Of a DNA stretch of 64,000 nt, positions 1 to 64,000 are shown in pieces. Origin of the DNA: Membranipora membranacea. Its lineage: Eukaryota > Bryozoa > Gymnolaemata > Cheilostomatida > Membraniporidae. The translations under genes were made by a program, and so were the position numbers. The stretch covers positions 16,001,001 to 16,065,000 of the forward strand of contig OU612067.1 of the NCBI GenBank assembly GCA_914767715.1, written 5' to 3'. Numbering within the stretch: the stretch's first letter is position 1; each line of letters begins with the position of its first letter. A model generated the notes under the pieces. It was not told the DNA's origin. It did not search any database and saw only the letters and a program-made list of their open reading frames with translations.

Positions 1-68
1 ACATCCAGCTACATATCATCATCACCAATTTGCACCAAATGAGAAGACAACTCAGCATTTTATTTGAG

Positions 69-228
69 TTGCGACATTTGCGACGTTAGTGGGTTCGAGC
101 TATTGCGACGTTTAAAAAATTGCGACGTTTGTGAGTTTGCGACGTTATAAAAACCCTTCGTTGCGACGTTTTTGGGATTGCGACGTTAGTGGAACGCTAG
201 ATTGTGATGTTTTGACGTTTGCGACGTT
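69..228. repeat. Clustered TGCGACGTT motif
   Basis: The 9-mer TGCGACGTT occurs seven times exactly (starts near 79, 104, 121, 138, 162, 179 and 220), with looser variants between. Spacing is irregular at 17-41 bases. The motif is CpG-bearing in an otherwise AT-rich region. No ORF explains it. It may be a degenerate minisatellite or a cluster of protein-binding sites; I cannot tell which. Confidence 0.75.
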
Positions 229-689
229 TGTGGGTTCAACAGGGACCTACTGACACTGATTTTCCACCACTATTGTGTGACCTGTACGTCGTACCATAGT
301 GATTTAACTTCATCAAAGCATGGAGGATTGTTTACCACACGATATTGGGGCCTACGCTGCAATTGTACAATAACACTCCGTAACACGGCTAGTTGGAAGG
401 CAAACTTATGGTATTGTATAAGATAGTGAGTCTATCTGCCTTTATGATATCCAGTTCAGGCTTAGCCTCTTACTGCACCAGTGACTCTAACGCCTGATAT
501 GAGTATTAGGAAACTCAAATATACCAATTAGTATTTTAATAAATCATAATGCCAATTCAAACGACCTCTGATCACCAATATTATATTTAGAATATCTACC
601 AATATCACATGCCTATCAGACATTACACTCTTATTTACTCAAGACAACCCATGTTTTCTCTAACTTAAGATCATATCAAATAATACTCT
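229..689. other. Non-coding stretch, nothing recognised
   Basis: AT-rich sequence without a convincing ORF, repeat or splice-bounded exon. Confidence 0.5.
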
Positions 690-985
690 ATAACTAGAAG
701 TGCCCGATCATAAATGCTACAAAACTTCAGGGTTGTGGATGATATACACTCAGGTTGTCGATTAAGTATATGATGTATGACCAATTGGCGATTTCATTCG
801 AAGTGCAAATTAAAATGGCTGTCCTTTCCATGCCACCTATGAGGTAGACAGCCTATCGTTATCCTAGAGTATCGTTGTCCTATCATGTGGCAGAACTCCC
901 CCATCCACAATTATTTTCAGTGAATACAGCCATTGAATATAGCGCAACAAACATAATATAATTGTGGTGTATAATTTATCCTCAA
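690..985 (-). repeat. Interspersed repeat, family D, tail part
   Basis: This stretch matches the reverse complement of 28240-28600 over about 290 bases, with shared blocks around the CACAAAACTTCAGGG, ATGGCTGTCCTTTCCATG and GGCAGAACTCCCCC words and a common end through GCGCAACAAACAT. At 28 kb the same body follows a tRNA-like head, so this is probably a head-less copy of a tRNA-derived SINE. Confidence 0.8.
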
Positions 986-1473
986 AACTTATACACATGC
1001 AATTATCATAAACACATTACCAAAGTTTTGTGGAAAAGCTCATGTCATGCTCTTCATGCTCTAATTATCTGTATACAACTGAGGGAGAGCCATGCATGGT
1101 TGACAGGTGCAGGGTCGGCTATCGAGGTTGGGATTAGGAGTCGCCCCCTTTTCAGAAAATTAATTAAATAATTACTGAGGTTTTTCTAGCTAGGGTTAGT
1201 ATGATTCTGTTATTGTTGTAGGTTTTTTGTAGATGTTGTTATAGTTACTGTTTTTTAGATTGTCATTGTTGTTGGACTTTCGTTATGATTATCTTCTATA
1301 CCTAACTAAATAGGTAACTCCCGTCATCCTTTCACAAAGAGCGTTTTGTGTCCAGGCAGCACATGCGGCCAGTATGAAAAAAACCATTTCAACTGTTTGA
1401 GAAAATGAGTTTCTGTGCAACTTGAGTTCATTGCATATCATAGTGGGTTAGAGTGCATGCCAGCCCCAAGGAG
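986..1473. other. Non-coding stretch, nothing recognised
   Basis: Only a short open frame at 962-1171, with no family resemblance or splice context. T-rich simple sequence follows near 1190-1270. Confidence 0.5.
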
Positions 1474-1745
1474 TCAGGAGTTTTTTATGGTTAAGGGTGC
1501 AGACTTGTGATCTGTGAGGTCCATGTTCAATTCCCAGCGCCGGCAGTCATTCTTGATTTGGCAGGCCATATATCCTAGCCAGGTCCTTGTGGAACTGTAC
1601 TAAACTCACCGGATGTGCACAACACACAGCTCAAAGATCTCCCTCTGTCTCTTCGATGAAAAGAGTAGCAGGAATTCCGGCAAGCAAGACTATTGGGTAC
1701 GGCTTGACTACCATGGTTCCTAGTACCTGTACTCTAGAGGGGATA
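1474..1745 (+). mobile_element. tRNA-derived SINE, family B, copy 1
   Basis: A tRNA-like head with a pol III A-box-like word near 1486 and a B-box-like TGTTCAATTCCC near 1524 is followed by a body beginning CGCCGGCAGTCA. The body aligns with 41998-42240: shared CTCTGTCTCTTCGAT / CTCTGCCTCTTCGAT, AAAGAGTAGC and GTTCCTGTACTC words. Two copies sharing head and body support a dispersed SINE rather than a tRNA gene. Confidence 0.75.
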
Positions 1746-2559
1746 ACCTTTACCACAATGAATATTTACATTGGCTTGCGAGCGTCTCCATATACTGCAC
1801 TCATAATCTTCTAATTTCCTCCAAAGAGCCTTTGAACTTGATCAGGAAGTTATTTCAAAATAGGGAAGAACCCCTGATCAACTACGAAAGCTACTCATAT
1901 TCTTACTTCATATGCCCAGCACAAGACAGTAAAACAGCAATGTATAACTAGTGCGACCTTTAAGACCAGGACTGATGTGTATTCATGGATAAGCGAAACA
2001 TATCTGGCCCTGAGCAAGCATATGGCGATTATGTGTGATCGTAAACATTTATCAAGTAACTTGCCTGAGTTTTTAAGGTCGTTATTGGCACGTCGGTCGA
2101 TGCACTAGGTTAAAATTTCCAGAATTTTGGCTAGATTCAATCGCTGAAACAAAGATATATACTAATTCAATTTCTCCAAAATAGCCATACTGTGTATTTT
2201 ACAACGAATCCAATAAAATTTGTACCACAGAATTGTTCTATTCAGTGCATTGTTTATTAGTCAAATTTGGAATAACCACAATAAAGTGACCAAAATGAGA
2301 TTTCAAATATACTGTAGATCTTATCTTGAAGGCCTCATTTTTGTTATGTTTTCAAAATAAGATGAAAAAGTCGCTTTTGAGATAAGGCTACAATAGATTA
2401 TTATTCTTGCAAGCTTTCTTTTGACTCATTCAAGCCATTAAGTAACTGATTGGCCAATTTTGTATACTGAGTCACCATTTTTATCTAGCCAACAAGGATG
2501 TTTTGTCATGCCTGTTTAAAAAAACCATTCAAACTTTCACTACTGATAGGGAAATAGCT
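1746..2559. other. Non-coding stretch, nothing recognised
   Basis: AT-rich DNA with only short open frames. No splice-bounded exon or repeat was identified. Confidence 0.45.
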
Positions 2560-2770
2560 CACAGAACAAGGGAGTTGGTAAGAAAATACTCAGGGAAAAC
2601 TTACTAACGAAATGAGTTTCAAAGTATTACTATCTGCTGTTTTTGTGAGCTTGGCCCACACAAATTATTCAAACTATAGACTTTCGCTAAGAAGATTTTA
2701 TATCCACTTCATTACAGTTTGGAAGGATTGCAGTTCGCTTTCATGAGGGACCATAGTAGAACTACTTCAT
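2560..2770 (+). pseudogene. Relic of a receptor first exon
   Basis: This aligns with the start of R1. AACAAGGGAGTTGG resembles the R1 leader, an ATG at 2612 opens a signal-peptide-like run (MSFKVLLSAVFVSLAHT), and 2690-2735 matches R1 exon 1 around ACAGTTTGGAAGGATTG. The receptor frame is lost by small indels soon after the signal peptide and a stop follows. It is a decayed duplicate of an R1-type exon 1; no other exons of that copy were found before R1. Confidence 0.7.
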
Positions 2771-2879
2771 TGAACTATCCGGAGCATGTTTATTCTACCT
2801 ATGGATCACACTTTGCTACACTTGATCAATCATCATTATCAATTGAAAAAATTCCAAGCTTGTTGAAAGTTTAGGAAAT

Positions 2880-3110
2880 AATTATGTTAAGCACAAAGCA
2901 AAATCCGAATTGTATTCCGCTAAAAATGGGTACATGATATTCAAACGGTCATTTTGGTGAGCCAGTGCTAATAGAAAAGTGTTTCCAAATCCATAACTAA
3001 TTGCAACCAATTCAGTCAAGTAGTCAACAAGCAAGAACTAAGGGTGCATGTCAACACCAGGGACGGCACCAGGAATGATAAATGTCTCTGAATTTACCCG
3101 GGAGGACATT
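2880..3110 (+). repeat. Duplicated non-coding block, copy 1
   Basis: Shares a run of similar words with 8655-8850: TTCAAACGG / TTCAAACAG, AGCCAGTGCTA / ACCAGTGCTA, TGTCAACACCAGGGACGGCACCAGGA / TGTCAACACTGAAGATGGCCCCAGGA (compared in pieces) and AATGTCTCTGAA. Both copies lie beside receptor exon relics, so the block was probably duplicated with a receptor gene. Confidence 0.6.
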
Positions 3111-3855
3111 TCTTAGGTAGAGTTGAGTGAGATCATCGTAACCATGATGATGCAGCATCGGGTAGAATTGAGCGTGACCTAATCATTTGGACTCGAGGAC
3201 ATCCTGTACATCAGATCTGAAGTGATAACCCGCACAAACTTGCCCCTAAAAATATACAAACATGTCTAATTCATCAACCAACAAACAGAGAGAGGATTTT
3301 AACCGCAATGATGGTCAGATGATCATTTAGCATGAAATCTTTAAAATTTATAGGTGGTTCGTCTACCAACAGTGCCTGAAATGACTGTGAAACTTATTAC
3401 ATTACATTTCAATACATCACATTACATCACATAACATCACAATACATCACATTCATTTAAAAATTGAGGGATATTAGTCCAAGAATAAATTATGAACATG
3501 ATTATCATGTCATCACCATGAATGCTTCCTTATATTTCACATTTGTGAGGGGACTCTTGTGTGTGTTACATTTTGTACTCACTATATTTTCTCATCTTAT
3601 CAGGGAAATAATTCACTGCTAAGACAAAACTAATCTAATCTACGAATGCTAATAATACTATGACAGATATGCTTATATGATGGGGCATAGTTAGTCAATT
3701 AATCATGGAAATAAGGTTGGAGAAACAAGTATTCAACAAGGAAGTTCCTACTTTGTTGCTCATTGAAAACTCATGATTATAAAGTGGCATGGAGAGCAAG
3801 GGAGTTATTTCAAAGAGAAGAGAACAAAATTACACCAGGTGAACCTGCTACAAAA
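3111..3855. other. Upstream region of R1
   Basis: Contains an ATACATCAC-type microsatellite at about 3400-3455 and otherwise AT-rich DNA. R1's promoter should lie here, but I see no defining element. Confidence 0.45.
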
Positions 3856-6800
3856 ATGGGTCATTACCTGATACTTACAGCTCTTCTTGTACGTTCTGCT
3901 CATACACAGGACACTCCAACCATCAAACTTTGCTCTGAGGATTACATATCAACATCCTTACAGTTTGGAAGGATTGTTCACAAACAAGACCCGGAGGGAC
4001 TGCCTCGCAACTGTACAATAGCATTTACCAATGTCACTTCTGGTGGATACACAGTGCTTACTGGCCCTACAAGGGATATAGGAAATGACATATGCAAAAG
4101 CGAATTACTGAATGTTGGATCTGGTTTTGATTCGTATTGCAACGGAGACCGTGACAATGTTGTTCTCCGACAAAACTCTTTCTTATCAGAACTCTTCTCT
4201 TTGAGCACAACAGCAAGTTTCATCATTGAGTTTTACAACTCAGGTAAAGTATAAATCAATCATGCTTAAGTATGGGTAGCTGTGGTGACTAAATTTCCTG
4301 ATTTCTGCTACTTCTAGAGCATTATGCTGCAAGTTTACTGGGTGTCTAATTTTTTTCAAACAGACATCCTCGCTTTCTTTGTTGTAGTAGTGACATGCGA
4401 TCAGAATGGAACAAAACTACAATCCCCAGGCCTTTCAGGAGTAATCAGCTCGCCATCCCCTGGTATTGTCAGATTTCTTCAGTTTTCTCAATGCTCTGTG
4501 ACATTGACTGGACTACCACCACTAGCAGCAGTCAGTGTGCAGACACTCGGAAGACTGAGGCTCCACCCCGGTCACAGGTCTGCCGTTTATGTAGGTAATG
4601 ATGGACACAAAATTGATCATCAGGACACAAGATTTGTAGTGAACATAGACTCTGATGGTCAACTCAGTGTGGTATGTGGAGATAAGGGTGATGATCTGGT
4701 TTTCACACAATTCATGCTCAAATACAATGGTATGTAGTATACATTCCGACACAATTCCAATGTTATACATGCTAAATCTATTTCATGAAAGTTTTTGAGC
4801 AGCTTTTCATTCTGGCAGAATATTGGACAAAACCTCAGACCTGCATGATTTTTGAATGCCCTTTATGATCTTCCCACTATCTCTCTCGGTGGAGTGAAGG
4901 ATTCAAGACAAAAAATAATAAGCTGAACAATACATTCATTGATTTGTTTGCATAAACTTCTAATTTAAAAATTCACGTTGACATAGGTAAACTTTGATGA
5001 GCAACTCCCACCTCCACTTCAAAGCATACATACTAAAATCATTCAAACTTGATGAGGGCACTTTAATGGAGTATTACACAGGATTTATTTCATTGAGTTA
5101 ATAAAGACAACACAACAAACTTCAAAAAACGTTTGACTTTTGACATGCTGTTTTACAATCCACTTATACTGAAACGGTTTTTCAACCAGTTGGGGCTCCT
5201 TTTATCGAATTGTTAGCCCTTATCATCATGCGTCTCCTGCTTGGGTATAAACTCTCTGAACCCTTGTAGAATTCAATGTTGCTCCAGCTTTGGTGGATAT
5301 AGGTATACTGCCACATTTTCCAAACTGAGGTTTGGCCTTCTGAGGTTGTAATTCAATTTGACCTCAATTACTCAAAATTTGATTTTCAGTCGATAACTCT
5401 GTCACTACTATGTCAGTTACCTTCGAACTATCACTAATAAATGGCCATAAATGCACATGTGTCTCGAGTTTTATACCAGTGATGGATCAAAGACCAGATG
5501 GCTATGCAGAACTTATTTCAATATATTTGGCCAAAGTTTTGCTACTGCAGAAAATGTTTTAAACGTTTTACTGATGTTCTACAGGATTTCGCACTTCTGA
5601 TGAAGAGTTGTCTAAAAGAATTCTGATTTGTGGATAATTTGTTTGCATGCAGTAAAATTTTAATTTTACTTATTTACAACAATCATAATGTGTTACCTTA
5701 ACATAGGTCATCATAATATGCTGTTTTTAGTGATCCGATGTGGGGACATACCAACGATAGAGGGGACAACTCACCCAGAGATATCAACACCTTATCTACC
5801 AGGCTCTACTGTACAGTATCAGTGTGTGGATAGTAGAGCTTATTGGATGAGAAATCAGTCATTTATTACTTGTGAGAGAAATGGGAGAGAGGCTCACTGG
5901 ATAAACTCGATCAAATGTATACCAGGTTAGAAGTACAGAATAGTGATAGTCTCTTGTGTGAGTTCAACTGCACTATCCCAAACTCGAAATTCATGAATGG
6001 TTGTTTATGGTTATTTTAATGTACATTCAGTACCATGGTGCCTGGACGACCCGAAGCCTATTATCAATACAGTGAAGACAGAACTCATAAGAAATAAAAC
6101 AATCTTATATGAGTGTGATTACGGTTTTGAGTCAATGGGTCTTCAGGAGGTCACAATCACCTGTGATTCAACAGAGGAGGATAACCTACCATGGACATGG
6201 AATGATACAAATGTCAATGAACTTCTCAAATGTCAGCCAGGTATGTTGATAGCCTATGTTGGAAAGTGGCATAAATTGAAATTCTGTTGGGTGCTTCTTT
6301 TCTTCATAAATTCTTAAAGCTTCATTTCAAAGATTATTGTAGGATATTTTTTCAGGAGGCAGTCTGGAAAAGTAAATCCATTCTTATCTTTCGTTTCAGT
6401 TGAGTGTGAAGTAGCCGATATTGTAATCATAACTAATGGCACATTACTACTGGACAAACTAACATACTATTTCGGAGACAAAATTGACTTCCTATGTGAT
6501 GATGAATACGTAAAAGTCAGTGAATTTGAAATAGTTTGCCTCAGAAATAAGACCTGGTCTGCAACCCCTGAGTGCATCAGAAGTGGTAAGTTTTAAGAAA
6601 TAAAAAGCTTTCACTGTTAAGTTTCAAATATGTTTTGGCTCCGAATCAAGCAACCAATCAAAGCCAACATATAGGCTGAGCTTACCAAGCCACCTTAAGT
6701 AAACAGCTTAGTCGGGGCTCTCACTCTAATTATCATGCTACATAATAAAATGGGCAGCGTCCGAGCAGACAATTTATTTGTTACGGATTAATTTAGTAGC

Positions 6801-8159
6801 TAACCAAAAAGCTCCCGTATTCATCGAACACAATGGATGCTGTAAATAGTTTTTTTGTCCAGCAATAAGTAGAAAACTGTTATTATCAATGCGCCACACA
6901 TTCTGCTGTAATATTTATTACCTTGACCCTGTTTTATGCGTTTGTGACCTCAATCTCCAACAGATGTCATTCTGTAATGCATAGTTGAAGCTGATATACA
7001 GATGAAATCAACAAAGGATCAGAAGATAATCATCGTACTGACTGTAACAGTAGCATTACTTATTATGGTACTGATTTTATTGGCGACTCTTTTGCTGGTT
7101 AGAAAATGGAGGACAGAAAGGTTTGTATCATCAAGTCAATCACTCTCCCACTATGTCGATCATTTTGCAATTTTGCTGACCTTTTTTATTATTTCAGACC
7201 AGATTGCATACACAGTGTTATTATGAAATATATTATTATAAACATATTAGGCAATTCAAATAAAGTTCTGCTATTTTTTTAGCAAGCCACTAATTTTGTG
7301 TCAAAGATTTATGAATATTAAAATTGACAAGTTAGGAGTTATTTACTCTTATTGAGAAAGGAGACAAGACCTTCAGCAAGTATGAGTATATTATAATATG
7401 TTATATTTACTGACCATGTGACAGATACGATGTCAGGTTTACCTAGTGTTTATTACTGCATGTACATGTTATAATAACCCATTGGTCATTTTAAACGCAT
7501 GCAGGTCAAAGAAAGCATCAGGGGAGCAAGAGAAAGAGCTGAAACAACAACACGCTCCAGCAGCAATAAGTATGTACAACGCTATATAATCACCATCAAT
7601 ACTGGTAAAACTTGACCAGAATGAGATAGGGTTTGGTTGCCTTCAACCAGTTGTGAATGAACATATGGCTGTGCTAGTGAAAAGTACATATGTGTCATAG
7701 GTGACATCATTTTGAACTTATCTTTTCAATGCATTTGAAACAAAGTAACACCCATTGTGTATTCTATGAACGCAATTTTGTACTCTTTCTGCATCGAAAT
7801 TGTCTTCCAATCTTTCACTACAATAATTCTGACTACCATCTTTTCTGATCGATTATTTCAGTTTGATTGTGATGTATGCATGCCATTTGTATTCAATAGC
7901 CTCAGTACCTCAGAATGGTTTGAATGAAGAAATGAGTGCTATTCCAGCACAAGCCACAAATCTACCACCCTCTAACAAGAAAAAACGAAGGCAACACACA
8001 AAATCAACCGCACACTTTGATGCGGTTTATGAGAACGCAGAGCTTACAGATCTTAGACATGGCAGGACATCGACAGAGGCAGCAGTGGAAGAGATGTACG
8101 AGTCTATGACCCCACAGACACAGGCTGATCACACCTATGCAGCGCTAAATCAATCCTGA
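3856..8159 (+). CDS. R1: CUB-like/CCP transmembrane receptor with ITAM-like tail
   Basis: Eight exons give 590 aa: 3856-4243, 4391-4729, 5731-5925, 6031-6240, 6400-6585, 6985-7120, 7505-7569 and 7906-8159. The start of exon 6 (6985 or 6991) and of exon 8 (7900 or 7906) is uncertain by two codons. Exon 1 encodes a signal peptide (MGHYLILTALLVRSAHT) and a four-cysteine CUB-like domain to about residue 129. The inner ATG is preferred because it gives exactly R6's exon-1 length. Next come a second CUB-like domain (about 130-242) and three CCP domains (about 243-439) with the usual four cysteines and a tryptophan before the last. A hydrophobic helix of about 26 residues then leads into RKWR. The tail carries Y548 (YENA, a YxN site), Y571 (YESM, a YxxM site) and Y584 (YAAL). 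It lacks the fourth CCP seen in R3 and R6. Receptor role inferred. Confidence 0.87.
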
Positions 8160-8378
8160 TGGTACTATATCGAGCATCTGGAACACAAGTTAAATAGAAA
8201 CCTTAACAAATTTTTGGAGCAGCTCCTATCTTTGGTCAGTTTTCTAATGTGACCAGCAGCAGATACAGAAACAAAGCGGCTTCGATTGTGCCATTTCTCT
8301 TGGAGTGGCAGACAACCACAAAGTTATATTTTGATATTGATGCGTAATGATGTACTCTTCCTAAATTAGGATGTTACA

Positions 8379-8384
8379 AATAAA
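8379..8384 (+). terminator. Poly(A) signal of R1
   Basis: AATAAA about 220 bases after the R1 stop codon, the first such hexamer downstream; AT-rich sequence follows. Confidence 0.5.
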
Positions 8385-8654
8385 AGTTAAATTTGAAAAT
8401 TTTAATTATTTCAATTACAAACACTCTTTCACCATTTTGTTTCAGTAACTCAAATACCCGTACTCTCCAAATGAATATATTTTTGAAAATGAAATATACA
8501 AAAATCTTTTTCTTGAATCGAGGCAGTTATTTTTTGTTGTGTCATTCTTAATATATAAACAGTCATCTCATTTACAAAATCATCTACAAAAACAATCTCA
8601 TTGCTTTCAATAACAACAATTAAGCATTTTCTTTCAGATTATAAAAATTGTATA

Positions 8655-8900
8655 CTGATGAAAATTGGGGTATAGGATTTTCAAACAGACAAGAAGATCA
8701 ACCAGTGCTAGTGAAAAAAAGCCTTTCTGAATTAAAGCCTCATTGAAACCAAAGTTAGTAGTTGTTCGTAGTTAACATGCAGGGAGCAAAAGTACCTGTC
8801 AACACTGAAGATGGCCCCAGGATTTATGCGAATGTCTCTGAAGTACAGTACCATGGTGCCTGGACAATCTTGAGCTCATCATCATCATCATCATCATCAT
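8655..8900 (+). pseudogene. Duplicated block, copy 2, with CCP exon relic
   Basis: 8655-8850 is the partner of 2880-3110. At about 8847-8867 the 20-base word CAGTACCATGGTGCCTGGAC is identical to the splice acceptor and start of R1's second CCP exon (6028-6047). After it, similarity decays into an (ATC)n run at about 8876-8902. This appears to be a broken CCP exon start in which a microsatellite has grown. Confidence 0.6.
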
Positions 8901-9147
8901 CATGTGTAGTTTAGCTTTCGAAGAGTGAAGACATGAAATTTCAGTGCTCTCACTACTCAGTACAAACCATTGTTATCTATTATTACTTGGCAATATACAG
9001 TCACCATACAACACATTTTACTATGTCTTACAACAAAAACCATCAGTATGCAGCCAAAGATGTTGCGGATAAAATACTCAGACGGAAAATCCTCATCAGG
9101 GACAGGGCACTGGTTCATACCAGAAACTGTCCCTGAATTGGGTAAGT

Positions 9148-9992
9148 ATGGCGGGAAACGGGAAAGCAGGGAGATCATCACAGAGGTTACTATCAGCAAG
9201 TGAATTGAACAACACCACCAGCGACAAGTTGTCTACTACAACATCATCAACCATCACCCTAGATGGTCTCGCTACAAAGATTGACGCATCTGAGCATCGA
9301 ATTATCAATCAAGTCAACACTGTCTTATCAGAAATAAAAGAGATAAAATCTCGCATTGATAAAGTTGAGCTCACCCAATCAACCAACGCAGCAAGTATTG
9401 CTGGGCTCTACACTGAGCAGAAAATCCTTATTGACAGCGCAGACTTCCAAGGTAAAGAACAACATTCCATGAAAAATGATATTGCCAAACTCCGTGTAGG
9501 TCTCACAGCCTTGTCAAGCCAGAACTCTTGGATGTGCTGGACCATTTCAACCGACAGAAACAGCTAGTGATCGCAGGCATTCCACACAAATCTTCTGAAA
9601 ACCTTCTAGAAGCAATGCGCCGCATCAGCAATAGGATCCAATACCAATTAGACAGGATAGACATTGACTCCATCTTTAGAATAAAGAAAACAGATAGAAT
9701 AATGGTACGTTTCCATAGCTCGAACACAAGAGATGCATTCCTCAACAAATACAGAAAATCTCCACTCAAGCTAGCTGACATTGGGTGCGACAATCAATCC
9801 AATGATCGCATATTTGTTAATGAAGTTCTCTCATATGAGATGTCGAATCTGTACTACCAAACCAGAAAGGAAAGGGTCTTTAAAGACTATAAGTTTTGTT
9901 GGGCATCTAACGAAAAGATGTATGTTAGAATATCTGTAGAGTCACAAGCTATACTCATCAACTCTCTCGCTGACCTTAATGAGCCAAAATAG
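9148..9992 (+). pseudogene. LINE ORF1-like protein, frameshifted
   Basis: From 9148 the reading frame shows a Ser/Thr-rich start and a coiled-coil-like stretch (IINQVNTVLSEIKEIKSRID). Around 9510-9530 it shifts frame and continues to 9992 with a region typical of LINE ORF1 proteins: VIAGIPHKSSENLLEAM, then IDSIFRIKKTDRIMVRF, then a basic AFLNKYRK segment. Such proteins bind the element's RNA. One frameshift makes the copy non-functional. Confidence 0.75.
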
Positions 9993-10099
9993 CGATGCCC
10001 CATCTATTAATTAGATTTTATTCTGTAACTCCATGTCCAAGTACATTGAAAGCATAGACTGTGAAGCATACACAATCAACAATTTTTTAGCTCGATACT

Positions 10100-10909
10100 C
10101 AAACACGAATAGTTTTAAACTTTTGAATTGTAATGTACAAAGCATTATGAAACAAATTTGATAAAATTGAAAATTTTTTATACGCACTTCATTATCCGTT
10201 CGATATTATGTGTCTAACAGAAACTTTCATTTTTGAAGATGAGCATCCCATATATCACATTGATGGCTTCTCTTTTATAGGTAATTCAAGGGACACTTGA
10301 GGAGGAGGTGTAGGGATCTATTTACGTGACGGGTTTGCTTCTGATATCGAGAAGCGAGATGTGGCAATGTCTGGATGTGAAGTACTGGCCTTGAAGCTGA
10401 GGGGTGGTGAGTGTGAGTTTGTTGGATCTGGAGATGGCCTGGCTCTGACAGTTGTCTTCCGGTCTCCCAGTGCTGACAGGGATGAGTTCTTTAATGACCT
10501 TGAACAATTCCTCCACGCACAGCCCAAGTCCCCTCACATCATCACTGGTGACATTAATATTAACACTCTAATTGAGACTGATGATAGCTCTGAATACTTA
10601 AATATTCTCTCTGCTTTCTGTCTCTCAAACCACATGATTATACCAACTCGTATCGGAAACTGTCTTGATCATATCAACAGTAGCATGACAAATAAGTTAA
10701 TTTCATCTGGTACAATATTGTCACAAATCTCAGATCATCTCCCTGCATTCGTTTCTGTTGATAAGCCTTCAAATTACTTTGAAGACAAATTTAAGACACT
10801 ACGAGTTCGTAGTTATAAAGAATTTAAAACTGAAGATTTTATTTCTGACTTGAGTAAAGTGCATTGGAATCCGCAAAGCTGTAATGAAGATGCCAATAAA
10901 AAAGTATGA
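10100..10909 (+). pseudogene. LINE ORF2, endonuclease domain, broken
   Basis: Reading across small defects shows exonuclease-endonuclease-phosphatase landmarks: LNCNVQSI near 10122, FDIMCLTETF near 10200, GGGVGIYLRDGF near 10300, GDININ near 10550 and SDHLPAFVS near 10735. A frameshift lies near 10148 and an in-frame TGA near 10299, just before the GGGVG motif. This domain nicks target DNA in non-LTR elements. The copy is dead. Confidence 0.8.
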
Positions 10910-11159
10910 CAACTTTGCAGGGACATTTTTGGAAATTTGCAATAATCACGCACCCTTTGAAGATTTTAAAACTAAACTTTAAAACAAGAAAGCATCAAAA
11001 CCATGAATTTTTGGTGAAATTTTGAAACTGATTCAAAACAAAGACTATTTATTCCGTCAGACCCTAAACAACCCTCTAAATGAAAAGCTGAGATAAAAAT
11101 TTAAAATTTTTTGAAATCTTGTGACTAAAGAGGCTCGAAAAGCAAAGTACAATTTTTAT

Positions 11160-11835
11160 GAAAATTTATTCAGGTCAACTACAGATAATAAAGTATTTTG
11201 GAAAATTTTAAATGCTGAAAGGGGAAAAAAGCCAAAGGGTTTCCCAAAATCCAAAAGAAATTTTAGATCAGACTGATGGCTTAGTTCACAAAGACAGTTT
11301 AAAAATAGCAAATAGTAGCTTTAATCGCTATTTTACAGAAATTAGTCAGACCCTTGCCAGCGCTTTTAATGATTCACCTTTGATACCGGAAGCCCCATTG
11401 TCAAAATCTACCAACCACAATTTCAGTTTTGAACCATTTGATATAACCATGTCACACTTGATGGCAGTAAACCAACAAAAAGGTATTGGACTTGATCTCT
11501 TCCCAGCTAAACTAATAAATTAGCAGCCCCATTGATAGCTGAACCATTGACCAAAATTATTAAAAGAACACTACAGTATAGTGTGTTCCCTGATGCTCTC
11601 AAAACAGCAAAAGTTCTCCCTCTATTTAAAAAAGGTTGCACTCAATTACCGCCCAATATCAATTTTATCTACTTTCAGCAAGATTTTTTAGTGAGTAGTG
11701 AATTCACAAATTACGGCCTTTTTAAAAAAAAACAATGATATTTTAAACGCATAACAATAATGGCTTTAGGAAACACAATAATACTAATCAGGCAATTACA
11801 TTGCTCTCAGACAAAGCGTTAACAGCCATGATCAG
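11160..11835 (+). pseudogene. LINE ORF2, N-terminal reverse transcriptase, broken
   Basis: Pieces in alternating frames read IIKRTLQYSVFPDALKTAKV and LPLFKKG (11560-11635), NYRPISILSTFSKIF (about 11646-11690) and NNGFRKHNNTNQAITLLSDK (about 11757-11815). These are the RT fingers and following motifs. At least two frameshifts and one stop separate them, and the YADD catalytic region is absent. Confidence 0.8.
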
Positions 11836-11840
11836 CAATG

Positions 11841-11970
11841 GAAATCATTGTGACCCACAGTTAAACGCAGGTAATTCGCGTCTGTGCTCCTGCCAACTCG
11901 GACATCATTGTGACCAGCAGTTAAACGCAGGTAGTTCGCATCTATGCTCATATCAAGTCGGAAATCATTG
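11841..11970. repeat. 60-bp tandem repeat, about 2.2 copies
   Basis: Units start at 11841, 11901 and 11961 with an exact 60-base period. Shared words include ATCATTGTGACC and CAGTTAAACGCAGGTA. It abuts the truncated end of the LINE. Confidence 0.85.
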
Positions 11971-12014
11971 GGAAGTATCATTGGGAACTACTGTTAAACC
12001 AGAACAGAAATAAG

Positions 12015-14826
12015 TAATAGTCATATCTGCTCGGGGCCTAAATAGATTAAGTTTCAGAATAATAGTTTAGGATTAGATTCTTGTGTTTTGAAGGAGTAGG
12101 CCACTCTTGATTTAAGACAAGATACCTCTAATCCGTGAAACCATTATTTCAACATTGACTATAGAATTTGAACATCAATTTTAGAGTGTTATCTCTCAGG
12201 GAAGATATGTGATTCTAATTACGTCATAAGAACCTAGTTTTACACTTGGGTCACCACCACTTTGAAAAAATTCATGTTAACTTGATTAAAATTTAAGATT
12301 TTTGGAAATAACATTCTTCCATTATTCCTAGGCATGCATAGAACACTGAAATGCAAGGAACATAACTCTTATATGTGAATTAAGTAGTCCAGACATGCGA
12401 TACAAAATGTGGTGTGCTTGGACTTGCTTGAACTCGGAGAAGAATAACTTTTCAAGTCTTGAAGTTTCAAACCTATATTCTTGTTTCAGCGTAGAAGGTT
12501 TTTCATGCCAGTCACAATATCAAAATATCTCTGTCGGTGGAAAACTCCACATTTTCGGGTGATAGGGGCATGTAAGTTAGGTTAGATCATTATTGCATCA
12601 TACTTATCAGCTTCCGATTGGAGTGGCAACGCCAAGGGGTAGAAAATGCCAATCAAATTATTGAGTGAGTTGCCATGTACCATGAAACACTGTTATTTAT
12701 AACCACAGGTGATATTGAATAGAATAAAATACGGCTATACGGATTGTCTGATGGCCAAACAAAACATGCAGCTGTACCACAAGCCTACCTTAACCAATGA
12801 TCTGACTAAAATTTTCATTAGAGACTATGTGCCCTGCAGTAGGGAGGCGCAAAACTGCCAATGCACCTTCAAAGGAACTCACCACTTCTAAAAATTCTTG
12901 AACCATTATGTTCTGCTATGGGCTAGCTTTAGAAGTAAATTGAGGTATTTCGAATGTGTGATAGTCAGGCAGATTATACATTGGATGTTCAGGCATATGT
13001 TTACAGGGTAAATAACACTCCCTATATGATTTATAGTAAGGCTTTCACAAACAAACTTAAATGTGATATCCAGCATGTGCGTAGCCAGTCTCTTATGTCA
13101 GTATGAATAGGATGTGCCCTTTTTTATGATTGGTAAAACGCATGGACTAATTTCATTACTTATTTTACTGTGATTTCCTCTATCAGCTGGTTAGGATTGT
13201 CCTTTTATATGGGCCAACCATATCACTTGCTCACTGGGAGATAAGGTGTGGCTTCTTCTACACTGATCTTGCCACAATCCGGCTGCAACAATTTACTTCT
13301 TGGAAGTTTCTTAAAAAAAATAAAAACAGCCAGTTTATGTTTATTGGAGTGTTGTTTCAAAGTATATGGTACCCAGACCTGAGTATATCATTTTACTAAT
13401 TAAAACTTTATTGAACAAAAATTTCTTATCTTTACAGGAAGAATATGTGACAATCCTGCAGGAATGCTGGTTGATGGACGCCTCTCATTTCTTTGAGGAT
13501 GTCGTCGGCATCCACAAAACCAAATTCAGCATATTAACACAGTTAATTGAGCTGTGTGAAAATTACAGTTCCGCTTTGTCACAGCTTATTGCTTCATGCT
13601 TATCTTGATCAAATCTTGATTTATTATGCTAAGATACCAATGATATATGTATCTTTGTCAAAACAATACTTTATATTTTGTGGAAAATCTGCACTGACAC
13701 ATGTCCTTCTCAATGTCTGAAAGATAAATTTATCAGTATCATTTATACTGAATTTGACCGTCTATCTGTTAAGTGAGTCAGTATCTCTAAACACATTCCA
13801 TTCAAGAAAGCATTATTTCAATATACAATGCTACAATGATAACCTATAACCATATCTATTTTATCTCACAATTTTTTGTTTTTTTTAATGTGGAATATTT
13901 AAAAAACATTTGCTCGAAAAGAATAATCAAACCAGTTGACCAACATGTTAACTATGTTGGTTTTTCATTATGGATTCCTTTTTGAATTCCCCGCAAACTA
14001 CAGAATCATTGCACGATCATTAGTGATAGTATTGCCTATTTAATATTTTGTACCGAGCATTTGATGTAGTGCTTGATGTGATTGTGGTAATAACAAATTC
14101 TTATTATCTTATCGGCAAGGCTCTGCATATGTATCAAACCATGGCCTTCAAATTCTAAATAACCCATAGAACAATGTTGCTACTATTTCCATCACCATAG
14201 GCAAGCCAGTAGAGGTCTTGGATGTTAATCAAAAGTACAAAAAATATCATGATCACAATGTCCCGCAATCAATAACAACTTATGTAAATACGCCAAAGCA
14301 TATAAGCTTTACAATATCTAGCATTATGTGATTATAGAAACTCTGTCTTTCAGTCAATTTTCCATTATATACAATTTGCCAACATTCTGCCTCATATTTT
14401 GATACCTTGAGTAATATGCAATTTGATAATTTGTGGATGGTGATCATTTTACCTTAGCTGTACCTTTGGTCAAGCGTAATTGCTGTTTTTTTTTGTAGTT
14501 ATGAAAAAGTGACATGATGTCGAAACTGGTAGGAGTCCTTGCGGAGGATTCTGAGACAATCACATTAGATGATGAAAATGGAGTGCATCTATAGCTGCTG
14601 CAGGCAAAACTCCTATCTGAAAACTTCACATCAGTTTCGGAGGACCTAGTGTGTCAGACCATTCTAATTTCACTGAATTACACAACATTTCAGAAGTGAT
14701 GTTGTGGACATGGTAAGTTTTTGTTTTGCAGTATATATTTGTAATCTCTGTATTCCATTTAATTGTAATCTATTGAATCCAATTATGCAACATTTTATAT
14801 CAATTAATTAATCTGTTAATTAATCA
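12015..14826. other. Mostly non-coding, with one possible kinase relic
   Basis: No splice-supported gene. At 13438-13606 a + strand frame reads EEYVTILQECWLMDASHFFEDVVG, shown here because it echoes the last conserved part of tyrosine kinases (Y...M..CW..d...RPtFedvv), but the RPT is missing. A further short frame at about 14520-14597 reads SKLVGVLAEDSETIT. These could be exons or relics of one gene; the evidence is weak. Confidence 0.3.
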
Positions 14827-15045
14827 GGTTAGCCTAGTGGTTAGCGGGTTGGATCATCGATCTGACGACCGCAGTTCGATTCCTGTGCATGTCCACTGGT
14901 GTTACCTGAGAAGCCGAGTTCGGTAGGGTGTTCCAATGAGTACCAAATGACCGGGCGGTAAAGATGTAGCGTTCACCGCTTGGAAGTACCCATTGTGGCT
15001 TACATTAAGCGGTATATAAATGAACTCATTATTATTATTATATCA
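14827..15045 (+). mobile_element. tRNA-derived SINE, family A
   Basis: An A-box-like TAGCCTAGTGG at 14830-14840 and B-box-like AGTTCGATTCC at 14873-14883 are spaced as in a tRNA. The flanks do not fold into a clean tRNA cloverleaf. A unique body follows, ending in an (ATT)n tail at about 15030-15042. The box spacing plus simple-repeat tail is the standard SINE layout. Confidence 0.8.
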
Positions 15046-16603
15046 GATTGGCAGCAGACAGCATGTAATAACAGAACTTTTAATGGTGTCACTTGTGAAA
15101 AAAGAATATCAGTATTTTTAATGTCCTTACTGTTCAACAGACAATTATTGCAGTTAGAGGCTTGCAAACCTCCACAATATTCTCCACAATGATGATTGAT
15201 GTCAAGGAGCCATCCAAGTTGAAGGCTTTCCACTGTAGTTTTGAGCGTTGACCTCTTTTTTGTATATGGTCACATATTGGACAAATTTAATGCTCATTGG
15301 TGGACTGATTTTTTTCATAGGTTACAGTACGCAGACACAAAGCATATCGTCAAGTAAAGATAGCTAAAATGCCAGTGATATTGTAGTCTATATGGGGTTG
15401 TGCACTTATTACGCATGGACAGACTACTAACATTCAAAATATTCTCACTAGTTTTGTCAAAACAATATGACTGAGAAACATTTATTTCTATTAAAATGAT
15501 GCGCCACTGTGTGGCTGTGAGATGGAAGGGGCCTTATTGTTATCTGTATGTCTTGGCTAGTTGAAGATGCATATTATGGTATTGGTATTACCAAATGGGC
15601 TATATGAAGGCAACAGCAGAGAACAATAGCTTATGCCTGTACCGAGGTGAGGGATTGGGGCAGTCAGACCATTGACTTGACCAGCAATCCTTCAGTAAGT
15701 TTACACTATCTTGCAAATGGGCTAGGAGGAGACAGGGATCAATGGCAGCTAATACAATCGAGTTCGGGGATGATGAATGTATAAAAATCGTCCCTCCTGT
15801 AAATTAACATTTACAATGTTTTTATTGAATTATTTTTACAGCAATGGCTAACCTCATTCAAGATTTCAGTTGAAAAAATAGGAAACAGCCATGGGACCTG
15901 CAATGGCCACAGTCAAAACTACCAATGCTCCTTCAGTAAGTTACCACTTACAATCATTTAACTTTACTTACCACCCTATGTGAGGCTGAACATACAGCAG
16001 ACATTCAGGTATTTCAATATGGTTAATAGAAGACTCCCTATGCATGAAATGCTAATATTGACACTGGAAGAAATTCTATTAAACTGATTCCTTCCTTTTC
16101 AGAACGAATCAAATCAATGATTGAGCACACATTGGATTTTGAGCGAATTCCATTGCTACCCAAATCTGTCGCCTCGATGGAAAAGTTGAATGATGCTGAC
16201 TAACTCCCCTTTAAAGGAAAATGTGTCAGACTATTCTACCTCAGCCTCAGCCTCAGCATAAGCACACACACCAGCACCCAGTGGGAGTAAACCCTCAAAC
16301 TATCTGCATAGGTGTGATGCAGAATAACCAATAATGCCAATCTATATTTCAATCAATGAATTCTATTTATCGATATTTTCAACCTCTATCCACTTTCTGA
16401 TTATATTTGAATGCACTGATTAAGTTGTTTTTTCAAATTGTCTGATGCAGTTAACTCAAACCCCATAATGCATTTGGACAAGATTTCAATACTATCAATG
16501 TTATTCAAATATATGATCGGCAAAAGGTGCAGTCATACGAGGTCTCTTTCTGTTATTATCAATGCACAATCAATGTTTTGAAATACCATCTGCACCTATT
16601 AAA
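15046..16603. other. Non-coding stretch
   Basis: No recognised gene. Short (CCTCAG)n-like simple sequence occurs near 16240. Two CTTCAGTAAGTT words (15690, 15931) look like splice donors but do not follow convincing coding sequence. Confidence 0.4.
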
Positions 16604-17046
16604 TCACTGAGAGTGATATACAGGAGGTTAGCTCACGAGAGACGCGCCAATATCAGCAGAGGGCTCTTTGAGATATTATCTCCTTGTGTGTGTACTATAT
16701 AAGACATCAAGACATAAAGACACCAGTTTGCCATCTGCATTCATTTGATTACAGAGAGTAACATACAGGAGAATAGCCCACGAGAGAAGAAGAAACATCA
16801 GCCAGGGAAGCACTTAAACTCTCTCCTCTTCCCCTTCGGCTCTTTGAGATATTATCTCTTTGTGTGTGTACTATATAAGGCATCAAGACATAAAGACATC
16901 AATTTGCCATCTACATTCATTTGATTACAATGAGTAACATACAGGAGAATAGCCCACGAGAGGAGAAGAAACATCAGCCAGGGAAGCACTCAAACTCTCT
17001 CCTCTTCCTCTTCGGCTCTTTGAGATATTATCTCTTTGTGTGTGTG
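16604..17046. repeat. Tandem repeat of about 176 bp, 2.5 copies, TATA-bearing
   Basis: Copies begin near 16604, 16753 and 16930. Each has a TACAGGAG-GAG block, a GGCTCTTTGAGATATTATCTC block and TTGTGTGTGT; the first two continue through ACTATATAAG and CATCAAGACATAAAGACA. Copy 1 has a shortened middle; copies 2 and 3 are nearly identical until copy 3 breaks off after TGTGTG. TATATAAG resembles a TATA box, but no gene is seen downstream. Confidence 0.8.
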
Positions 17047-17919
17047 CAGCTGAAACTATCAAGGTACTTATCTTTTATGCATAGTAAAGCAGAAAGATTT
17101 CAGTACATATTTGAACAACAATCCCTGTGGCTCAAAAATAACATGTTAAACCACTGCTGCCACAGCTCAACATTTTTTTTAGTGTTGGATCTCAGCTAGA
17201 TTTCAAAGGCACCTGATTGGTCAGAGTCAACCTTTGTCATCACTTATGGTGGATGGCTGGGGGAGAAGATGCTCCCTACATTTTGAGAGCTCACACAACT
17301 CCATACAAAGCTACTGGCTAGATGTTTTGACGCCACAACTCTGTATTTGAATTTTTGACTGGTGGCTCTGCCGGGCAAAGCACAGCTGTGTCAGGAACCT
17401 CAATCGTCAACTAGCAAAATAAGCAATCCATCATATTAGACATCACACACAATATCAAGGATTCCCGCAAACAATCTTCATGATCATAGAAACAGCGCAC
17501 TCACCTTTTGACATGATGAATGCCTGATGTTGTCTTAACTCCTAATACAGTATGAAAGGTTTAACAACCATAGTGAGTAGCTTGGTCATCATATTATTTG
17601 TCTCTTCAAAAAATAGAAATATGATCTTACTGCAACTGGACTCAAATCAATTGCTTACTGCCTTGTCAGTGCAGCTGGCATGTTTTTAATATTATCCCGT
17701 AACATGTGTATGTCTACATAATATCAGTATACTTAGTGAACACTTGTCCTTCTATACTCCCACACATGGCCATACATTATGTATGGTATACTACTTGTAC
17801 TAGCACATCTACAAATGAACAGATTTACATTCTCTGTATACACTAGTCTAAAATATTTTATCACAAAGGGCAAACGATTATTTATAGGCGGAACTTCCTG
17901 ATTGGACATTATTATTTCA

Positions 17920-18440
17920 ATAAAGGTCTATCGACAAAACTATTTGACTCTGCTCGTAATTTTTAAAATGTGTAAACTTTTTAGTCCAGGGTCTACACAA
18001 ATTATATTGCTATGAACTGACAAAGGCATCACCAAACTAATAATAATTTCGTTCGATCTCAGCCCAACACTTAGTCAAAGAACGGAGTTCCAAGTAGCTC
18101 TTTAAAAGAGTCAACATCTCAGGGGCTTCATCTGCTGGGAAAACCAAATTGGCTGGCTATTCCTATACAGTAGTCCCTTATCTACACTAAGGGACAGTCA
18201 ATCCAGCCTCTGGACCACAATCTATTATAATAATCAATAAAGGTCGATTTACAAAAGCATCTACTGTTACTTTTGAAATGTATAAACTTTTTAATGTAGG
18301 GCCTACACAATTTGCAAAACATAAAACCAGCAAAGCCATCGCCAAGTTAATAATCTATTTGTTAGATGTTATGCCGAAGTTATAGTCCTAGGGGAAAGAG
18401 TTCCAAGTATCAATAGCTCTTAAAAAGGGTCGACGCGTCT
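17920..18440. repeat. Old tandem duplication of about 310 bp spacing
   Basis: 17920-18130 and 18233-18440 align imperfectly: AATAAAGGTC, TGTAAACTTTTTAG / TATAAACTTTTTAA, GGGTCTACACAA / GGGCCTACACAA, GAGTTCCAAGTA and AGAGTCAACATCTCAGGG / AGGGTCGACGCGTCTAGGG. Divergence shows the duplication is not recent. Confidence 0.65.
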
Positions 18441-18660
18441 AGGGTTGAGAGAGAAAGTTTCTAAACTTTTTTTTTTAAGTAGACAGCTTTGCGATCTGAT
18501 ATTTTCATGTTCTCTTCTCCTATAATGCAGTCATAGAAAAACTATTTAATATTTCAGATTGAAAATTATTTCATACTGTTTTTATTCTTACAAACAATGT
18601 TGAACTCACTCATCTGATACAATGAAATGGCCTCAATTTATACCCTTGGTTGTCTCAGAA
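18440..18660 (-). other. R2 3' flank, homologous to R6 3' flank
   Basis: Aligns with 50735-50945 in the same orientation (shared ACAGCTTTGC, TTTTCATGTTCTC, ATAATGCAGTC, TTTCAGATTGA and TTTCATACTG words). On the minus strand a conserved AATAAA (18581-18586) lies about 460 bases after the R2 stop and is kept in the R6 flank (50855-50860). It is a candidate poly(A) signal, and it shows that R2 and R6 were duplicated with their 3' ends. Confidence 0.7.
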
Positions 18661-19041
18661 ATAGATTTAAAAAATTAGCAAAATATTGATATCTTTTGAT
18701 TTCTTTCGATTCTATGAGTGAATCCAAGCAAAAGCTTAGGCAAATAGGAAAAGCTGCAGCATATAGAACAAGAATTTGAGTAATGATGGTAAAAAGTAAG
18801 AAAAGGCAATATCAAAGGGCAAGAAATATAATCTTAAAGGCTTGATCAAGTATAGTAAGAATTATCAGACCTTTACTGAATAGCCTGCCCATCTGGCTGT
18901 ACAAACTGCACCTTCAGTGTTCCAGGGGTCAAGGTTCACGTTACATCAAGGAGAAAACTGTTCTATTGAATGAAAATATTCTGAGGAATCAAAAGATACT
19001 CTTGATAGAGATAAAATCTTTTAAAAATAGCGTCCCAGTCC

Positions 19042-22000
19042 CTAGTTATTTAGAGAAGTATAGACATGGTTATCTTCTCCTACTTCACATTCACGATTCA
19101 CGATCTCATACTCTGCACCTCTAGACTGAATATTTCCAGCGATCCTAGCACCAGAGTTCTCATATGTGTTGGCTTCATTGTTGACTTGATTGCTGTTTTC
19201 AGAATAAACAGCAGGATTAGTTCGGGAGAGGTCCAATCCCACCTCTTCGTACTCAGTTGGATTGTTTATTCTACCTTTAAAACAAAAGATCATCACAAAT
19301 TGATTGGATTTAATTGAAATAATTTTCTGTATCATTATTTTTATATGTTAAAATAGATTTATCTTGCTATCAATTATAATTCTAGTTTATATGTTTATCC
19401 CTTATACCGCTACAACATTTATCTTGCCGAAAAATATATTCCATTTCAGTTTTGAATAACCATCAAGTTAAGTTGCATAAGTTTTGCATAAACACAAGGA
19501 GGGGAATTATTCATGACCTGTAGCTGATGGTTTTGTACGGCATTAGATGGATTCAATTTAATCTGAAACCCTAATGGAAGTTTTGAGTATATAATATATA
19601 TTGATTTGTGTCATTGCTGAATTCATACCGTTAGTGACGCTTCTTTCCGCTACAAGTTGCTGAGTTTTCCCAGATGCGGTCAACCTGAAATGTTCAATTC
19701 ATATGAGATAGAGAGTTGCTTGATAAGATTCAGATTAATAAACATCTGAACTTTGCTCTTTAATATGATGATGATTGATGGAATAACGACCATTACTAGG
19801 ATTACAGGCAATGCTGAGTTTTACCTTTGAATCTCTGTAGTCAACCTTCTGCTTCTGATCACAAAGAAAACCAGCCCACCAGTCAGAAGTATGCCAACAA
19901 CTCCGAGGACAGAACCTATAATGACTGCATGATGTTGATCTCCTACAACTAATGATAAATTCATTTGTGCAAATATCTGATTAACTGAAGCAAGGATGTG
20001 TTAAAATATCCAGTATAATATACTGGATATTTTAACACATTTATGCTGGAAATATCCAGTATGATTGTATTGGATGCAAAGAATGCCATGCTCTTCCAAT
20101 TCACTATAAAAAATAGAATGTAGGCAATATTAAGACGGTATGACAATATTTGTTCTCAGCATTAGAAAGGAGTTATCCTCTTCTTAGCCAAGGGAGCACA
20201 ACTCAGTGTTTACAACGCAAGACTTACTCTGCAAAATTAATCGATCATATTTTTGGCAAGACTGTTTGTGAGATGCAATGAAAATTCCCCAGCCTGTTTG
20301 GAAGCCAGAGAAACTAACTCACCCTTAATTTTCTCAGCTGTCGCCTGATGCTGTCGTACATCTGCAAACAGCAAAATAGTTGATGAACATATCCGATTCG
20401 TGTTTTATATGGTGCAATTTTGGTACATATAAGATATATAAAAAGAGGGTCGTGAAAAAAAAAACACTTTTTCTGAAAGAGGCAGCTGCACACTGTCTTA
20501 GAAATCTGAGAAGTCAAGCTATAATTTAGTAGTGCTCATCAGAATGCCTCTTTATGAGTGTCTTTGGGACAGGTACAGTCAATTAGGATAAAATACATTC
20601 ACATTTTTTCACGAGCTGATAACTCCGAGGCCAAATTATAGCCAATTTTCATTTCAGTCACTGAGTAGACTTGGTTTTTTATAAAACTCAATGGTAAAAC
20701 ATGACTATTGCCATGGTCAAACCGCAGACTTTTGCGCTTGAGCTTAAGACAACAAAGCTTACCAGTAGAAAAAATGGACTCGCTCACCAGAAATCTTTTG
20801 ACATTTCACTACCCAATCATTTAGATGGAATGGTTTGGAAGGGTGACAATCCAGCTTCCAGCTGCAGAACAAATAATACTCATTTCGCTGACACCATTTA
20901 GCAGCTGATAGCCAGGATCACAGCTTATGTTTAGTACAGTGTGGTATATGAAAGATGTTAGTAGTGAGCTTGGTATTGTGCCAGCGTCGATTAGCTCTAA
21001 CGTATCACATTGTACTCAATATAAAGTAATAAAAAAGTTGTAAGTGCTTTGGATGAGTTTAAATGTTTGTGTGCCCAACAATCCTATACAGAGACACAGG
21101 GTAGAGGTCAGACAGGAAAGGACAGAGGTCTGGCATTGACCAAATTAAAGATTATCAGTACTGATGTTGGACAATTGGTCAACGAAAAAACTGTGTTATT
21201 GCCATTCAGTTCAGTTCAATATTTCTAATAGTTATCTAGCAAAAATGGATATCTTTGCCTTCTTACATGATGACTAACCTTCCTCACACAGCTGAGATGT
21301 TGACCAGGTTTTATCACTCTGACATGTTATAACTCCAGTCAGTTTAGTAAAACACCCATCACATTCATAATCTACTGTCTTCATGTAATCTACTGTATCT
21401 TTAGTAGTTGATATTGTGACATGAGCCTGGGCAGTGAGTTCTGTTACATTGCACTGTACTGTAGAGTAATATTGGGCATTAGTTAACGTGATGTATCGCT
21501 TTTTAAAATATTTTAATATTGTATTGGTGATGTCTAATAATTATTTACACAGTTGAAACCTCCCAAATATTTGACATTGCGTTGCATTGACCTCTGACAG
21601 TTCATTTTGGAGCAAAACGTACCCTTTTTAAATTGAGACCTCTGTGCCTTGTTATTGAGGTATTTGATTAGTTTTTGCTTTCACCATATAGAGGAGGCAT
21701 GTCACTAACTTGAGGAGTGACATTTTAGTAAAACTTTGTGTTTTTAGGACTCCTGTCTTAAAATGGGTTTTTGCAATAGTAAAGAGGTCATTTCTGACCC
21801 CTCATTACATGCGACCCCAACAATGCAGGAACTAAAATTTCCAATTTGTTATACCATTTTTGTCTTGTACTGTCACTTCCATAAATAATCTTACCAGCTT
21901 ACAGATCCTGGTTGTCACAGCTGTAACAGATAATAACCCAAATTTTCGCAATTTTAGGGGAAAATTTTCCAGCCAAAATTCAGAAATCCAGAAAGGTGTC

Positions 22001-25000
22001 TGACAAAATTGTTGTCAGCATGATATATAACACAGTATGGTCTAGGTTTTGATCGAAGCGATTATTGATTATGGCTTTACATCTTGAGATATTTGGATTT
22101 TTGTGGCTAAACTAGCTTTATTTGGTCCAAAACATGCACTCCTTTCCAACCAAAAAACTGAAAATAGGTTAAACAACATATTATACAACTCAGCTTACAT
22201 TAAACTAGAGAGTATTTCCGAGGTTTTGATCGTGACGTTTGATGACAAATTCAATAGTAGAGAAGTTATGAGCATAGACATTTCTCTGTCGATGCTAAGC
22301 AATCACCCAAAATAGGTGATCCACTGCATAGATTTTCACCACGCTTTTGCATAACGTAATTTACTGGATCATTTTGCCCATTGCTGCCCAAATGTTTTCA
22401 ATGTGTTTTAGTTAATGTTCAATTAATCAAGTTAGAAGCATGCGGTTTAAAAAATTTTGCAATATTAAACATTAGTCAGACTACTAGCAACGTGTCAATG
22501 AAGGAATTTTTGAGATGGGACAAGTAGTTCCTGAGAAACTGAAAAGGCGATATATCACGTTAAGCTTTATCAGTAAAATCTGGGTAATAAATAAAAAGCG
22601 CAACATTATAAAAGATATAATTCCGGAATGCTAATGGTATGATTGGATTTAATGGGTTATAAGTGAACTTATTGTTCTTCGCACCACTCAGAGTTAATCT
22701 ATGAAGGTTAATCGAGAAGCTTATCACAACTTGAAAGGTCATGCTGCGCATTCCTCATTTTATACCTAAAATTCTCACCTGGTGTACATCTGAATGAGTC
22801 TGCGATGTGTGTATCATTCCATTTCCAGGGTATGGTCTCATTATCTAGAGTACTACAAGATACTATTACAGAATCTGTACCATATGGAGATTTGTATCCT
22901 TCTTCACATGTGTACTCTATTGTTCTGTTTGGTGAGACCTCAGTTTGTATTGAGTTTTCAACTTCTTGTGATTTCTCTGTACACCACGGTACTGAAACAG
23001 CAACAAAACTCATAATATAGAATGGGTCCAACAAAAGCAGCCAAGATTTTTTTTTTCATTGGCTATTTATGATATTACTCCCGTTACAACAATTTTTATG
23101 CAAGAGAGTGGTCATCAAAAGTGAAGTATTAAGATGCTCGCTGGCCGAGATTTCTTGTTAGATTGTTATGCAATAGGTACATACCTACTATACACTTTAC
23201 ATCATTTGTCCAGGTAGCACCATCCCCATTCCTCTCACAGGTGATATAAGATTTGTCGTTGTGCTGATAGTTATTGAGACATTGATACTGTACAGATGAG
23301 TTCGGTAAGTAGTAAGATGTGTTAGTAGCCTGGAACACAGCATTCTCTATCATGGGGGGATTCGCACATCTTAAAACTGGAAAATTATACACATTGATAA
23401 TGTCAATTAGATTTTGTGAGCGGATTGATATTCACACACCTATATATTGAGAAACCACCCAAAACTAACTGGTTTGGCTTCAGAAAATAACAAGCTTTGC
23501 GACAGGTCAGACCCATCAAGTTTAGATATGGATTGTGCTTTTATTATGTGCAATGAGTTAATACCTTAAGGAAAAGAGGGAGTCCAATGTTTTATAAGGT
23601 TTGAAATGGTGCTCAAAAACATTCATCAGAGACGCAAATAAAACTTTCTAACTTGAAATTTTACTATACACACCTGAATATCTTATCATAAACCTCAGAG
23701 AAGCTGAATCCTCATCTGCATCGGTGGTACTCTCACAAGCAAATGGTATTGTACCCGCTGGTGAAGACTGAACTTCTACGACTGTACCAATAGGATCAGT
23801 TGTTCTTAAGATGTCATGCTCTCCTATCTTTATCATATGGCCGTTTAGTATTTTCGGAATTAAAAGTTCAAATCTTAAAGGAGCGTTTTGGGGGAGAGAA
23901 CTGATAATAGAATTACAGGGATGAAGTCCGATGAGATTGATTGACGGATTTGGAGGGCTGATAGTGCCATCTAGTGACACATTCCCCAACATAGTGTTCT
24001 CACCACACAGGACCACTGAAATATAAACAAGAGATACAACGCATTTTTTAATGTATTTGTAAATGTTTTCTTAAAATTCAAACTTTCTAAACTAAAATCT
24101 GCCATCAGGTACCACTGTAGTAACAAGCAGTGGTACTTTTGTACAGTGAGTAAGTGGAGCTCAGCTCCACTTGGTTATAAACACCCTTCAGCTCCACTTC
24201 AATTTTTTTTATTCCTTGGATAAGCGGGGCTCTCAGCCTGGGAGGATTCGAAACCTGAGATTTGATATTAGCATGTCGCATAGTGGTATTTTAAAGGTGT
24301 AAAACGCCTTGAGCATAAACAGCTGAGGGTATGTCTGAGATGGTACCGAAATATTGTTGGGTGAAACACCTGAGATTTGAAGATTATGTGCAAAGAATAG
24401 CTGGCAAAGCAAGTCAAAGAATGTATGTTGTTGAAAAAATGTTGCATCTAAGTTCAAAGCCACTAGCTTTCATGATGTTCATAAGTTGTGTAGTTTCCCT
24501 CTTTATGTATTTATTATCTGCCTGTTTTGCACACAAGCATATGTACCATAGACAAGAAATTACTAAGGAAAGTTTTTAATTTAATTGTTAAAGACAACTC
24601 CTTGATCACATCATACACAATTTTCTAGAGCGATGCCCTCAAATGCAAGTTCCATACTCTAGTAGCAAGTTCCTTTATTGACAAAGTATATGCATCCTTT
24701 TCTCGCAACATTTCATGTTTGTGATAGCAAGTAAATAAATAAAAACCTAGAGCATTTCTTGTAAACATAAAATCGTAAATAATTTTAGATTTGATCCAGA
24801 TGAACCAATTCATATGGACTAACCAAGGCCGTCGCCACAGGTGAAAATGAATCCTCATGATGTTAAAATATGATGTTTGTAAAAATATTGATTTAAAGGC
24901 GCCAGGGTAGAAAGGCATAACTAATGTAATGTGATGCTATTGAAATCATTACCTGGATTTATCCGGTTCACCTGCAAAATCATTTTTTTAACATGTCTAA

Positions 25001-27652
25001 AATTCCAATTTCTATTTAGCCATAATGATCTCTTTCGCAAATCTCTGGGATTGGCAGTTCAATAAGAGCATAGCTTATCACAAGTGAAATCAAATACCCA
25101 CAACAAATACCACACATTATTCTCATGCAAAAGTTTGATGTTATCTTTATTATTCATCTCAGTGTTGATATTCCATAACGCTTAGAAATCATTGTTTGAT
25201 CATTGATTTAGAAATGACTTGAATAGGCAGCGCAGTGAGAGTATTATTACAGTGGGTGCTGTGAGAGGCATTATTAGTATAGGCAGTGCAGTATTATTTA
25301 CTTAGCTTATCACAACTAGAATCTAATACTGGATCATTCATTAATAATATAGCATAAATTATTGTAAGGCAACATTTAGCATTGTTTATATTATATTATT
25401 CATCTATGCCAACGAGCAAAATCTGAGTTTTTAGCTTACATTCTAAAATCCCCTGAGTAGCATACTTGCCAAGTAATCTAAATACAAAATAGGGAGATTC
25501 CATTTTACGGCGATACTGCACCACAACGTGGTGCTTCGAGGGGGCGAAGCACCCGAGTCACCCACCTGGGGGATTGGGGTCCCGTCTGCAGAAGCTCTGA
25601 GAGCGTTTCCAGCCACTAAGAAGGGCTAAAAAGGTATATTTGACCCCAAATAGTACTAAAATATCAAACTGAGGTGAAATACACTTTAAACAATTACAAT
25701 CAATCCATGGGCCCCTGGGAATCTTACATACATGCCTTTACATTGTCAATGTCCAGTATCAAACACCCCATTGGCAAAGTAGAGACATGTAAGTCCCAGG
25801 GGCCTTTGCCTGTCAAGACAGGCTACAAGTGCCCATGCATCATCAAGATCTGAAAATGTGCTCAGTCACAGACAGTGAGAATCCAGATAAGGTACTATAT
25901 TTTTGTTTGACTAACATTAAATATGTTTCAAAGTCTTTGGTCCGATCCTTGTTAAATTGTAGTGGACCTTTGGAATTGTTAGGTTTCTATTTTCCTTCAC
26001 TTAAATTTAACTTGAGTAGACAGTACTAAAAAATGTGTGATCTGAAAGGAAATGAAAACTAAAGGTATGCACTTGACTAGCTACTTTATATTGTAACCAA
26101 TGACTGTCAGTGTTGTGAGTTATGAGAGGATGCTTTTGGTCATTTACAATAATAGGCTGAATCTTAACAGAACAGGTAAATTTGTTAGGATTGTTAAATT
26201 TGATAATTGCTTTCAATTTTGTGTTCAAAGACCTTAACAGTAACTAGTCAACAACAACATGTGCTTGGAAAACTATCAAAATTGCGATTGGACTGTTTTC
26301 TCTAAAATCTGGAGGAAATAGTGAGATTTACAAAAAGTGGGAGGTGGGTGTAAAAATCTGGAGGGTCACGCCTAAATCGGGAGACTTGGCAAGTATGCTG
26401 AGTAGCCTGAGTTGAACCCAAAAATCTGAGTAACTCGGGCTAAACCTGAGCGGTTGAGAGCCCTGCCGAAAACAATGGGGAGTAAACTGTTCTCATGCTG
26501 GAGCCATACTAATAGATGGTAAATACATTAATATTTGAGTGTTGGCTATGTGTTGTCAGTCCAGATAAGTTATTTCTGCAACCGCCAATGGCAAGAAAAT
26601 GGAGTATAAAAGCAGAAGCATCTACAACAAATTATATCTGTTGCTGGGAAATGGGGATATCTGGCTCCCTCTGGCATAGCTATAAAAGACAGGTGATGTC
26701 AGAGGATATTGGCTAACAATAAAGCTGCCCATTTGCAACCTCTACAGGAGGTTGCTGGCTAAACCTTGCCGGCTGGGAGGATTGATTGATGAATTAAAAA
26801 ATATAAATAAGTAAGAGCTCCACTCCATTATCCCTTACAAAAGTACCACTGGTAACAAGCAAACAACCTGTCCAGTTTTATCATGGTATCGTAAATATAA
26901 TGATGACTCTGGCGCCCACATATTCAAACTTTAGTATCAGATATGAAACTTTGCAGAGTATGAAGCTGTCTCCACAAAGGCAAACACTCCAGGGGTTTGT
27001 AAATTAGAATGAACGATGTGACTTTTGACCAAATTATCACTTTCACTTTCACTTCCCTGAAAACATCTCTCATTTGGTCTTCAAATAAACAAATTCATTA
27101 CGAAATTGTTTACTCAGAATGTACATCAATGAGTGACAGGGTTGGGAAAGAGACCCCTAGCAGGTCTCACTCTATGAGCAATTGGATAGGTGATTTGGAA
27201 GTTTCTATTTAAAGTCCTACCTTACCTCTGTAATAGAACTTGAAGCTGAAAGATGAAGAGTTTCCTGATGTAGATATGTTTAACTCTGAAATGCCAAGGC
27301 TTATTACAACAAAGTTTAGATTAGTCGATTTAGAATCACAATAAACTGTATTCTTTACGGTAAACGCTGCATCCCCTGCACCACATCCAACTTTAGTAAC
27401 ACCGACCAGTGTAACATATCCTGACTGCGATGATCCTAATAGCGTAAGCCTACACTCAGTACTACTCTCTGATGAGTTATGTCTTATTATACCAGCTCCT
27501 CCAGAGCCAACATTGATCACTGTTGGACTGTTAGCTGATCCACATGGTAAGTCATGTATCAGAAGATCCTGAGATGCCGAGTAGTTCACATAATAGAGTA
27601 GGGAGCAAATCTGAATAAATGTCTTCTCTTTCAATGCAGTCAACTTATTCAT
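19042..27652 (-). CDS. R2: CUB-like/CCP receptor with ITAM-like tail; CCP4 frameshifted
   Basis: Exons on the complement: 27652-27226, 24015-23674, 23376-23185, 22991-22779, 21458-21279, 21014-20788, 20361-20323, 19942-19825, 19684-19629 and 19274-19042. They encode a signal peptide, two CUB-like domains, CCP1-4, a 13-residue linker, a membrane helix (IIGSVLGVVGILLTGGLVFF) and a tail. Exon lengths equal R3's for the first five exons. CCP4 is 227 nt where the frame needs 228; a one-base loss creates a TAA at 20823-20821. As read, the product ends before the membrane, giving a secreted ectodomain. The exon is phase 1-1 in the family but is now one base short, so only skipping it whole would restore frame. 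Tail tyrosines: YEEV, YSEN, YENS, YEIV, YTSL. Intron 1 holds a hAT-like insertion. It is the inverted partner of R3. Confidence 0.85.
19996..20040. repeat. Perfect 45-base palindrome in R2 intron
   Basis: Two 22-base arms (19996-20017 and 20019-20040) around a single A at 20018 are exact reverse complements. The arm contains TTAAAATATCCAGTATA, and a related AATATCCAGTAT recurs at 20050-20061. It would form a strong hairpin and may be a small inverted-repeat element. Confidence 0.9.
24128..26851. mobile_element. Non-autonomous hAT-type DNA transposon, 2724 bp
   Basis: The ends are inverted repeats starting CAGTGGTACTTTTGTA, with a further shared TGGAGCTC inside. They are flanked by a perfect 8-base direct repeat GTAACAAG at 24120-24127 and 26852-26859. 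An 8-bp target duplication and CAGTG-type termini are hAT hallmarks. No transposase ORF was seen inside, so it needed one in trans. It lies in R2 intron 1; the matching R3 intron (31293-31792) is only 500 bp and lacks it. Confidence 0.9.
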
Positions 27653-27826
27653 TTTGAATATTTCTAATCTTAAGATGGCAATACTTGTTGATTAGAACTG
27701 TATCATGCTACAGCTATATAACTAATAACCAGTATTAAGCTTATATCAGTATGCTTATAGTCTACTTCCTTATCTGGCAAACTTAGCGTTCCTCTATATT
27801 TATTTTCCAGTAATCCAATGAGCTTA
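27653..27826 (-). promoter_or_regulatory. R2 promoter-proximal region
   Basis: Nearly identical, as reverse complement, to the R3 upstream block 30690-30865. It contains TTATATAG (complement of 27714-27721), about 60 bases upstream of the start codon, a possible TATA element. Conservation of the block in both genes suggests they begin with the same regulation. Confidence 0.5.
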
Positions 27827-27855
27827 GACAAAAGCATATCCCGAGATGGCTAGCT

Positions 27856-28139
27856 GGCTAGTGTGCTCGAACACAGCGCTGGCTAGTGTGCTCGAACACA
27901 GCGCTGGCTAGTGTGCTCGAACACAGCGCTGGCTAGTGTGCTCGAACACAGCGCTGGCTAGTGTGCTCGAACAGAGCGCTGGCTAGTGTGCTTGAACACA
28001 GCGCTGGCTAGTGTGCTCGAACACAGCGCTGGCTAGTGTGCTCGAACACAGCGCTGGCTAGTGTGCTCGAACACAGCGCTGGCTAGTGTGCTCGAACACA
28101 GCGCTGGCTAGTGTGCTCGAACACAGCGCTGGCTAGTGC
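27856..28139. repeat. 25-bp minisatellite, 11 full copies
   Basis: Units begin GGCTAGTGTGCTCGAACACA at 27856 and every 25 bases to 28106, with a partial copy at 28131. Only two variants are seen: ACAGAG in the unit at 27956 and CTTGAA in the unit at 27981. High identity implies recent growth. Confidence 0.97.
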
Positions 28140-28140
28140 G

Positions 28141-28352
28141 CTTGTTGCGCGAGAGGCCCGAGTTCAAATCCCGGTGAAAACAGATTTGTTTTACATACCA
28201 TCTCTTTCACTACTTGGTGGTTTATAGCACAATTATAACATGTTTGATGCGCGAGAGGCCCGAGTTCGAATCCCGGTGAAGACAGATTTTTTACATTTAT
28301 CATCTCTTTTACTACTTGGTGGTTTGTACCACAATTATAACATGTTTGTTGC
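28141..28352. repeat. Tandem duplication of about 106 bp
   Basis: Two copies (about 28143-28246 and 28247-28351) each hold GCGCGAGAGGCCCGAGTTC, AATCCCGGTGAA and CTACTTGGTGGTTT, so the B-box is doubled. Confidence 0.85.
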
Positions 28353-28600
28353 GCTATATTCTATGGCTGTACTCACTGAAAATAATTGAGGGGGGAGTTC
28401 TGCCACCTTATAGGTCAACGATACTCAGGTTGTCTTCAACATAGGTTGCATGGAAAGGACAGCCATTTTAGTTTGCACTTGTAATGACATCGCCAATCGG
28501 CCATCCATCGTAAACTCAATCGACAACCTGAGTGTTTATCATCCACATCCCTGAAGTTTTGTGGCATTTATGATCGCGGCATTTCTAGTAAGTTTAATCA

Positions 28601-29429
28601 CATTTAACTTCCTTATCCTTATCCTTTTGTGCTCAAAGATAGCCTGTGCTCCTAAACACAACAAATTAAATAATGTGGCATGGATCAATTGAATCACTGC
28701 ATGTTTACAGCTTGCATTTCAGTCTAAAAAGTAAAATAGTCGTTGGATTTTTATAAAGGGTTTGATTGGATAAGTTATTCATGATAGGGTCCTGCAAACA
28801 CCTGTCATTGTATTTAGTTATTATTTCAGTTTCATAGTCAAATTCAGTTGGCCCACGCCACATGACCAAATAATTGAAAAACAAATATGTGCCAATAAAA
28901 ACAAAAACCTGCATTGCTTCTGTTGGTTTCAATTTTAGCTCATTATGATTTGACATAATTATGATTTACTGAAGTTATTCCAAATTTTAACTACGAAAGA
29001 ACTGTGAACAAAATTTTCTTAGCACTTAAGCTATAATATATTTTCATTCTCAAATTTCAATCTTGCTCTTTAGCAACTGCTGCCATTGTTTTCAACATTC
29101 GGACAAGTACTGATTGGATTTATTACCCGCAAGTTTAGCACGGATATAATTTGTTTTACCTTTTTGTAACCATCTCTAGTAAAAAGTATTGTTATCATAA
29201 TCGACTTTTTTTGCAGAAAATTATATCACGCTGGTAGTTCTCCATGCCGTACCAAGAATCATAACCAAACAATCACTCACAGGTTAAGCGAAAAGAAGTG
29301 AACTATAATACCTGTACATATTATATTATGAACTTTTATTAACCACCGATCAATGCATGAAGCAAATAAGACCATGTGAAAACAAAAAAGAAAAGAAGCA
29401 ATAAGAAGGCATTGACGTATTTATGAGTA
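28601..29429. other. Non-coding stretch between R2 and R3
   Basis: AT-rich. A short frame at 28705-28956 has no recognisable family or splice context. Confidence 0.4.
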
Positions 29430-30115
29430 TTTATAAAAAAGGCTTTTTCTGCAAAGAGCAATATTGGATTTAGGAAGGGTCGTGGTTTTATGATAGTGCC
29501 TGTAATTTGTTGCTAGGTGATGTAGATGATGGTGATGTGGTTGGCTGGTGTTCTTTCTGACATTATTGACATACTTTGGGCAGCATATGTCCAGATAAAC
29601 ACTTAGTTCTGTTAAATTTAATGCTGCAAGACGCTTCTCATAATGTTCTAACCATGGCAAAATGACCCCGAGACATAACTTCTGTAGTCTTTCAAGAATT
29701 TCCTTGTCCCCTTTCGATAAGTATGGGAACCAACTCGGTGCTGCGTACGAGATCACTGACAGAACTCTGGATCTATAAAATGTGACCAGACTAGACGTGG
29801 AGACCCCAACTTTCCTTAGCCGAATAATGGCATGCACAGCTGGCCTTAACTTACTTATTACAGAGTCAACGTGAACACTGAATCTCATATGATTGTCAAA
29901 GCAAACTCCTAAAAGTTTGACTGATGAATTTTGTGAGATGGGCATGTCATTTATCTTGATAGGATCACAGATGATGTTTTTTTGAAGGGTTAGAGTCAGT
30001 GATTGTGACTTAGTGACAGTTAACAGCATTGAATTTTCTTCACACCAGCTTGCCGCATAATCAGCTGCAGACTGTAGAGGATTGTCATGAAATACGAGAT
30101 ATGCTTTATGTATTG
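29430..30115 (-). pseudogene. 3' fragment of a LINE reverse transcriptase
   Basis: A minus-strand frame contains late RT/thumb landmarks: AASWCEENSM, then VKLLGVCFDNHMRFSVHVDS, then LRKVGVS, FYRSRVLSVISYAAPSWFPY and LERLQKLCLGVILPWLEHYE. This is the part after the catalytic core and is usual in Jockey/CR1-like elements. It is 5'-truncated, as LINE insertions often are. The frame is open for about 200 codons from 30029, so the copy is fairly young. It may belong to the same family as the + strand element at 9-11.8 kb, whose 3' half is missing. Confidence 0.85.
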
Positions 30116-30689
30116 ATAGTATATTTATGTATATATGTATTTATGTATGTTAATAGTATTGGTCGATGAGAGCGGGTTCCATCAGTGCATTTAGTCTAAT
30201 TTTTTTATTCGATGAATCTACACCCCCAGTCAGTAGCCTGTGTGTGTGTAAAACAGTAGCTTGGTGTGTTCCGGGAGGGTGGTATGTTTGACCATTCCTC
30301 CTCGCTTGAAATGGGATTTGTCTTCCCTCTGCAACATCACACAATTTCAAATTATACTTGTAATCTTTTTAGTCTTCATGCTCTATGTTTATGATGCGAT
30401 AAAAAGCAAGCAATTGTAAATTATAGTTGAAAGTTGGTGATAGATTCTCTTAAAATTTTGAGGGTTAAGTTGCATCCCCAATACATAAATTGTGCATTCA
30501 TCACGGCTGAAACTTTTGCAATTTTAGCACATCAATCCACAGGGATGATGTAGCCTGGGCAGGCTGTCATGTCGGAGGTGGCATGACATGATGCTTTTAT
30601 CGCAACACTACAATGCTAAATGGGTATGAGGAGGAAATATTATGAATTTGATTAATGTTTATTAAGTGATTATTACCATTGATTGAGTT

Positions 30690-30865
30690 CATTGGATTGA
30701 GGACCCCAGGCTAAAATAATATAGAGGAACGCTAAGTTTGCCAGATAAGGAAGTAGACTATAAGCATACTGATATAAGCTTAATACTGGTTATTAGTTAT
30801 ATAGCTGTAGCATGATACAGTTCTAATCAACAAGTATTGCCATCTTAAGATTAGAAATATTCAAA
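30690..30865 (+). promoter_or_regulatory. R3 promoter-proximal region
   Basis: Inverted copy of 27653-27826. TTATATAG at 30797-30804 lies about 60 bases before the ATG. The start ATG at 30866 is the one conserved in both paralogues. Confidence 0.5.
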
Positions 30866-33800
30866 ATGAATAAGTTGACTGCATGGAAAGAGAAGACAGT
30901 TATTCAGATTTGCTTCCTTCTCTATTATGTGAACTACTCGGCATCTCAGGATCTTCTGATACATGACTTACGATGTGGATCAGCTAACAGTCCATCAGTG
31001 ATCAATGTTGGCTCTGGAGGAGCTGGTATAATAAGACATAACTCATCAGAGAGTAGTACTGAGTGTAGGCTTACGCTATTAGGATCATCGCAGTCAGGAT
31101 ATGTCACACTGGTCGGTGTTACTAAATATGGATGTGGTGCAGGGGATGCAGCATTCACCATAAGGAATACAGTTTATTGTGATTCTAAATCGACTAATCT
31201 AAACTTTGTTGTAATAAACCTTGGCATTTCAGAGTTAAACATATCTACATCAGGAAACTCTTCAGCTTTCAGCTTTACATATTATTTTAGAGGTAAGTTA
31301 GGTATTCAAACATCAATGTAATCACTAGTTGTTGTTCATGAGCATTATTATCTAATCACGCTCTGTCATTTTGTGTGATAACAAAAGCCTTTTCCACCTA
31401 TTTTCTTCAATAAAATGATCATGGGATCATCACAAAAATAAAATTATCACAAGAACTCTGTAGAAATGCGAGATCAATTTTTTTTTCATATCATTGTAAT
31501 GCTCGTAGTACTGTGAGTAGCAATATAGGGACCTAGTGTGCACCTTACCTGCCAGAATTGAGTTAAGTTCCGACTTTCAAAAACTTTTGGGGTCCTGATG
31601 GGGTCTTCCCAGGGTTTAGCTCCCCTGCTGAAAGCTGAAGCAAAAGAGTCTGCAGTGATTAAAGACAATTTCTTTTTTTTATATATGTTCATAGGGAATG
31701 AAATGCGAAGTTTGCATCTCACATTATTATTGAATTAGTTCTTTACTATTTGATATTACAATAATGAGTGTGTATAATTGTTTATATTTCAGTGGTCCTG
31801 TGTGGTGAGAACACTATGTTGGGGAATGTGTCACTAGATGGCACTATCAGCCCTCCAAATCCGTCAATCAATCTCATCGGACTTCATCCCTGTAATTCTA
31901 TTATCAGTTCTCTCCCCCAAAACGCTCCTTTAAGATTTGAACTTTTAAATCCGAAAATACTAAACGGCCATATGATAAAGATAGGAGAGCGTGACATCAT
32001 AAGAACAACTGATCATATTGGTACAGTCGTAGAAGTTCAGTCTTCACCAGCGGGTACAATACCATTTGCTTGTGAGAGTACCACCGATGCAGATGAGGAT
32101 TCAGCTTCTCTGAGGTTTATGATAAGATATTCAGGTGTGTATAGTAAAATTTCAAACAAATGAGTTTGACTGGCAGCAAATATATCTCCAAGCTCCTTAC
32201 CTGCTTGTGTAAAATTTTGTTGAATGTTTCAATATTATCAGACATAATTTGTACGCTATAGCAGCTGAGCTAGCGTTTCCCCTGTCTGTAATCCATCTGT
32301 TGGCGAATATTTGTCCTTTTACAGACAACAAAGTTAGAAAGTTTTATTTGTGTCTCTGATGAATGTTTTTGAGCACCGTTTCAAAACTGATAATACATCG
32401 GACTCCCCTTTTCGTTAAGGTATTAACTCATTGCACAGAATAAAACAACAATCCATATCTAAACTTGATTGGTCTGACCTGTCGCAAAGCTTGTTGTTTT
32501 CTGAAGACCGACCAGTTAGTTTTGGGTGGTTTCTCAATATATAGGTGTGTGAATATCAATCCGCTCACAAAATCTAATTGACTTTATCAATGTGTGTAAT
32601 TTTCCAGTTTTAAGATGTGCGAATCCCCCCATGATAGAGAATGCTGTGTTCCAGGCTACTAACACATCTTACTACTTACCGAACTCATCTGTAAAGTATC
32701 AATGTCTCAATAACTATCAGCACAACGACAAATCTTATATCACCTGTGAGAGGAATGGGGATGGTGCTACCTGGACAAATGATGTAAAGTGTATAGTAGG
32801 TATGTACCTATTGCATAACAATCTAACAAGAAATCTCGGCCAGCGAGCATCTTAATACTTCACTTTTGATGACCACTCTCTTGCAAAAAAATTGTTGTAA
32901 CGGGAGTAATATCATATAGCCAATGAAAAAAAAAATCTTGGCTGCTTTTGTTGGACCCAGTCTATATTATGAGTTTTGTTGCTGTTTCAGTACCGTGGTG
33001 TACAGAGAAATCACAAGAAGTTGAAAACTCAATACAAACTCAAGTCTCACCAAACAGAACAATAGAGTACACATGTGAAGAAGGATACGAATCTCCAAAT
33101 GGTACAGACTCTGTACTAGTGTTCTGTAGTACTCCAAATAATGAGACAGTACCTTGGACATGGAATGATACACACATTACAGGCATATTCAGATGTACAC
33201 CAGGTGAGAATTCTGAGCACTAAATGGAGGACTTGCAGCAGTTTTTTTGCTTTCTCGCACTTTGATATCTAGGCTTTTCATGCCAACAAAGAACGCTACG
33301 TACAATACTACCTAGCTTGTTACCAATAACCTTCCACCAAGGTCCTTACTCTGCTCTTCTGCACACATTATTAACTTACCAGATTCTGCTTGCCAAAGCT
33401 TACTTCAATATGTCTATATCTGCTACAGTGCAGTGCAACGTAACAGAGCTTTCAACCCTGGCCAATGTTACCATCTCAACTACTAAAGAGACAGTAAATT
33501 ACACAGAGACAGTAGATTTTGAATGTGATGAGGGTTTCACTAAGCTGACAGAGGATTTAGCATGTCAGAGTGATAAAACCTGGTCTAAGTATCAACTGTG
33601 TAAGGAAGGTTAGTCATAGAACACAGCAAAAATCACCTTCTATGGCTTGCGTAAAAATCTATTTGTTATGATTGAATTGAACAAAATAGATTTTCGTTTT
33701 TCTTCAATTAGTTGACTGTGGTTCCGCAGAGATTATAATAAATTTCTTTACTTTTAGACCTCAACTTATTTGGATATTTAGAAATTAGCCGTTGACATTT

Positions 33801-36800
33801 GATGAACGAGGTATCATTTTTTTGATACGGTACCTTTTAATATGTCTAATCACTAACAACTCTTACTAGCATGCTTGGAACGTTTCCTTTTTTCTCTACA
33901 GTGCAATGCAATCTGCCTGAATTTATCAACGCCAATGCATCAAGCTCTCCACTAACATCTCTTCCTTACCGCACTGTACTAAACATAAGCTGTGATCCCA
34001 GCTATCAGCTGCTTAATGGTGGCAGAGAATTGAGTATTATTTGTAATGCAACAGGAAGCTGGAATGTCACCCTTCCAAACAACCCCATCTCAGGTGATGG
34101 GGTAGTGAGATGCGAAAAGATTCCTGGTTAGTCCGAGTTTCTTTTCCAGGCTTTTTTTTGCCATTAGTGAGATGACTTTCACTTTTTATTGAATTAATTT
34201 TGCAAGAATGATATGTTGCGAGGCTTTAACACTTTTTCTTGTTTTTAATATTTGAATGAATATTGGTTCTCTAAACCTCTCTGTTTCTTCTCAAAATAAA
34301 CAGGATAACATCTTTCTTGCTAATGGCTAATTAACCCAGTAAGGTGTAACACGACTGCGAGGATTATATATTTGTACCATTTGTACCATTTGTATCATTT
34401 ATGTTTTAGGTACCACTGGCACAGAGCCACAAGAAGCTGGCACAGGACCTGCTGGGCTCACTGAAATGCAGATAACCCTGATAGCCTCTGTACCGACAGG
34501 AGTACTATTTATAACTGCTGTAGTGATCGTCGCAGTTTGTTGTGTAAGAAAGAACCAAAACCAACCGTAAGTCTGTCCGTGTAGTGGATATCTGTTCGAT
34601 TATTAGAAGCAGACTTGCTTTGTCAGAGCATTAACCTGGGTGTATAAAAGCAGTAGGGATTTATGCCCTGAAAAGACCTGTTACGGGTTTTGCAGCTCCA
34701 TAGAACCTTCATTTTGTTTATCATTTCTGCTCGCTCCCTACTCTAATCCCGCATGGTTTCTAATTGTATTTTTGAATCTCATTGTCTTTGAACCAAAGAT
34801 TTTGAATCGGTGATGGGACATGAACTTGATTCTGCACAATATGGTCCTGAACTGGTCCAGGCTATATGACTAGATGTATAGATATGAGGCCATTTCGTTG
34901 TGGTGAGATCTCGCAGCCTCTAATCATAAGTTACTCCCATGGACCCAAGTACTACTCTACAGGTGTAGTATTGTAAACTGTCCCCCGCGCGAAAACAACC
35001 CCGGGACACTTTACAATATTGTAAACTGTCCCGGGGACACTTTACAATAAAAACAGGCCTATTGTAAACTGTCCCCCCCTATTGTAAACTGTCCCCCCTA
35101 TTGTAAACCGTCCCCCCCTATTGTAAACTGTCCCCCCTATTTGTGACTGTCCATATCGAGAGCCCAGCTGTTTATCACCATTCTAAATGGGTCAGATCAT
35201 CTAAGTGGAGCATACCATGATGTTCTGGCTGCCACTATGATGGCCAAAGTTGTACCATGGGGATGGTGGTGGTATCTCATTGAATGAGTGTATAAAGCCT
35301 CTTTTTCATATGGTACTTTGGGGATCTATTTTTCGCAAACACTAGTTATTTGAAGCTCCTATGATTTAGAGATGTCTGGTTTGCGAAGAAAGGTGCACTA
35401 AGCCAACAGTGGATAGATGTGTAGTTGCCACATCACAGAACACACATACTTTCATTGCAGGTTCATGAGCCGCGCGAAAACAACCACCCCATTCATTCAT
35501 CATAAAATCTACCTCAGTCAAGCATTTGCCTAGGAGTGATGGCAGTCAGTCACAAGTGTGAGCGGGAGAAATAATTACTTTTGAGCTTTTCATATTGTGA
35601 GGATGGGTATTGCACTGTAAAATATTGCTTAAGCCGCGCGAAAACAACCACCCCCTAAGCTGTCTTATAAAGATATCTGTTAAAAAGTCTCAAACATAAT
35701 GAACCATGATTTGGCAGCCATAATTCGATTGTCATAAGGTGACTGTGTACCAAATTTCAGATAAGTAGGTCAGAAGTTAATGACACAACGGATGATATGT
35801 CGTTCTTTGCAAGTTCATGAGCCGCGCGAAAACAACCACCCCATTCATTCATCTTGAAATCTACCTCAATCAAGAATTTGCCTGTGAGTGATGACAGTCA
35901 GTCACAAGTGAGAGTGGGAGAAATAACCGCTTTCGAGTTTTTCATATTGTGCCGCCTGGTATTGGACTGTAAAATATTGCTTAAGCCGCGCGAAAACAAC
36001 CACCCCCCAAGCTGTCTTATAAAGATTATCTGTCAAAAAGTCTCAAACGAAATGAACCATGATTTTCTAGCAATAATGTGATTGTCATGAAGTGACTGTG
36101 TACCTAATTTTGGATTAAAAGGTTAGAAATTAATGACACAACGGATGATATGTCGTTCTTTGCAAGTTCATGAGCCGCGCGAAAACAACCACCCCATTCA
36201 GTCATCTTGAAATCTACCTCAATCAAGCAGGCCGCACAATATGAAAAGCTCGAAAGCGGTTATTTCTCCCACTCTCACTTGTGACTGACTGTCATCACTC
36301 ACAGGCAAATTCTTGATTGAGGTAGATTTCAAGATGAATGAATGGGGTGGTTGTTTTCGCGCGGCTCATGAACTTGCAAAGAACGACATATCATCCGTTG
36401 TGTCATTAACTTCTGACCTACTTATCTGAAATTTGGTACACAGTCACCTTATGACAATCGAATTATGGCTGCCAAATCATGGTTCATTATGTTTGAGACT
36501 TTTTAACAGATATCTTTATAAGACAGCTTAGGGGGTGGTTGTTTTCGCGCGGCTTAAGCAATATTTTACAGTGCAATACCCATCCTCACAATGTGAAAAG
36601 CTCAAAAGTAATTATTTCTCCCGCTCACACTTGTGACTGACTGCCATCACTCCTAGGCAAATGCTTGACGGAGGTAGATTTTATGATGAATGAATGGGGT
36701 GGTTGTTTTCGCGCGGCTCATGAACCTGCAATGAAAGTATGTGTGTTCTGTGATGTGGCAACTACACATCTATCCACTGTTGGCTTAGTGCACCTTTCTT

Positions 36801-39800
36801 CGCAAACCAGACATCTCTAAATCATAGGAGCTTCAAATAACTAGTGTTTGCGAAAAATAGATCCCCAAAGTACCATATGAAAAAGAGGCTTTATACACTC
36901 ATTCAATGAGATACCACCACCATCCCCATGGTACAACTTTGGCCATCATAGTGGCAGCCAGAACATCATGGTATGCTCCACTTAGATGATCTGACCCATT
37001 TAGAATGGTGATAAACAGCTGGGCTCTCGATATGGACAGTCACAAATAGGGGGGACAGTTTACAATAGGGGGGGACGGTTTACAATAGGGGGGACAGTTT
37101 ACAATAGGGGGGGACAGTTTACAATAGGCCTGTTTTTATTGTAAAGTGTCCCCGGGACAGTTTACAATATTGTAAAGTGTCCCGGGGTTGTTTTCGCGCG
37201 GGGGACAGTTTACAATACTACACCGGTTTGTTACTAATATGTTAAACAACTTTGTTTCCAGGTCAGAATCTAAAGGAAAAAGTGACACTGAAGGCTACGG
37301 TGAGTAATATTTTATATTTGAAAGTCTCAGTCACTGATAACATCCTACTCGCATTCTCACTCAGGCCTAGACATCGCTTCACTTTCAACTTCCCTGTTGA
37401 AATATAGTCTTATCACTGATAGCTGAATATGTGAATAGATGTTAACATGTAACACAGTTTAAGTTAATACACATTCCGCTGATATTTCTACACCTATCGC
37501 ACCTATATTAGATATGAACGTACCAGAAGATAACAAAGAGAGCTTCAGTATTTTTTTGTCAAAGCCTAATCATCCTTTAGCGAAACTTGAATGTAAATGG
37601 AGTACGCTGCTTGGCTCTCTATGCGGATTTGGTCTGGTCTACTATGTTGTATGTCTGCATCTAGGAGTAGTATTCTAGCCCCAATACGATTGGCGTCAGC
37701 TTCATTCATGACATAGCATTGGGTGGTATGGGAGGCGACTCCCAAAATTGAGATAACTATAACCCGTAATATTATTTTCCCTAGACAATGAAAATCTGTA
37801 TTTTGAGCTGGAGCGGCCCGATGTAGTAGCACAAGGTTTGAGCAATGCATTGTGCTAGTGCTAGGTGTTAATGCTTTGCCACTTCTCATCTGCATCCCTA
37901 TCCAAGCATCAAATTATAATTATAGCCGATCAAATGCTTGCCCTCTACCCAACTAAAAAACAATCCATGCTATATAGCCTGAGTTCTCTGTATATTCGGT
38001 TCCAAAGACTCAAGTTACTTGCACACTCTGTGATCATAGAACCCTCAGGTTTTGATGCTATCTTGCAATAATATGATTGTCCGCTTGTCGTTTTAAGTTA
38101 GCTTTCAAGGCAGCATGAAAGTGGTATCATGAACCAGTTTTATTAGCTGATTTGACTCGGTATCTTACCACTTTTCCTTGAAATTTATCTTTCTAGCAAG
38201 ACCTCAGCAATCTTGGCTGTTGACGGGAATACAAGGAGGGACACCAACCTAATCTCTTTTAATATTTAGTCAGTAAACAAAATGTAGGTTTTTTCCTCAA
38301 GGGCAGGGGATGGCCAAATCCAATAAAATTGTTTGGCTGATTCTGCCATGCACCTTTATCAAGACAAGGAACTTCCTTCTTGAGTTTTTTCTGACATAGC
38401 CTGCCACTAGTACTATGTATTTCAATCAGCTGACTGCGCTGGTACACAACCAAACTTAAACCATTGGAAGGTTGTACAATGCTGGCAATATTGGTTTACG
38501 CTTGCTTCAGATCCCTAGAAGGAACAAGAAAAGCATTATATTATTATCTAGTATAGCTTTTACTGATATTGTAAGCACACAAACTGCACTATAGCAAAAC
38601 AAACACCAAACTCCTGAGTTGTTTTGTAATGAAATGTTTTTATTTTTTTACTTCCTCACAGGTGTAATCATTAGAACCTATGCAGTGTTGTGTATTGTAT
38701 GTTGTGTCGCTAACAAAAGTTATGCGGAGTAAATTAAGTAAAGACGGTATTGATTTTGTAATCCCCTCTCAAGTTTTACTTCCTTGTAATAGTCATCCAT
38801 CCCTAGCGTGCCTGTGCTGCGTGATGCAGACAATTTTTAGCCTTGTCACGCCGCTGGCCGCATTACAAGGCTAGTCAATTATAGATTAAAATAGCAGAGA
38901 GATTGCTTATATTCAACCACTGCAAAGGAATATACTCCATTTCGATGGATTCAATCGTTCGCCCCTAAAAATCTCTTTCCTTTCGATTTCGAGCTACCCT
39001 GTGTGGACTTGTGTTGCTTGCCTCACTTTTAAGTTGATTCTGCAGCTGATATGAGTTGCGAGCTTTGCATGCTGATTGTTGGCAGTATGCCGATTGCCTT
39101 TTAAAATCTGTGTATGACTTGTTTGTTGCACATGTATCCATTGCAAGATGTCCCATAAGTTCCCAATAGCCAATGGCTATCACAGGTTTTCGAGCTGGTA
39201 TACCATTATTTCGCAGTGCAGGCCGCTAGTTGCTAGTATTGATCTAGATACCCGCTTTGCCAAAGTTTACTGTGTTTCGGCTTAGTTTTGTGGAAAGAGT
39301 ATTTATCCTATGTCTGTCATCTTTGTAGTGAATAACCATTCTATTGGAGCGTATGACACAGTCGAGCTGGAAACACCGTCTGGTCCAGCTGCAAATGGCT
39401 TTAAGAAGTCATCTAACAAACCGAGCAAAAAGTCGAAAATTAAAACAAATGGAACTGCAGTAGCGGAGTCATCAGCCAATGGCGCTGGGTAAGTTATCAG
39501 ATTTTATTGAATGTGATCAAAAGAGATATGGTGAAATGCGTTCATATCACCTCAACAATAAATTCATTTAATTTCGAATCACCTAAAACTGAATCTGAAC
39601 AGCAAGTTTGCTAACACTGGCGTGTTTGTGGAAGGGGGACAACTCCCTCTATGGCAATTCGTACGCAAGAGTAGACATGCACTGTCCATCCCACCAGTAA
39701 AGCTTGACAAGACAGGCAAAGCTTAAGGCTAAGGCTTATCTCAGATGGCCGATAATCAACTATCAGTTGTTCGCAAAACTTTTATGGCCAACATCATGAA

Positions 39801-40147
39801 TGAAACTTCCCAATTTTTGATTTTGTAGACCAAACGACCTATATACTGCAGTCACTCCAAAGATGAAACCAAAGAAAACAAAGCCTAATGAGCCACCTAC
39901 AGCTGCCGAGCCTATATACGAGGCTGCTCCGCCCGTCCCTGTCAAACATCACGGGGGGCAGGAGCCTGATCTAGTAGAGAACGATTTATACGAGCAAGCA
40001 CCTGGGAACGCTGCAGGGTATGCTACGGGGGCTGATGATGTTAAATTCGTTGATAATGATATTTACGACCAAAGCGGTCCACCGCCAATGCAGTCATCTG
40101 ACATTGTTGCCTTTGTAGACAATGATTTGTACGACTACAACCCTTAA
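30866..40147 (+). CDS. R3: CUB-like/CCP receptor with repeated NDLY-motif tail
   Basis: Ten exons give 750 aa: 30866-31292, 31793-32134, 32608-32799, 32991-33203, 33429-33608, 33902-34126, 34410-34566, 37262-37299, 39329-39488 and 39829-40147. A signal peptide (about 1-27), CUB-like 1 (to 142), CUB-like 2 (143-256) and four CCP domains (257-526) are followed by a Thr/Gly/Pro linker fused to the membrane helix in one exon (ITLIASVPTGVLFITAVVIV), then CCVRK. The tail of about 170 residues is unlike R2's: a basic Lys-rich part, then NDLYTAV, PIYEAA, ENDLYEQ, DNDIYDQ and a terminal DNDLYDYNP, plus AYDTVEL near the start. Acidic residues before LY/IY resemble Src-family kinase sites. All splice phases close, and no defect was found. 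Intron 7 carries a 2.3-kb foldback element. Head-to-head partner of R2. Confidence 0.9.
34965..37224. mobile_element. Foldback element with about 990-bp inverted arms
   Basis: 34965-35955 and 36233-37224 are near-perfect reverse complements around a spacer of about 277 bp. Ends read GGTGTAGTATTGTAAACTG. Inside each arm are short repeats of ATTGTAAACTGTCCCCC and the word GCCGCGCGAAAACAACCACC, eight copies in all. A 352-354-bp subunit beginning GTTCATGAGCCGCGCG is tandem in the left half (35461, 35813, partial at 36167). No target duplication or ORF was found. It sits in R3 intron 7, between membrane and tail exons. Confidence 0.9.
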
Positions 40148-41847
40148 TAGCTGCCCCATATGAAAAACATAGGTGTAGTATCGATGCAGTCTTTTTATAT
40201 CCAAAGACTCAGTTCTATATGATAGACGTCCTATAACCAATATCATGACATAGGTTAATTCGTATAACCTCGACATGAGAGGTTTTAAACTTGGCATAAA
40301 ATTCTGCACAATGACGGCACAACTCAGCAATATGTAACTTCAATGCATACACACTCTGTCCCCTTATCGGTGTTGCTATGCGCTTGTTATTGTTGTTATG
40401 GTATTAGACAGGCAGGGCTAGCTAGGGGGTACTGATAATGTTGGTTAGTCTGGGTTTTCAGGCTCCATTATCTGTGACACATCCCCATTGTTACTTTCAT
40501 TATACTGTAGTAGTAGTGACGCTCCTAACATCACTATCTAATCAGTGAAAGTGGTCATATAACCCAGTCACAAAGTTTTAGCAGTTTGTGAGCATTTTAA
40601 CTGAATACCCCATTACTCAGCCATTTGAACTAAGTACAGCATTACTCAGCATCATTGCTTATATAACTGCTTGTTTTTTTTATTATTGTTCGATCTCAAA
40701 TTCGACACACAATGACACATTCCAAAACAGTCAGACAATACTTTTTAATTTAATGATAACCATGTGAAACATAGGTTTTGAAAACCAATTTTGTGCAACA
40801 TGTTAAACTTTATTTTTAGATTTCTAAAACCTTATTTATGTTCACTGAATATAAAAGAATGACTAATTTTGTGTCAAAAGACTCCATGTTAATGTGTTAT
40901 TGATCTAGAATTCAGAGGGTGCTTTTTAAACCCCCCCCCCCATACTATTACTCCTCTAAAAATGTCACTTGTCACTGGCTGCTCTGATATCTAAATGTTA
41001 ACACTCAAATGTTACATTCATCGTTCAATGAATAGATCATTGGTTTTGACAGCTTTAATATCAGTGCATCAAAATGTTTCTCCCCTCTAACTTCATGTTC
41101 ACATCCACCACTGTTGGTAAGTCTTGCTTAGTTCAGCCTCCGATTGATCACAACTTCCTCGTATAGAGTAACTGATGACCTGTTAATTTTAATATGTCTC
41201 TTAGAATCAATGATTTAGGAAGGCTAGAAACAACTTTAGTTTCTCCTGTATAGATTCAAAGACTGTGTCAAAGTAACTTTTTCAACAGCTTGAAAGACTG
41301 TGAGGAGTTAAACCTCTACTCAAAAGTAATGACAATCAATCATGAGCACTGCTACTGTCGTCGAATCAACAGCCTTTCACAATCGGCTGAACGATCACTC
41401 TATTTATGACAAGTTCTGCATTAAAATGAGACGAGTTGTCTCCACCTGAGTAGAGGAAAGATAACTCCACGAGAAAAACTCATCACTATAACAAACTTGT
41501 TGTTATTATCCAGAAATGAGCTCATTTTGAGACGTCAAAGATTAACAGTTTCTTGGTGAACAGATTTATATTCATATTCTTCTACTTCAGCTAATCAGAC
41601 CATCTAACGTCAGATAATCCGAAGCCTGAGGTCAGTGCAATATGCAAAGATGAGTTATGGGCATTTACAATCTTTTGAGCTTCAGTTGCAATTTCAGTAA
41701 GTACAACACCTAGGGGTGGCTCTGTAATGTAGATACTGTATGTGTAGGTCCCACTTATGGCTGATAAATCAAGGGATGTCATCAACCAAAGTTGACTTTT
41801 TCACCTTGTAACACCAATCTGATCATCTAAGGCTAGCACTAGAATCA
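40148..41847. other. R3 3' flank, non-coding
   Basis: Contains a C-run at about 40929-40941. A short minus frame at 41591-41785 (reads TYTYSIYITEPPLGVVLTEI) is not recognised and has no splice support. Confidence 0.4.
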
Positions 41848-42240
41848 GGAGTGGTCCAATGGTTAATGGTACGAACTTGTGAGTGTCGAGATCCAGGCAT
41901 AGATATAAAAACGGTATAGATAGGACATTGTGGCTCCTGTCTATCCTATAATATGATAGCTACTTTACTGTTTTAATATCTATTGATCCAGGTCAGGTTC
42001 GATTCCCGGCACCGGCAGTCAATTCTGATTTGGTACTGGCACACCATTCATACAGGTTCTTTCAGAACTAAATATAGCGGAGGTTCACTGTGTGTTTGCA
42101 CACACCACACACAATAAAATAACACCCTCTGCCTCTTCGATATAAAGAGTAGCCGGGTTTCCGGCAGGTATGATTATAGGGTGCGTCATGAGGACTTTGG
42201 GTCACAGTTCCTGTACTCAAGATATGATAACAGCTGATTA
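41848..42240 (+). mobile_element. tRNA-derived SINE, family B, copy 2, interrupted
   Basis: Head A-box-like TCCAATGGTTAATGG near 41855 and B-box GGTTCGATTCCC at 41996-42007, then the GGCACCGGCAGTCA body shared with 1474-1745. Between the two boxes a small transposon is inserted (41898-41984). Confidence 0.8.
41898..41984. mobile_element. 87-bp MITE inside the SINE
   Basis: Ends CATAGATATAAAAACGGTA and TACTGTTTTAATATCTATT are imperfect inverted repeats (16 of 19 positions). The element is flanked by an exact 8-base duplication GATCCAGG (41890-41897 and 41985-41992). Removing the element and one duplicate restores normal A-to-B-box spacing in the SINE. Confidence 0.88.
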
Positions 42241-42916
42241 ATCACTGTTGCCAAGCAGTTTCTACAGATCCAGGAATGATGCACAAACTTCATCTTATAC
42301 AGCAGGAGATGCTTACTCTGAGTCATTCGGCCGATGCCTGATGTTTTATTTCACAATAGGGACTGCAGAAATTTGATAATGATAAAAATTGGGAAGCTAT
42401 GCAAAAAAATATTATGAGGAATCGCGTCTCTTAAAAAAAGTTGCAAAGTGAGTAAGTTTTCTACCGCCAACCCAGCAGATGGAAAATAACTAAACATATA
42501 TTAATGGGATACACAGGAATGTAAAAGGTTCCAGTTTCAAAGGATAAAATCAAGAGTAAGTAAAATATTTTATCATAATAAGAAGCATGGCTTCAACCTG
42601 GGAAAGTAACTCAACACTGCTAAAACTGGAATATAACCAAATTTAATTGAGCGAGAACTATTTATTAGTTGTTCTGTGTGTGTTCTGCCGTCCAGCGTAT
42701 AACAACGCAAATTATATCTGAACAATGTGTATTGTCTGCCAAATATAGAATGTAAAATAATCTGCAATCATTCGGTGGGCAAACAAAAACATCAAAATCC
42801 TAAACAGCAACTGCACGTTTGCTAACCGTAATTATATTCAACAATTATATATCGATGTTATAGTAGATTAAGATTGGACAGGATAAGCAGAAAATAGGTT
42901 CAGTACACAGACATTG
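42241..42916. other. Non-coding stretch, nothing recognised
   Basis: Short frames only; no repeat partner found in the window. Confidence 0.4.
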
Positions 42917-43006
42917 CACAGCCAGCCCTTAGTAGCGTTCAGGATGGCGATTGTGGCCGTAGGCGGTCGCGATCGTCATCCCCAACACTACTAAGAGCTG
43001 GCTGTG
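42917..43006. repeat. 90-base imperfect hairpin
   Basis: Arms 42917-42951 and 42972-43006 pair at 30 of 35 positions around a 20-base GC-rich loop (GGCCGTAGGCGG inside). If the minus strand were transcribed, several of the mismatches would become G-U pairs. It could be a microRNA-like precursor, another structured RNA or a tiny MITE. No target duplication is clear. Confidence 0.55.
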
Positions 43007-43193
43007 ATCCATTGTAGGTCAGAGGCGGAATACTCATATTTGTATCGAGGCGAAAACAACGGGCGTTGAATCAGGCCCAGAAAATGACCCAGGTCCATAT
43101 ACCTCTATTCAAGTATGGACATAAAAGCAAGGGCCATCAAAATTATTAACTGTGGCCCCATAACTACCAATGCACGATTGCACACATCATATC

Positions 43194-43301
43194 TAGTTCA
43201 AGCATGATCCAATTTGCCTGCATTTAGGTTTTGAGCCGCTGGCAGCTCACCAGTAGATTGGGAATGACCGGACTGCAGGCAAATTGCATCAAACTTGTTC
43301 T
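43194..43301. mobile_element. MITE-like inverted repeat, copy 1
   Basis: TTCAAGCATGATCCAATTTG at the left and the near-complement CAAATTGCATCAAACTTG at the right, both next to GCCTGCA/TGCAGGC. A related element with the same GCCTGCATT and CAGGCAAATT(T)GGATCAAACTTG ends lies at 46806-46912. Confidence 0.7.
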
Positions 43302-43456
43302 ACGTCATATCCCAAGCGCTTAGAAGCGTTGTCAGCAGTACAACCTTAGATTGTACGGTACCATACAGTAACAAAGTAGTGTTCAGTTGGTCAGATATCT
43401 GTACATAAGCATAACACAAGCTTGTCACAGGTAAATGACGTAATGAAATCCAATGG

Positions 43457-43462
43457 TTTATT
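43457..43462 (-). terminator. Poly(A) signal of R4
   Basis: AATAAA on the minus strand, about 107 bases beyond the R4 stop codon. Confidence 0.5.
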
Positions 43463-43568
43463 TTTTGATTTATCTTCTTTCTGATCCTGTGAAGGATAAA
43501 TCCTGATATACATTCAAAATACTTAAAATGGCAACAAAACAATGAGCAATCAGTTTTTGGTTGGCTTA

Positions 43569-46182
43569 TTATCCATACAAATCATTATCCACCAGTTCCA
43601 CTACATTCTTTTCACTATCACTTTGCTCTGATGTCGCGACTCCCCTTACATATTCATTGTCCGTATCGTTCACCCTACAATATATATAATAACAAAAACA
43701 TCAAAATAGGAAACTGTATTTATAGGAAGAAATATAACATGCAGTACAATATTATATCTGCAGCTTCAAGACTAAGAGAAACAGACATGTATCAAAAACA
43801 TTATACAAAGCATGTCACATATTACAGCATGTAACATGATGTGGTGAGCACACCGCAGCACGCCGCAGCACACCGCAGCACACCGCAGCACACCGCAGCA
43901 CACCGCAGCACACAGCAGCACACAGCAGCACACCGCAGCACACCGCAGCACACCGCAGCACACCGCAGCACACCGCAGCACACCGCAGCACACCGCAGCA
44001 CACCGCAGCACACCGCAGCACACCGCAGCACACCGCAGCACACCGCAGCACACCGCAGCACACCGCAGCACACCGCAGCACACCGCAGCACACCGCAGCA
44101 CACAGTATTCTTGCAAGAGGCCATAGGAGAAAAGATGTTGCAAGGCTTAATACAGTACAGTGTCAGATAGCCCGCATATCATCTGCAACACTGGGCAACC
44201 TGATGACAGGAGATCAAAATTTGCAGACTTCCAGCAATCAATCTATGCAACACATTGATATAGATAGGAGTCACTTACTTTTGATTTTGGGATGGATCTG
44301 TGACTTCATAAGCTAGCTGATAATTACTCCCACCGCTGTTGTTCTGATAAGAGTACTCAGCTAGATTAGAGTCTTGAGCAGGAGAGGAGTTATTGTGTCC
44401 CCTTGTCTTTCTAATGATGAAGTGAATAATAAAATGAGTGAGTAGTTCATTGAATACAACTTGTAATTTATCTGGAGCAGAAAGATGAAATGGCCCAATA
44501 AGTTTTTAAACATGATATGTATGGTTTTAAGAAATGTTATACAAATTCCTGAACTCAATATTTACCTTTTCTTTATGATGATAAAAGAGACAACTGCAAT
44601 GATGATCAACACGAGGACAGCCGCACCTGCAACCAGACCAATAGTGAGAGGTTTTCCCTTGTCAGTACCTGTAAGTCAACAGAGCATCAAGGGTTTAGAA
44701 GTAGTACAAATATAGATGATAAAGAGAAACGCCCACCCCTCTCCGATACACTCACCTTTGGTGCCAAAGCTATGCAATTGAAATGTTATACTACCCACAA
44801 TGCATCTGTAGACTTGATTTCCCAAACAGATCATTTCACCTTTTTATCAAAACAAAACAGAATTTTGAGCAAAGTCAACAGTAAACTTATCGAGCTTATC
44901 TTTGCCAAACACTTATGATTTAGTTAGCATACATGTTGATATTGAGCCGCATGAAACACCAATAAAACTATTGGGGACGACTCTTGTAAGGGTATACAGG
45001 TCACCTCTTCTATGGTATGAGATTTATCAAGTCAACGACTACTCTCACACAGCAAACTGAAGAACAGTTTTTTATAAGACGACACCGATTAAAAAACTCT
45101 TGCTCCCTGCTGTGTCCATATGATCATTTTCTTTGTCTATGAGATTTATATGAAGGCATATTCAACAACTACCTTTCAATGCCGAAGAGTTTCCATTTCG
45201 TTGACTTTCTAATGTTTGTGTTGTTGTAGCTGTTGTTGTTGTAATTGGTGTTGTAGTTGTGGTTGTAGTTGTAGTTGTAGATGTGGTCGGGATTGGAATC
45301 ACTACAAAAGAGCTCCATTTTTATTAGTATCTATTGCCTTGAGCTTCCATAGCTGGACTTCAACAGCGCCAGAGCCAGCAGCATATTAGGCTTATTTTCA
45401 AAGCAAATCTGGGCTAAGCATGCTTCAGAAATCAGAATCAACATATTCTTTCATAGATTATCTATCCATCAGTTGACTTACCGTCAAAGCTTAGCTTGAA
45501 TCCATCGTCTCTGGTCCCAGGTTTACCATTGGTAACAAACTTGAATTTTACTTGATTTTGTTTGACGGTTAAGGTGATGTCTTGTCCAAGTGGAGGGGAA
45601 CTGTCTTTGTCACTGCAAAACTTTACATTATCACTTGATATTTGTGGTACGATATTCAGAATTGATATGCCACTCAAGCCTGATATTTGAAGATAGTCAT
45701 TCTCACAGCAACACATTCCAGCAATATGGTACATCTCAAAGTCGCTGAAGTTGATGATGACACGCTGGTCCGCTTTTAAACCCAACAAAGTTATTGATGC
45801 GTCTATGTTGTTAGCATAGTTGTCATCACCATAGCTCAAATGGCTGATTAAGTTACCCTGCGGATAAGAATTAACGTTGTACTGCTCATTTCTGTTGCCA
45901 CCCAGATATATGGGCCAAGTTTCTTTAAATGAAAGTAAAATAAATATCAGACATAAACCAACAAATTTGTATCCCTTCGATTCGATTGATTGTTACGAGA
46001 ATTGGTTAATACAGAAGGCCAAGGATTCTAATACTGTTGATGGAATGAAATTAAGAATTAGCTTGCCACTGACATACAAGAGACGCTTGATGACGGTAAC
46101 AAGTATTACCTGCTGCCTGTGTCCGGCTATATAGGGTAGACGCAATGACCAGTGTGAAGACAATGTATGTAAAGCTACACAT
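43569..46182 (-). CDS. R4: CUB receptor with Thr stalk and NDLY tail
   Basis: Six exons on the complement give 327 aa: 46182-46110, 45922-45482, 45301-45173, 44668-44566, 44410-44279 and 43674-43569. Exon 1 is a signal peptide (MCSFTYIVFTLVIAS) ending in phase 1. Exon 2 is a CUB domain (about residues 25-171) with a CCC cluster before ENDYLQIS and a late cysteine. Exon 3 is a threonine-rich stalk, probably O-glycosylated. Exon 4 is the membrane helix (IGLVAGAAVLVLIIIAVVSF, then KKR). The tail holds AEYSYQ, NYQLAYEV and NEYVRG, and ends DNDLYG. The last motif matches R3's tail, although the ectodomain is unrelated to R3's. The last intron contains a 10-bp tandem array. It converges with R3. 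Confidence 0.85.
43849..44103. repeat. 10-bp tandem array (CACCGCAGCA)n
   Basis: About 25 copies of CACCGCAGCA with a few CACAGCAGCA variants. The array is open in several frames on both strands only because the unit lacks stop codons. It lies in the last intron of R4. Confidence 0.97.
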
Positions 46183-46805
46183 CCTGGAATTAATGTTCTC
46201 ACAACCAATTAAATTTATTATACAATCCAATATTGCTGTCTGATGCTCTCCAACTAGTCTACGTTCGGCTATATGTACGTTCACATTTGGGAACACATGC
46301 CAGCGCAATGAGTGATGAGTGATGATTTGTTTTGAAACCAATCACTAACTTAAATCACATGCCCTTTTCTTTGTAGTCATGCTCATTTATACATGTTATT
46401 ACAAGATAGCTATAGACTGAGCTAACACTTATTTAAATACTTACTTCCTCTTTGAATGTGAGTCAGGGCGTTATTCATAAATGGTATGAATGTCAACAAA
46501 TTATTATAGCTAACTTCCCTTCACATTTAGACGTTTATAAGTTTGTTTATCACCTAATTTCTAATACCCATCCTGTAATGGGTTGATAGCATCGAATAAC
46601 ATTCAGTGTTGAGTTCAAATGTAGGGCAGGGGAGATAAACTACAAAACAACAAACGACTGTTTTCCGTTTATTCGGATCGGTCATAATTTTTTTTCGGCT
46701 GCGCTTGTGTTGCCCAAAGCCCTTTTATTCAATATTGTATGACTATTCATCTACAGTCAATGGGTGATTTTCTGGGGAGAAACTCCTCTTAGAATCTAGA
46801 TAAAG
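46183..46805. other. R4 upstream region
   Basis: No gene seen. R4's promoter should lie here. Frames overlapping R4 exon 1 on the minus strand are extensions of its signal-peptide frame, not separate genes. Confidence 0.4.
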
Positions 46806-46912
46806 TGTTATCAAATATGCCTGCATTGGGAGTTGCCCCCTTCAAGTCGCTAGCGGGCCCACCACAGAATGTGACTTGACGGAATTCAGGCAAATTTGGA
46901 TCAAACTTGAGC
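46806..46912. mobile_element. MITE-like inverted repeat, copy 2
   Basis: Ends TTATCAAATATGCCTGCATT and CAGGCAAATTTGGATCAAAC are imperfect inverse copies. Same family as 43194-43301. The centre contains a second inverted repeat, TTCAAGTC...GACTTGA. Confidence 0.65.
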
Positions 46913-47399
46913 TCCTTTGAATCAGACTCAGAATCATGATCAGACTGGAATCATCAAAACAGTGTCTGAACTTCCTCACAGATGAGGCACCTCGGGATAA
47001 TCATCAGCTCATTAGACCCTAAAGAAAAATAATCCGGTACCAATGTTGAGTGAACAACCTTCTTGTCATACTTGGACACTCATTTTGTGATGTCATTACA
47101 GTGCAACAGTGTCAATTTAAATAATTTTTATGTCTTAGTTTCAATTTTTTCCGTTTTGCTCTGACCGAATAGCTGTTTTAATTAACCGTTCTAATGGTAA
47201 CATGGGTAATATCATGAATCATAACATACAGGGAAATCTACTAACACTAACCCTATTACGTATCCATAGGGTGGCAATGGTGGATTGTTATGTGCTGTGG
47301 GATGAGAGAACACAACCCCGAGAAATGAATAGCGGGCTACTTAGTCTATCTATCAATATATCTGTCTATCTATCAACTCATTCTATTTATTTGGATGGT
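46913..47399. other. Non-coding stretch, nothing recognised
   Basis: AT-rich, with a (TCTATC)n-like run near 47346-47380 just before the SINE. Confidence 0.4.
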
Positions 47400-47630
47400 G
47401 AGATGGCGAAATCGGATAGCGCGCTTGCTATTCACTGGCAGGCAAATGGTGTGGCGGAGGTTGTTGGTTCGTGTCCAACTAGGGGAGCTTTCAAAGTGGT
47501 TTGCTCCAGCCCCAGCACCCTTGGGTGCATAGTGTATACCTTTCCTGGAGGTAAAGTGTCATTTTTCAGGCATCAGCTTCTGAAGTTTGGCAATGATCGC
47601 TTGACGCAAGTCAGCAGCATTGAGCCATAA
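47400..47630 (+). mobile_element. tRNA-derived SINE, family C
   Basis: The head TGGCGAAATCGGATAGCGCG resembles the D-arm of many tRNAs (A-box). A B-box-like GGTTCGTGTCC lies at about 47466-47476. The spacing is longer than in a tRNA and a unique body follows. The 142-codon frame across it (47202-47630) is incidental. Confidence 0.6.
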
Positions 47631-48299
47631 TTATATCCGATTAATGGATAGAAAATCTGCTAAAATAGTAGAGCAATGCTTTTCTGATTCATGAACCCTT
47701 TCTGGCCACTGGTCCACAAATAATGTAGATCAGCGTCCGGGTCAAGCAAGGTGAAGTGAATTTGGCCTCGAAAATTTCATCTTGGTTGTCTCTTGGCCTT
47801 TTTAACTAGGTGACTTCCCTCCAGATAATTCCAAAATAAAATATTTCCTTTTGATAAACCGATTTAAAATTTAATATATTGCGGACCTGTCAACAATGTC
47901 ATCAGCTGAAAGCTGCAATGCTCGAACCGCAACCACCCCTGTTTTCAAATAACAATGACAAGGTGAAGAATAGTAAACAAGTGCTTGGCAAAGAGAGGTA
48001 TATAAAATGGAAAGTTGAAACATCGAGTTGTAATACATATGAATAATTTTATTTGCCGATCAAGACATTCCGAGACCATGCACAACATAAATAAATGGTT
48101 AAATAAATTAAGTAAATTTGTTTTAAATGCTGTTGTCAAGGAGGGCTGTTCTATTGAAGGTTTTGTAGTCAATTTTTTTTTTTTTTAACTTTTATTGACG
48201 AGCAATCTTCATCATTAAAATGATGTTCTTCCTATTGTGCCAAGATAAAACAAAAATAAATAAATATGGAATAAATAAATAACGAAGAAATATGGAGCA
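47631..48299. other. Non-coding stretch
   Basis: Includes a T-run at about 48172-48186 and (AAATAAAT)-rich sequence at 48250-48285, probably 3' ends of retroelements. Confidence 0.4.
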
Positions 48300-48770
48300 T
48301 AAAGGCTAACAATGAAAATTGTGATGTCTTAGACATGTAATACATGGATGCATATTGTCGGAATAACTTTAAATTGTTTGCAGACCTGATATGTTGCGGA
48401 AGGCTATTGAAAAATTATAGAAAGATTGCAATTAGAAAATTGTTCGATGGAGGTTTAAGATAATGCGTGTCTCTCATCTGAAAACGATGTATGTTAAATG
48501 AAAACTGCTCACATATATAACATGGAGCCAACATATTAAGTATTTTATAGCCATAAATGGCAGAGAAATAACTGGCAAGCTGTGGTAAGGGGAGAAGATT
48601 TAATGATCTTGAAAGATCCTGTGTTGATATATGTATCAATGAAGTGATGGCATGGTTTAATGTCATTGGCTGAAACTTTAATGTACTACAATTACAATTG
48701 GTGCAAAGTAGTACCAACTTACAAAATGTTGTGGTATCATAAAATCGATCCAAACAAAAAAATTCATTTT
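48300..48770 (-). pseudogene. Extreme 3' piece of a LINE ORF2
   Basis: The minus strand reads SLNLLPLPQLASYFSAIYGY, then KILNMLAP, a TRxxxxL-like part (MRDTHYLKPPSNN) and, after a stop, FFNSLPQHIRSANNLKLFRQ. This follows the usual C-terminal pattern of LINE ORF2 proteins (YKI.NgLAP ... WN.LP..ir....l..F). A poly(T)/AAATAAAT-like 3' tail lies beyond. It ends right next to the R5 tail exon. Confidence 0.5.
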
Positions 48771-48773
48771 TCA

Positions 48774-49428
48774 CTAGTTACTAAGAGATGCGTACAGATG
48801 ATGATCATTTCCTTCTCCTTGCCTCACCATCTCATACTCTCTACCAACGGTCTGGACATTTCCGCTAGTGTTCGCATAGGTGACGGCTCCCTTGGATCGT
48901 TCGACGGCTGGTTTGATTTGGGAGAAGTCCGATCCAACTTCCTCATAGTCAGTTGGATTGTTTATTCCGCCTGTAAAAACAGCGACAATCACTACACCTC
49001 CACAATGAATTTTTAACAGAATCAGGAAACCTGGTGCAGTTACCAAGTTGACACTCAAAAGCCAACAACAGCAACCAGGATCCAAGTTCAAGGATGACAA
49101 TCAATCAGCAAAGCACACCGGTCACTGCAGGGGCGCGAATACTAACACCCCATGCCCTGCTCATGTTGTATTCCTAGAGAAACCTTTGCTGACCCAACCT
49201 TGACCCAACCTGATTGGAGTTCAGATAATATTGCAATCAGATTAGAGGTTATAAAAATACAAGAAATAAGGCTTTTATGGAAACATAGATCAGGCACAGG
49301 TCTAATTGACTATCTTTTTTTACCCTTATCCGGACACATGAAATTTATTTGTGAGAAAAATATCACCTGTTGTTCCAGAGTTGTCCCCTACTCTATTAAC
49401 TGCTGAGAGTTCTGTTTTTGAAGCAGCA
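48774..49428 (-). CDS. R5: orphan ITAM-like receptor tail exons
   Basis: Two spliceable exons on the complement, 49428-49367 and 48970-48774. They align with the last two exons of R2 and R6 with the same phases (in phase 2, joining in phase 1). The tail reads INNPTDYEEVG, VTYANTSG, REYEMVRQ and ends LYASLSN-stop. There is no stop or frameshift within them. No membrane or stalk exon was found upstream before the broken CUB exon at 49795-50046. This is either the surviving 3' end of a lost receptor or a spare tail that R6 could splice to. Expression unknown. Confidence 0.6.
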
Positions 49429-49794
49429 CTGAAACAAAACAAAAATACTTTAATATCATTTGGCATCTCTTTGAAACAGACTAAGAGCTATTTACCAACA
49501 TCGGAAAATGTTAATTAAGTTTAACTACCGTTCCTACCCTTCCCTCTCATCCTCAGAGAAAGAAATGTTAGTTTATATCAGGATAAAACAAAACATTTTC
49601 ACAGGTTGTAAAGGCACGATGACTACTCCGAAGGGAGTTTATTGTTTTAATATACCTGTATATGTCAGAATAGTAGCTAGTACAAGAATAGTACAATTTG
49701 TTTCACATCAATTCATCAATATTTTGCTTGGTCATAGTAGGAGTTGTCTGTGCATGTTTTAAAACAGGACAACTCGAGTAATAAATCGAATTGA

Positions 49795-50046
49795 TATGAT
49801 ACCAAGGCCTGATATTTGAAGATGGTCTTTCAAACAACAACAAGCTCCAGCGCTTTGGTATATAAACCACTAAAGCTTATGACAACCCGCTGGTCCGCTT
49901 TCAAACCCATCAAAGTTACTGATGAGTCTATGTTGTTAGCATATTTGTTATCACCGTAACTCAAATGGCTGATAAGGTTACCCTGAGGATAAAACTCAGT
50001 GTTGATTCTTCCATTTCTGTTGCCACCCAGATATAAAGCTGTATCT
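49795..50046 (-). pseudogene. Broken CUB exon, R4-like
   Basis: The minus strand closely matches R4's CUB exon: LGGNRNGRINTEFYPQGNLI, SHLSYGDNKYANNID and VTLMGLKADQRVVISFSGLY. It then meets an in-frame TGA where R4 has its CCCEND part, although DNA similarity continues (CTTCAAATATCAGGC) to about 49795 and stops. The second half of the domain is missing. It is a relic of an R4-type ectodomain lying upstream of an R2/R6-type tail. Confidence 0.8.
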
Positions 50047-51375
50047 ATACATGAAAGTAAGATAGAAAGTTAGGATATACCATACCTTCATCAGGCATTG
50101 TAACCATTCGCTTTAATTTATCGTTGCAAGGATTGGTATGATGGCAAAAATAAAAACAGTTACAACCATTTAATATGTAATATTGAAAAATTCTGATGCT
50201 CTGATGCTTCTGATCCTCATGAAAATAGGTGGATAGATCCAGGCACCAAGTTCCTGGGCCCAGGGAGCTTGTGTAAACTCCCAGTTGTTATCACCGAGCA
50301 GCTGCAGATGTAGATTTAGGATGCTCAGATATCCTGAGTTTTATGAATGTTCATATCTGCACAATGTGTTAGGGGTTTTAAATCATTAGGAGAGGCATGT
50401 ATTCAAGGCTGTAGCGAGCTGCTCGATCCCGACCATGCTAATTTCTTTCCTACCCGGTTCCTTGCGTGTGGCGACTCTTGCCAATGGAATATCTGTAAAC
50501 TTCTGCAAAAATTGCCAGGACGGGGTTTAGGATCGTTCACCAATAACTATAGCCAGAATTGAACTCTACAAGGACAGAATCTATGGCACTTTTTTCTAAA
50601 AATCAGAATTAATAGTGTTTTATTTCTTAATTTCCTTCACAAATTCCAGGCTAAAGCAATGCAGTGGATTGAGTTTCACCGTGAAGATAGCTGTGATAAT
50701 AAATTTCTTCACTTGCTGCCAATTTCCTTTTAAAATGTAAACAGCTTTGCTATGAGCAAGAGCTATTTTCATGTTCTCAACCCATATAATGCAGTCGAGA
50801 AATAACCCCCCAGAATTTCAGATTGAGAATTAATTTATTTCATACTGTGCCTTTTTTATTTTTACAAACAATATATGATCATATGATACAGTGAAATAGT
50901 GTCAATTTCACCTTTGATTGTCTTCGAAACAGATTAAAAATATGCGCACGGCTTCTTCATCTTAATTTGTCTCGACTCTTTGATATGGCTCAAACAAAAA
51001 CTTAGGCAAATAGGAAAAGCTGCAGCATATAGAATAACTAATTGAGTAATGCTGATAGCAAATAAGCAATGATAATATCAAAGGGTTAGTAATATCATGT
51101 TGATGGCCGGTTAAATCTGGCTAGAATTTTCAGACATTAGACCTTCACTGAATATCTCGCCGCGCAAACTGCTTCCAGGGGATCTAACTCCAGTAAATAT
51201 TGTATCGACCACGTTTGTCATAGATGCTATTAGGACTTCATTGCCAAGTCACTTATTCAGAAGACGTGAAATAAACTGTTCTTTTTAGTGAAGATTAAAA
51301 CAAACATTATGCATTATCGAGTTAGAGCTAAGAAAAAAAATAAAAAGCTCATCACCAGAAAATTTTCATTTATCC
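50047..51375. other. R6 3' flank
   Basis: 50735-50945 matches the R2 3' flank, including the minus-strand AATAAA (50855-50860). The rest holds no recognised gene. Confidence 0.55.
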
Positions 51376-54300
51376 CTAGTTATTTAGAGAAGTATATACA
51401 TGGTTATCTTCTCCTACTCCACATTGATTCACCATCTCATACTCCGCACCTCCAGACTGATTATTTCCAGCCATCCTTGTACCAGAGTTCTCATACATGT
51501 CAGATCCAGCGTTGACTTGATTGAGATCTAAGCCGACCTCTTCGTAGTCCATAGGATTGTTTAATCGAGCTTTAAGAAATAGAACATCACAAAATGATTC
51601 GCATTATTCCACACATTTTCGGTACAAATTTATTAAGATCTAACTAACAATCGATTTATTTTGCCTTCCCTAATAATGGTGCATTTGTTTTTCCGTTTTA
51701 CTCACCACAACTTTTTCATTGCTGAAAATTATGTTCATTTTTGGTGTTTTACACAACCATCATGTTAAATTTGTGTTGCATTGAAAATTATATGGAGATA
51801 AATTGCTCATAGCCTGTAGCCAGTTGCTTTGCCCTTCGATAAAAGGTCTCAATGTGAAACCTTAACCGTGTAAAAGTATATCATGTATGGATTTGAATTG
51901 ATGCTAAGTTCATACCGCTAGTGGCGCTTCTTTCCGTAACAATTTGCTGATTTTTCTCAGATGCAGTCAATCTAAAATTAAAACAATTGGGTTATAAGGG
52001 ATAGATTTAATGATTGGACATATGATGAGCCTTGAAACCACCGAGATGATGGAAATATCAACCATTACTAAGATTACAGCCATGGTAACTCTTTACCTTT
52101 GGATTTCCATAGACAACTTTCTGCTTCTGATCACAAAGAAAACCAGCCCACCAATCAGAAGTATGCAGACAACTCCGAGGACTGACCCCACAATGACTAT
52201 ATTCTTTTGTTGATCACCTACAATACCAGGAGAATGATCACTTGTTCAAGTAACTGATTGACTGGAGCAATGAATTGTTAACTTAATTATGAATGTGTAA
52301 AAATATGTGTCATATTTCTCCAGTTCATTTTAAAAATAGACAAGAGGCTAAACTCAAGAATGTTTGTTCACAGTTTGTGAAAGGAGTTATCCCCTTCTTG
52401 ACCACGGGGGCACAACTCAAATATTTTGATGCAATACCAACTCTGCAATTTACTTGCAAAATTATCCCTTTTATTCGGTTCTTAACTCAACTTACTCACC
52501 TTTAGGATTCTCAGTTGTTGGCTGAAGCTGTTGTACAGCTGAAACAGCAAAATAATTCATTCCATAATTCATTCAATTAATTTGTACCTTCTACGGTACT
52601 GTGTGCCGGTGCAGTATTGATGTATATAAGAACAGAAGCACAGATTTTCTTATAGAAGCAGGTGCACACTTGGTTAATCGGAAGAATGACAAATATAAGC
52701 TTTGAATTAGGTAACTGCAAAATTACACAGTCAGAATGTGCAATGAAGTGTCTACGTGTGTATTTTGCGATTGCCAACAGACAGGGCTGACCAAATTTCT
52801 CTTTATTTGCGTCTATAAAGATAACATACGTTCATATTTTTGTCTGTATTGTAGACTTGACTGTTTGTAAAACTTAGTGGAGCAATATGATTATCATATG
52901 ACAATAGTCAAACAAGGGCCGTACAAGTTGTTGCGCATAATCTTTCAGCTATCAGTAAAACATATAGACTAACCAGATATATGTTCACATCTCACTACCC
53001 GATAATCCGAGTTTGGATGGTTTGAAAGCATAGTATTCCAGCTTCCAGCCACAGAACAAATTATACTTATTTCCCTGTCACCATATAGCAGCTGATAGCC
53101 AGGATCACAGCTTATTTTTAGTACAGTGAGGTAAGTGAGGGAAGTTAGTGAAGAGCTTGATGCATTGGCGTTGATAAATTCAGGCAGATCACATTGCACT
53201 AAATAAAAGAAATGAAAGCAATTGTCCATGGCATGCTAGACGGGGTTGTTAGTGATTAGAACTGTTAAAAGGTAAGTGTGTCTATCACACAGTTGATTCC
53301 CTCGTTCATCAGATGTCCACATTCAATTTCTAAATATCAATAAGATCAGAGGTCTAGCAGATTATCATCTGAGCTGAACCTATGTCAACCAATTGAATAA
53401 AAGCGGGAATCAACTTTGTTTAATTCCATTGTAACAAATTTATTTTCACCCCAGCCTATAGGCGATATTTGCTAAGTTTCATAACTAACCTTCCTCACAC
53501 AGCTGAGATGCTGACCAGGTATTATCACTCTTACATGTTACATCCTCCGTCAGCTTAGTGAAACCATCATCACATTCAAAATCTACTGCCTCCATGTAAT
53601 CTACTGTTTCTCTAGGAGTTGAGATCGTAACATTAGCCTGGGCTGAGAGCTCTGATACATTGCACTGTACTGTAGAGTAATATCGGATACAGACGCATTA
53701 GCGTAAATATTTAGGAAGTAGAATCTTGTAAGTTGATAGTGAATGCGGAAGTACAGAGCGAGGACTATTGTGGAAGATCCTCGCTAGGTAGGTAGGTAGG
53801 TAGTATATATTGTATGTACCGTTCTTTGCTGGCAGTAAGTGCCTAGATATTAAATTGGCAAGAAAAGCTTTTGCAAAAAAACTTAGATCTTATATTCCTC
53901 ATTAAGTGCGCAGAATTCTCACCGGGTGTACAACTAAAAGTATCCTGTATATTTTTATCATTCCATGTCCAGGGTATTGTCTCATTATCTGTAGAACTGC
54001 AGGACACTAGAGTAGAATTTGTACCATAAGGAGACTCATATCCTTCTTTACATGTGTACTCCATAGTTCTGTTCAGAGTCACCACAGTAGGTATTGAGTT
54101 TGCAATGGTGACTGGGTCAACAACACACCAAGATACTGGAACACAAAAAGAAACATTTAGTTTGTCAGAATTAAGCAGATATTTTATTGTCGCATAAAAG
54201 TAACTATGAGTTAGGTATTTGAAAGAAGCAGCAATCAGTACTCTTAAATAAATTCAAAGATAAATCTCACCTCACCGGGTAGCAAATTTAAGTTATGAAA

Positions 54301-57175
54301 GGGTAATTTCTGTATTGGTCGATACCAATATATTTTTTTAACACATAATACCGTCAATTTTTTTCATTTTCTATGTTTCTTTGATCAGACACTTTGTACG
54401 CCAGTTGGTTATCACATCAACATATTGCACCAAATTGACAGCTTTTTGAGAAGATCAATAATGTTTTGGTAAAAGATTGACTGATATTGTTTGTTAATGG
54501 TTTAATTTGGAAAAACCTTCTCAAAGATGAGGCTTGCTGAATACCTGGTATACACTTGAGACCATTAGTCCAGGAGGCATAACTTCCATTCTTCTGACAG
54601 TTGATTGTTGACCCTCCTGAGAACTGGTAGTTTTCCGTACATTGATAACGCACTGTAGTAGACCCTGGTAAATAAGGTGTCGTCACTTCTTCATATGTCG
54701 CATTTCTCACATCGGGAATATCTCCACATCTAATAACTAAATATTTCATTCACAGAAAAACTTTAGATTCTACACAAAATCATGTGTGATCCCCTTCTTA
54801 TTTAATGGCTAAAATCAGTGTCACCCCCTATGGCTGAGACAACTGTGTTCTGATTTATTGATACAGTTTATTATCAAATGTCAGATATTTGTTACCCAAT
54901 CTATTAACATGTGCGCCGATTTTTTTATGTCGTACAGTGACAACGATTTTTCTGCACGTTGAATCTATACACCTCCCAAATGTATGTAAAATACCAAAAC
55001 TATGCATAGGGGTTGAGCGTATATTTATAAGAATATTCCTTTGTGCTCAATACATATAAATTCCTGTCATTCACTCTAGACTGATTCACTTACCTTCATA
55101 TATTAACAGAAATTGTGTAGATATGTAATCGAATTCATTATTGATACCCGGTGCATGGACATCAAACTCTCCTTTCTCATCAGTTAGTATCTCAACGATC
55201 CCAGAGGCAGCATTTACAGTCTTGTTTTGTTTGCCAAACCAGACCATGAGAGTTGCTGGCCTAAATTTGTCGACTTGCCTTATCCTAATTGCTGATTCTG
55301 AAGGTAACCCTGTCACAGTCACTACACATGATAGATGGCGCATATTAGCCAGCCGTCCAGGTACCTTTGAGCTAATAACTCCTGACCATACTGAATCTGT
55401 CACACTGACTTGTGGCTGAGGTGTATAACCACATCGGAAAACTACAATGAAATAAAACAAAAGATGAATCTGGCAGTATATGGTCACAGAGTAAGTATAT
55501 ACAGAGGGGCCACTTCAATGATAGTTATAGTGCCTGCGGGTTTTTATCCACTGGGGGAAATTCATCAATCTGGCCACCTGCCAATCTCAGAATAATATAT
55601 AAAAGTTACAGTGGAGTTTTGTCATGCAGACATAGTCACCTTTGATAGGTCATAATTCATTCTGTATTTATCCTAAGGACTGATTTCCAACTTTTCTGAA
55701 ATGTCAAGCTATACACCATATTCTTGTCATTTTTTGCTAGGATACATAGGCTATGAGTAATCCAGGTTTTTAAAATGAGTTTTATCATAAAGATTTACAT
55801 GGGGCTTAGGTCAATGCACGGACATTTCCTAATTTTGATGACCAGCCGTCTATCAATTGTCACATGTAAATCTATATGAAAAAACTCATTTTAAAAACCT
55901 GGATTACTCTTAGGCTATGATTCCTAGCATAAAAAATGACAACAATATGGTGTATAGCTTGAAGGTTGAAAATTCCAACAAAGTTGGAAATCAGTCTTTA
56001 GGATAAATACAGAATGAATTATGGCCCATCAAACGTAGGGATGTCTGCAAGAAAAATGCCGTTTTAACATATAGAGATAATGAGTTTTTGGCATCCAGCT
56101 GTGCACAATTTTCCCCCAGTGAATCAAAAACCACAGGCACTATAACTAGCATTGAAGTGTCCTCTCTGTATAACCTTACTCTGTGATATGGTTACAGCCA
56201 TTGATGACCTTTTATAGCCATATCATCTCAATCATTATGCTCAAATCCTAGCTATTGTGAAGGAATATATAGTCCAATCAAGCAGTGAGTGATTTGGAAA
56301 GCAATGATCTGAGAATGATTTGGGATGTTTTTATTCAAAACACAACCCAGATAATTTTTATTCATTCCCGTCGTTTTGTACTGTTTAATATGGTGTCATC
56401 ATCCTTACAGTGGCATAATAACAGACGGAACACTTCTCACAATAGTTTGTGGGATTTTTTTAATGAGATGATGAACTTATTTATTACTTATTGTTCATTT
56501 ATGGCATTACAATCATCCAACCTTCCAAAAAAGACCTGTGAATCTGCAAGTTCCAAACAGTTGATGGAGCCAACTTAAAAGAAAGTTTTCCATGAAGGAC
56601 AGCTATTTATTTTAACCTAGAAACACAATCCCTGTGATATGATCCCATTTTCGGTTTTGAACTTTGAACTATAAGCTGATATTAATTTTTCCACCTGTGT
56701 CAGGATACTGATCATCAAAATACATTGCAAATAGTTTCTAGACCCAAGAATGTTTAAAATCATCTAAATACTTCTATATTGAGTCACCTGTGTCATAGTA
56801 CGAGATTTTGAAGTCTGCTGAGTTCGATGAAGTTTGAATTGGTCGTTCAGAGCTGGATGAGTTGGCGTCAAACTGGTCCTGTGTTACACAGAATGGATTG
56901 CCGTCTACTGATAGTGTTCCAGAAGTGCACCCATCAGGATCAGATGTCTCAAATATCCCCTCGATGATCATATATGATGAGGATGGCGCTGGCAGCTGCA
57001 GCTCACAGCTTCTGTTTAGCCCAACATTATCCTGTTTGTGAATTATTTGTCCAAATCTCTGTGGTAGAGCATCACCATGTGAGCAAAGTATTGCTGAAGG
57101 GACATCTTGGCTAAATGCGAGATTGAATGCTGTGAGGAGCAGATGGAGGCAGCTACATCTGGACAGACTTCTCAT
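51376..57175 (-). CDS. R6: CUB-like/CCP receptor with ITAM-like tail
   Basis: Ten exons on the complement give an intact 651 aa: 57175-56788, 55441-55094, 54736-54545, 54135-53923, 53669-53490, 53198-52974, 52538-52500, 52217-52097, 51971-51916 and 51569-51376. Signal peptide (about 1-22, ending LAFSQ), CUB-like 1 (to 129) and CUB-like 2 (130-245) are followed by four CCP domains (246-515), a short linker, a membrane helix (IVIVGSVLGVVCILLIGGLV), IRSRK and a tail with YEEV, MYENS, YEMV and the terminal VYTSLNN. Exon 1 has the same length as R1's and shares FGxIxHKQD. The 3' half (CCP4 to tail) is closest to R2. The start is the ATG directly before the hydrophobic signal; an upstream in-frame ATG at 57238 is less likely. 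Intron 1 carries an inverted-repeat element. Confidence 0.9.
55478..56196. mobile_element. Inverted-repeat element in R6 intron 1, about 720 bp
   Basis: Two long imperfect inverted arms (about 55478-55800 and 55865-56196). Matching pieces include TTCAATGATAGTTATAGTGC, ATTCATTCTGTATTTATCCT, GAAATCAGTC/GACTGATTTCC and AACCTGGATTACTC. The centre is about 65 bases. No ORF and no clear target duplication were found. Confidence 0.75.
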
Positions 57176-57395
57176 ACCTAATCTGAAGAGTTTGAAATTT
57201 TGTGTTTGTATCATGACCGAAAATACAAGTAAAAACATCTGTTTGCAACAGCCAGTATGGTTATTAGCATGTTAGGTCTGGACAACTTATACATTTTGCA
57301 TGAAAGTTTGGCTATTGAGCTAACAATATAAACTTACCTCTATTACATATCAATCTTGTTATTGAGTATGTACAGTAGTGATAGACCTACTTATT
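56210..57395. repeat. Arm 1 of R6/R7 inverted duplication
   Basis: Near-identical reverse complement of 62830-64000, covering R6 exon 1, its 5' flank of about 210 bases and part of intron 1. Confidence 0.9.
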
Positions 57396-58687
57396 TGGTT
57401 CTTAACTCAACTTACTCACCTTTAGGATTCTCAGTTGTTGGCTGAAGCTGTTGTACAGCTGAAACAGCAAAATAATTCATTCCATAATTCATTCAATTAA
57501 TTTGTACCTTCTACGGTACTGTGTGCCGGTGCAGTATTGATGCATATAAGAACAGAAGCACAGATTTTCTTATAGAAGCAGGTGCACACTTGGTTAATCG
57601 GAAGAATGACAAATATAAGCTTTGAATTAGGTAACTGCAAAATTACACAGTCAGAATGTGCAATGAAGTGTCTACGTGTGTATTTTGCGATTGCCAACAG
57701 ACAGGGCTGACCAAATTTCTCTTTATTTGCGTCTATAAAGATAACATACATTCATATTTTTGTCTGTATTGTAGACTTGACTGTTTGTAAAACTTAGTGG
57801 AGCAATATGATTATCATATGACAATAGTCAAACAAGGGCCGTACAAGTTGTTGCGCATAATCTTTCAGCTATCAGTAAAACATATAGACTAACCAGATAT
57901 ATGTTCACATCTCACTACCCGATAATCCGAGTTTGGATGGTTTGAAAGCATAGTATTCCAGCTTCCAGCCACAGAACAAATTATACTTATTACCTGTCAC
58001 CATATAGCAGCTGATAGCCAGGATCACAGCTTATTTTTAGTACAGTGAGGTAAGTGAGGGAAGTTAGTGAAGAGCTTGATGCATTGGCGTTGATAAATTC
58101 AGGCAGATCACATTGCACTAAATAAAAGAAATGAAAGCAATTGTCCATGGCATGCTAGACGGGGTTGTTAGTGATTAGAACTGTTAAAACGTAAGTGTGT
58201 CTATCACACAGTTGATTCCCTCGTTCATCAGATGTCCACGTTCAATTTCTAAATATCAAGAATGTTTAAAATCATCTAAATACTTCTATATTGAGTCACC
58301 TGTGTCATAGTACGAGATTTTGAAGTCTGCTGAGTCCGATGAAGATTGAATTGGTCGTTCAGAGCTGGATGAGTTGGCGTCAAACTGGTCCTGTTTTACA
58401 CAGAATTGATTGCCGTCTACTGATAGTGTTCCAGAAGTGCATGCATTGGCATCAAATGTCATTAATATCCCCTCAATAATCATATACGACGAGGATGGCG
58501 CTGGCAGCTGCAGCTCACAGCTTCTGATTGGCCCAACATTATCCTGTTTGTGAATTATTTGTCCAAATCTCTGTGGTAGATCATCACCGTGTGAGCAAAG
58601 TGTCACTGAAGGTATATCTAGGCTAAATGCGAGAATGAATGATGTGAGCAGCAGATGGACACAGCTACACCTGACCAGACTTGTCAT
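57394..58687 (-). pseudogene. Chimeric broken receptor copy: exon 1 joined to CCP4 and linker
   Basis: 58687-58300 is a complete, open exon 1 of 388 nt (MTSLVRCSCVHLLLTSFILA start), a divergent R6-type copy. Directly downstream, 57394-58258 copies R6's 52474-53338 almost base for base, giving CCP4 (58117-57894) and linker (57458-57420). Exons 2-5 are missing. The CCP4 copy is 224 nt instead of 225 because TTCCCTG became TACCTG near 57991, so it is out of frame. No membrane or tail exons follow. It is a recombination product, probably dead. Confidence 0.85.
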
Positions 58688-58699
58688 GTTGTTCTTTAA

Positions 58700-59049
58700 G
58701 GAATGGATATAACTTATGTTTAGTAACAGTCCATATAAATTGAGAGGCGGATATCAAATTTTGAGGGCCAGCGGCAATTTAAAGTTCCCTAGGGGAACTA
58801 TCAAAAAGATAAGAGTCTGTGAGAGTGTATAGTTGGCTTTTAGGATAGCTGTGTGTATTTCTTATCAGCTTACAGTGTATAGATATGTATATAATGATTA
58901 TAGGAGGCTAGATATCTCAAATCTAGTAACCTGCCCTAAAATTTGGGTTAAGTCTTGAACGAAAATCGATTCATCACCCGAAAATCTATGTAGTGGATAC
59001 ATATTATCCTTGGGCATAAGTCTGCAAAGTCTTTGGTTTGATCATGCAC
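58700..59049. other. Non-coding stretch
   Basis: No recognised feature between the chimeric copy and the retroelement piece. Confidence 0.4.
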
Positions 59050-59073
59050 TAACATAATCAAGTCCTGAAAGTA

Positions 59074-59562
59074 TTGTGTAAATATGTCACGGAGAAGTGT
59101 GAATATGCTAATGCTGGTGGTGAAGCGCATGGAAAGATTTTGCGCAAAAAAAGAGAATGGCAGGTGAAATGCAACCTCACAGAGCAGCTCAGAATGCCAC
59201 AGCATATTGTGATCACGAACCAAAGACAAGACTTAATTGTCTGGTCTGACAAAGAAAAAGCACTAATACTGATGGAATTAACCGTGCCTTGGGAAGAAAA
59301 TCTCTCAAACGCGCATGAGTGAAAACTGACAAGATACAAAGATCTGGTGACACAATGCCAAGACAAAGGGTGGAATTGCGAATTATTCGCAGTGGAAGTT
59401 GACTGCCATGGATTCATGGCTAGATCAGCTACCAAATTTCTGACTAGAGTTGGGCTGTCGGGCAGAGAACACAAACAAGTCAAAAAAAGCATAGAACATG
59501 AGGGAGAAAGCGCATCTGCATGGATTTGGCAACAGCACTGTGTGAAGACAAATCCTGACTAA
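59074..59562 (+). pseudogene. Retroelement protein fragment, one stop
   Basis: A single frame interrupted only by a TGA at 59320-59322 reads RQDLIVWSDKEKALILMELT then VPWEENLSNAHE, (stop), then KLTRYKDLVTQCQDKGWNCE, VEVDCHGF and ASAWIWQQ. I recognise this ELTVPWEE ... VEVxCxGF pattern as a C-terminal region common in animal retroelement-derived proteins. The D...E.K-like spacing may be nuclease-like, which is inference. The copy is decayed. Confidence 0.6.
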
Positions 59563-60330
59563 TCCTATTGCTTGTAAGCTGGGGTTTAACACACTCACTT
59601 TGTTTTATGGAGTTGGCCAGCATTTAATTCCCTCAATTATAATCCTTGTAAGGATTAGTTTGAGGGGAACAAGTGATGATCAGCAAACTGCTCGGGGTGG
59701 AAGGCTAAGCGGGATTACGCCTTTAATACTCAAACTAAAGTATTTTAATCTCTGCAGGGTGAAAAACCAAAGTGAGTCTGAGTTATATCTAAGGCATTAC
59801 AAACATAGGATTAAAAGCTTTGCCATCGCATAAAAGGCAGGCAGAGCGAGACAGGAGATCACAGTCAGCCCACTGGCTGTAGCGCAAACAAGTCATATCT
59901 CTGACTTGTGTATGAGTTGCACTATGCTCAATGTGGTGAATTTGAGTAGTGAACTATGGCACGAGGGGCGGGTGCTTTGACGATTAGCGATGTTGCGCCG
60001 ATGAGTTGATGGAAAGCAAACCTCCCTGCACTGCTTTGGCTTAGAGTATAAGCATGAGAGTGATGGGGCGAACATTGTTACCACTGAAACAATGACGAGT
60101 TGGCAGCCTCCCTGGTTGCGCAACCGCGTAAACATACCAATTATGTCAAACCATCGAAACTTACAAAATGCAATGAGGGATAGATGAGATTGATTGAGAT
60201 GCTCATCAACACAACCATCGAAACTTACAAAATGCAATGAGGGATAGATGAGATTGATTGAGATGCTCATCAACACCCAGGGATGGCTTCATGCTGCTGG
60301 GGCCGGCCATGAGGAGGTTGTACTAGAGAA
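59563..60330 (+). other. Probable 3' part of the same retroelement
   Basis: GC-richer than its surroundings, without an intact ORF. It contains a tandem duplication of 64 bp at 60151-60278 (copies begin ACCATCGAAACTTACAAAAT). Confidence 0.45.
60151..60278. repeat. Exact 64-bp tandem duplication
   Basis: 60151-60214 and 60215-60278 (to within a base) are identical, which indicates a very recent duplication or an assembly artefact. Confidence 0.85.
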
Positions 60331-61559
60331 GGCCTCGAAACAGCGCTTGACTCATGGTTTCTAGCTGAAGACCTGTGTGTTGTGCAGTGGTACGCGCACC
60401 ACTCTATGTTGTATCATCATGCACTAACAAATAGACCTGCAGACTACAGAACATCAACATTTTCCATAATTAGTTGCACAGTTGCCAAAACTGGATCTGC
60501 AAACCTGTAAAATCCTAACAAATTATGAACTGATGCATTGCGAAATCTATGGTTCATCTGATTAGTAAATTTGCCATTTTAATGTATGAGTAGAAAGCAT
60601 AGAAGGGGACATGCCCATGTTCTAAATTCATTGCACTTATCTCACCTTGTTGAAATGATTCCCACTTCTTGTCAGCTTTGACTTACAATTATGACGTGAT
60701 AGTGCTAACAGCTGACTCACTTATACACTTGTTAGCTTGACTTAAAATGAATAAGGGATAAGGGATGTGATTGGATTGAGGCGATAAATGGCAACTACTC
60801 ATGCTCAATTGTGTAAATAAGAGAGCATTATCAACTCGATCAACTTCCTTGTTAAAATAACTTAATAAACAATACGATACATGCTTTGACCACTAAATTA
60901 TTATTTTTTGTAGTCGTCTGTCCATGGGCAGAGGACAAACAACTCCCTTAATCGGAGATCTATTCGGCCTTGTGAGTAAAAGAATAATGACAACTTTTAA
61001 CATCTGCAGTGATGAGATAAGACATGTCATTATTGAGCTGTAGGTGACTGACTTCTGTGTCAGCCGTTGTCGCATATCTTTCCCAATAACCAAAGAAACA
61101 TAGCAGCACAATGGATCACGAGAAAAATATTATGAGTAAATAATACTGAATTATTTTGAAGACCTAACGCTACTGACTTGACAGGATCGGATTCAAATTT
61201 TTTTGCTCTGAACATGACCTGAATTTGAAAGGCATGTATCATTACATCTCTGGCTAGTATCTGTTTTTTGAGTCACTTGTGGCTCTGGCATATGTTTGTC
61301 ACATTCACCCACACAAGTCCGGTGAGCAAACATGTGTGCAATGTGTCGAACAAGCTAAACATTCATCGATGCAAGTCTGAGATTGCCCAAAAAATCATAC
61401 AATTACAATGATTGATTGCTGATTCCTTTTGTAACGCACCTTCCATCACCCTCAGCTTACTAGATCCTGATATTTACGATGTTCTTCCGAGAGTGCCAAT
61501 TTAAACCATAACAAAAAAAACAATCAACTAATAACAAAATAAGATAAAGGACAAGAATT
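60331..61559. other. Non-coding stretch, nothing recognised
   Basis: AT-rich with short frames only. Confidence 0.4.
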
Positions 61560-61920
61560 TTTTTGGTGGATATCATCAAGTCCATCTGAAGTGGTTGAAA
61601 AAATTTATTTTTTAAATACTTAACTCGTTCAGGGATCTAATATGTCGTGAAGATTGTTGAAAACTATCGCAATACTGTTGACAAAAGTATTATAAGGAGC
61701 TTATATGGATATCTCCACTCGGAAAATGATGTGAAAAATAAATATAAAATTGATCTTAGTTAGAGTTAGGTGCCATTTGATTTCATATCTTGTAACACTT
61801 ACTGGCAGTCAAATAGTAGTTAGCAAGCTCGAGCAATTTAATTTGTCTCAATGATCTAACAAGATTGTGAGTGGATAGGTAAGGTACTTCGGAACAGAGT
61901 GTGGTTCTGAAGCTCGTTTT
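61560..61920 (-). pseudogene. Possible decayed LINE 3' end
   Basis: Read on the minus strand it recalls the LINE C-terminal piece at 48300-48770 (DKLNCSSLLTTI-like, then a hydrophilic NSxxx-rich part), with many stops. Weak evidence. Confidence 0.3.
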
Positions 61921-62829
61921 TGGATCAGATATAGCTGGTTTGTGGTATAATCTGGAATTATAATGTGTTATTTATGTATACCGTAAATGAGGTGACAGAA
62001 CGAAAAATTATGATGGAGCTTCAATGCAACCCTCTTGATAAAACATTGTGATAAATGTCAAAGATATTCGACAGGGAAGTTGATAACAATTGCCATACTC
62101 TTTCACTGATTATTATGATATTATAATGCACATTGGCTCACAATCAATGCTCCCAGCCAATCACATAGGCGAAATTGTCGAATACCTTATCTAGTTCACT
62201 ATATTATATTATGCCATTGTGTCGGATAAATTGGTTCCAGTAAGTACTAACTTTGAACTACAGTATTTCCCTCATATACCGCTCAGCAAACAGGAGCATT
62301 GAGCGCATTGACAGTTTTACAAATGGGTAAGTGCACTAGCTTTGAAGGTTTTGGAATGGGCTCATATTCTGCTATACTTGGGACACGCATGACATGATGG
62401 CCGGGCTCTATATCTGGTGCTGCATCACTTTGCAGGCTTGTCCGAGTTACCCTAAAAACCTCCTGCCGGCAGGACGGGGCAGCACCCAAGTTGATGAAGC
62501 TCTTATAATCTTTGATCTTTTCGTTCTTTTATTCAGAGAAACCATAACTTCCCACTTCTGGCGAGTGTTACACACAGAGTTTTAATGTTACAATGTTTTA
62601 ACTAACTGCACCTATTGTTATAATAGGTTGAAAACTAGACCTAATGGCTGCGACCTTAGCAGAAACGTTTCACTAAACTTTTAGGTGGACAGTTGGGTGG
62701 TTATAGGGTTAGCCCAAATATCTTGTGTCATCCTACGAAAGAGGGCTACATGTCATGCTTAATTGGGACAAAGACCAATAATTTCCGTTGTCGATTTGCC
62801 TTATCCCAGTTATGTTATGAGGACTTATA
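61921..62829. other. Non-coding stretch upstream of R7 arm
   Basis: No recognised gene or repeat. Confidence 0.4.
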
Positions 62830-64000
62830 CCAAGTAGGTCTATCACTACTGTACATACTCAATAACAAGATTGATATGTAATAGAGGTAAGTTTATAAAG
62901 TTAGCTCAATAGCCAAACTTTCGTGCAAAATGTATAAGTTGTCCAGACCTAACATGCTAATAACCATACTGGCTGTTGCAAACAGATGTTTTTACTTGTA
63001 TTTTCGGTCATGATACAAACACAAAATTTCAAACTCTTCATATTAGGTATGAGAAGTCTGTCCAGATGTAGCTGCCTCCATCTGCTCCTCACAGCATTCA
63101 ATCTCGCATTTAGCCAACATGTCCCTTCAGCAATACTTTGCTCACATGGTGATGCTCTACCACAGAGATTTGGACAAATAATTCACAAACAGGATAATGT
63201 TGGGCTAAACAGAAGCTGTGAGCTGCATCTGCCAGCGCCATCCTCATCATATATGATCATCGAGGGGATATTTGAGACATCTGATCCCGATGGGTGCACT
63301 TCTGGAACACTATCAGTAGACGGCAATCCATTCTGTGTAACACAGGACCAGTTTGACGCCAACTCATCCAGCTCTGAACGACCAATTCAAACTTCATCGA
63401 ACTCAGCAGACTTCAAAGTCTCGTACTATGACACAGGTGACTCAATATAGAAGTGTTTAGATGATTTTAAACATTCTTGGGTCTAGAAACTCTTTGCAAT
63501 GTATTTTGATGATCATTATCCTGGCACAGGTGGAAAAATTAATATCAGCTTATAGTTCAAAGTTCAAGACCAAAAATGGGATCATATCACAGGGACTGTG
63601 TTTCTAGGTTAACATAAAAAGCTGTCCTTCATGGATAACTTTTTTAAGTCGGCTCCATCGTCTGTTTGGAACTTGCAGATTCACAGGTATTTTTTGGAAG
63701 GTTGGATGATTGTAATGCCATAAATGAATAATGAGTAATAAATAATTTTATCTTCTCATCTGATTAAAAAAATCCCAAAAACTATTGTGAGAAGTGTTCC
63801 GTCTGTTATTGTGCCACTGTAAGGATGATGACACCATATTAAACAGTAAAAAAAACGGGAATGAATAAAAATTACCTGGGTGGTGTATTGATTAAAAACA
63901 TCCCAAATCATTCTCAGATCATTGCTTTCCAAATCACTCACTGCTTGATTGGACTATATATTCCTTCACAATAGTTAGGATTTGAGCATGATGATTGAGA
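62830..64000. repeat. Arm 2 of R6/R7 inverted duplication
   Basis: Reverse-complement copy of about 56210-57395. It reaches the window edge, so its far end is unknown. Confidence 0.9.
63049..63436 (+). CDS. R7: first exon of an R6-like receptor (partial gene)
   Basis: An intact exon 1 of 388 nt ends at a GTGACT donor in phase 1, exactly as in R6. It encodes a signal peptide (MRSLSRCSCLHLLLTAFNLA) and the first CUB-like domain, differing from R6's exon 1 at only a few residues (for example SQHVP for SQDVP, CELHL for CELQL, FKVSY for FKISY). Intron 1 runs to the window end. The rest of the gene, including its tail type, lies outside. Confidence 0.85.

What the first reader, a model, noticed from the sequence alone, without database searches (positions are those of the whole stretch)
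19042..40147. R2 and R3: one ectodomain, two unrelated signalling tails
R2 (-) and R3 (+) are head-to-head inverted duplicates. They share promoter block, signal peptide, two CUB-like and four CCP domains with matching exon lengths. After CCP4 they part: R2 has a separate linker and an ITAM-like tail, R3 a fused linker/membrane exon and a long tail of repeated NDLY-like motifs. This is the layout of vertebrate paired receptors (KIR, PILR, SIRP families), where near-identical outer domains feed opposite outputs. I know of no description of it with CUB/CCP receptors in an early animal. Opposite signs of signalling are inference.
Basis: partly seen in the sequence, partly recalled or inferred. 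Interest (0 to 1): 0.92.

Follow-up and report, generated by a model that had tools for sequence, protein, structure and literature searches.

The report
Repeated mirror-image receptor pairs, two tails
In the genome of what appears to be a colonial sea-mat animal, this stretch holds one of several mirror-image receptor gene pairs in which two genes share almost the same outer end but carry two different signalling tails, a layout known from vertebrate immune receptors; what the receptors recognise, and whether the two tails act in opposite ways, is not known.

Summary
R2 (-) and R3 (+) are head-to-head genes sharing a ~150-base upstream block, signal peptide, two divergent exons and CCP1-2 (91-99.5% identical by exon); CCP3 (81%) and CCP4 (79%) diverge before the tails part. 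It is one of seven such pairs in a ~0.4 Mb cluster: each of the seven R3-type-tail genes found there has an R2-type partner head-to-head. Outer domains match within every pair examined, including one pair in a second cluster 5.4 Mb away. Synonymous divergence, low in the heads and higher in the stalk, points to gene conversion; the tails are under purifying selection.

Corrections: R2's CCP4 exon has a one-base deletion and early stop in this assembly. No ITIM is in either tail, the R2 tail is not a strict ITAM, and neither membrane span of R2/R3 is charged, so opposite signalling is unsupported. The CUB label is unproven. Best reading: paired receptors giving two tyrosine-based outputs per specificity; nearest vertebrate parallel read is SIGLEC11/SIGLEC16. 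No RNA or binding evidence was available.

The parts
27653..27802 (-). R2 upstream block (promoter/5'UTR) matching R3's
   Evidence: 148 of 150 positions equal to 30716-30865, then no match
30716..30865 (+). R3 upstream block matching R2's
27226..27652 (-). R2 exon 1: signal peptide and first divergent outer domain (e1)
   Evidence: 94.8% nt identical to R3 e1
23674..24015 (-). R2 exon 2 (e2), CUB-like at best
   Evidence: 98.8% nt identical to R3 e2; fold search of the R3 copy
23185..23376 (-). R2 CCP1
   Evidence: 99.5% nt identical to R3
22779..22991 (-). R2 CCP2
   Evidence: 90.6% nt identical to R3
21279..21458 (-). R2 CCP3
   Evidence: 80.6% nt identical to R3
20788..21014 (-). R2 CCP4 exon with a one-base deletion and in-frame stop
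20323..20361 (-). R2 linker exon (tentative)
   Evidence: splice sites and phase fit; not looked for in other A genes
19825..19984 (-). R2 transmembrane exon, A type
19629..19684 (-). R2 juxtamembrane exon
19042..19274 (-). R2 A-type tail exon (YEEV, YEN, YEIV-x12-YTSL)
30866..31292 (+). R3 exon 1: signal peptide and e1
31793..32134 (+). R3 exon 2 (e2)
32608..32799 (+). R3 CCP1
32991..33203 (+). R3 CCP2
33429..33608 (+). R3 CCP3
33902..34126 (+). R3 CCP4
34410..34566 (+). R3 linker plus transmembrane exon, B type
   Evidence: hydropathy peak at residues 550-572
37262..37299 (+). R3 tail exon 1
37785..37835 (+). R3 tail exon 2 (NLYFEL)
39329..39488 (+). R3 tail exon 3 (AYDTV)
39829..40147 (+). 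R3 last exon, repeated NDLY-type motifs and stop
51376..57238 (-). R4 (pair P3, A member): e1 56788-57238, e2 55094-55441, CCP1 54545-54736, CCP2 53923-54135, CCP3 53490-53669, CCP4 52974-53198, transmembrane about 52099-52224, juxtamembrane 51917-51970, tail 51376-51567
   Evidence: no stop in the exons read
62986..63436 (+). First exon of R4's B-type partner (pair P3); the gene runs beyond the window to about C3:16071266
   Evidence: 98.9% nt identical to R4 e1

Best explanation
R2/R3 is one unit of a multi-copy paired-receptor system. Each unit is two head-to-head genes encoding type I membrane receptors with the same outer head (e1-e2-CCP1-CCP2, in two pairs also CCP3) on two fixed tail types. 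Gene conversion between the inverted arms keeps the two heads of a unit alike while heads differ widely between units (likeness shown by sequence; conversion inferred from synonymous divergence). One ligand is therefore expected to engage both receptors and raise two different phosphotyrosine signals: the A tail (YEEV / YEN / YE[MI]V-x11/12-YTSL) an ITAM-like, SH2-docking output, the B tail (NLYFEL, AYDTV, repeated NDLY-type sites) a multi-site docking output. Ligand sharing, phosphorylation and the nature of each signal are inferred. The likely role is immune or self/non-self recognition, by analogy and because the animal is a colonial bryozoan. In this assembly R2 carries a disabling one-base deletion in CCP4, so this unit may run on R3 alone or use a CCP4-skipped R2.
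For: Seven B-tail genes in the main cluster, each with an A-tail gene head-to-head. Four pairs with all outer exons, membrane exon and tail located, plus one with a decayed A member. Class-matched heads also in the two pairs seen only by exon position, and a pair with another head in a second cluster. Head identity within five pairs 92.5/97.1/95.9/97.7/87.1% against 57.1% mean between; best of 120 permutations. dS within a pair, e1+e2 against CCP3+4: P0 0.203 vs 0.655, P1 0.105 vs 0.200, P3 0.022 vs 0.373, Q 0.316 vs 0.887; P2 0.045 vs 0.589 for CCP3 alone, its broken CCP4 being left out. Tails conserved across pairs, omega 0.08-0.74 (A) and 0.15-0.38 (B). The genome has three SH2 pieces (two domains' worth) followed by two tyrosine-phosphatase pieces on one strand within 7.2 kb (C9:12128490-12135640), as in SHP phosphatases; joining was not checked. 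Colony fusion limited to related individuals is described for bryozoans (PMC11686985, passages).
Against: No transcript, protein, ligand or expression data. R2 is frame-broken here; HA is degenerate and HB has a stop in a small tail exon. 8 of 15 A-tail last exons in the main cluster have no B partner, nor have the 11 at 6.75-6.86 Mb. Inverted repeats can convert without selection. Homogenisation is uneven: P0 and P3 share one head class, P0A is marginally nearer P3B (92.8%) than P0B (92.5%), and P0B's e2 is nearest the unpaired gene SA (96.6%) rather than P0A (85.9%). Pair 7 showed no e1 match in either member, with about 0.6 kb between its two e2 exons.
Confidence: 0.66

Rival explanations
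1. Head likeness is a by-product of inverted-repeat gene conversion with no functional pairing: A and B are ordinary duplicates doing separate jobs, and conversion keeps erasing differences in the arms nearest each other.
For: The shared block is nearest the symmetry axis and fades outward; ATG-ATG distances in four pairs are 2.4-5.7 kb, near enough for frequent conversion. Head omega is fairly high (0.49-0.98 for e1+e2 within pairs), compatible with weak constraint.
Against: All seven B genes found in the cluster keep an A partner, one of them decayed; both tail types stay under purifying selection; heads differ widely between classes yet match within each of five pairs, including one in another cluster.
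Confidence: 0.22
2. A and B are obligate partners that form a heterodimer from a shared bidirectional control region, rather than two competing receptors; an arrangement like that proposed for Botryllus fester and its co-receptors.
For: Head-to-head layout; 150-base near-identical upstream blocks in R2/R3; adjacent, co-expressed receptor pairs are described in Botryllus (PMC12065747 passages).
Against: No near-identical head shared by the Botryllus partners is described in the passages seen, whereas here heads are near identical; many A genes lack a B partner.
Confidence: 0.2
3. True paired receptors with opposite signs, A activating and B inhibitory or the reverse.
For: The layout resembles SIGLEC11/SIGLEC16 closely (PMC5701461 passages); SH2 and phosphatase pieces in SHP order are present; R2 and P1A tails hold a TxYxxV site.
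Against: No strict ITIM in either tail type, ITAM only under a relaxed pattern; no charged residue in the membrane spans of R2 and R3.
Confidence: 0.25
4. Assembly artefact or a collapsed pair of haplotypes.
For: Inverted near-identical sequence can be mis-assembled; R2's one-base deletion could be a base-call error.
Against: Arms differ in introns, tails and about 3-5% of bases; other pairs with other heads lie elsewhere on the same chromosome-scale contig.
Confidence: 0.03

Closest known systems
SIGLEC11/SIGLEC16 (primates; PMC5701461, part of abstract and passages seen)
   Same: Head-to-head genes about 9 kb apart; ~3 kb N-terminal block homogenised by repeated gene conversion; different tails; a frameshifted allele of one member (4-bp deletion, SIGLEC16P).
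   Different: V-set/C2-set Ig domains; one pair; an inhibitory partner and an activating partner that signals through an ITAM adaptor. Here CCP domains on divergent exons, at least seven pairs, both tails long and tyrosine-rich.
CEACAM paired receptors (PMC5112662, PMC2832619; search listing only)
   Same: Similar ligand-binding ends with different cytoplasmic signalling motifs, coevolving.
   Different: ITIM/ITSM against ITAM-like tails; vertebrates; Ig family (recalled).
KIR, PILR, SIRP families (recalled, not from a call)
   Same: Near-identical outer domains on different tails in gene clusters.
   Different: Ig-fold outer domains; activating members use short tails with a charged membrane residue, absent from R2 and R3.
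Botryllus fester family and fester co-receptors (PMC12065747; outline, abstract and passages seen)
   Same: Receptors of a colonial invertebrate with a sushi domain, tyrosine-motif tails (co-receptors), genes in adjacent pairs in polymorphic clusters.
   Different: Co-receptors carry Ig domains; partners are proposed heterodimers; no shared near-identical head on two tails in the passages seen.
Crassostrea CgIgIT2 and Hydractinia Alr (PMC11999971, passages seen)
   Same: Invertebrate surface receptors with ITAM signalling (CgIgIT2) or an allorecognition cluster (Alr).
   Different: Ig-like outer domains; no mirror-image two-tail pairs in the passages seen.

Membership tests
Paired receptors (functional definition, wording as in PMC5701461) | Highly similar outer domains in linked genes | tested here: met
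   Head identity within five pairs 87-98%, mean between 57%
Paired receptors (functional definition, wording as in PMC5701461) | Similarity kept by gene conversion | tested here: met
   dS of e1+e2 1.9 to 17 times lower than of CCP3+4 (P2: CCP3 only) in five of five pairs; indirect, and uneven in P0
Paired receptors (functional definition, wording as in PMC5701461) | Different cytoplasmic parts | tested here: met
   Two unrelated tails, each conserved across pairs
Paired receptors (functional definition, wording as in PMC5701461) | Opposite signalling roles | tested here: inconclusive
   By motif only: no strict ITIM in either tail, ITAM only with V allowed; sign cannot be read from sequence
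Paired receptors (functional definition, wording as in PMC5701461) | Overlapping expression and shared ligand | not testable with these tools
   No RNA or binding data
KIR/PILR/SIRP (Ig-superfamily receptors) | Ig-fold outer domains | tested here: not met
   Pfam scan of R3 to E 1: Sushi and three weak unrelated matches, no Ig; e1 and e2 alone to E 10, no Ig
KIR-type activating member | Short tail with charged membrane residue | tested here: not met
   Membrane spans of R2 and R3 hold no charged residue; both tails are long. The decayed gene HA has one acidic residue there
Botryllus fester co-receptors | Ig V, sushi and Ig C2 domains | tested here: not met
   No Ig match
ITAM-bearing receptor (A tail) | Yxx[LI]x6-12Yxx[LI] | tested here: not met
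   0 of 5 A tails; 5 of 5 match the pattern with V and M allowed
ITIM-bearing receptor (A or B tail) | [SIVL]xYxx[ILV] | tested here: not met
   0 of 5 A and 0 of 5 B tails; with T allowed at the first place, 2 of 5 A tails
CUB domain proteins (e1, e2) | Pfam CUB profile match | tested here: not met
   No CUB match listed for 8 window ORFs: R3, R4 and R1 e1 and e2, and two further ORFs (HMMER filters drop most matches above E 0.1)
CUB domain proteins (e1, e2) | CUB fold | tested here: inconclusive
Sushi/CCP proteins | Pfam Sushi match over cut-off | tested here: met
   Four stretches, E 3.3e-23, 82.3 bits against 20.7

The most novel reading that the evidence does not exclude
A protostome, non-Ig paired-receptor system in which each recognition specificity is encoded twice, once per output, in mirror-image gene pairs whose heads are kept in step by gene conversion while specificities diverge strongly between pairs: a candidate self/non-self (colony fusion) or microbe-recognition locus of a colonial bryozoan, reached independently of vertebrate paired receptors.
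Probability: 0.55. Interest if true: 0.92.

Novelty: new variant of a known kind. Interest (0 to 1): 0.83.

Why it matters
Paired receptors are mostly known as vertebrate Ig or lectin families (recalled). Here the same logic appears in a protostome with CCP receptors, in repeated mirror-image units with two fixed tails and many heads. That makes the question of why immune systems keep two outputs for one specificity testable by comparison, gives a sequence signature (low head dS, higher stalk dS, constant tails) to search for, and offers a candidate locus for self/non-self recognition in bryozoan colonies, whose fusion is said to be limited to related individuals (PMC11686985, passages). In eight searches of the open-access library (lists capped at 15-20) no listed title or abstract described such a system with CUB/CCP receptors; subscription journals and preprints were not covered.

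Tried and rejected
Assembly artefact: rejected for the reasons in the rivals. Strict ITAM/ITIM reading of the tails: not met. CUB by Pfam: no match. e1 fold: model too poor. Second-look alignment lists GOLD and other domains beside CUBs at tied Z, so no family was inferred from it. Sponge: the sponge assemblies whose sizes I saw do not match 339 Mb. The sea fan Gorgonia ventalina (339.18 Mb, 16 chromosomes) in that list is near in size only. The match to Membranipora membranacea rests on sizes: contigs 1, 3, 5 and 7 of G000 (41072641, 35043895, 29963023, 28508536 bases) against 41.07, 35.04, 29.96 and 28.51 Mb for chromosomes 1, 3, 5 and 7 in the paper, whose total is 339.4 Mb in 21 scaffolds at 38% GC, against 339.3 Mb in 18 contigs here; no sequence was compared. 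A search for innexins, and one for tyrosine kinases meant to look for a Syk-like kinase, did not complete. Pairs 6 and 7 were tested only by exon positions, not by sequence. The second cluster's other three B genes were not read. Linker exons outside R2, and the first small B-tail exon outside R3 and P3B, were not modelled. In one search the letters at exon joints of some tails are approximate and P1A's extra first tyrosine may lie outside the exon. Exon ends of pair Q are approximate. The protein database search could not be made, so relatives in other species were not sought by sequence beyond solved structures.
Full report
What is there. R3 (+) reads open from its ATG at 30866 to the stop at 40147 in 11 exons, 767 aa, with standard splice sites. 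R2 (-) mirrors it at 27652-19042. Exon lengths agree up to CCP3 (427, 342, 192, 213, 180 nt), and the outer-domain exons after the first enter and leave in phase 1, R2's CCP4 excepted. Four Sushi/CCP stretches are significant in R3. The exons before them have no listed Pfam CUB match. A weak model of exon 2 (4 sequences, pLDDT 64) has CUB domains at the top of a fold search, at E 1.1e-3 and worse and with tied unrelated sandwiches; exon 1 could not be modelled. 'CUB-like' is a lead for e2 and untested for e1.

Where the two copies part. Identity by exon is 94.8, 98.8, 99.5 and 90.6% for e1, e2, CCP1 and CCP2, then 80.6% for CCP3 and 78.6% for CCP4. Of the introns, the one between CCP1 and CCP2 and the end of the one before CCP1 align; the first intron and those after CCP2 do not. 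Upstream of the ATG, 148 of 150 bases agree and then nothing does. In R2/R3 the shared unit is upstream block, signal peptide, e1, e2, CCP1 and CCP2, with a more divergent CCP3-4 stalk. In P1 and Q the likeness runs on through CCP3 (96.1% and 87.3%).

R2 is broken in this assembly. Its CCP4 exon lacks one base that nine other CCP4 exons compared have, and an in-frame stop results. With all exons the model stops at residue 516. Because the flanking exons are in phase, leaving out CCP4 gives an open 613-aa receptor. The tail downstream is intact, so the lesion is recent, a base-call error, or bypassed by splicing; I cannot tell which.

The organism. The window lies at C3:16001001-16065000 of a genome given without a name, 339.3 Mb in 18 contigs. 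[quoted passage not shown] the published assembly is 339.4 Mb at about 38% GC (PMC10290214; abstract and passages with the size table; taxonomy). I take this as the source, on sizes alone. It is a colonial lophotrochozoan, not an early-branching animal.

Not one pair but many. A search with the R2-type (A) tail gave 61 matches; the 51 best, at E up to 0.0013, are all on C3, in three clusters. A search with the R3-type (B) tail gave 32 matches with seven B last exons at 15.73-16.07 Mb and four at 21.33-21.48 Mb; the next matches are weak (C3:16534955, E 0.018; C4, E 0.28). All seven B genes of the main cluster are on the + strand, and each has an A-tail gene on the - strand beside it, head-to-head. 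Eight of the 15 A last exons in that cluster at E below 0.001 have no B partner, nor have the 11 at 6.75-6.86 Mb.

Pairs read in sequence. Besides R2/R3 (P2) I read P0 (15779333-15794947), P1 (15937797-15951146) and P3 (R4 in the window with a partner that starts at window 62986), and a decaying pair whose A member keeps a stop-bearing first exon, a membrane exon and a tail while its B member has a stop in a small tail exon. Between R4 and its partner lies a relic with a copy of e1 and a split CCP4. In the second cluster I read one pair, Q, with B on the - strand and A on the + strand, again head-to-head; its e1 to CCP3 are 85-90% identical within the pair and its CCP4 46%. Pairs 6 and 7 were placed by exon matches only. 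In both, the A and B heads match the same head class at similar identity: pair 6 P1 class, 55-61% for e1 and e2; pair 7 P0 class, 65-70% for e2 and CCP1, with no e1 match in either member and about 0.6 kb between the two e2 exons.

Tests. Over five pairs, mean head identity (e1, e2, CCP1, CCP2) is 92.5, 97.1, 95.9, 97.7 and 87.1% within pairs and 57.1% between, and the true pairing is the best of 120 permutations; for CCP2 alone 2, for CCP3 5 and for CCP4 9 of 120 permutations reach it, the true one included. P0 and P3 heads belong to one class, P0A is marginally closer to P3B than to P0B, and P0B's e2 is closest to the unpaired gene SA. Synonymous divergence within a pair is lower in e1+e2 than in CCP3+4: 0.022 vs 0.373 (P3), 0.203 vs 0.655 (P0), 0.105 vs 0.200 (P1), 0.316 vs 0.887 (Q), and 0.045 vs 0.589 in P2, where only CCP3 could be used. 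Within P0 it is uneven (e1 0.071, e2 0.379). Selection on the protein cannot make synonymous sites alike, so exchange between arms, or repeated fresh copying of the head, is needed. Both tails are conserved across pairs with omega 0.08-0.74 (A) and 0.15-0.38 (B), on last exons only.

The tails. Five A tails all carry YEEV, a YEN site (Grb2-type, label recalled), and YE[MI]V-x11/12-YTSL, which meets a relaxed ITAM pattern and not the strict one. Five B tails carry YDTV, YTAV and NDLY-type sites; four of the five carry NLYFEL, the fifth having a stop there. No tail of either type has [SIVL]xYxx[ILV]; TxYxxV (ITSM-type) is in two of five A tails, R2's and P1A's. The membrane spans of R2 and R3 hold no charged residue; that of the decayed HA holds one. 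A third tail type is present in R1. On C9 three SH2 pieces are followed by two tyrosine-phosphatase pieces on one strand within 7.2 kb, consistent with an SHP-type phosphatase; exon joining was not checked.

Mechanism. Shown: two tails, one head, many pairs, in-step heads, constrained tails. Inferred: gene conversion as the agent, shared ligand, phosphorylation of both tails, two outputs. Not supported: a sign for either output. A by-product of inverted-repeat conversion, an obligate heterodimer and true opposite-sign pairing remain open.

Comparison. The nearest parallel I read is SIGLEC11/SIGLEC16: head-to-head about 9 kb apart, a ~3-kb N-terminal block kept alike by repeated conversion, different tails, and a frameshifted allele of one member (passages). 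The system here works like that without being a member of an Ig-type family. Botryllus fester and its co-receptors are the nearest invertebrate pairs seen (passages) and differ in domains and, as far as the passages tell, in not sharing a head. Bryozoan colonies fuse, and one paper says that fusion may occur only between related individuals (passages), which makes colony recognition a natural but untested role. My interest score rose from 0.80 to 0.83 and the odds of the novel case from 0.50 to 0.55 when the organism was identified.

Noticed in passing
window 34962-37224: A near-perfect inverted repeat (arms about 1 kb, 99.6% identical) sits in R3's intron between the membrane exon and the first tail exon; recent fold-back element or assembly feature.
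   Followed up: no
window 3856-8159: R1 (+): a third receptor type with e1, e2, three CCPs, its own membrane exon and a third tail (YEN, YESM-x9-YAAL); a relative lies at C3:15401109-15405973 (L022).
   Followed up: partly
window 48774-48965 and 49869-50033: An A-type tail exon and a partly broken further domain exon on the - strand, apart from the pairs; a similar arrangement at C3:15959068-15965220. The A tail may have been joined to another outer domain type.
   Followed up: partly
window 57898-58744: Relic copy of R4's first exon and a CCP4 split by a frame change, between R4 and its B partner.
   Followed up: partly
window 27853-28142: 25-base tandem repeat between R2 and R3.
   Followed up: no
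window 43847-44103: 10-base tandem repeat array.
   Followed up: no
window 29421-30140 and 9073-11738: Fragments resembling LINE reverse transcriptase and associated ORFs (by eye from ORF lists).
   Followed up: no
C3:6.75-6.86 Mb (L035, L036): A cluster with 11 A-type tail exons, all on the + strand, and no B tails found; outer domains not read.
   Followed up: no
C1, C2, C5, C7, C9, C10, C11 and other contigs of G000: Many other Sushi matches, several in clusters (150 of 549 candidates scored).
   Followed up: no
C3, C6, C8, C11 of G000: Large numbers of tyrosine-phosphatase domain matches in clusters (158 matches, list cut; 150 of 374 candidates scored).
   Followed up: no
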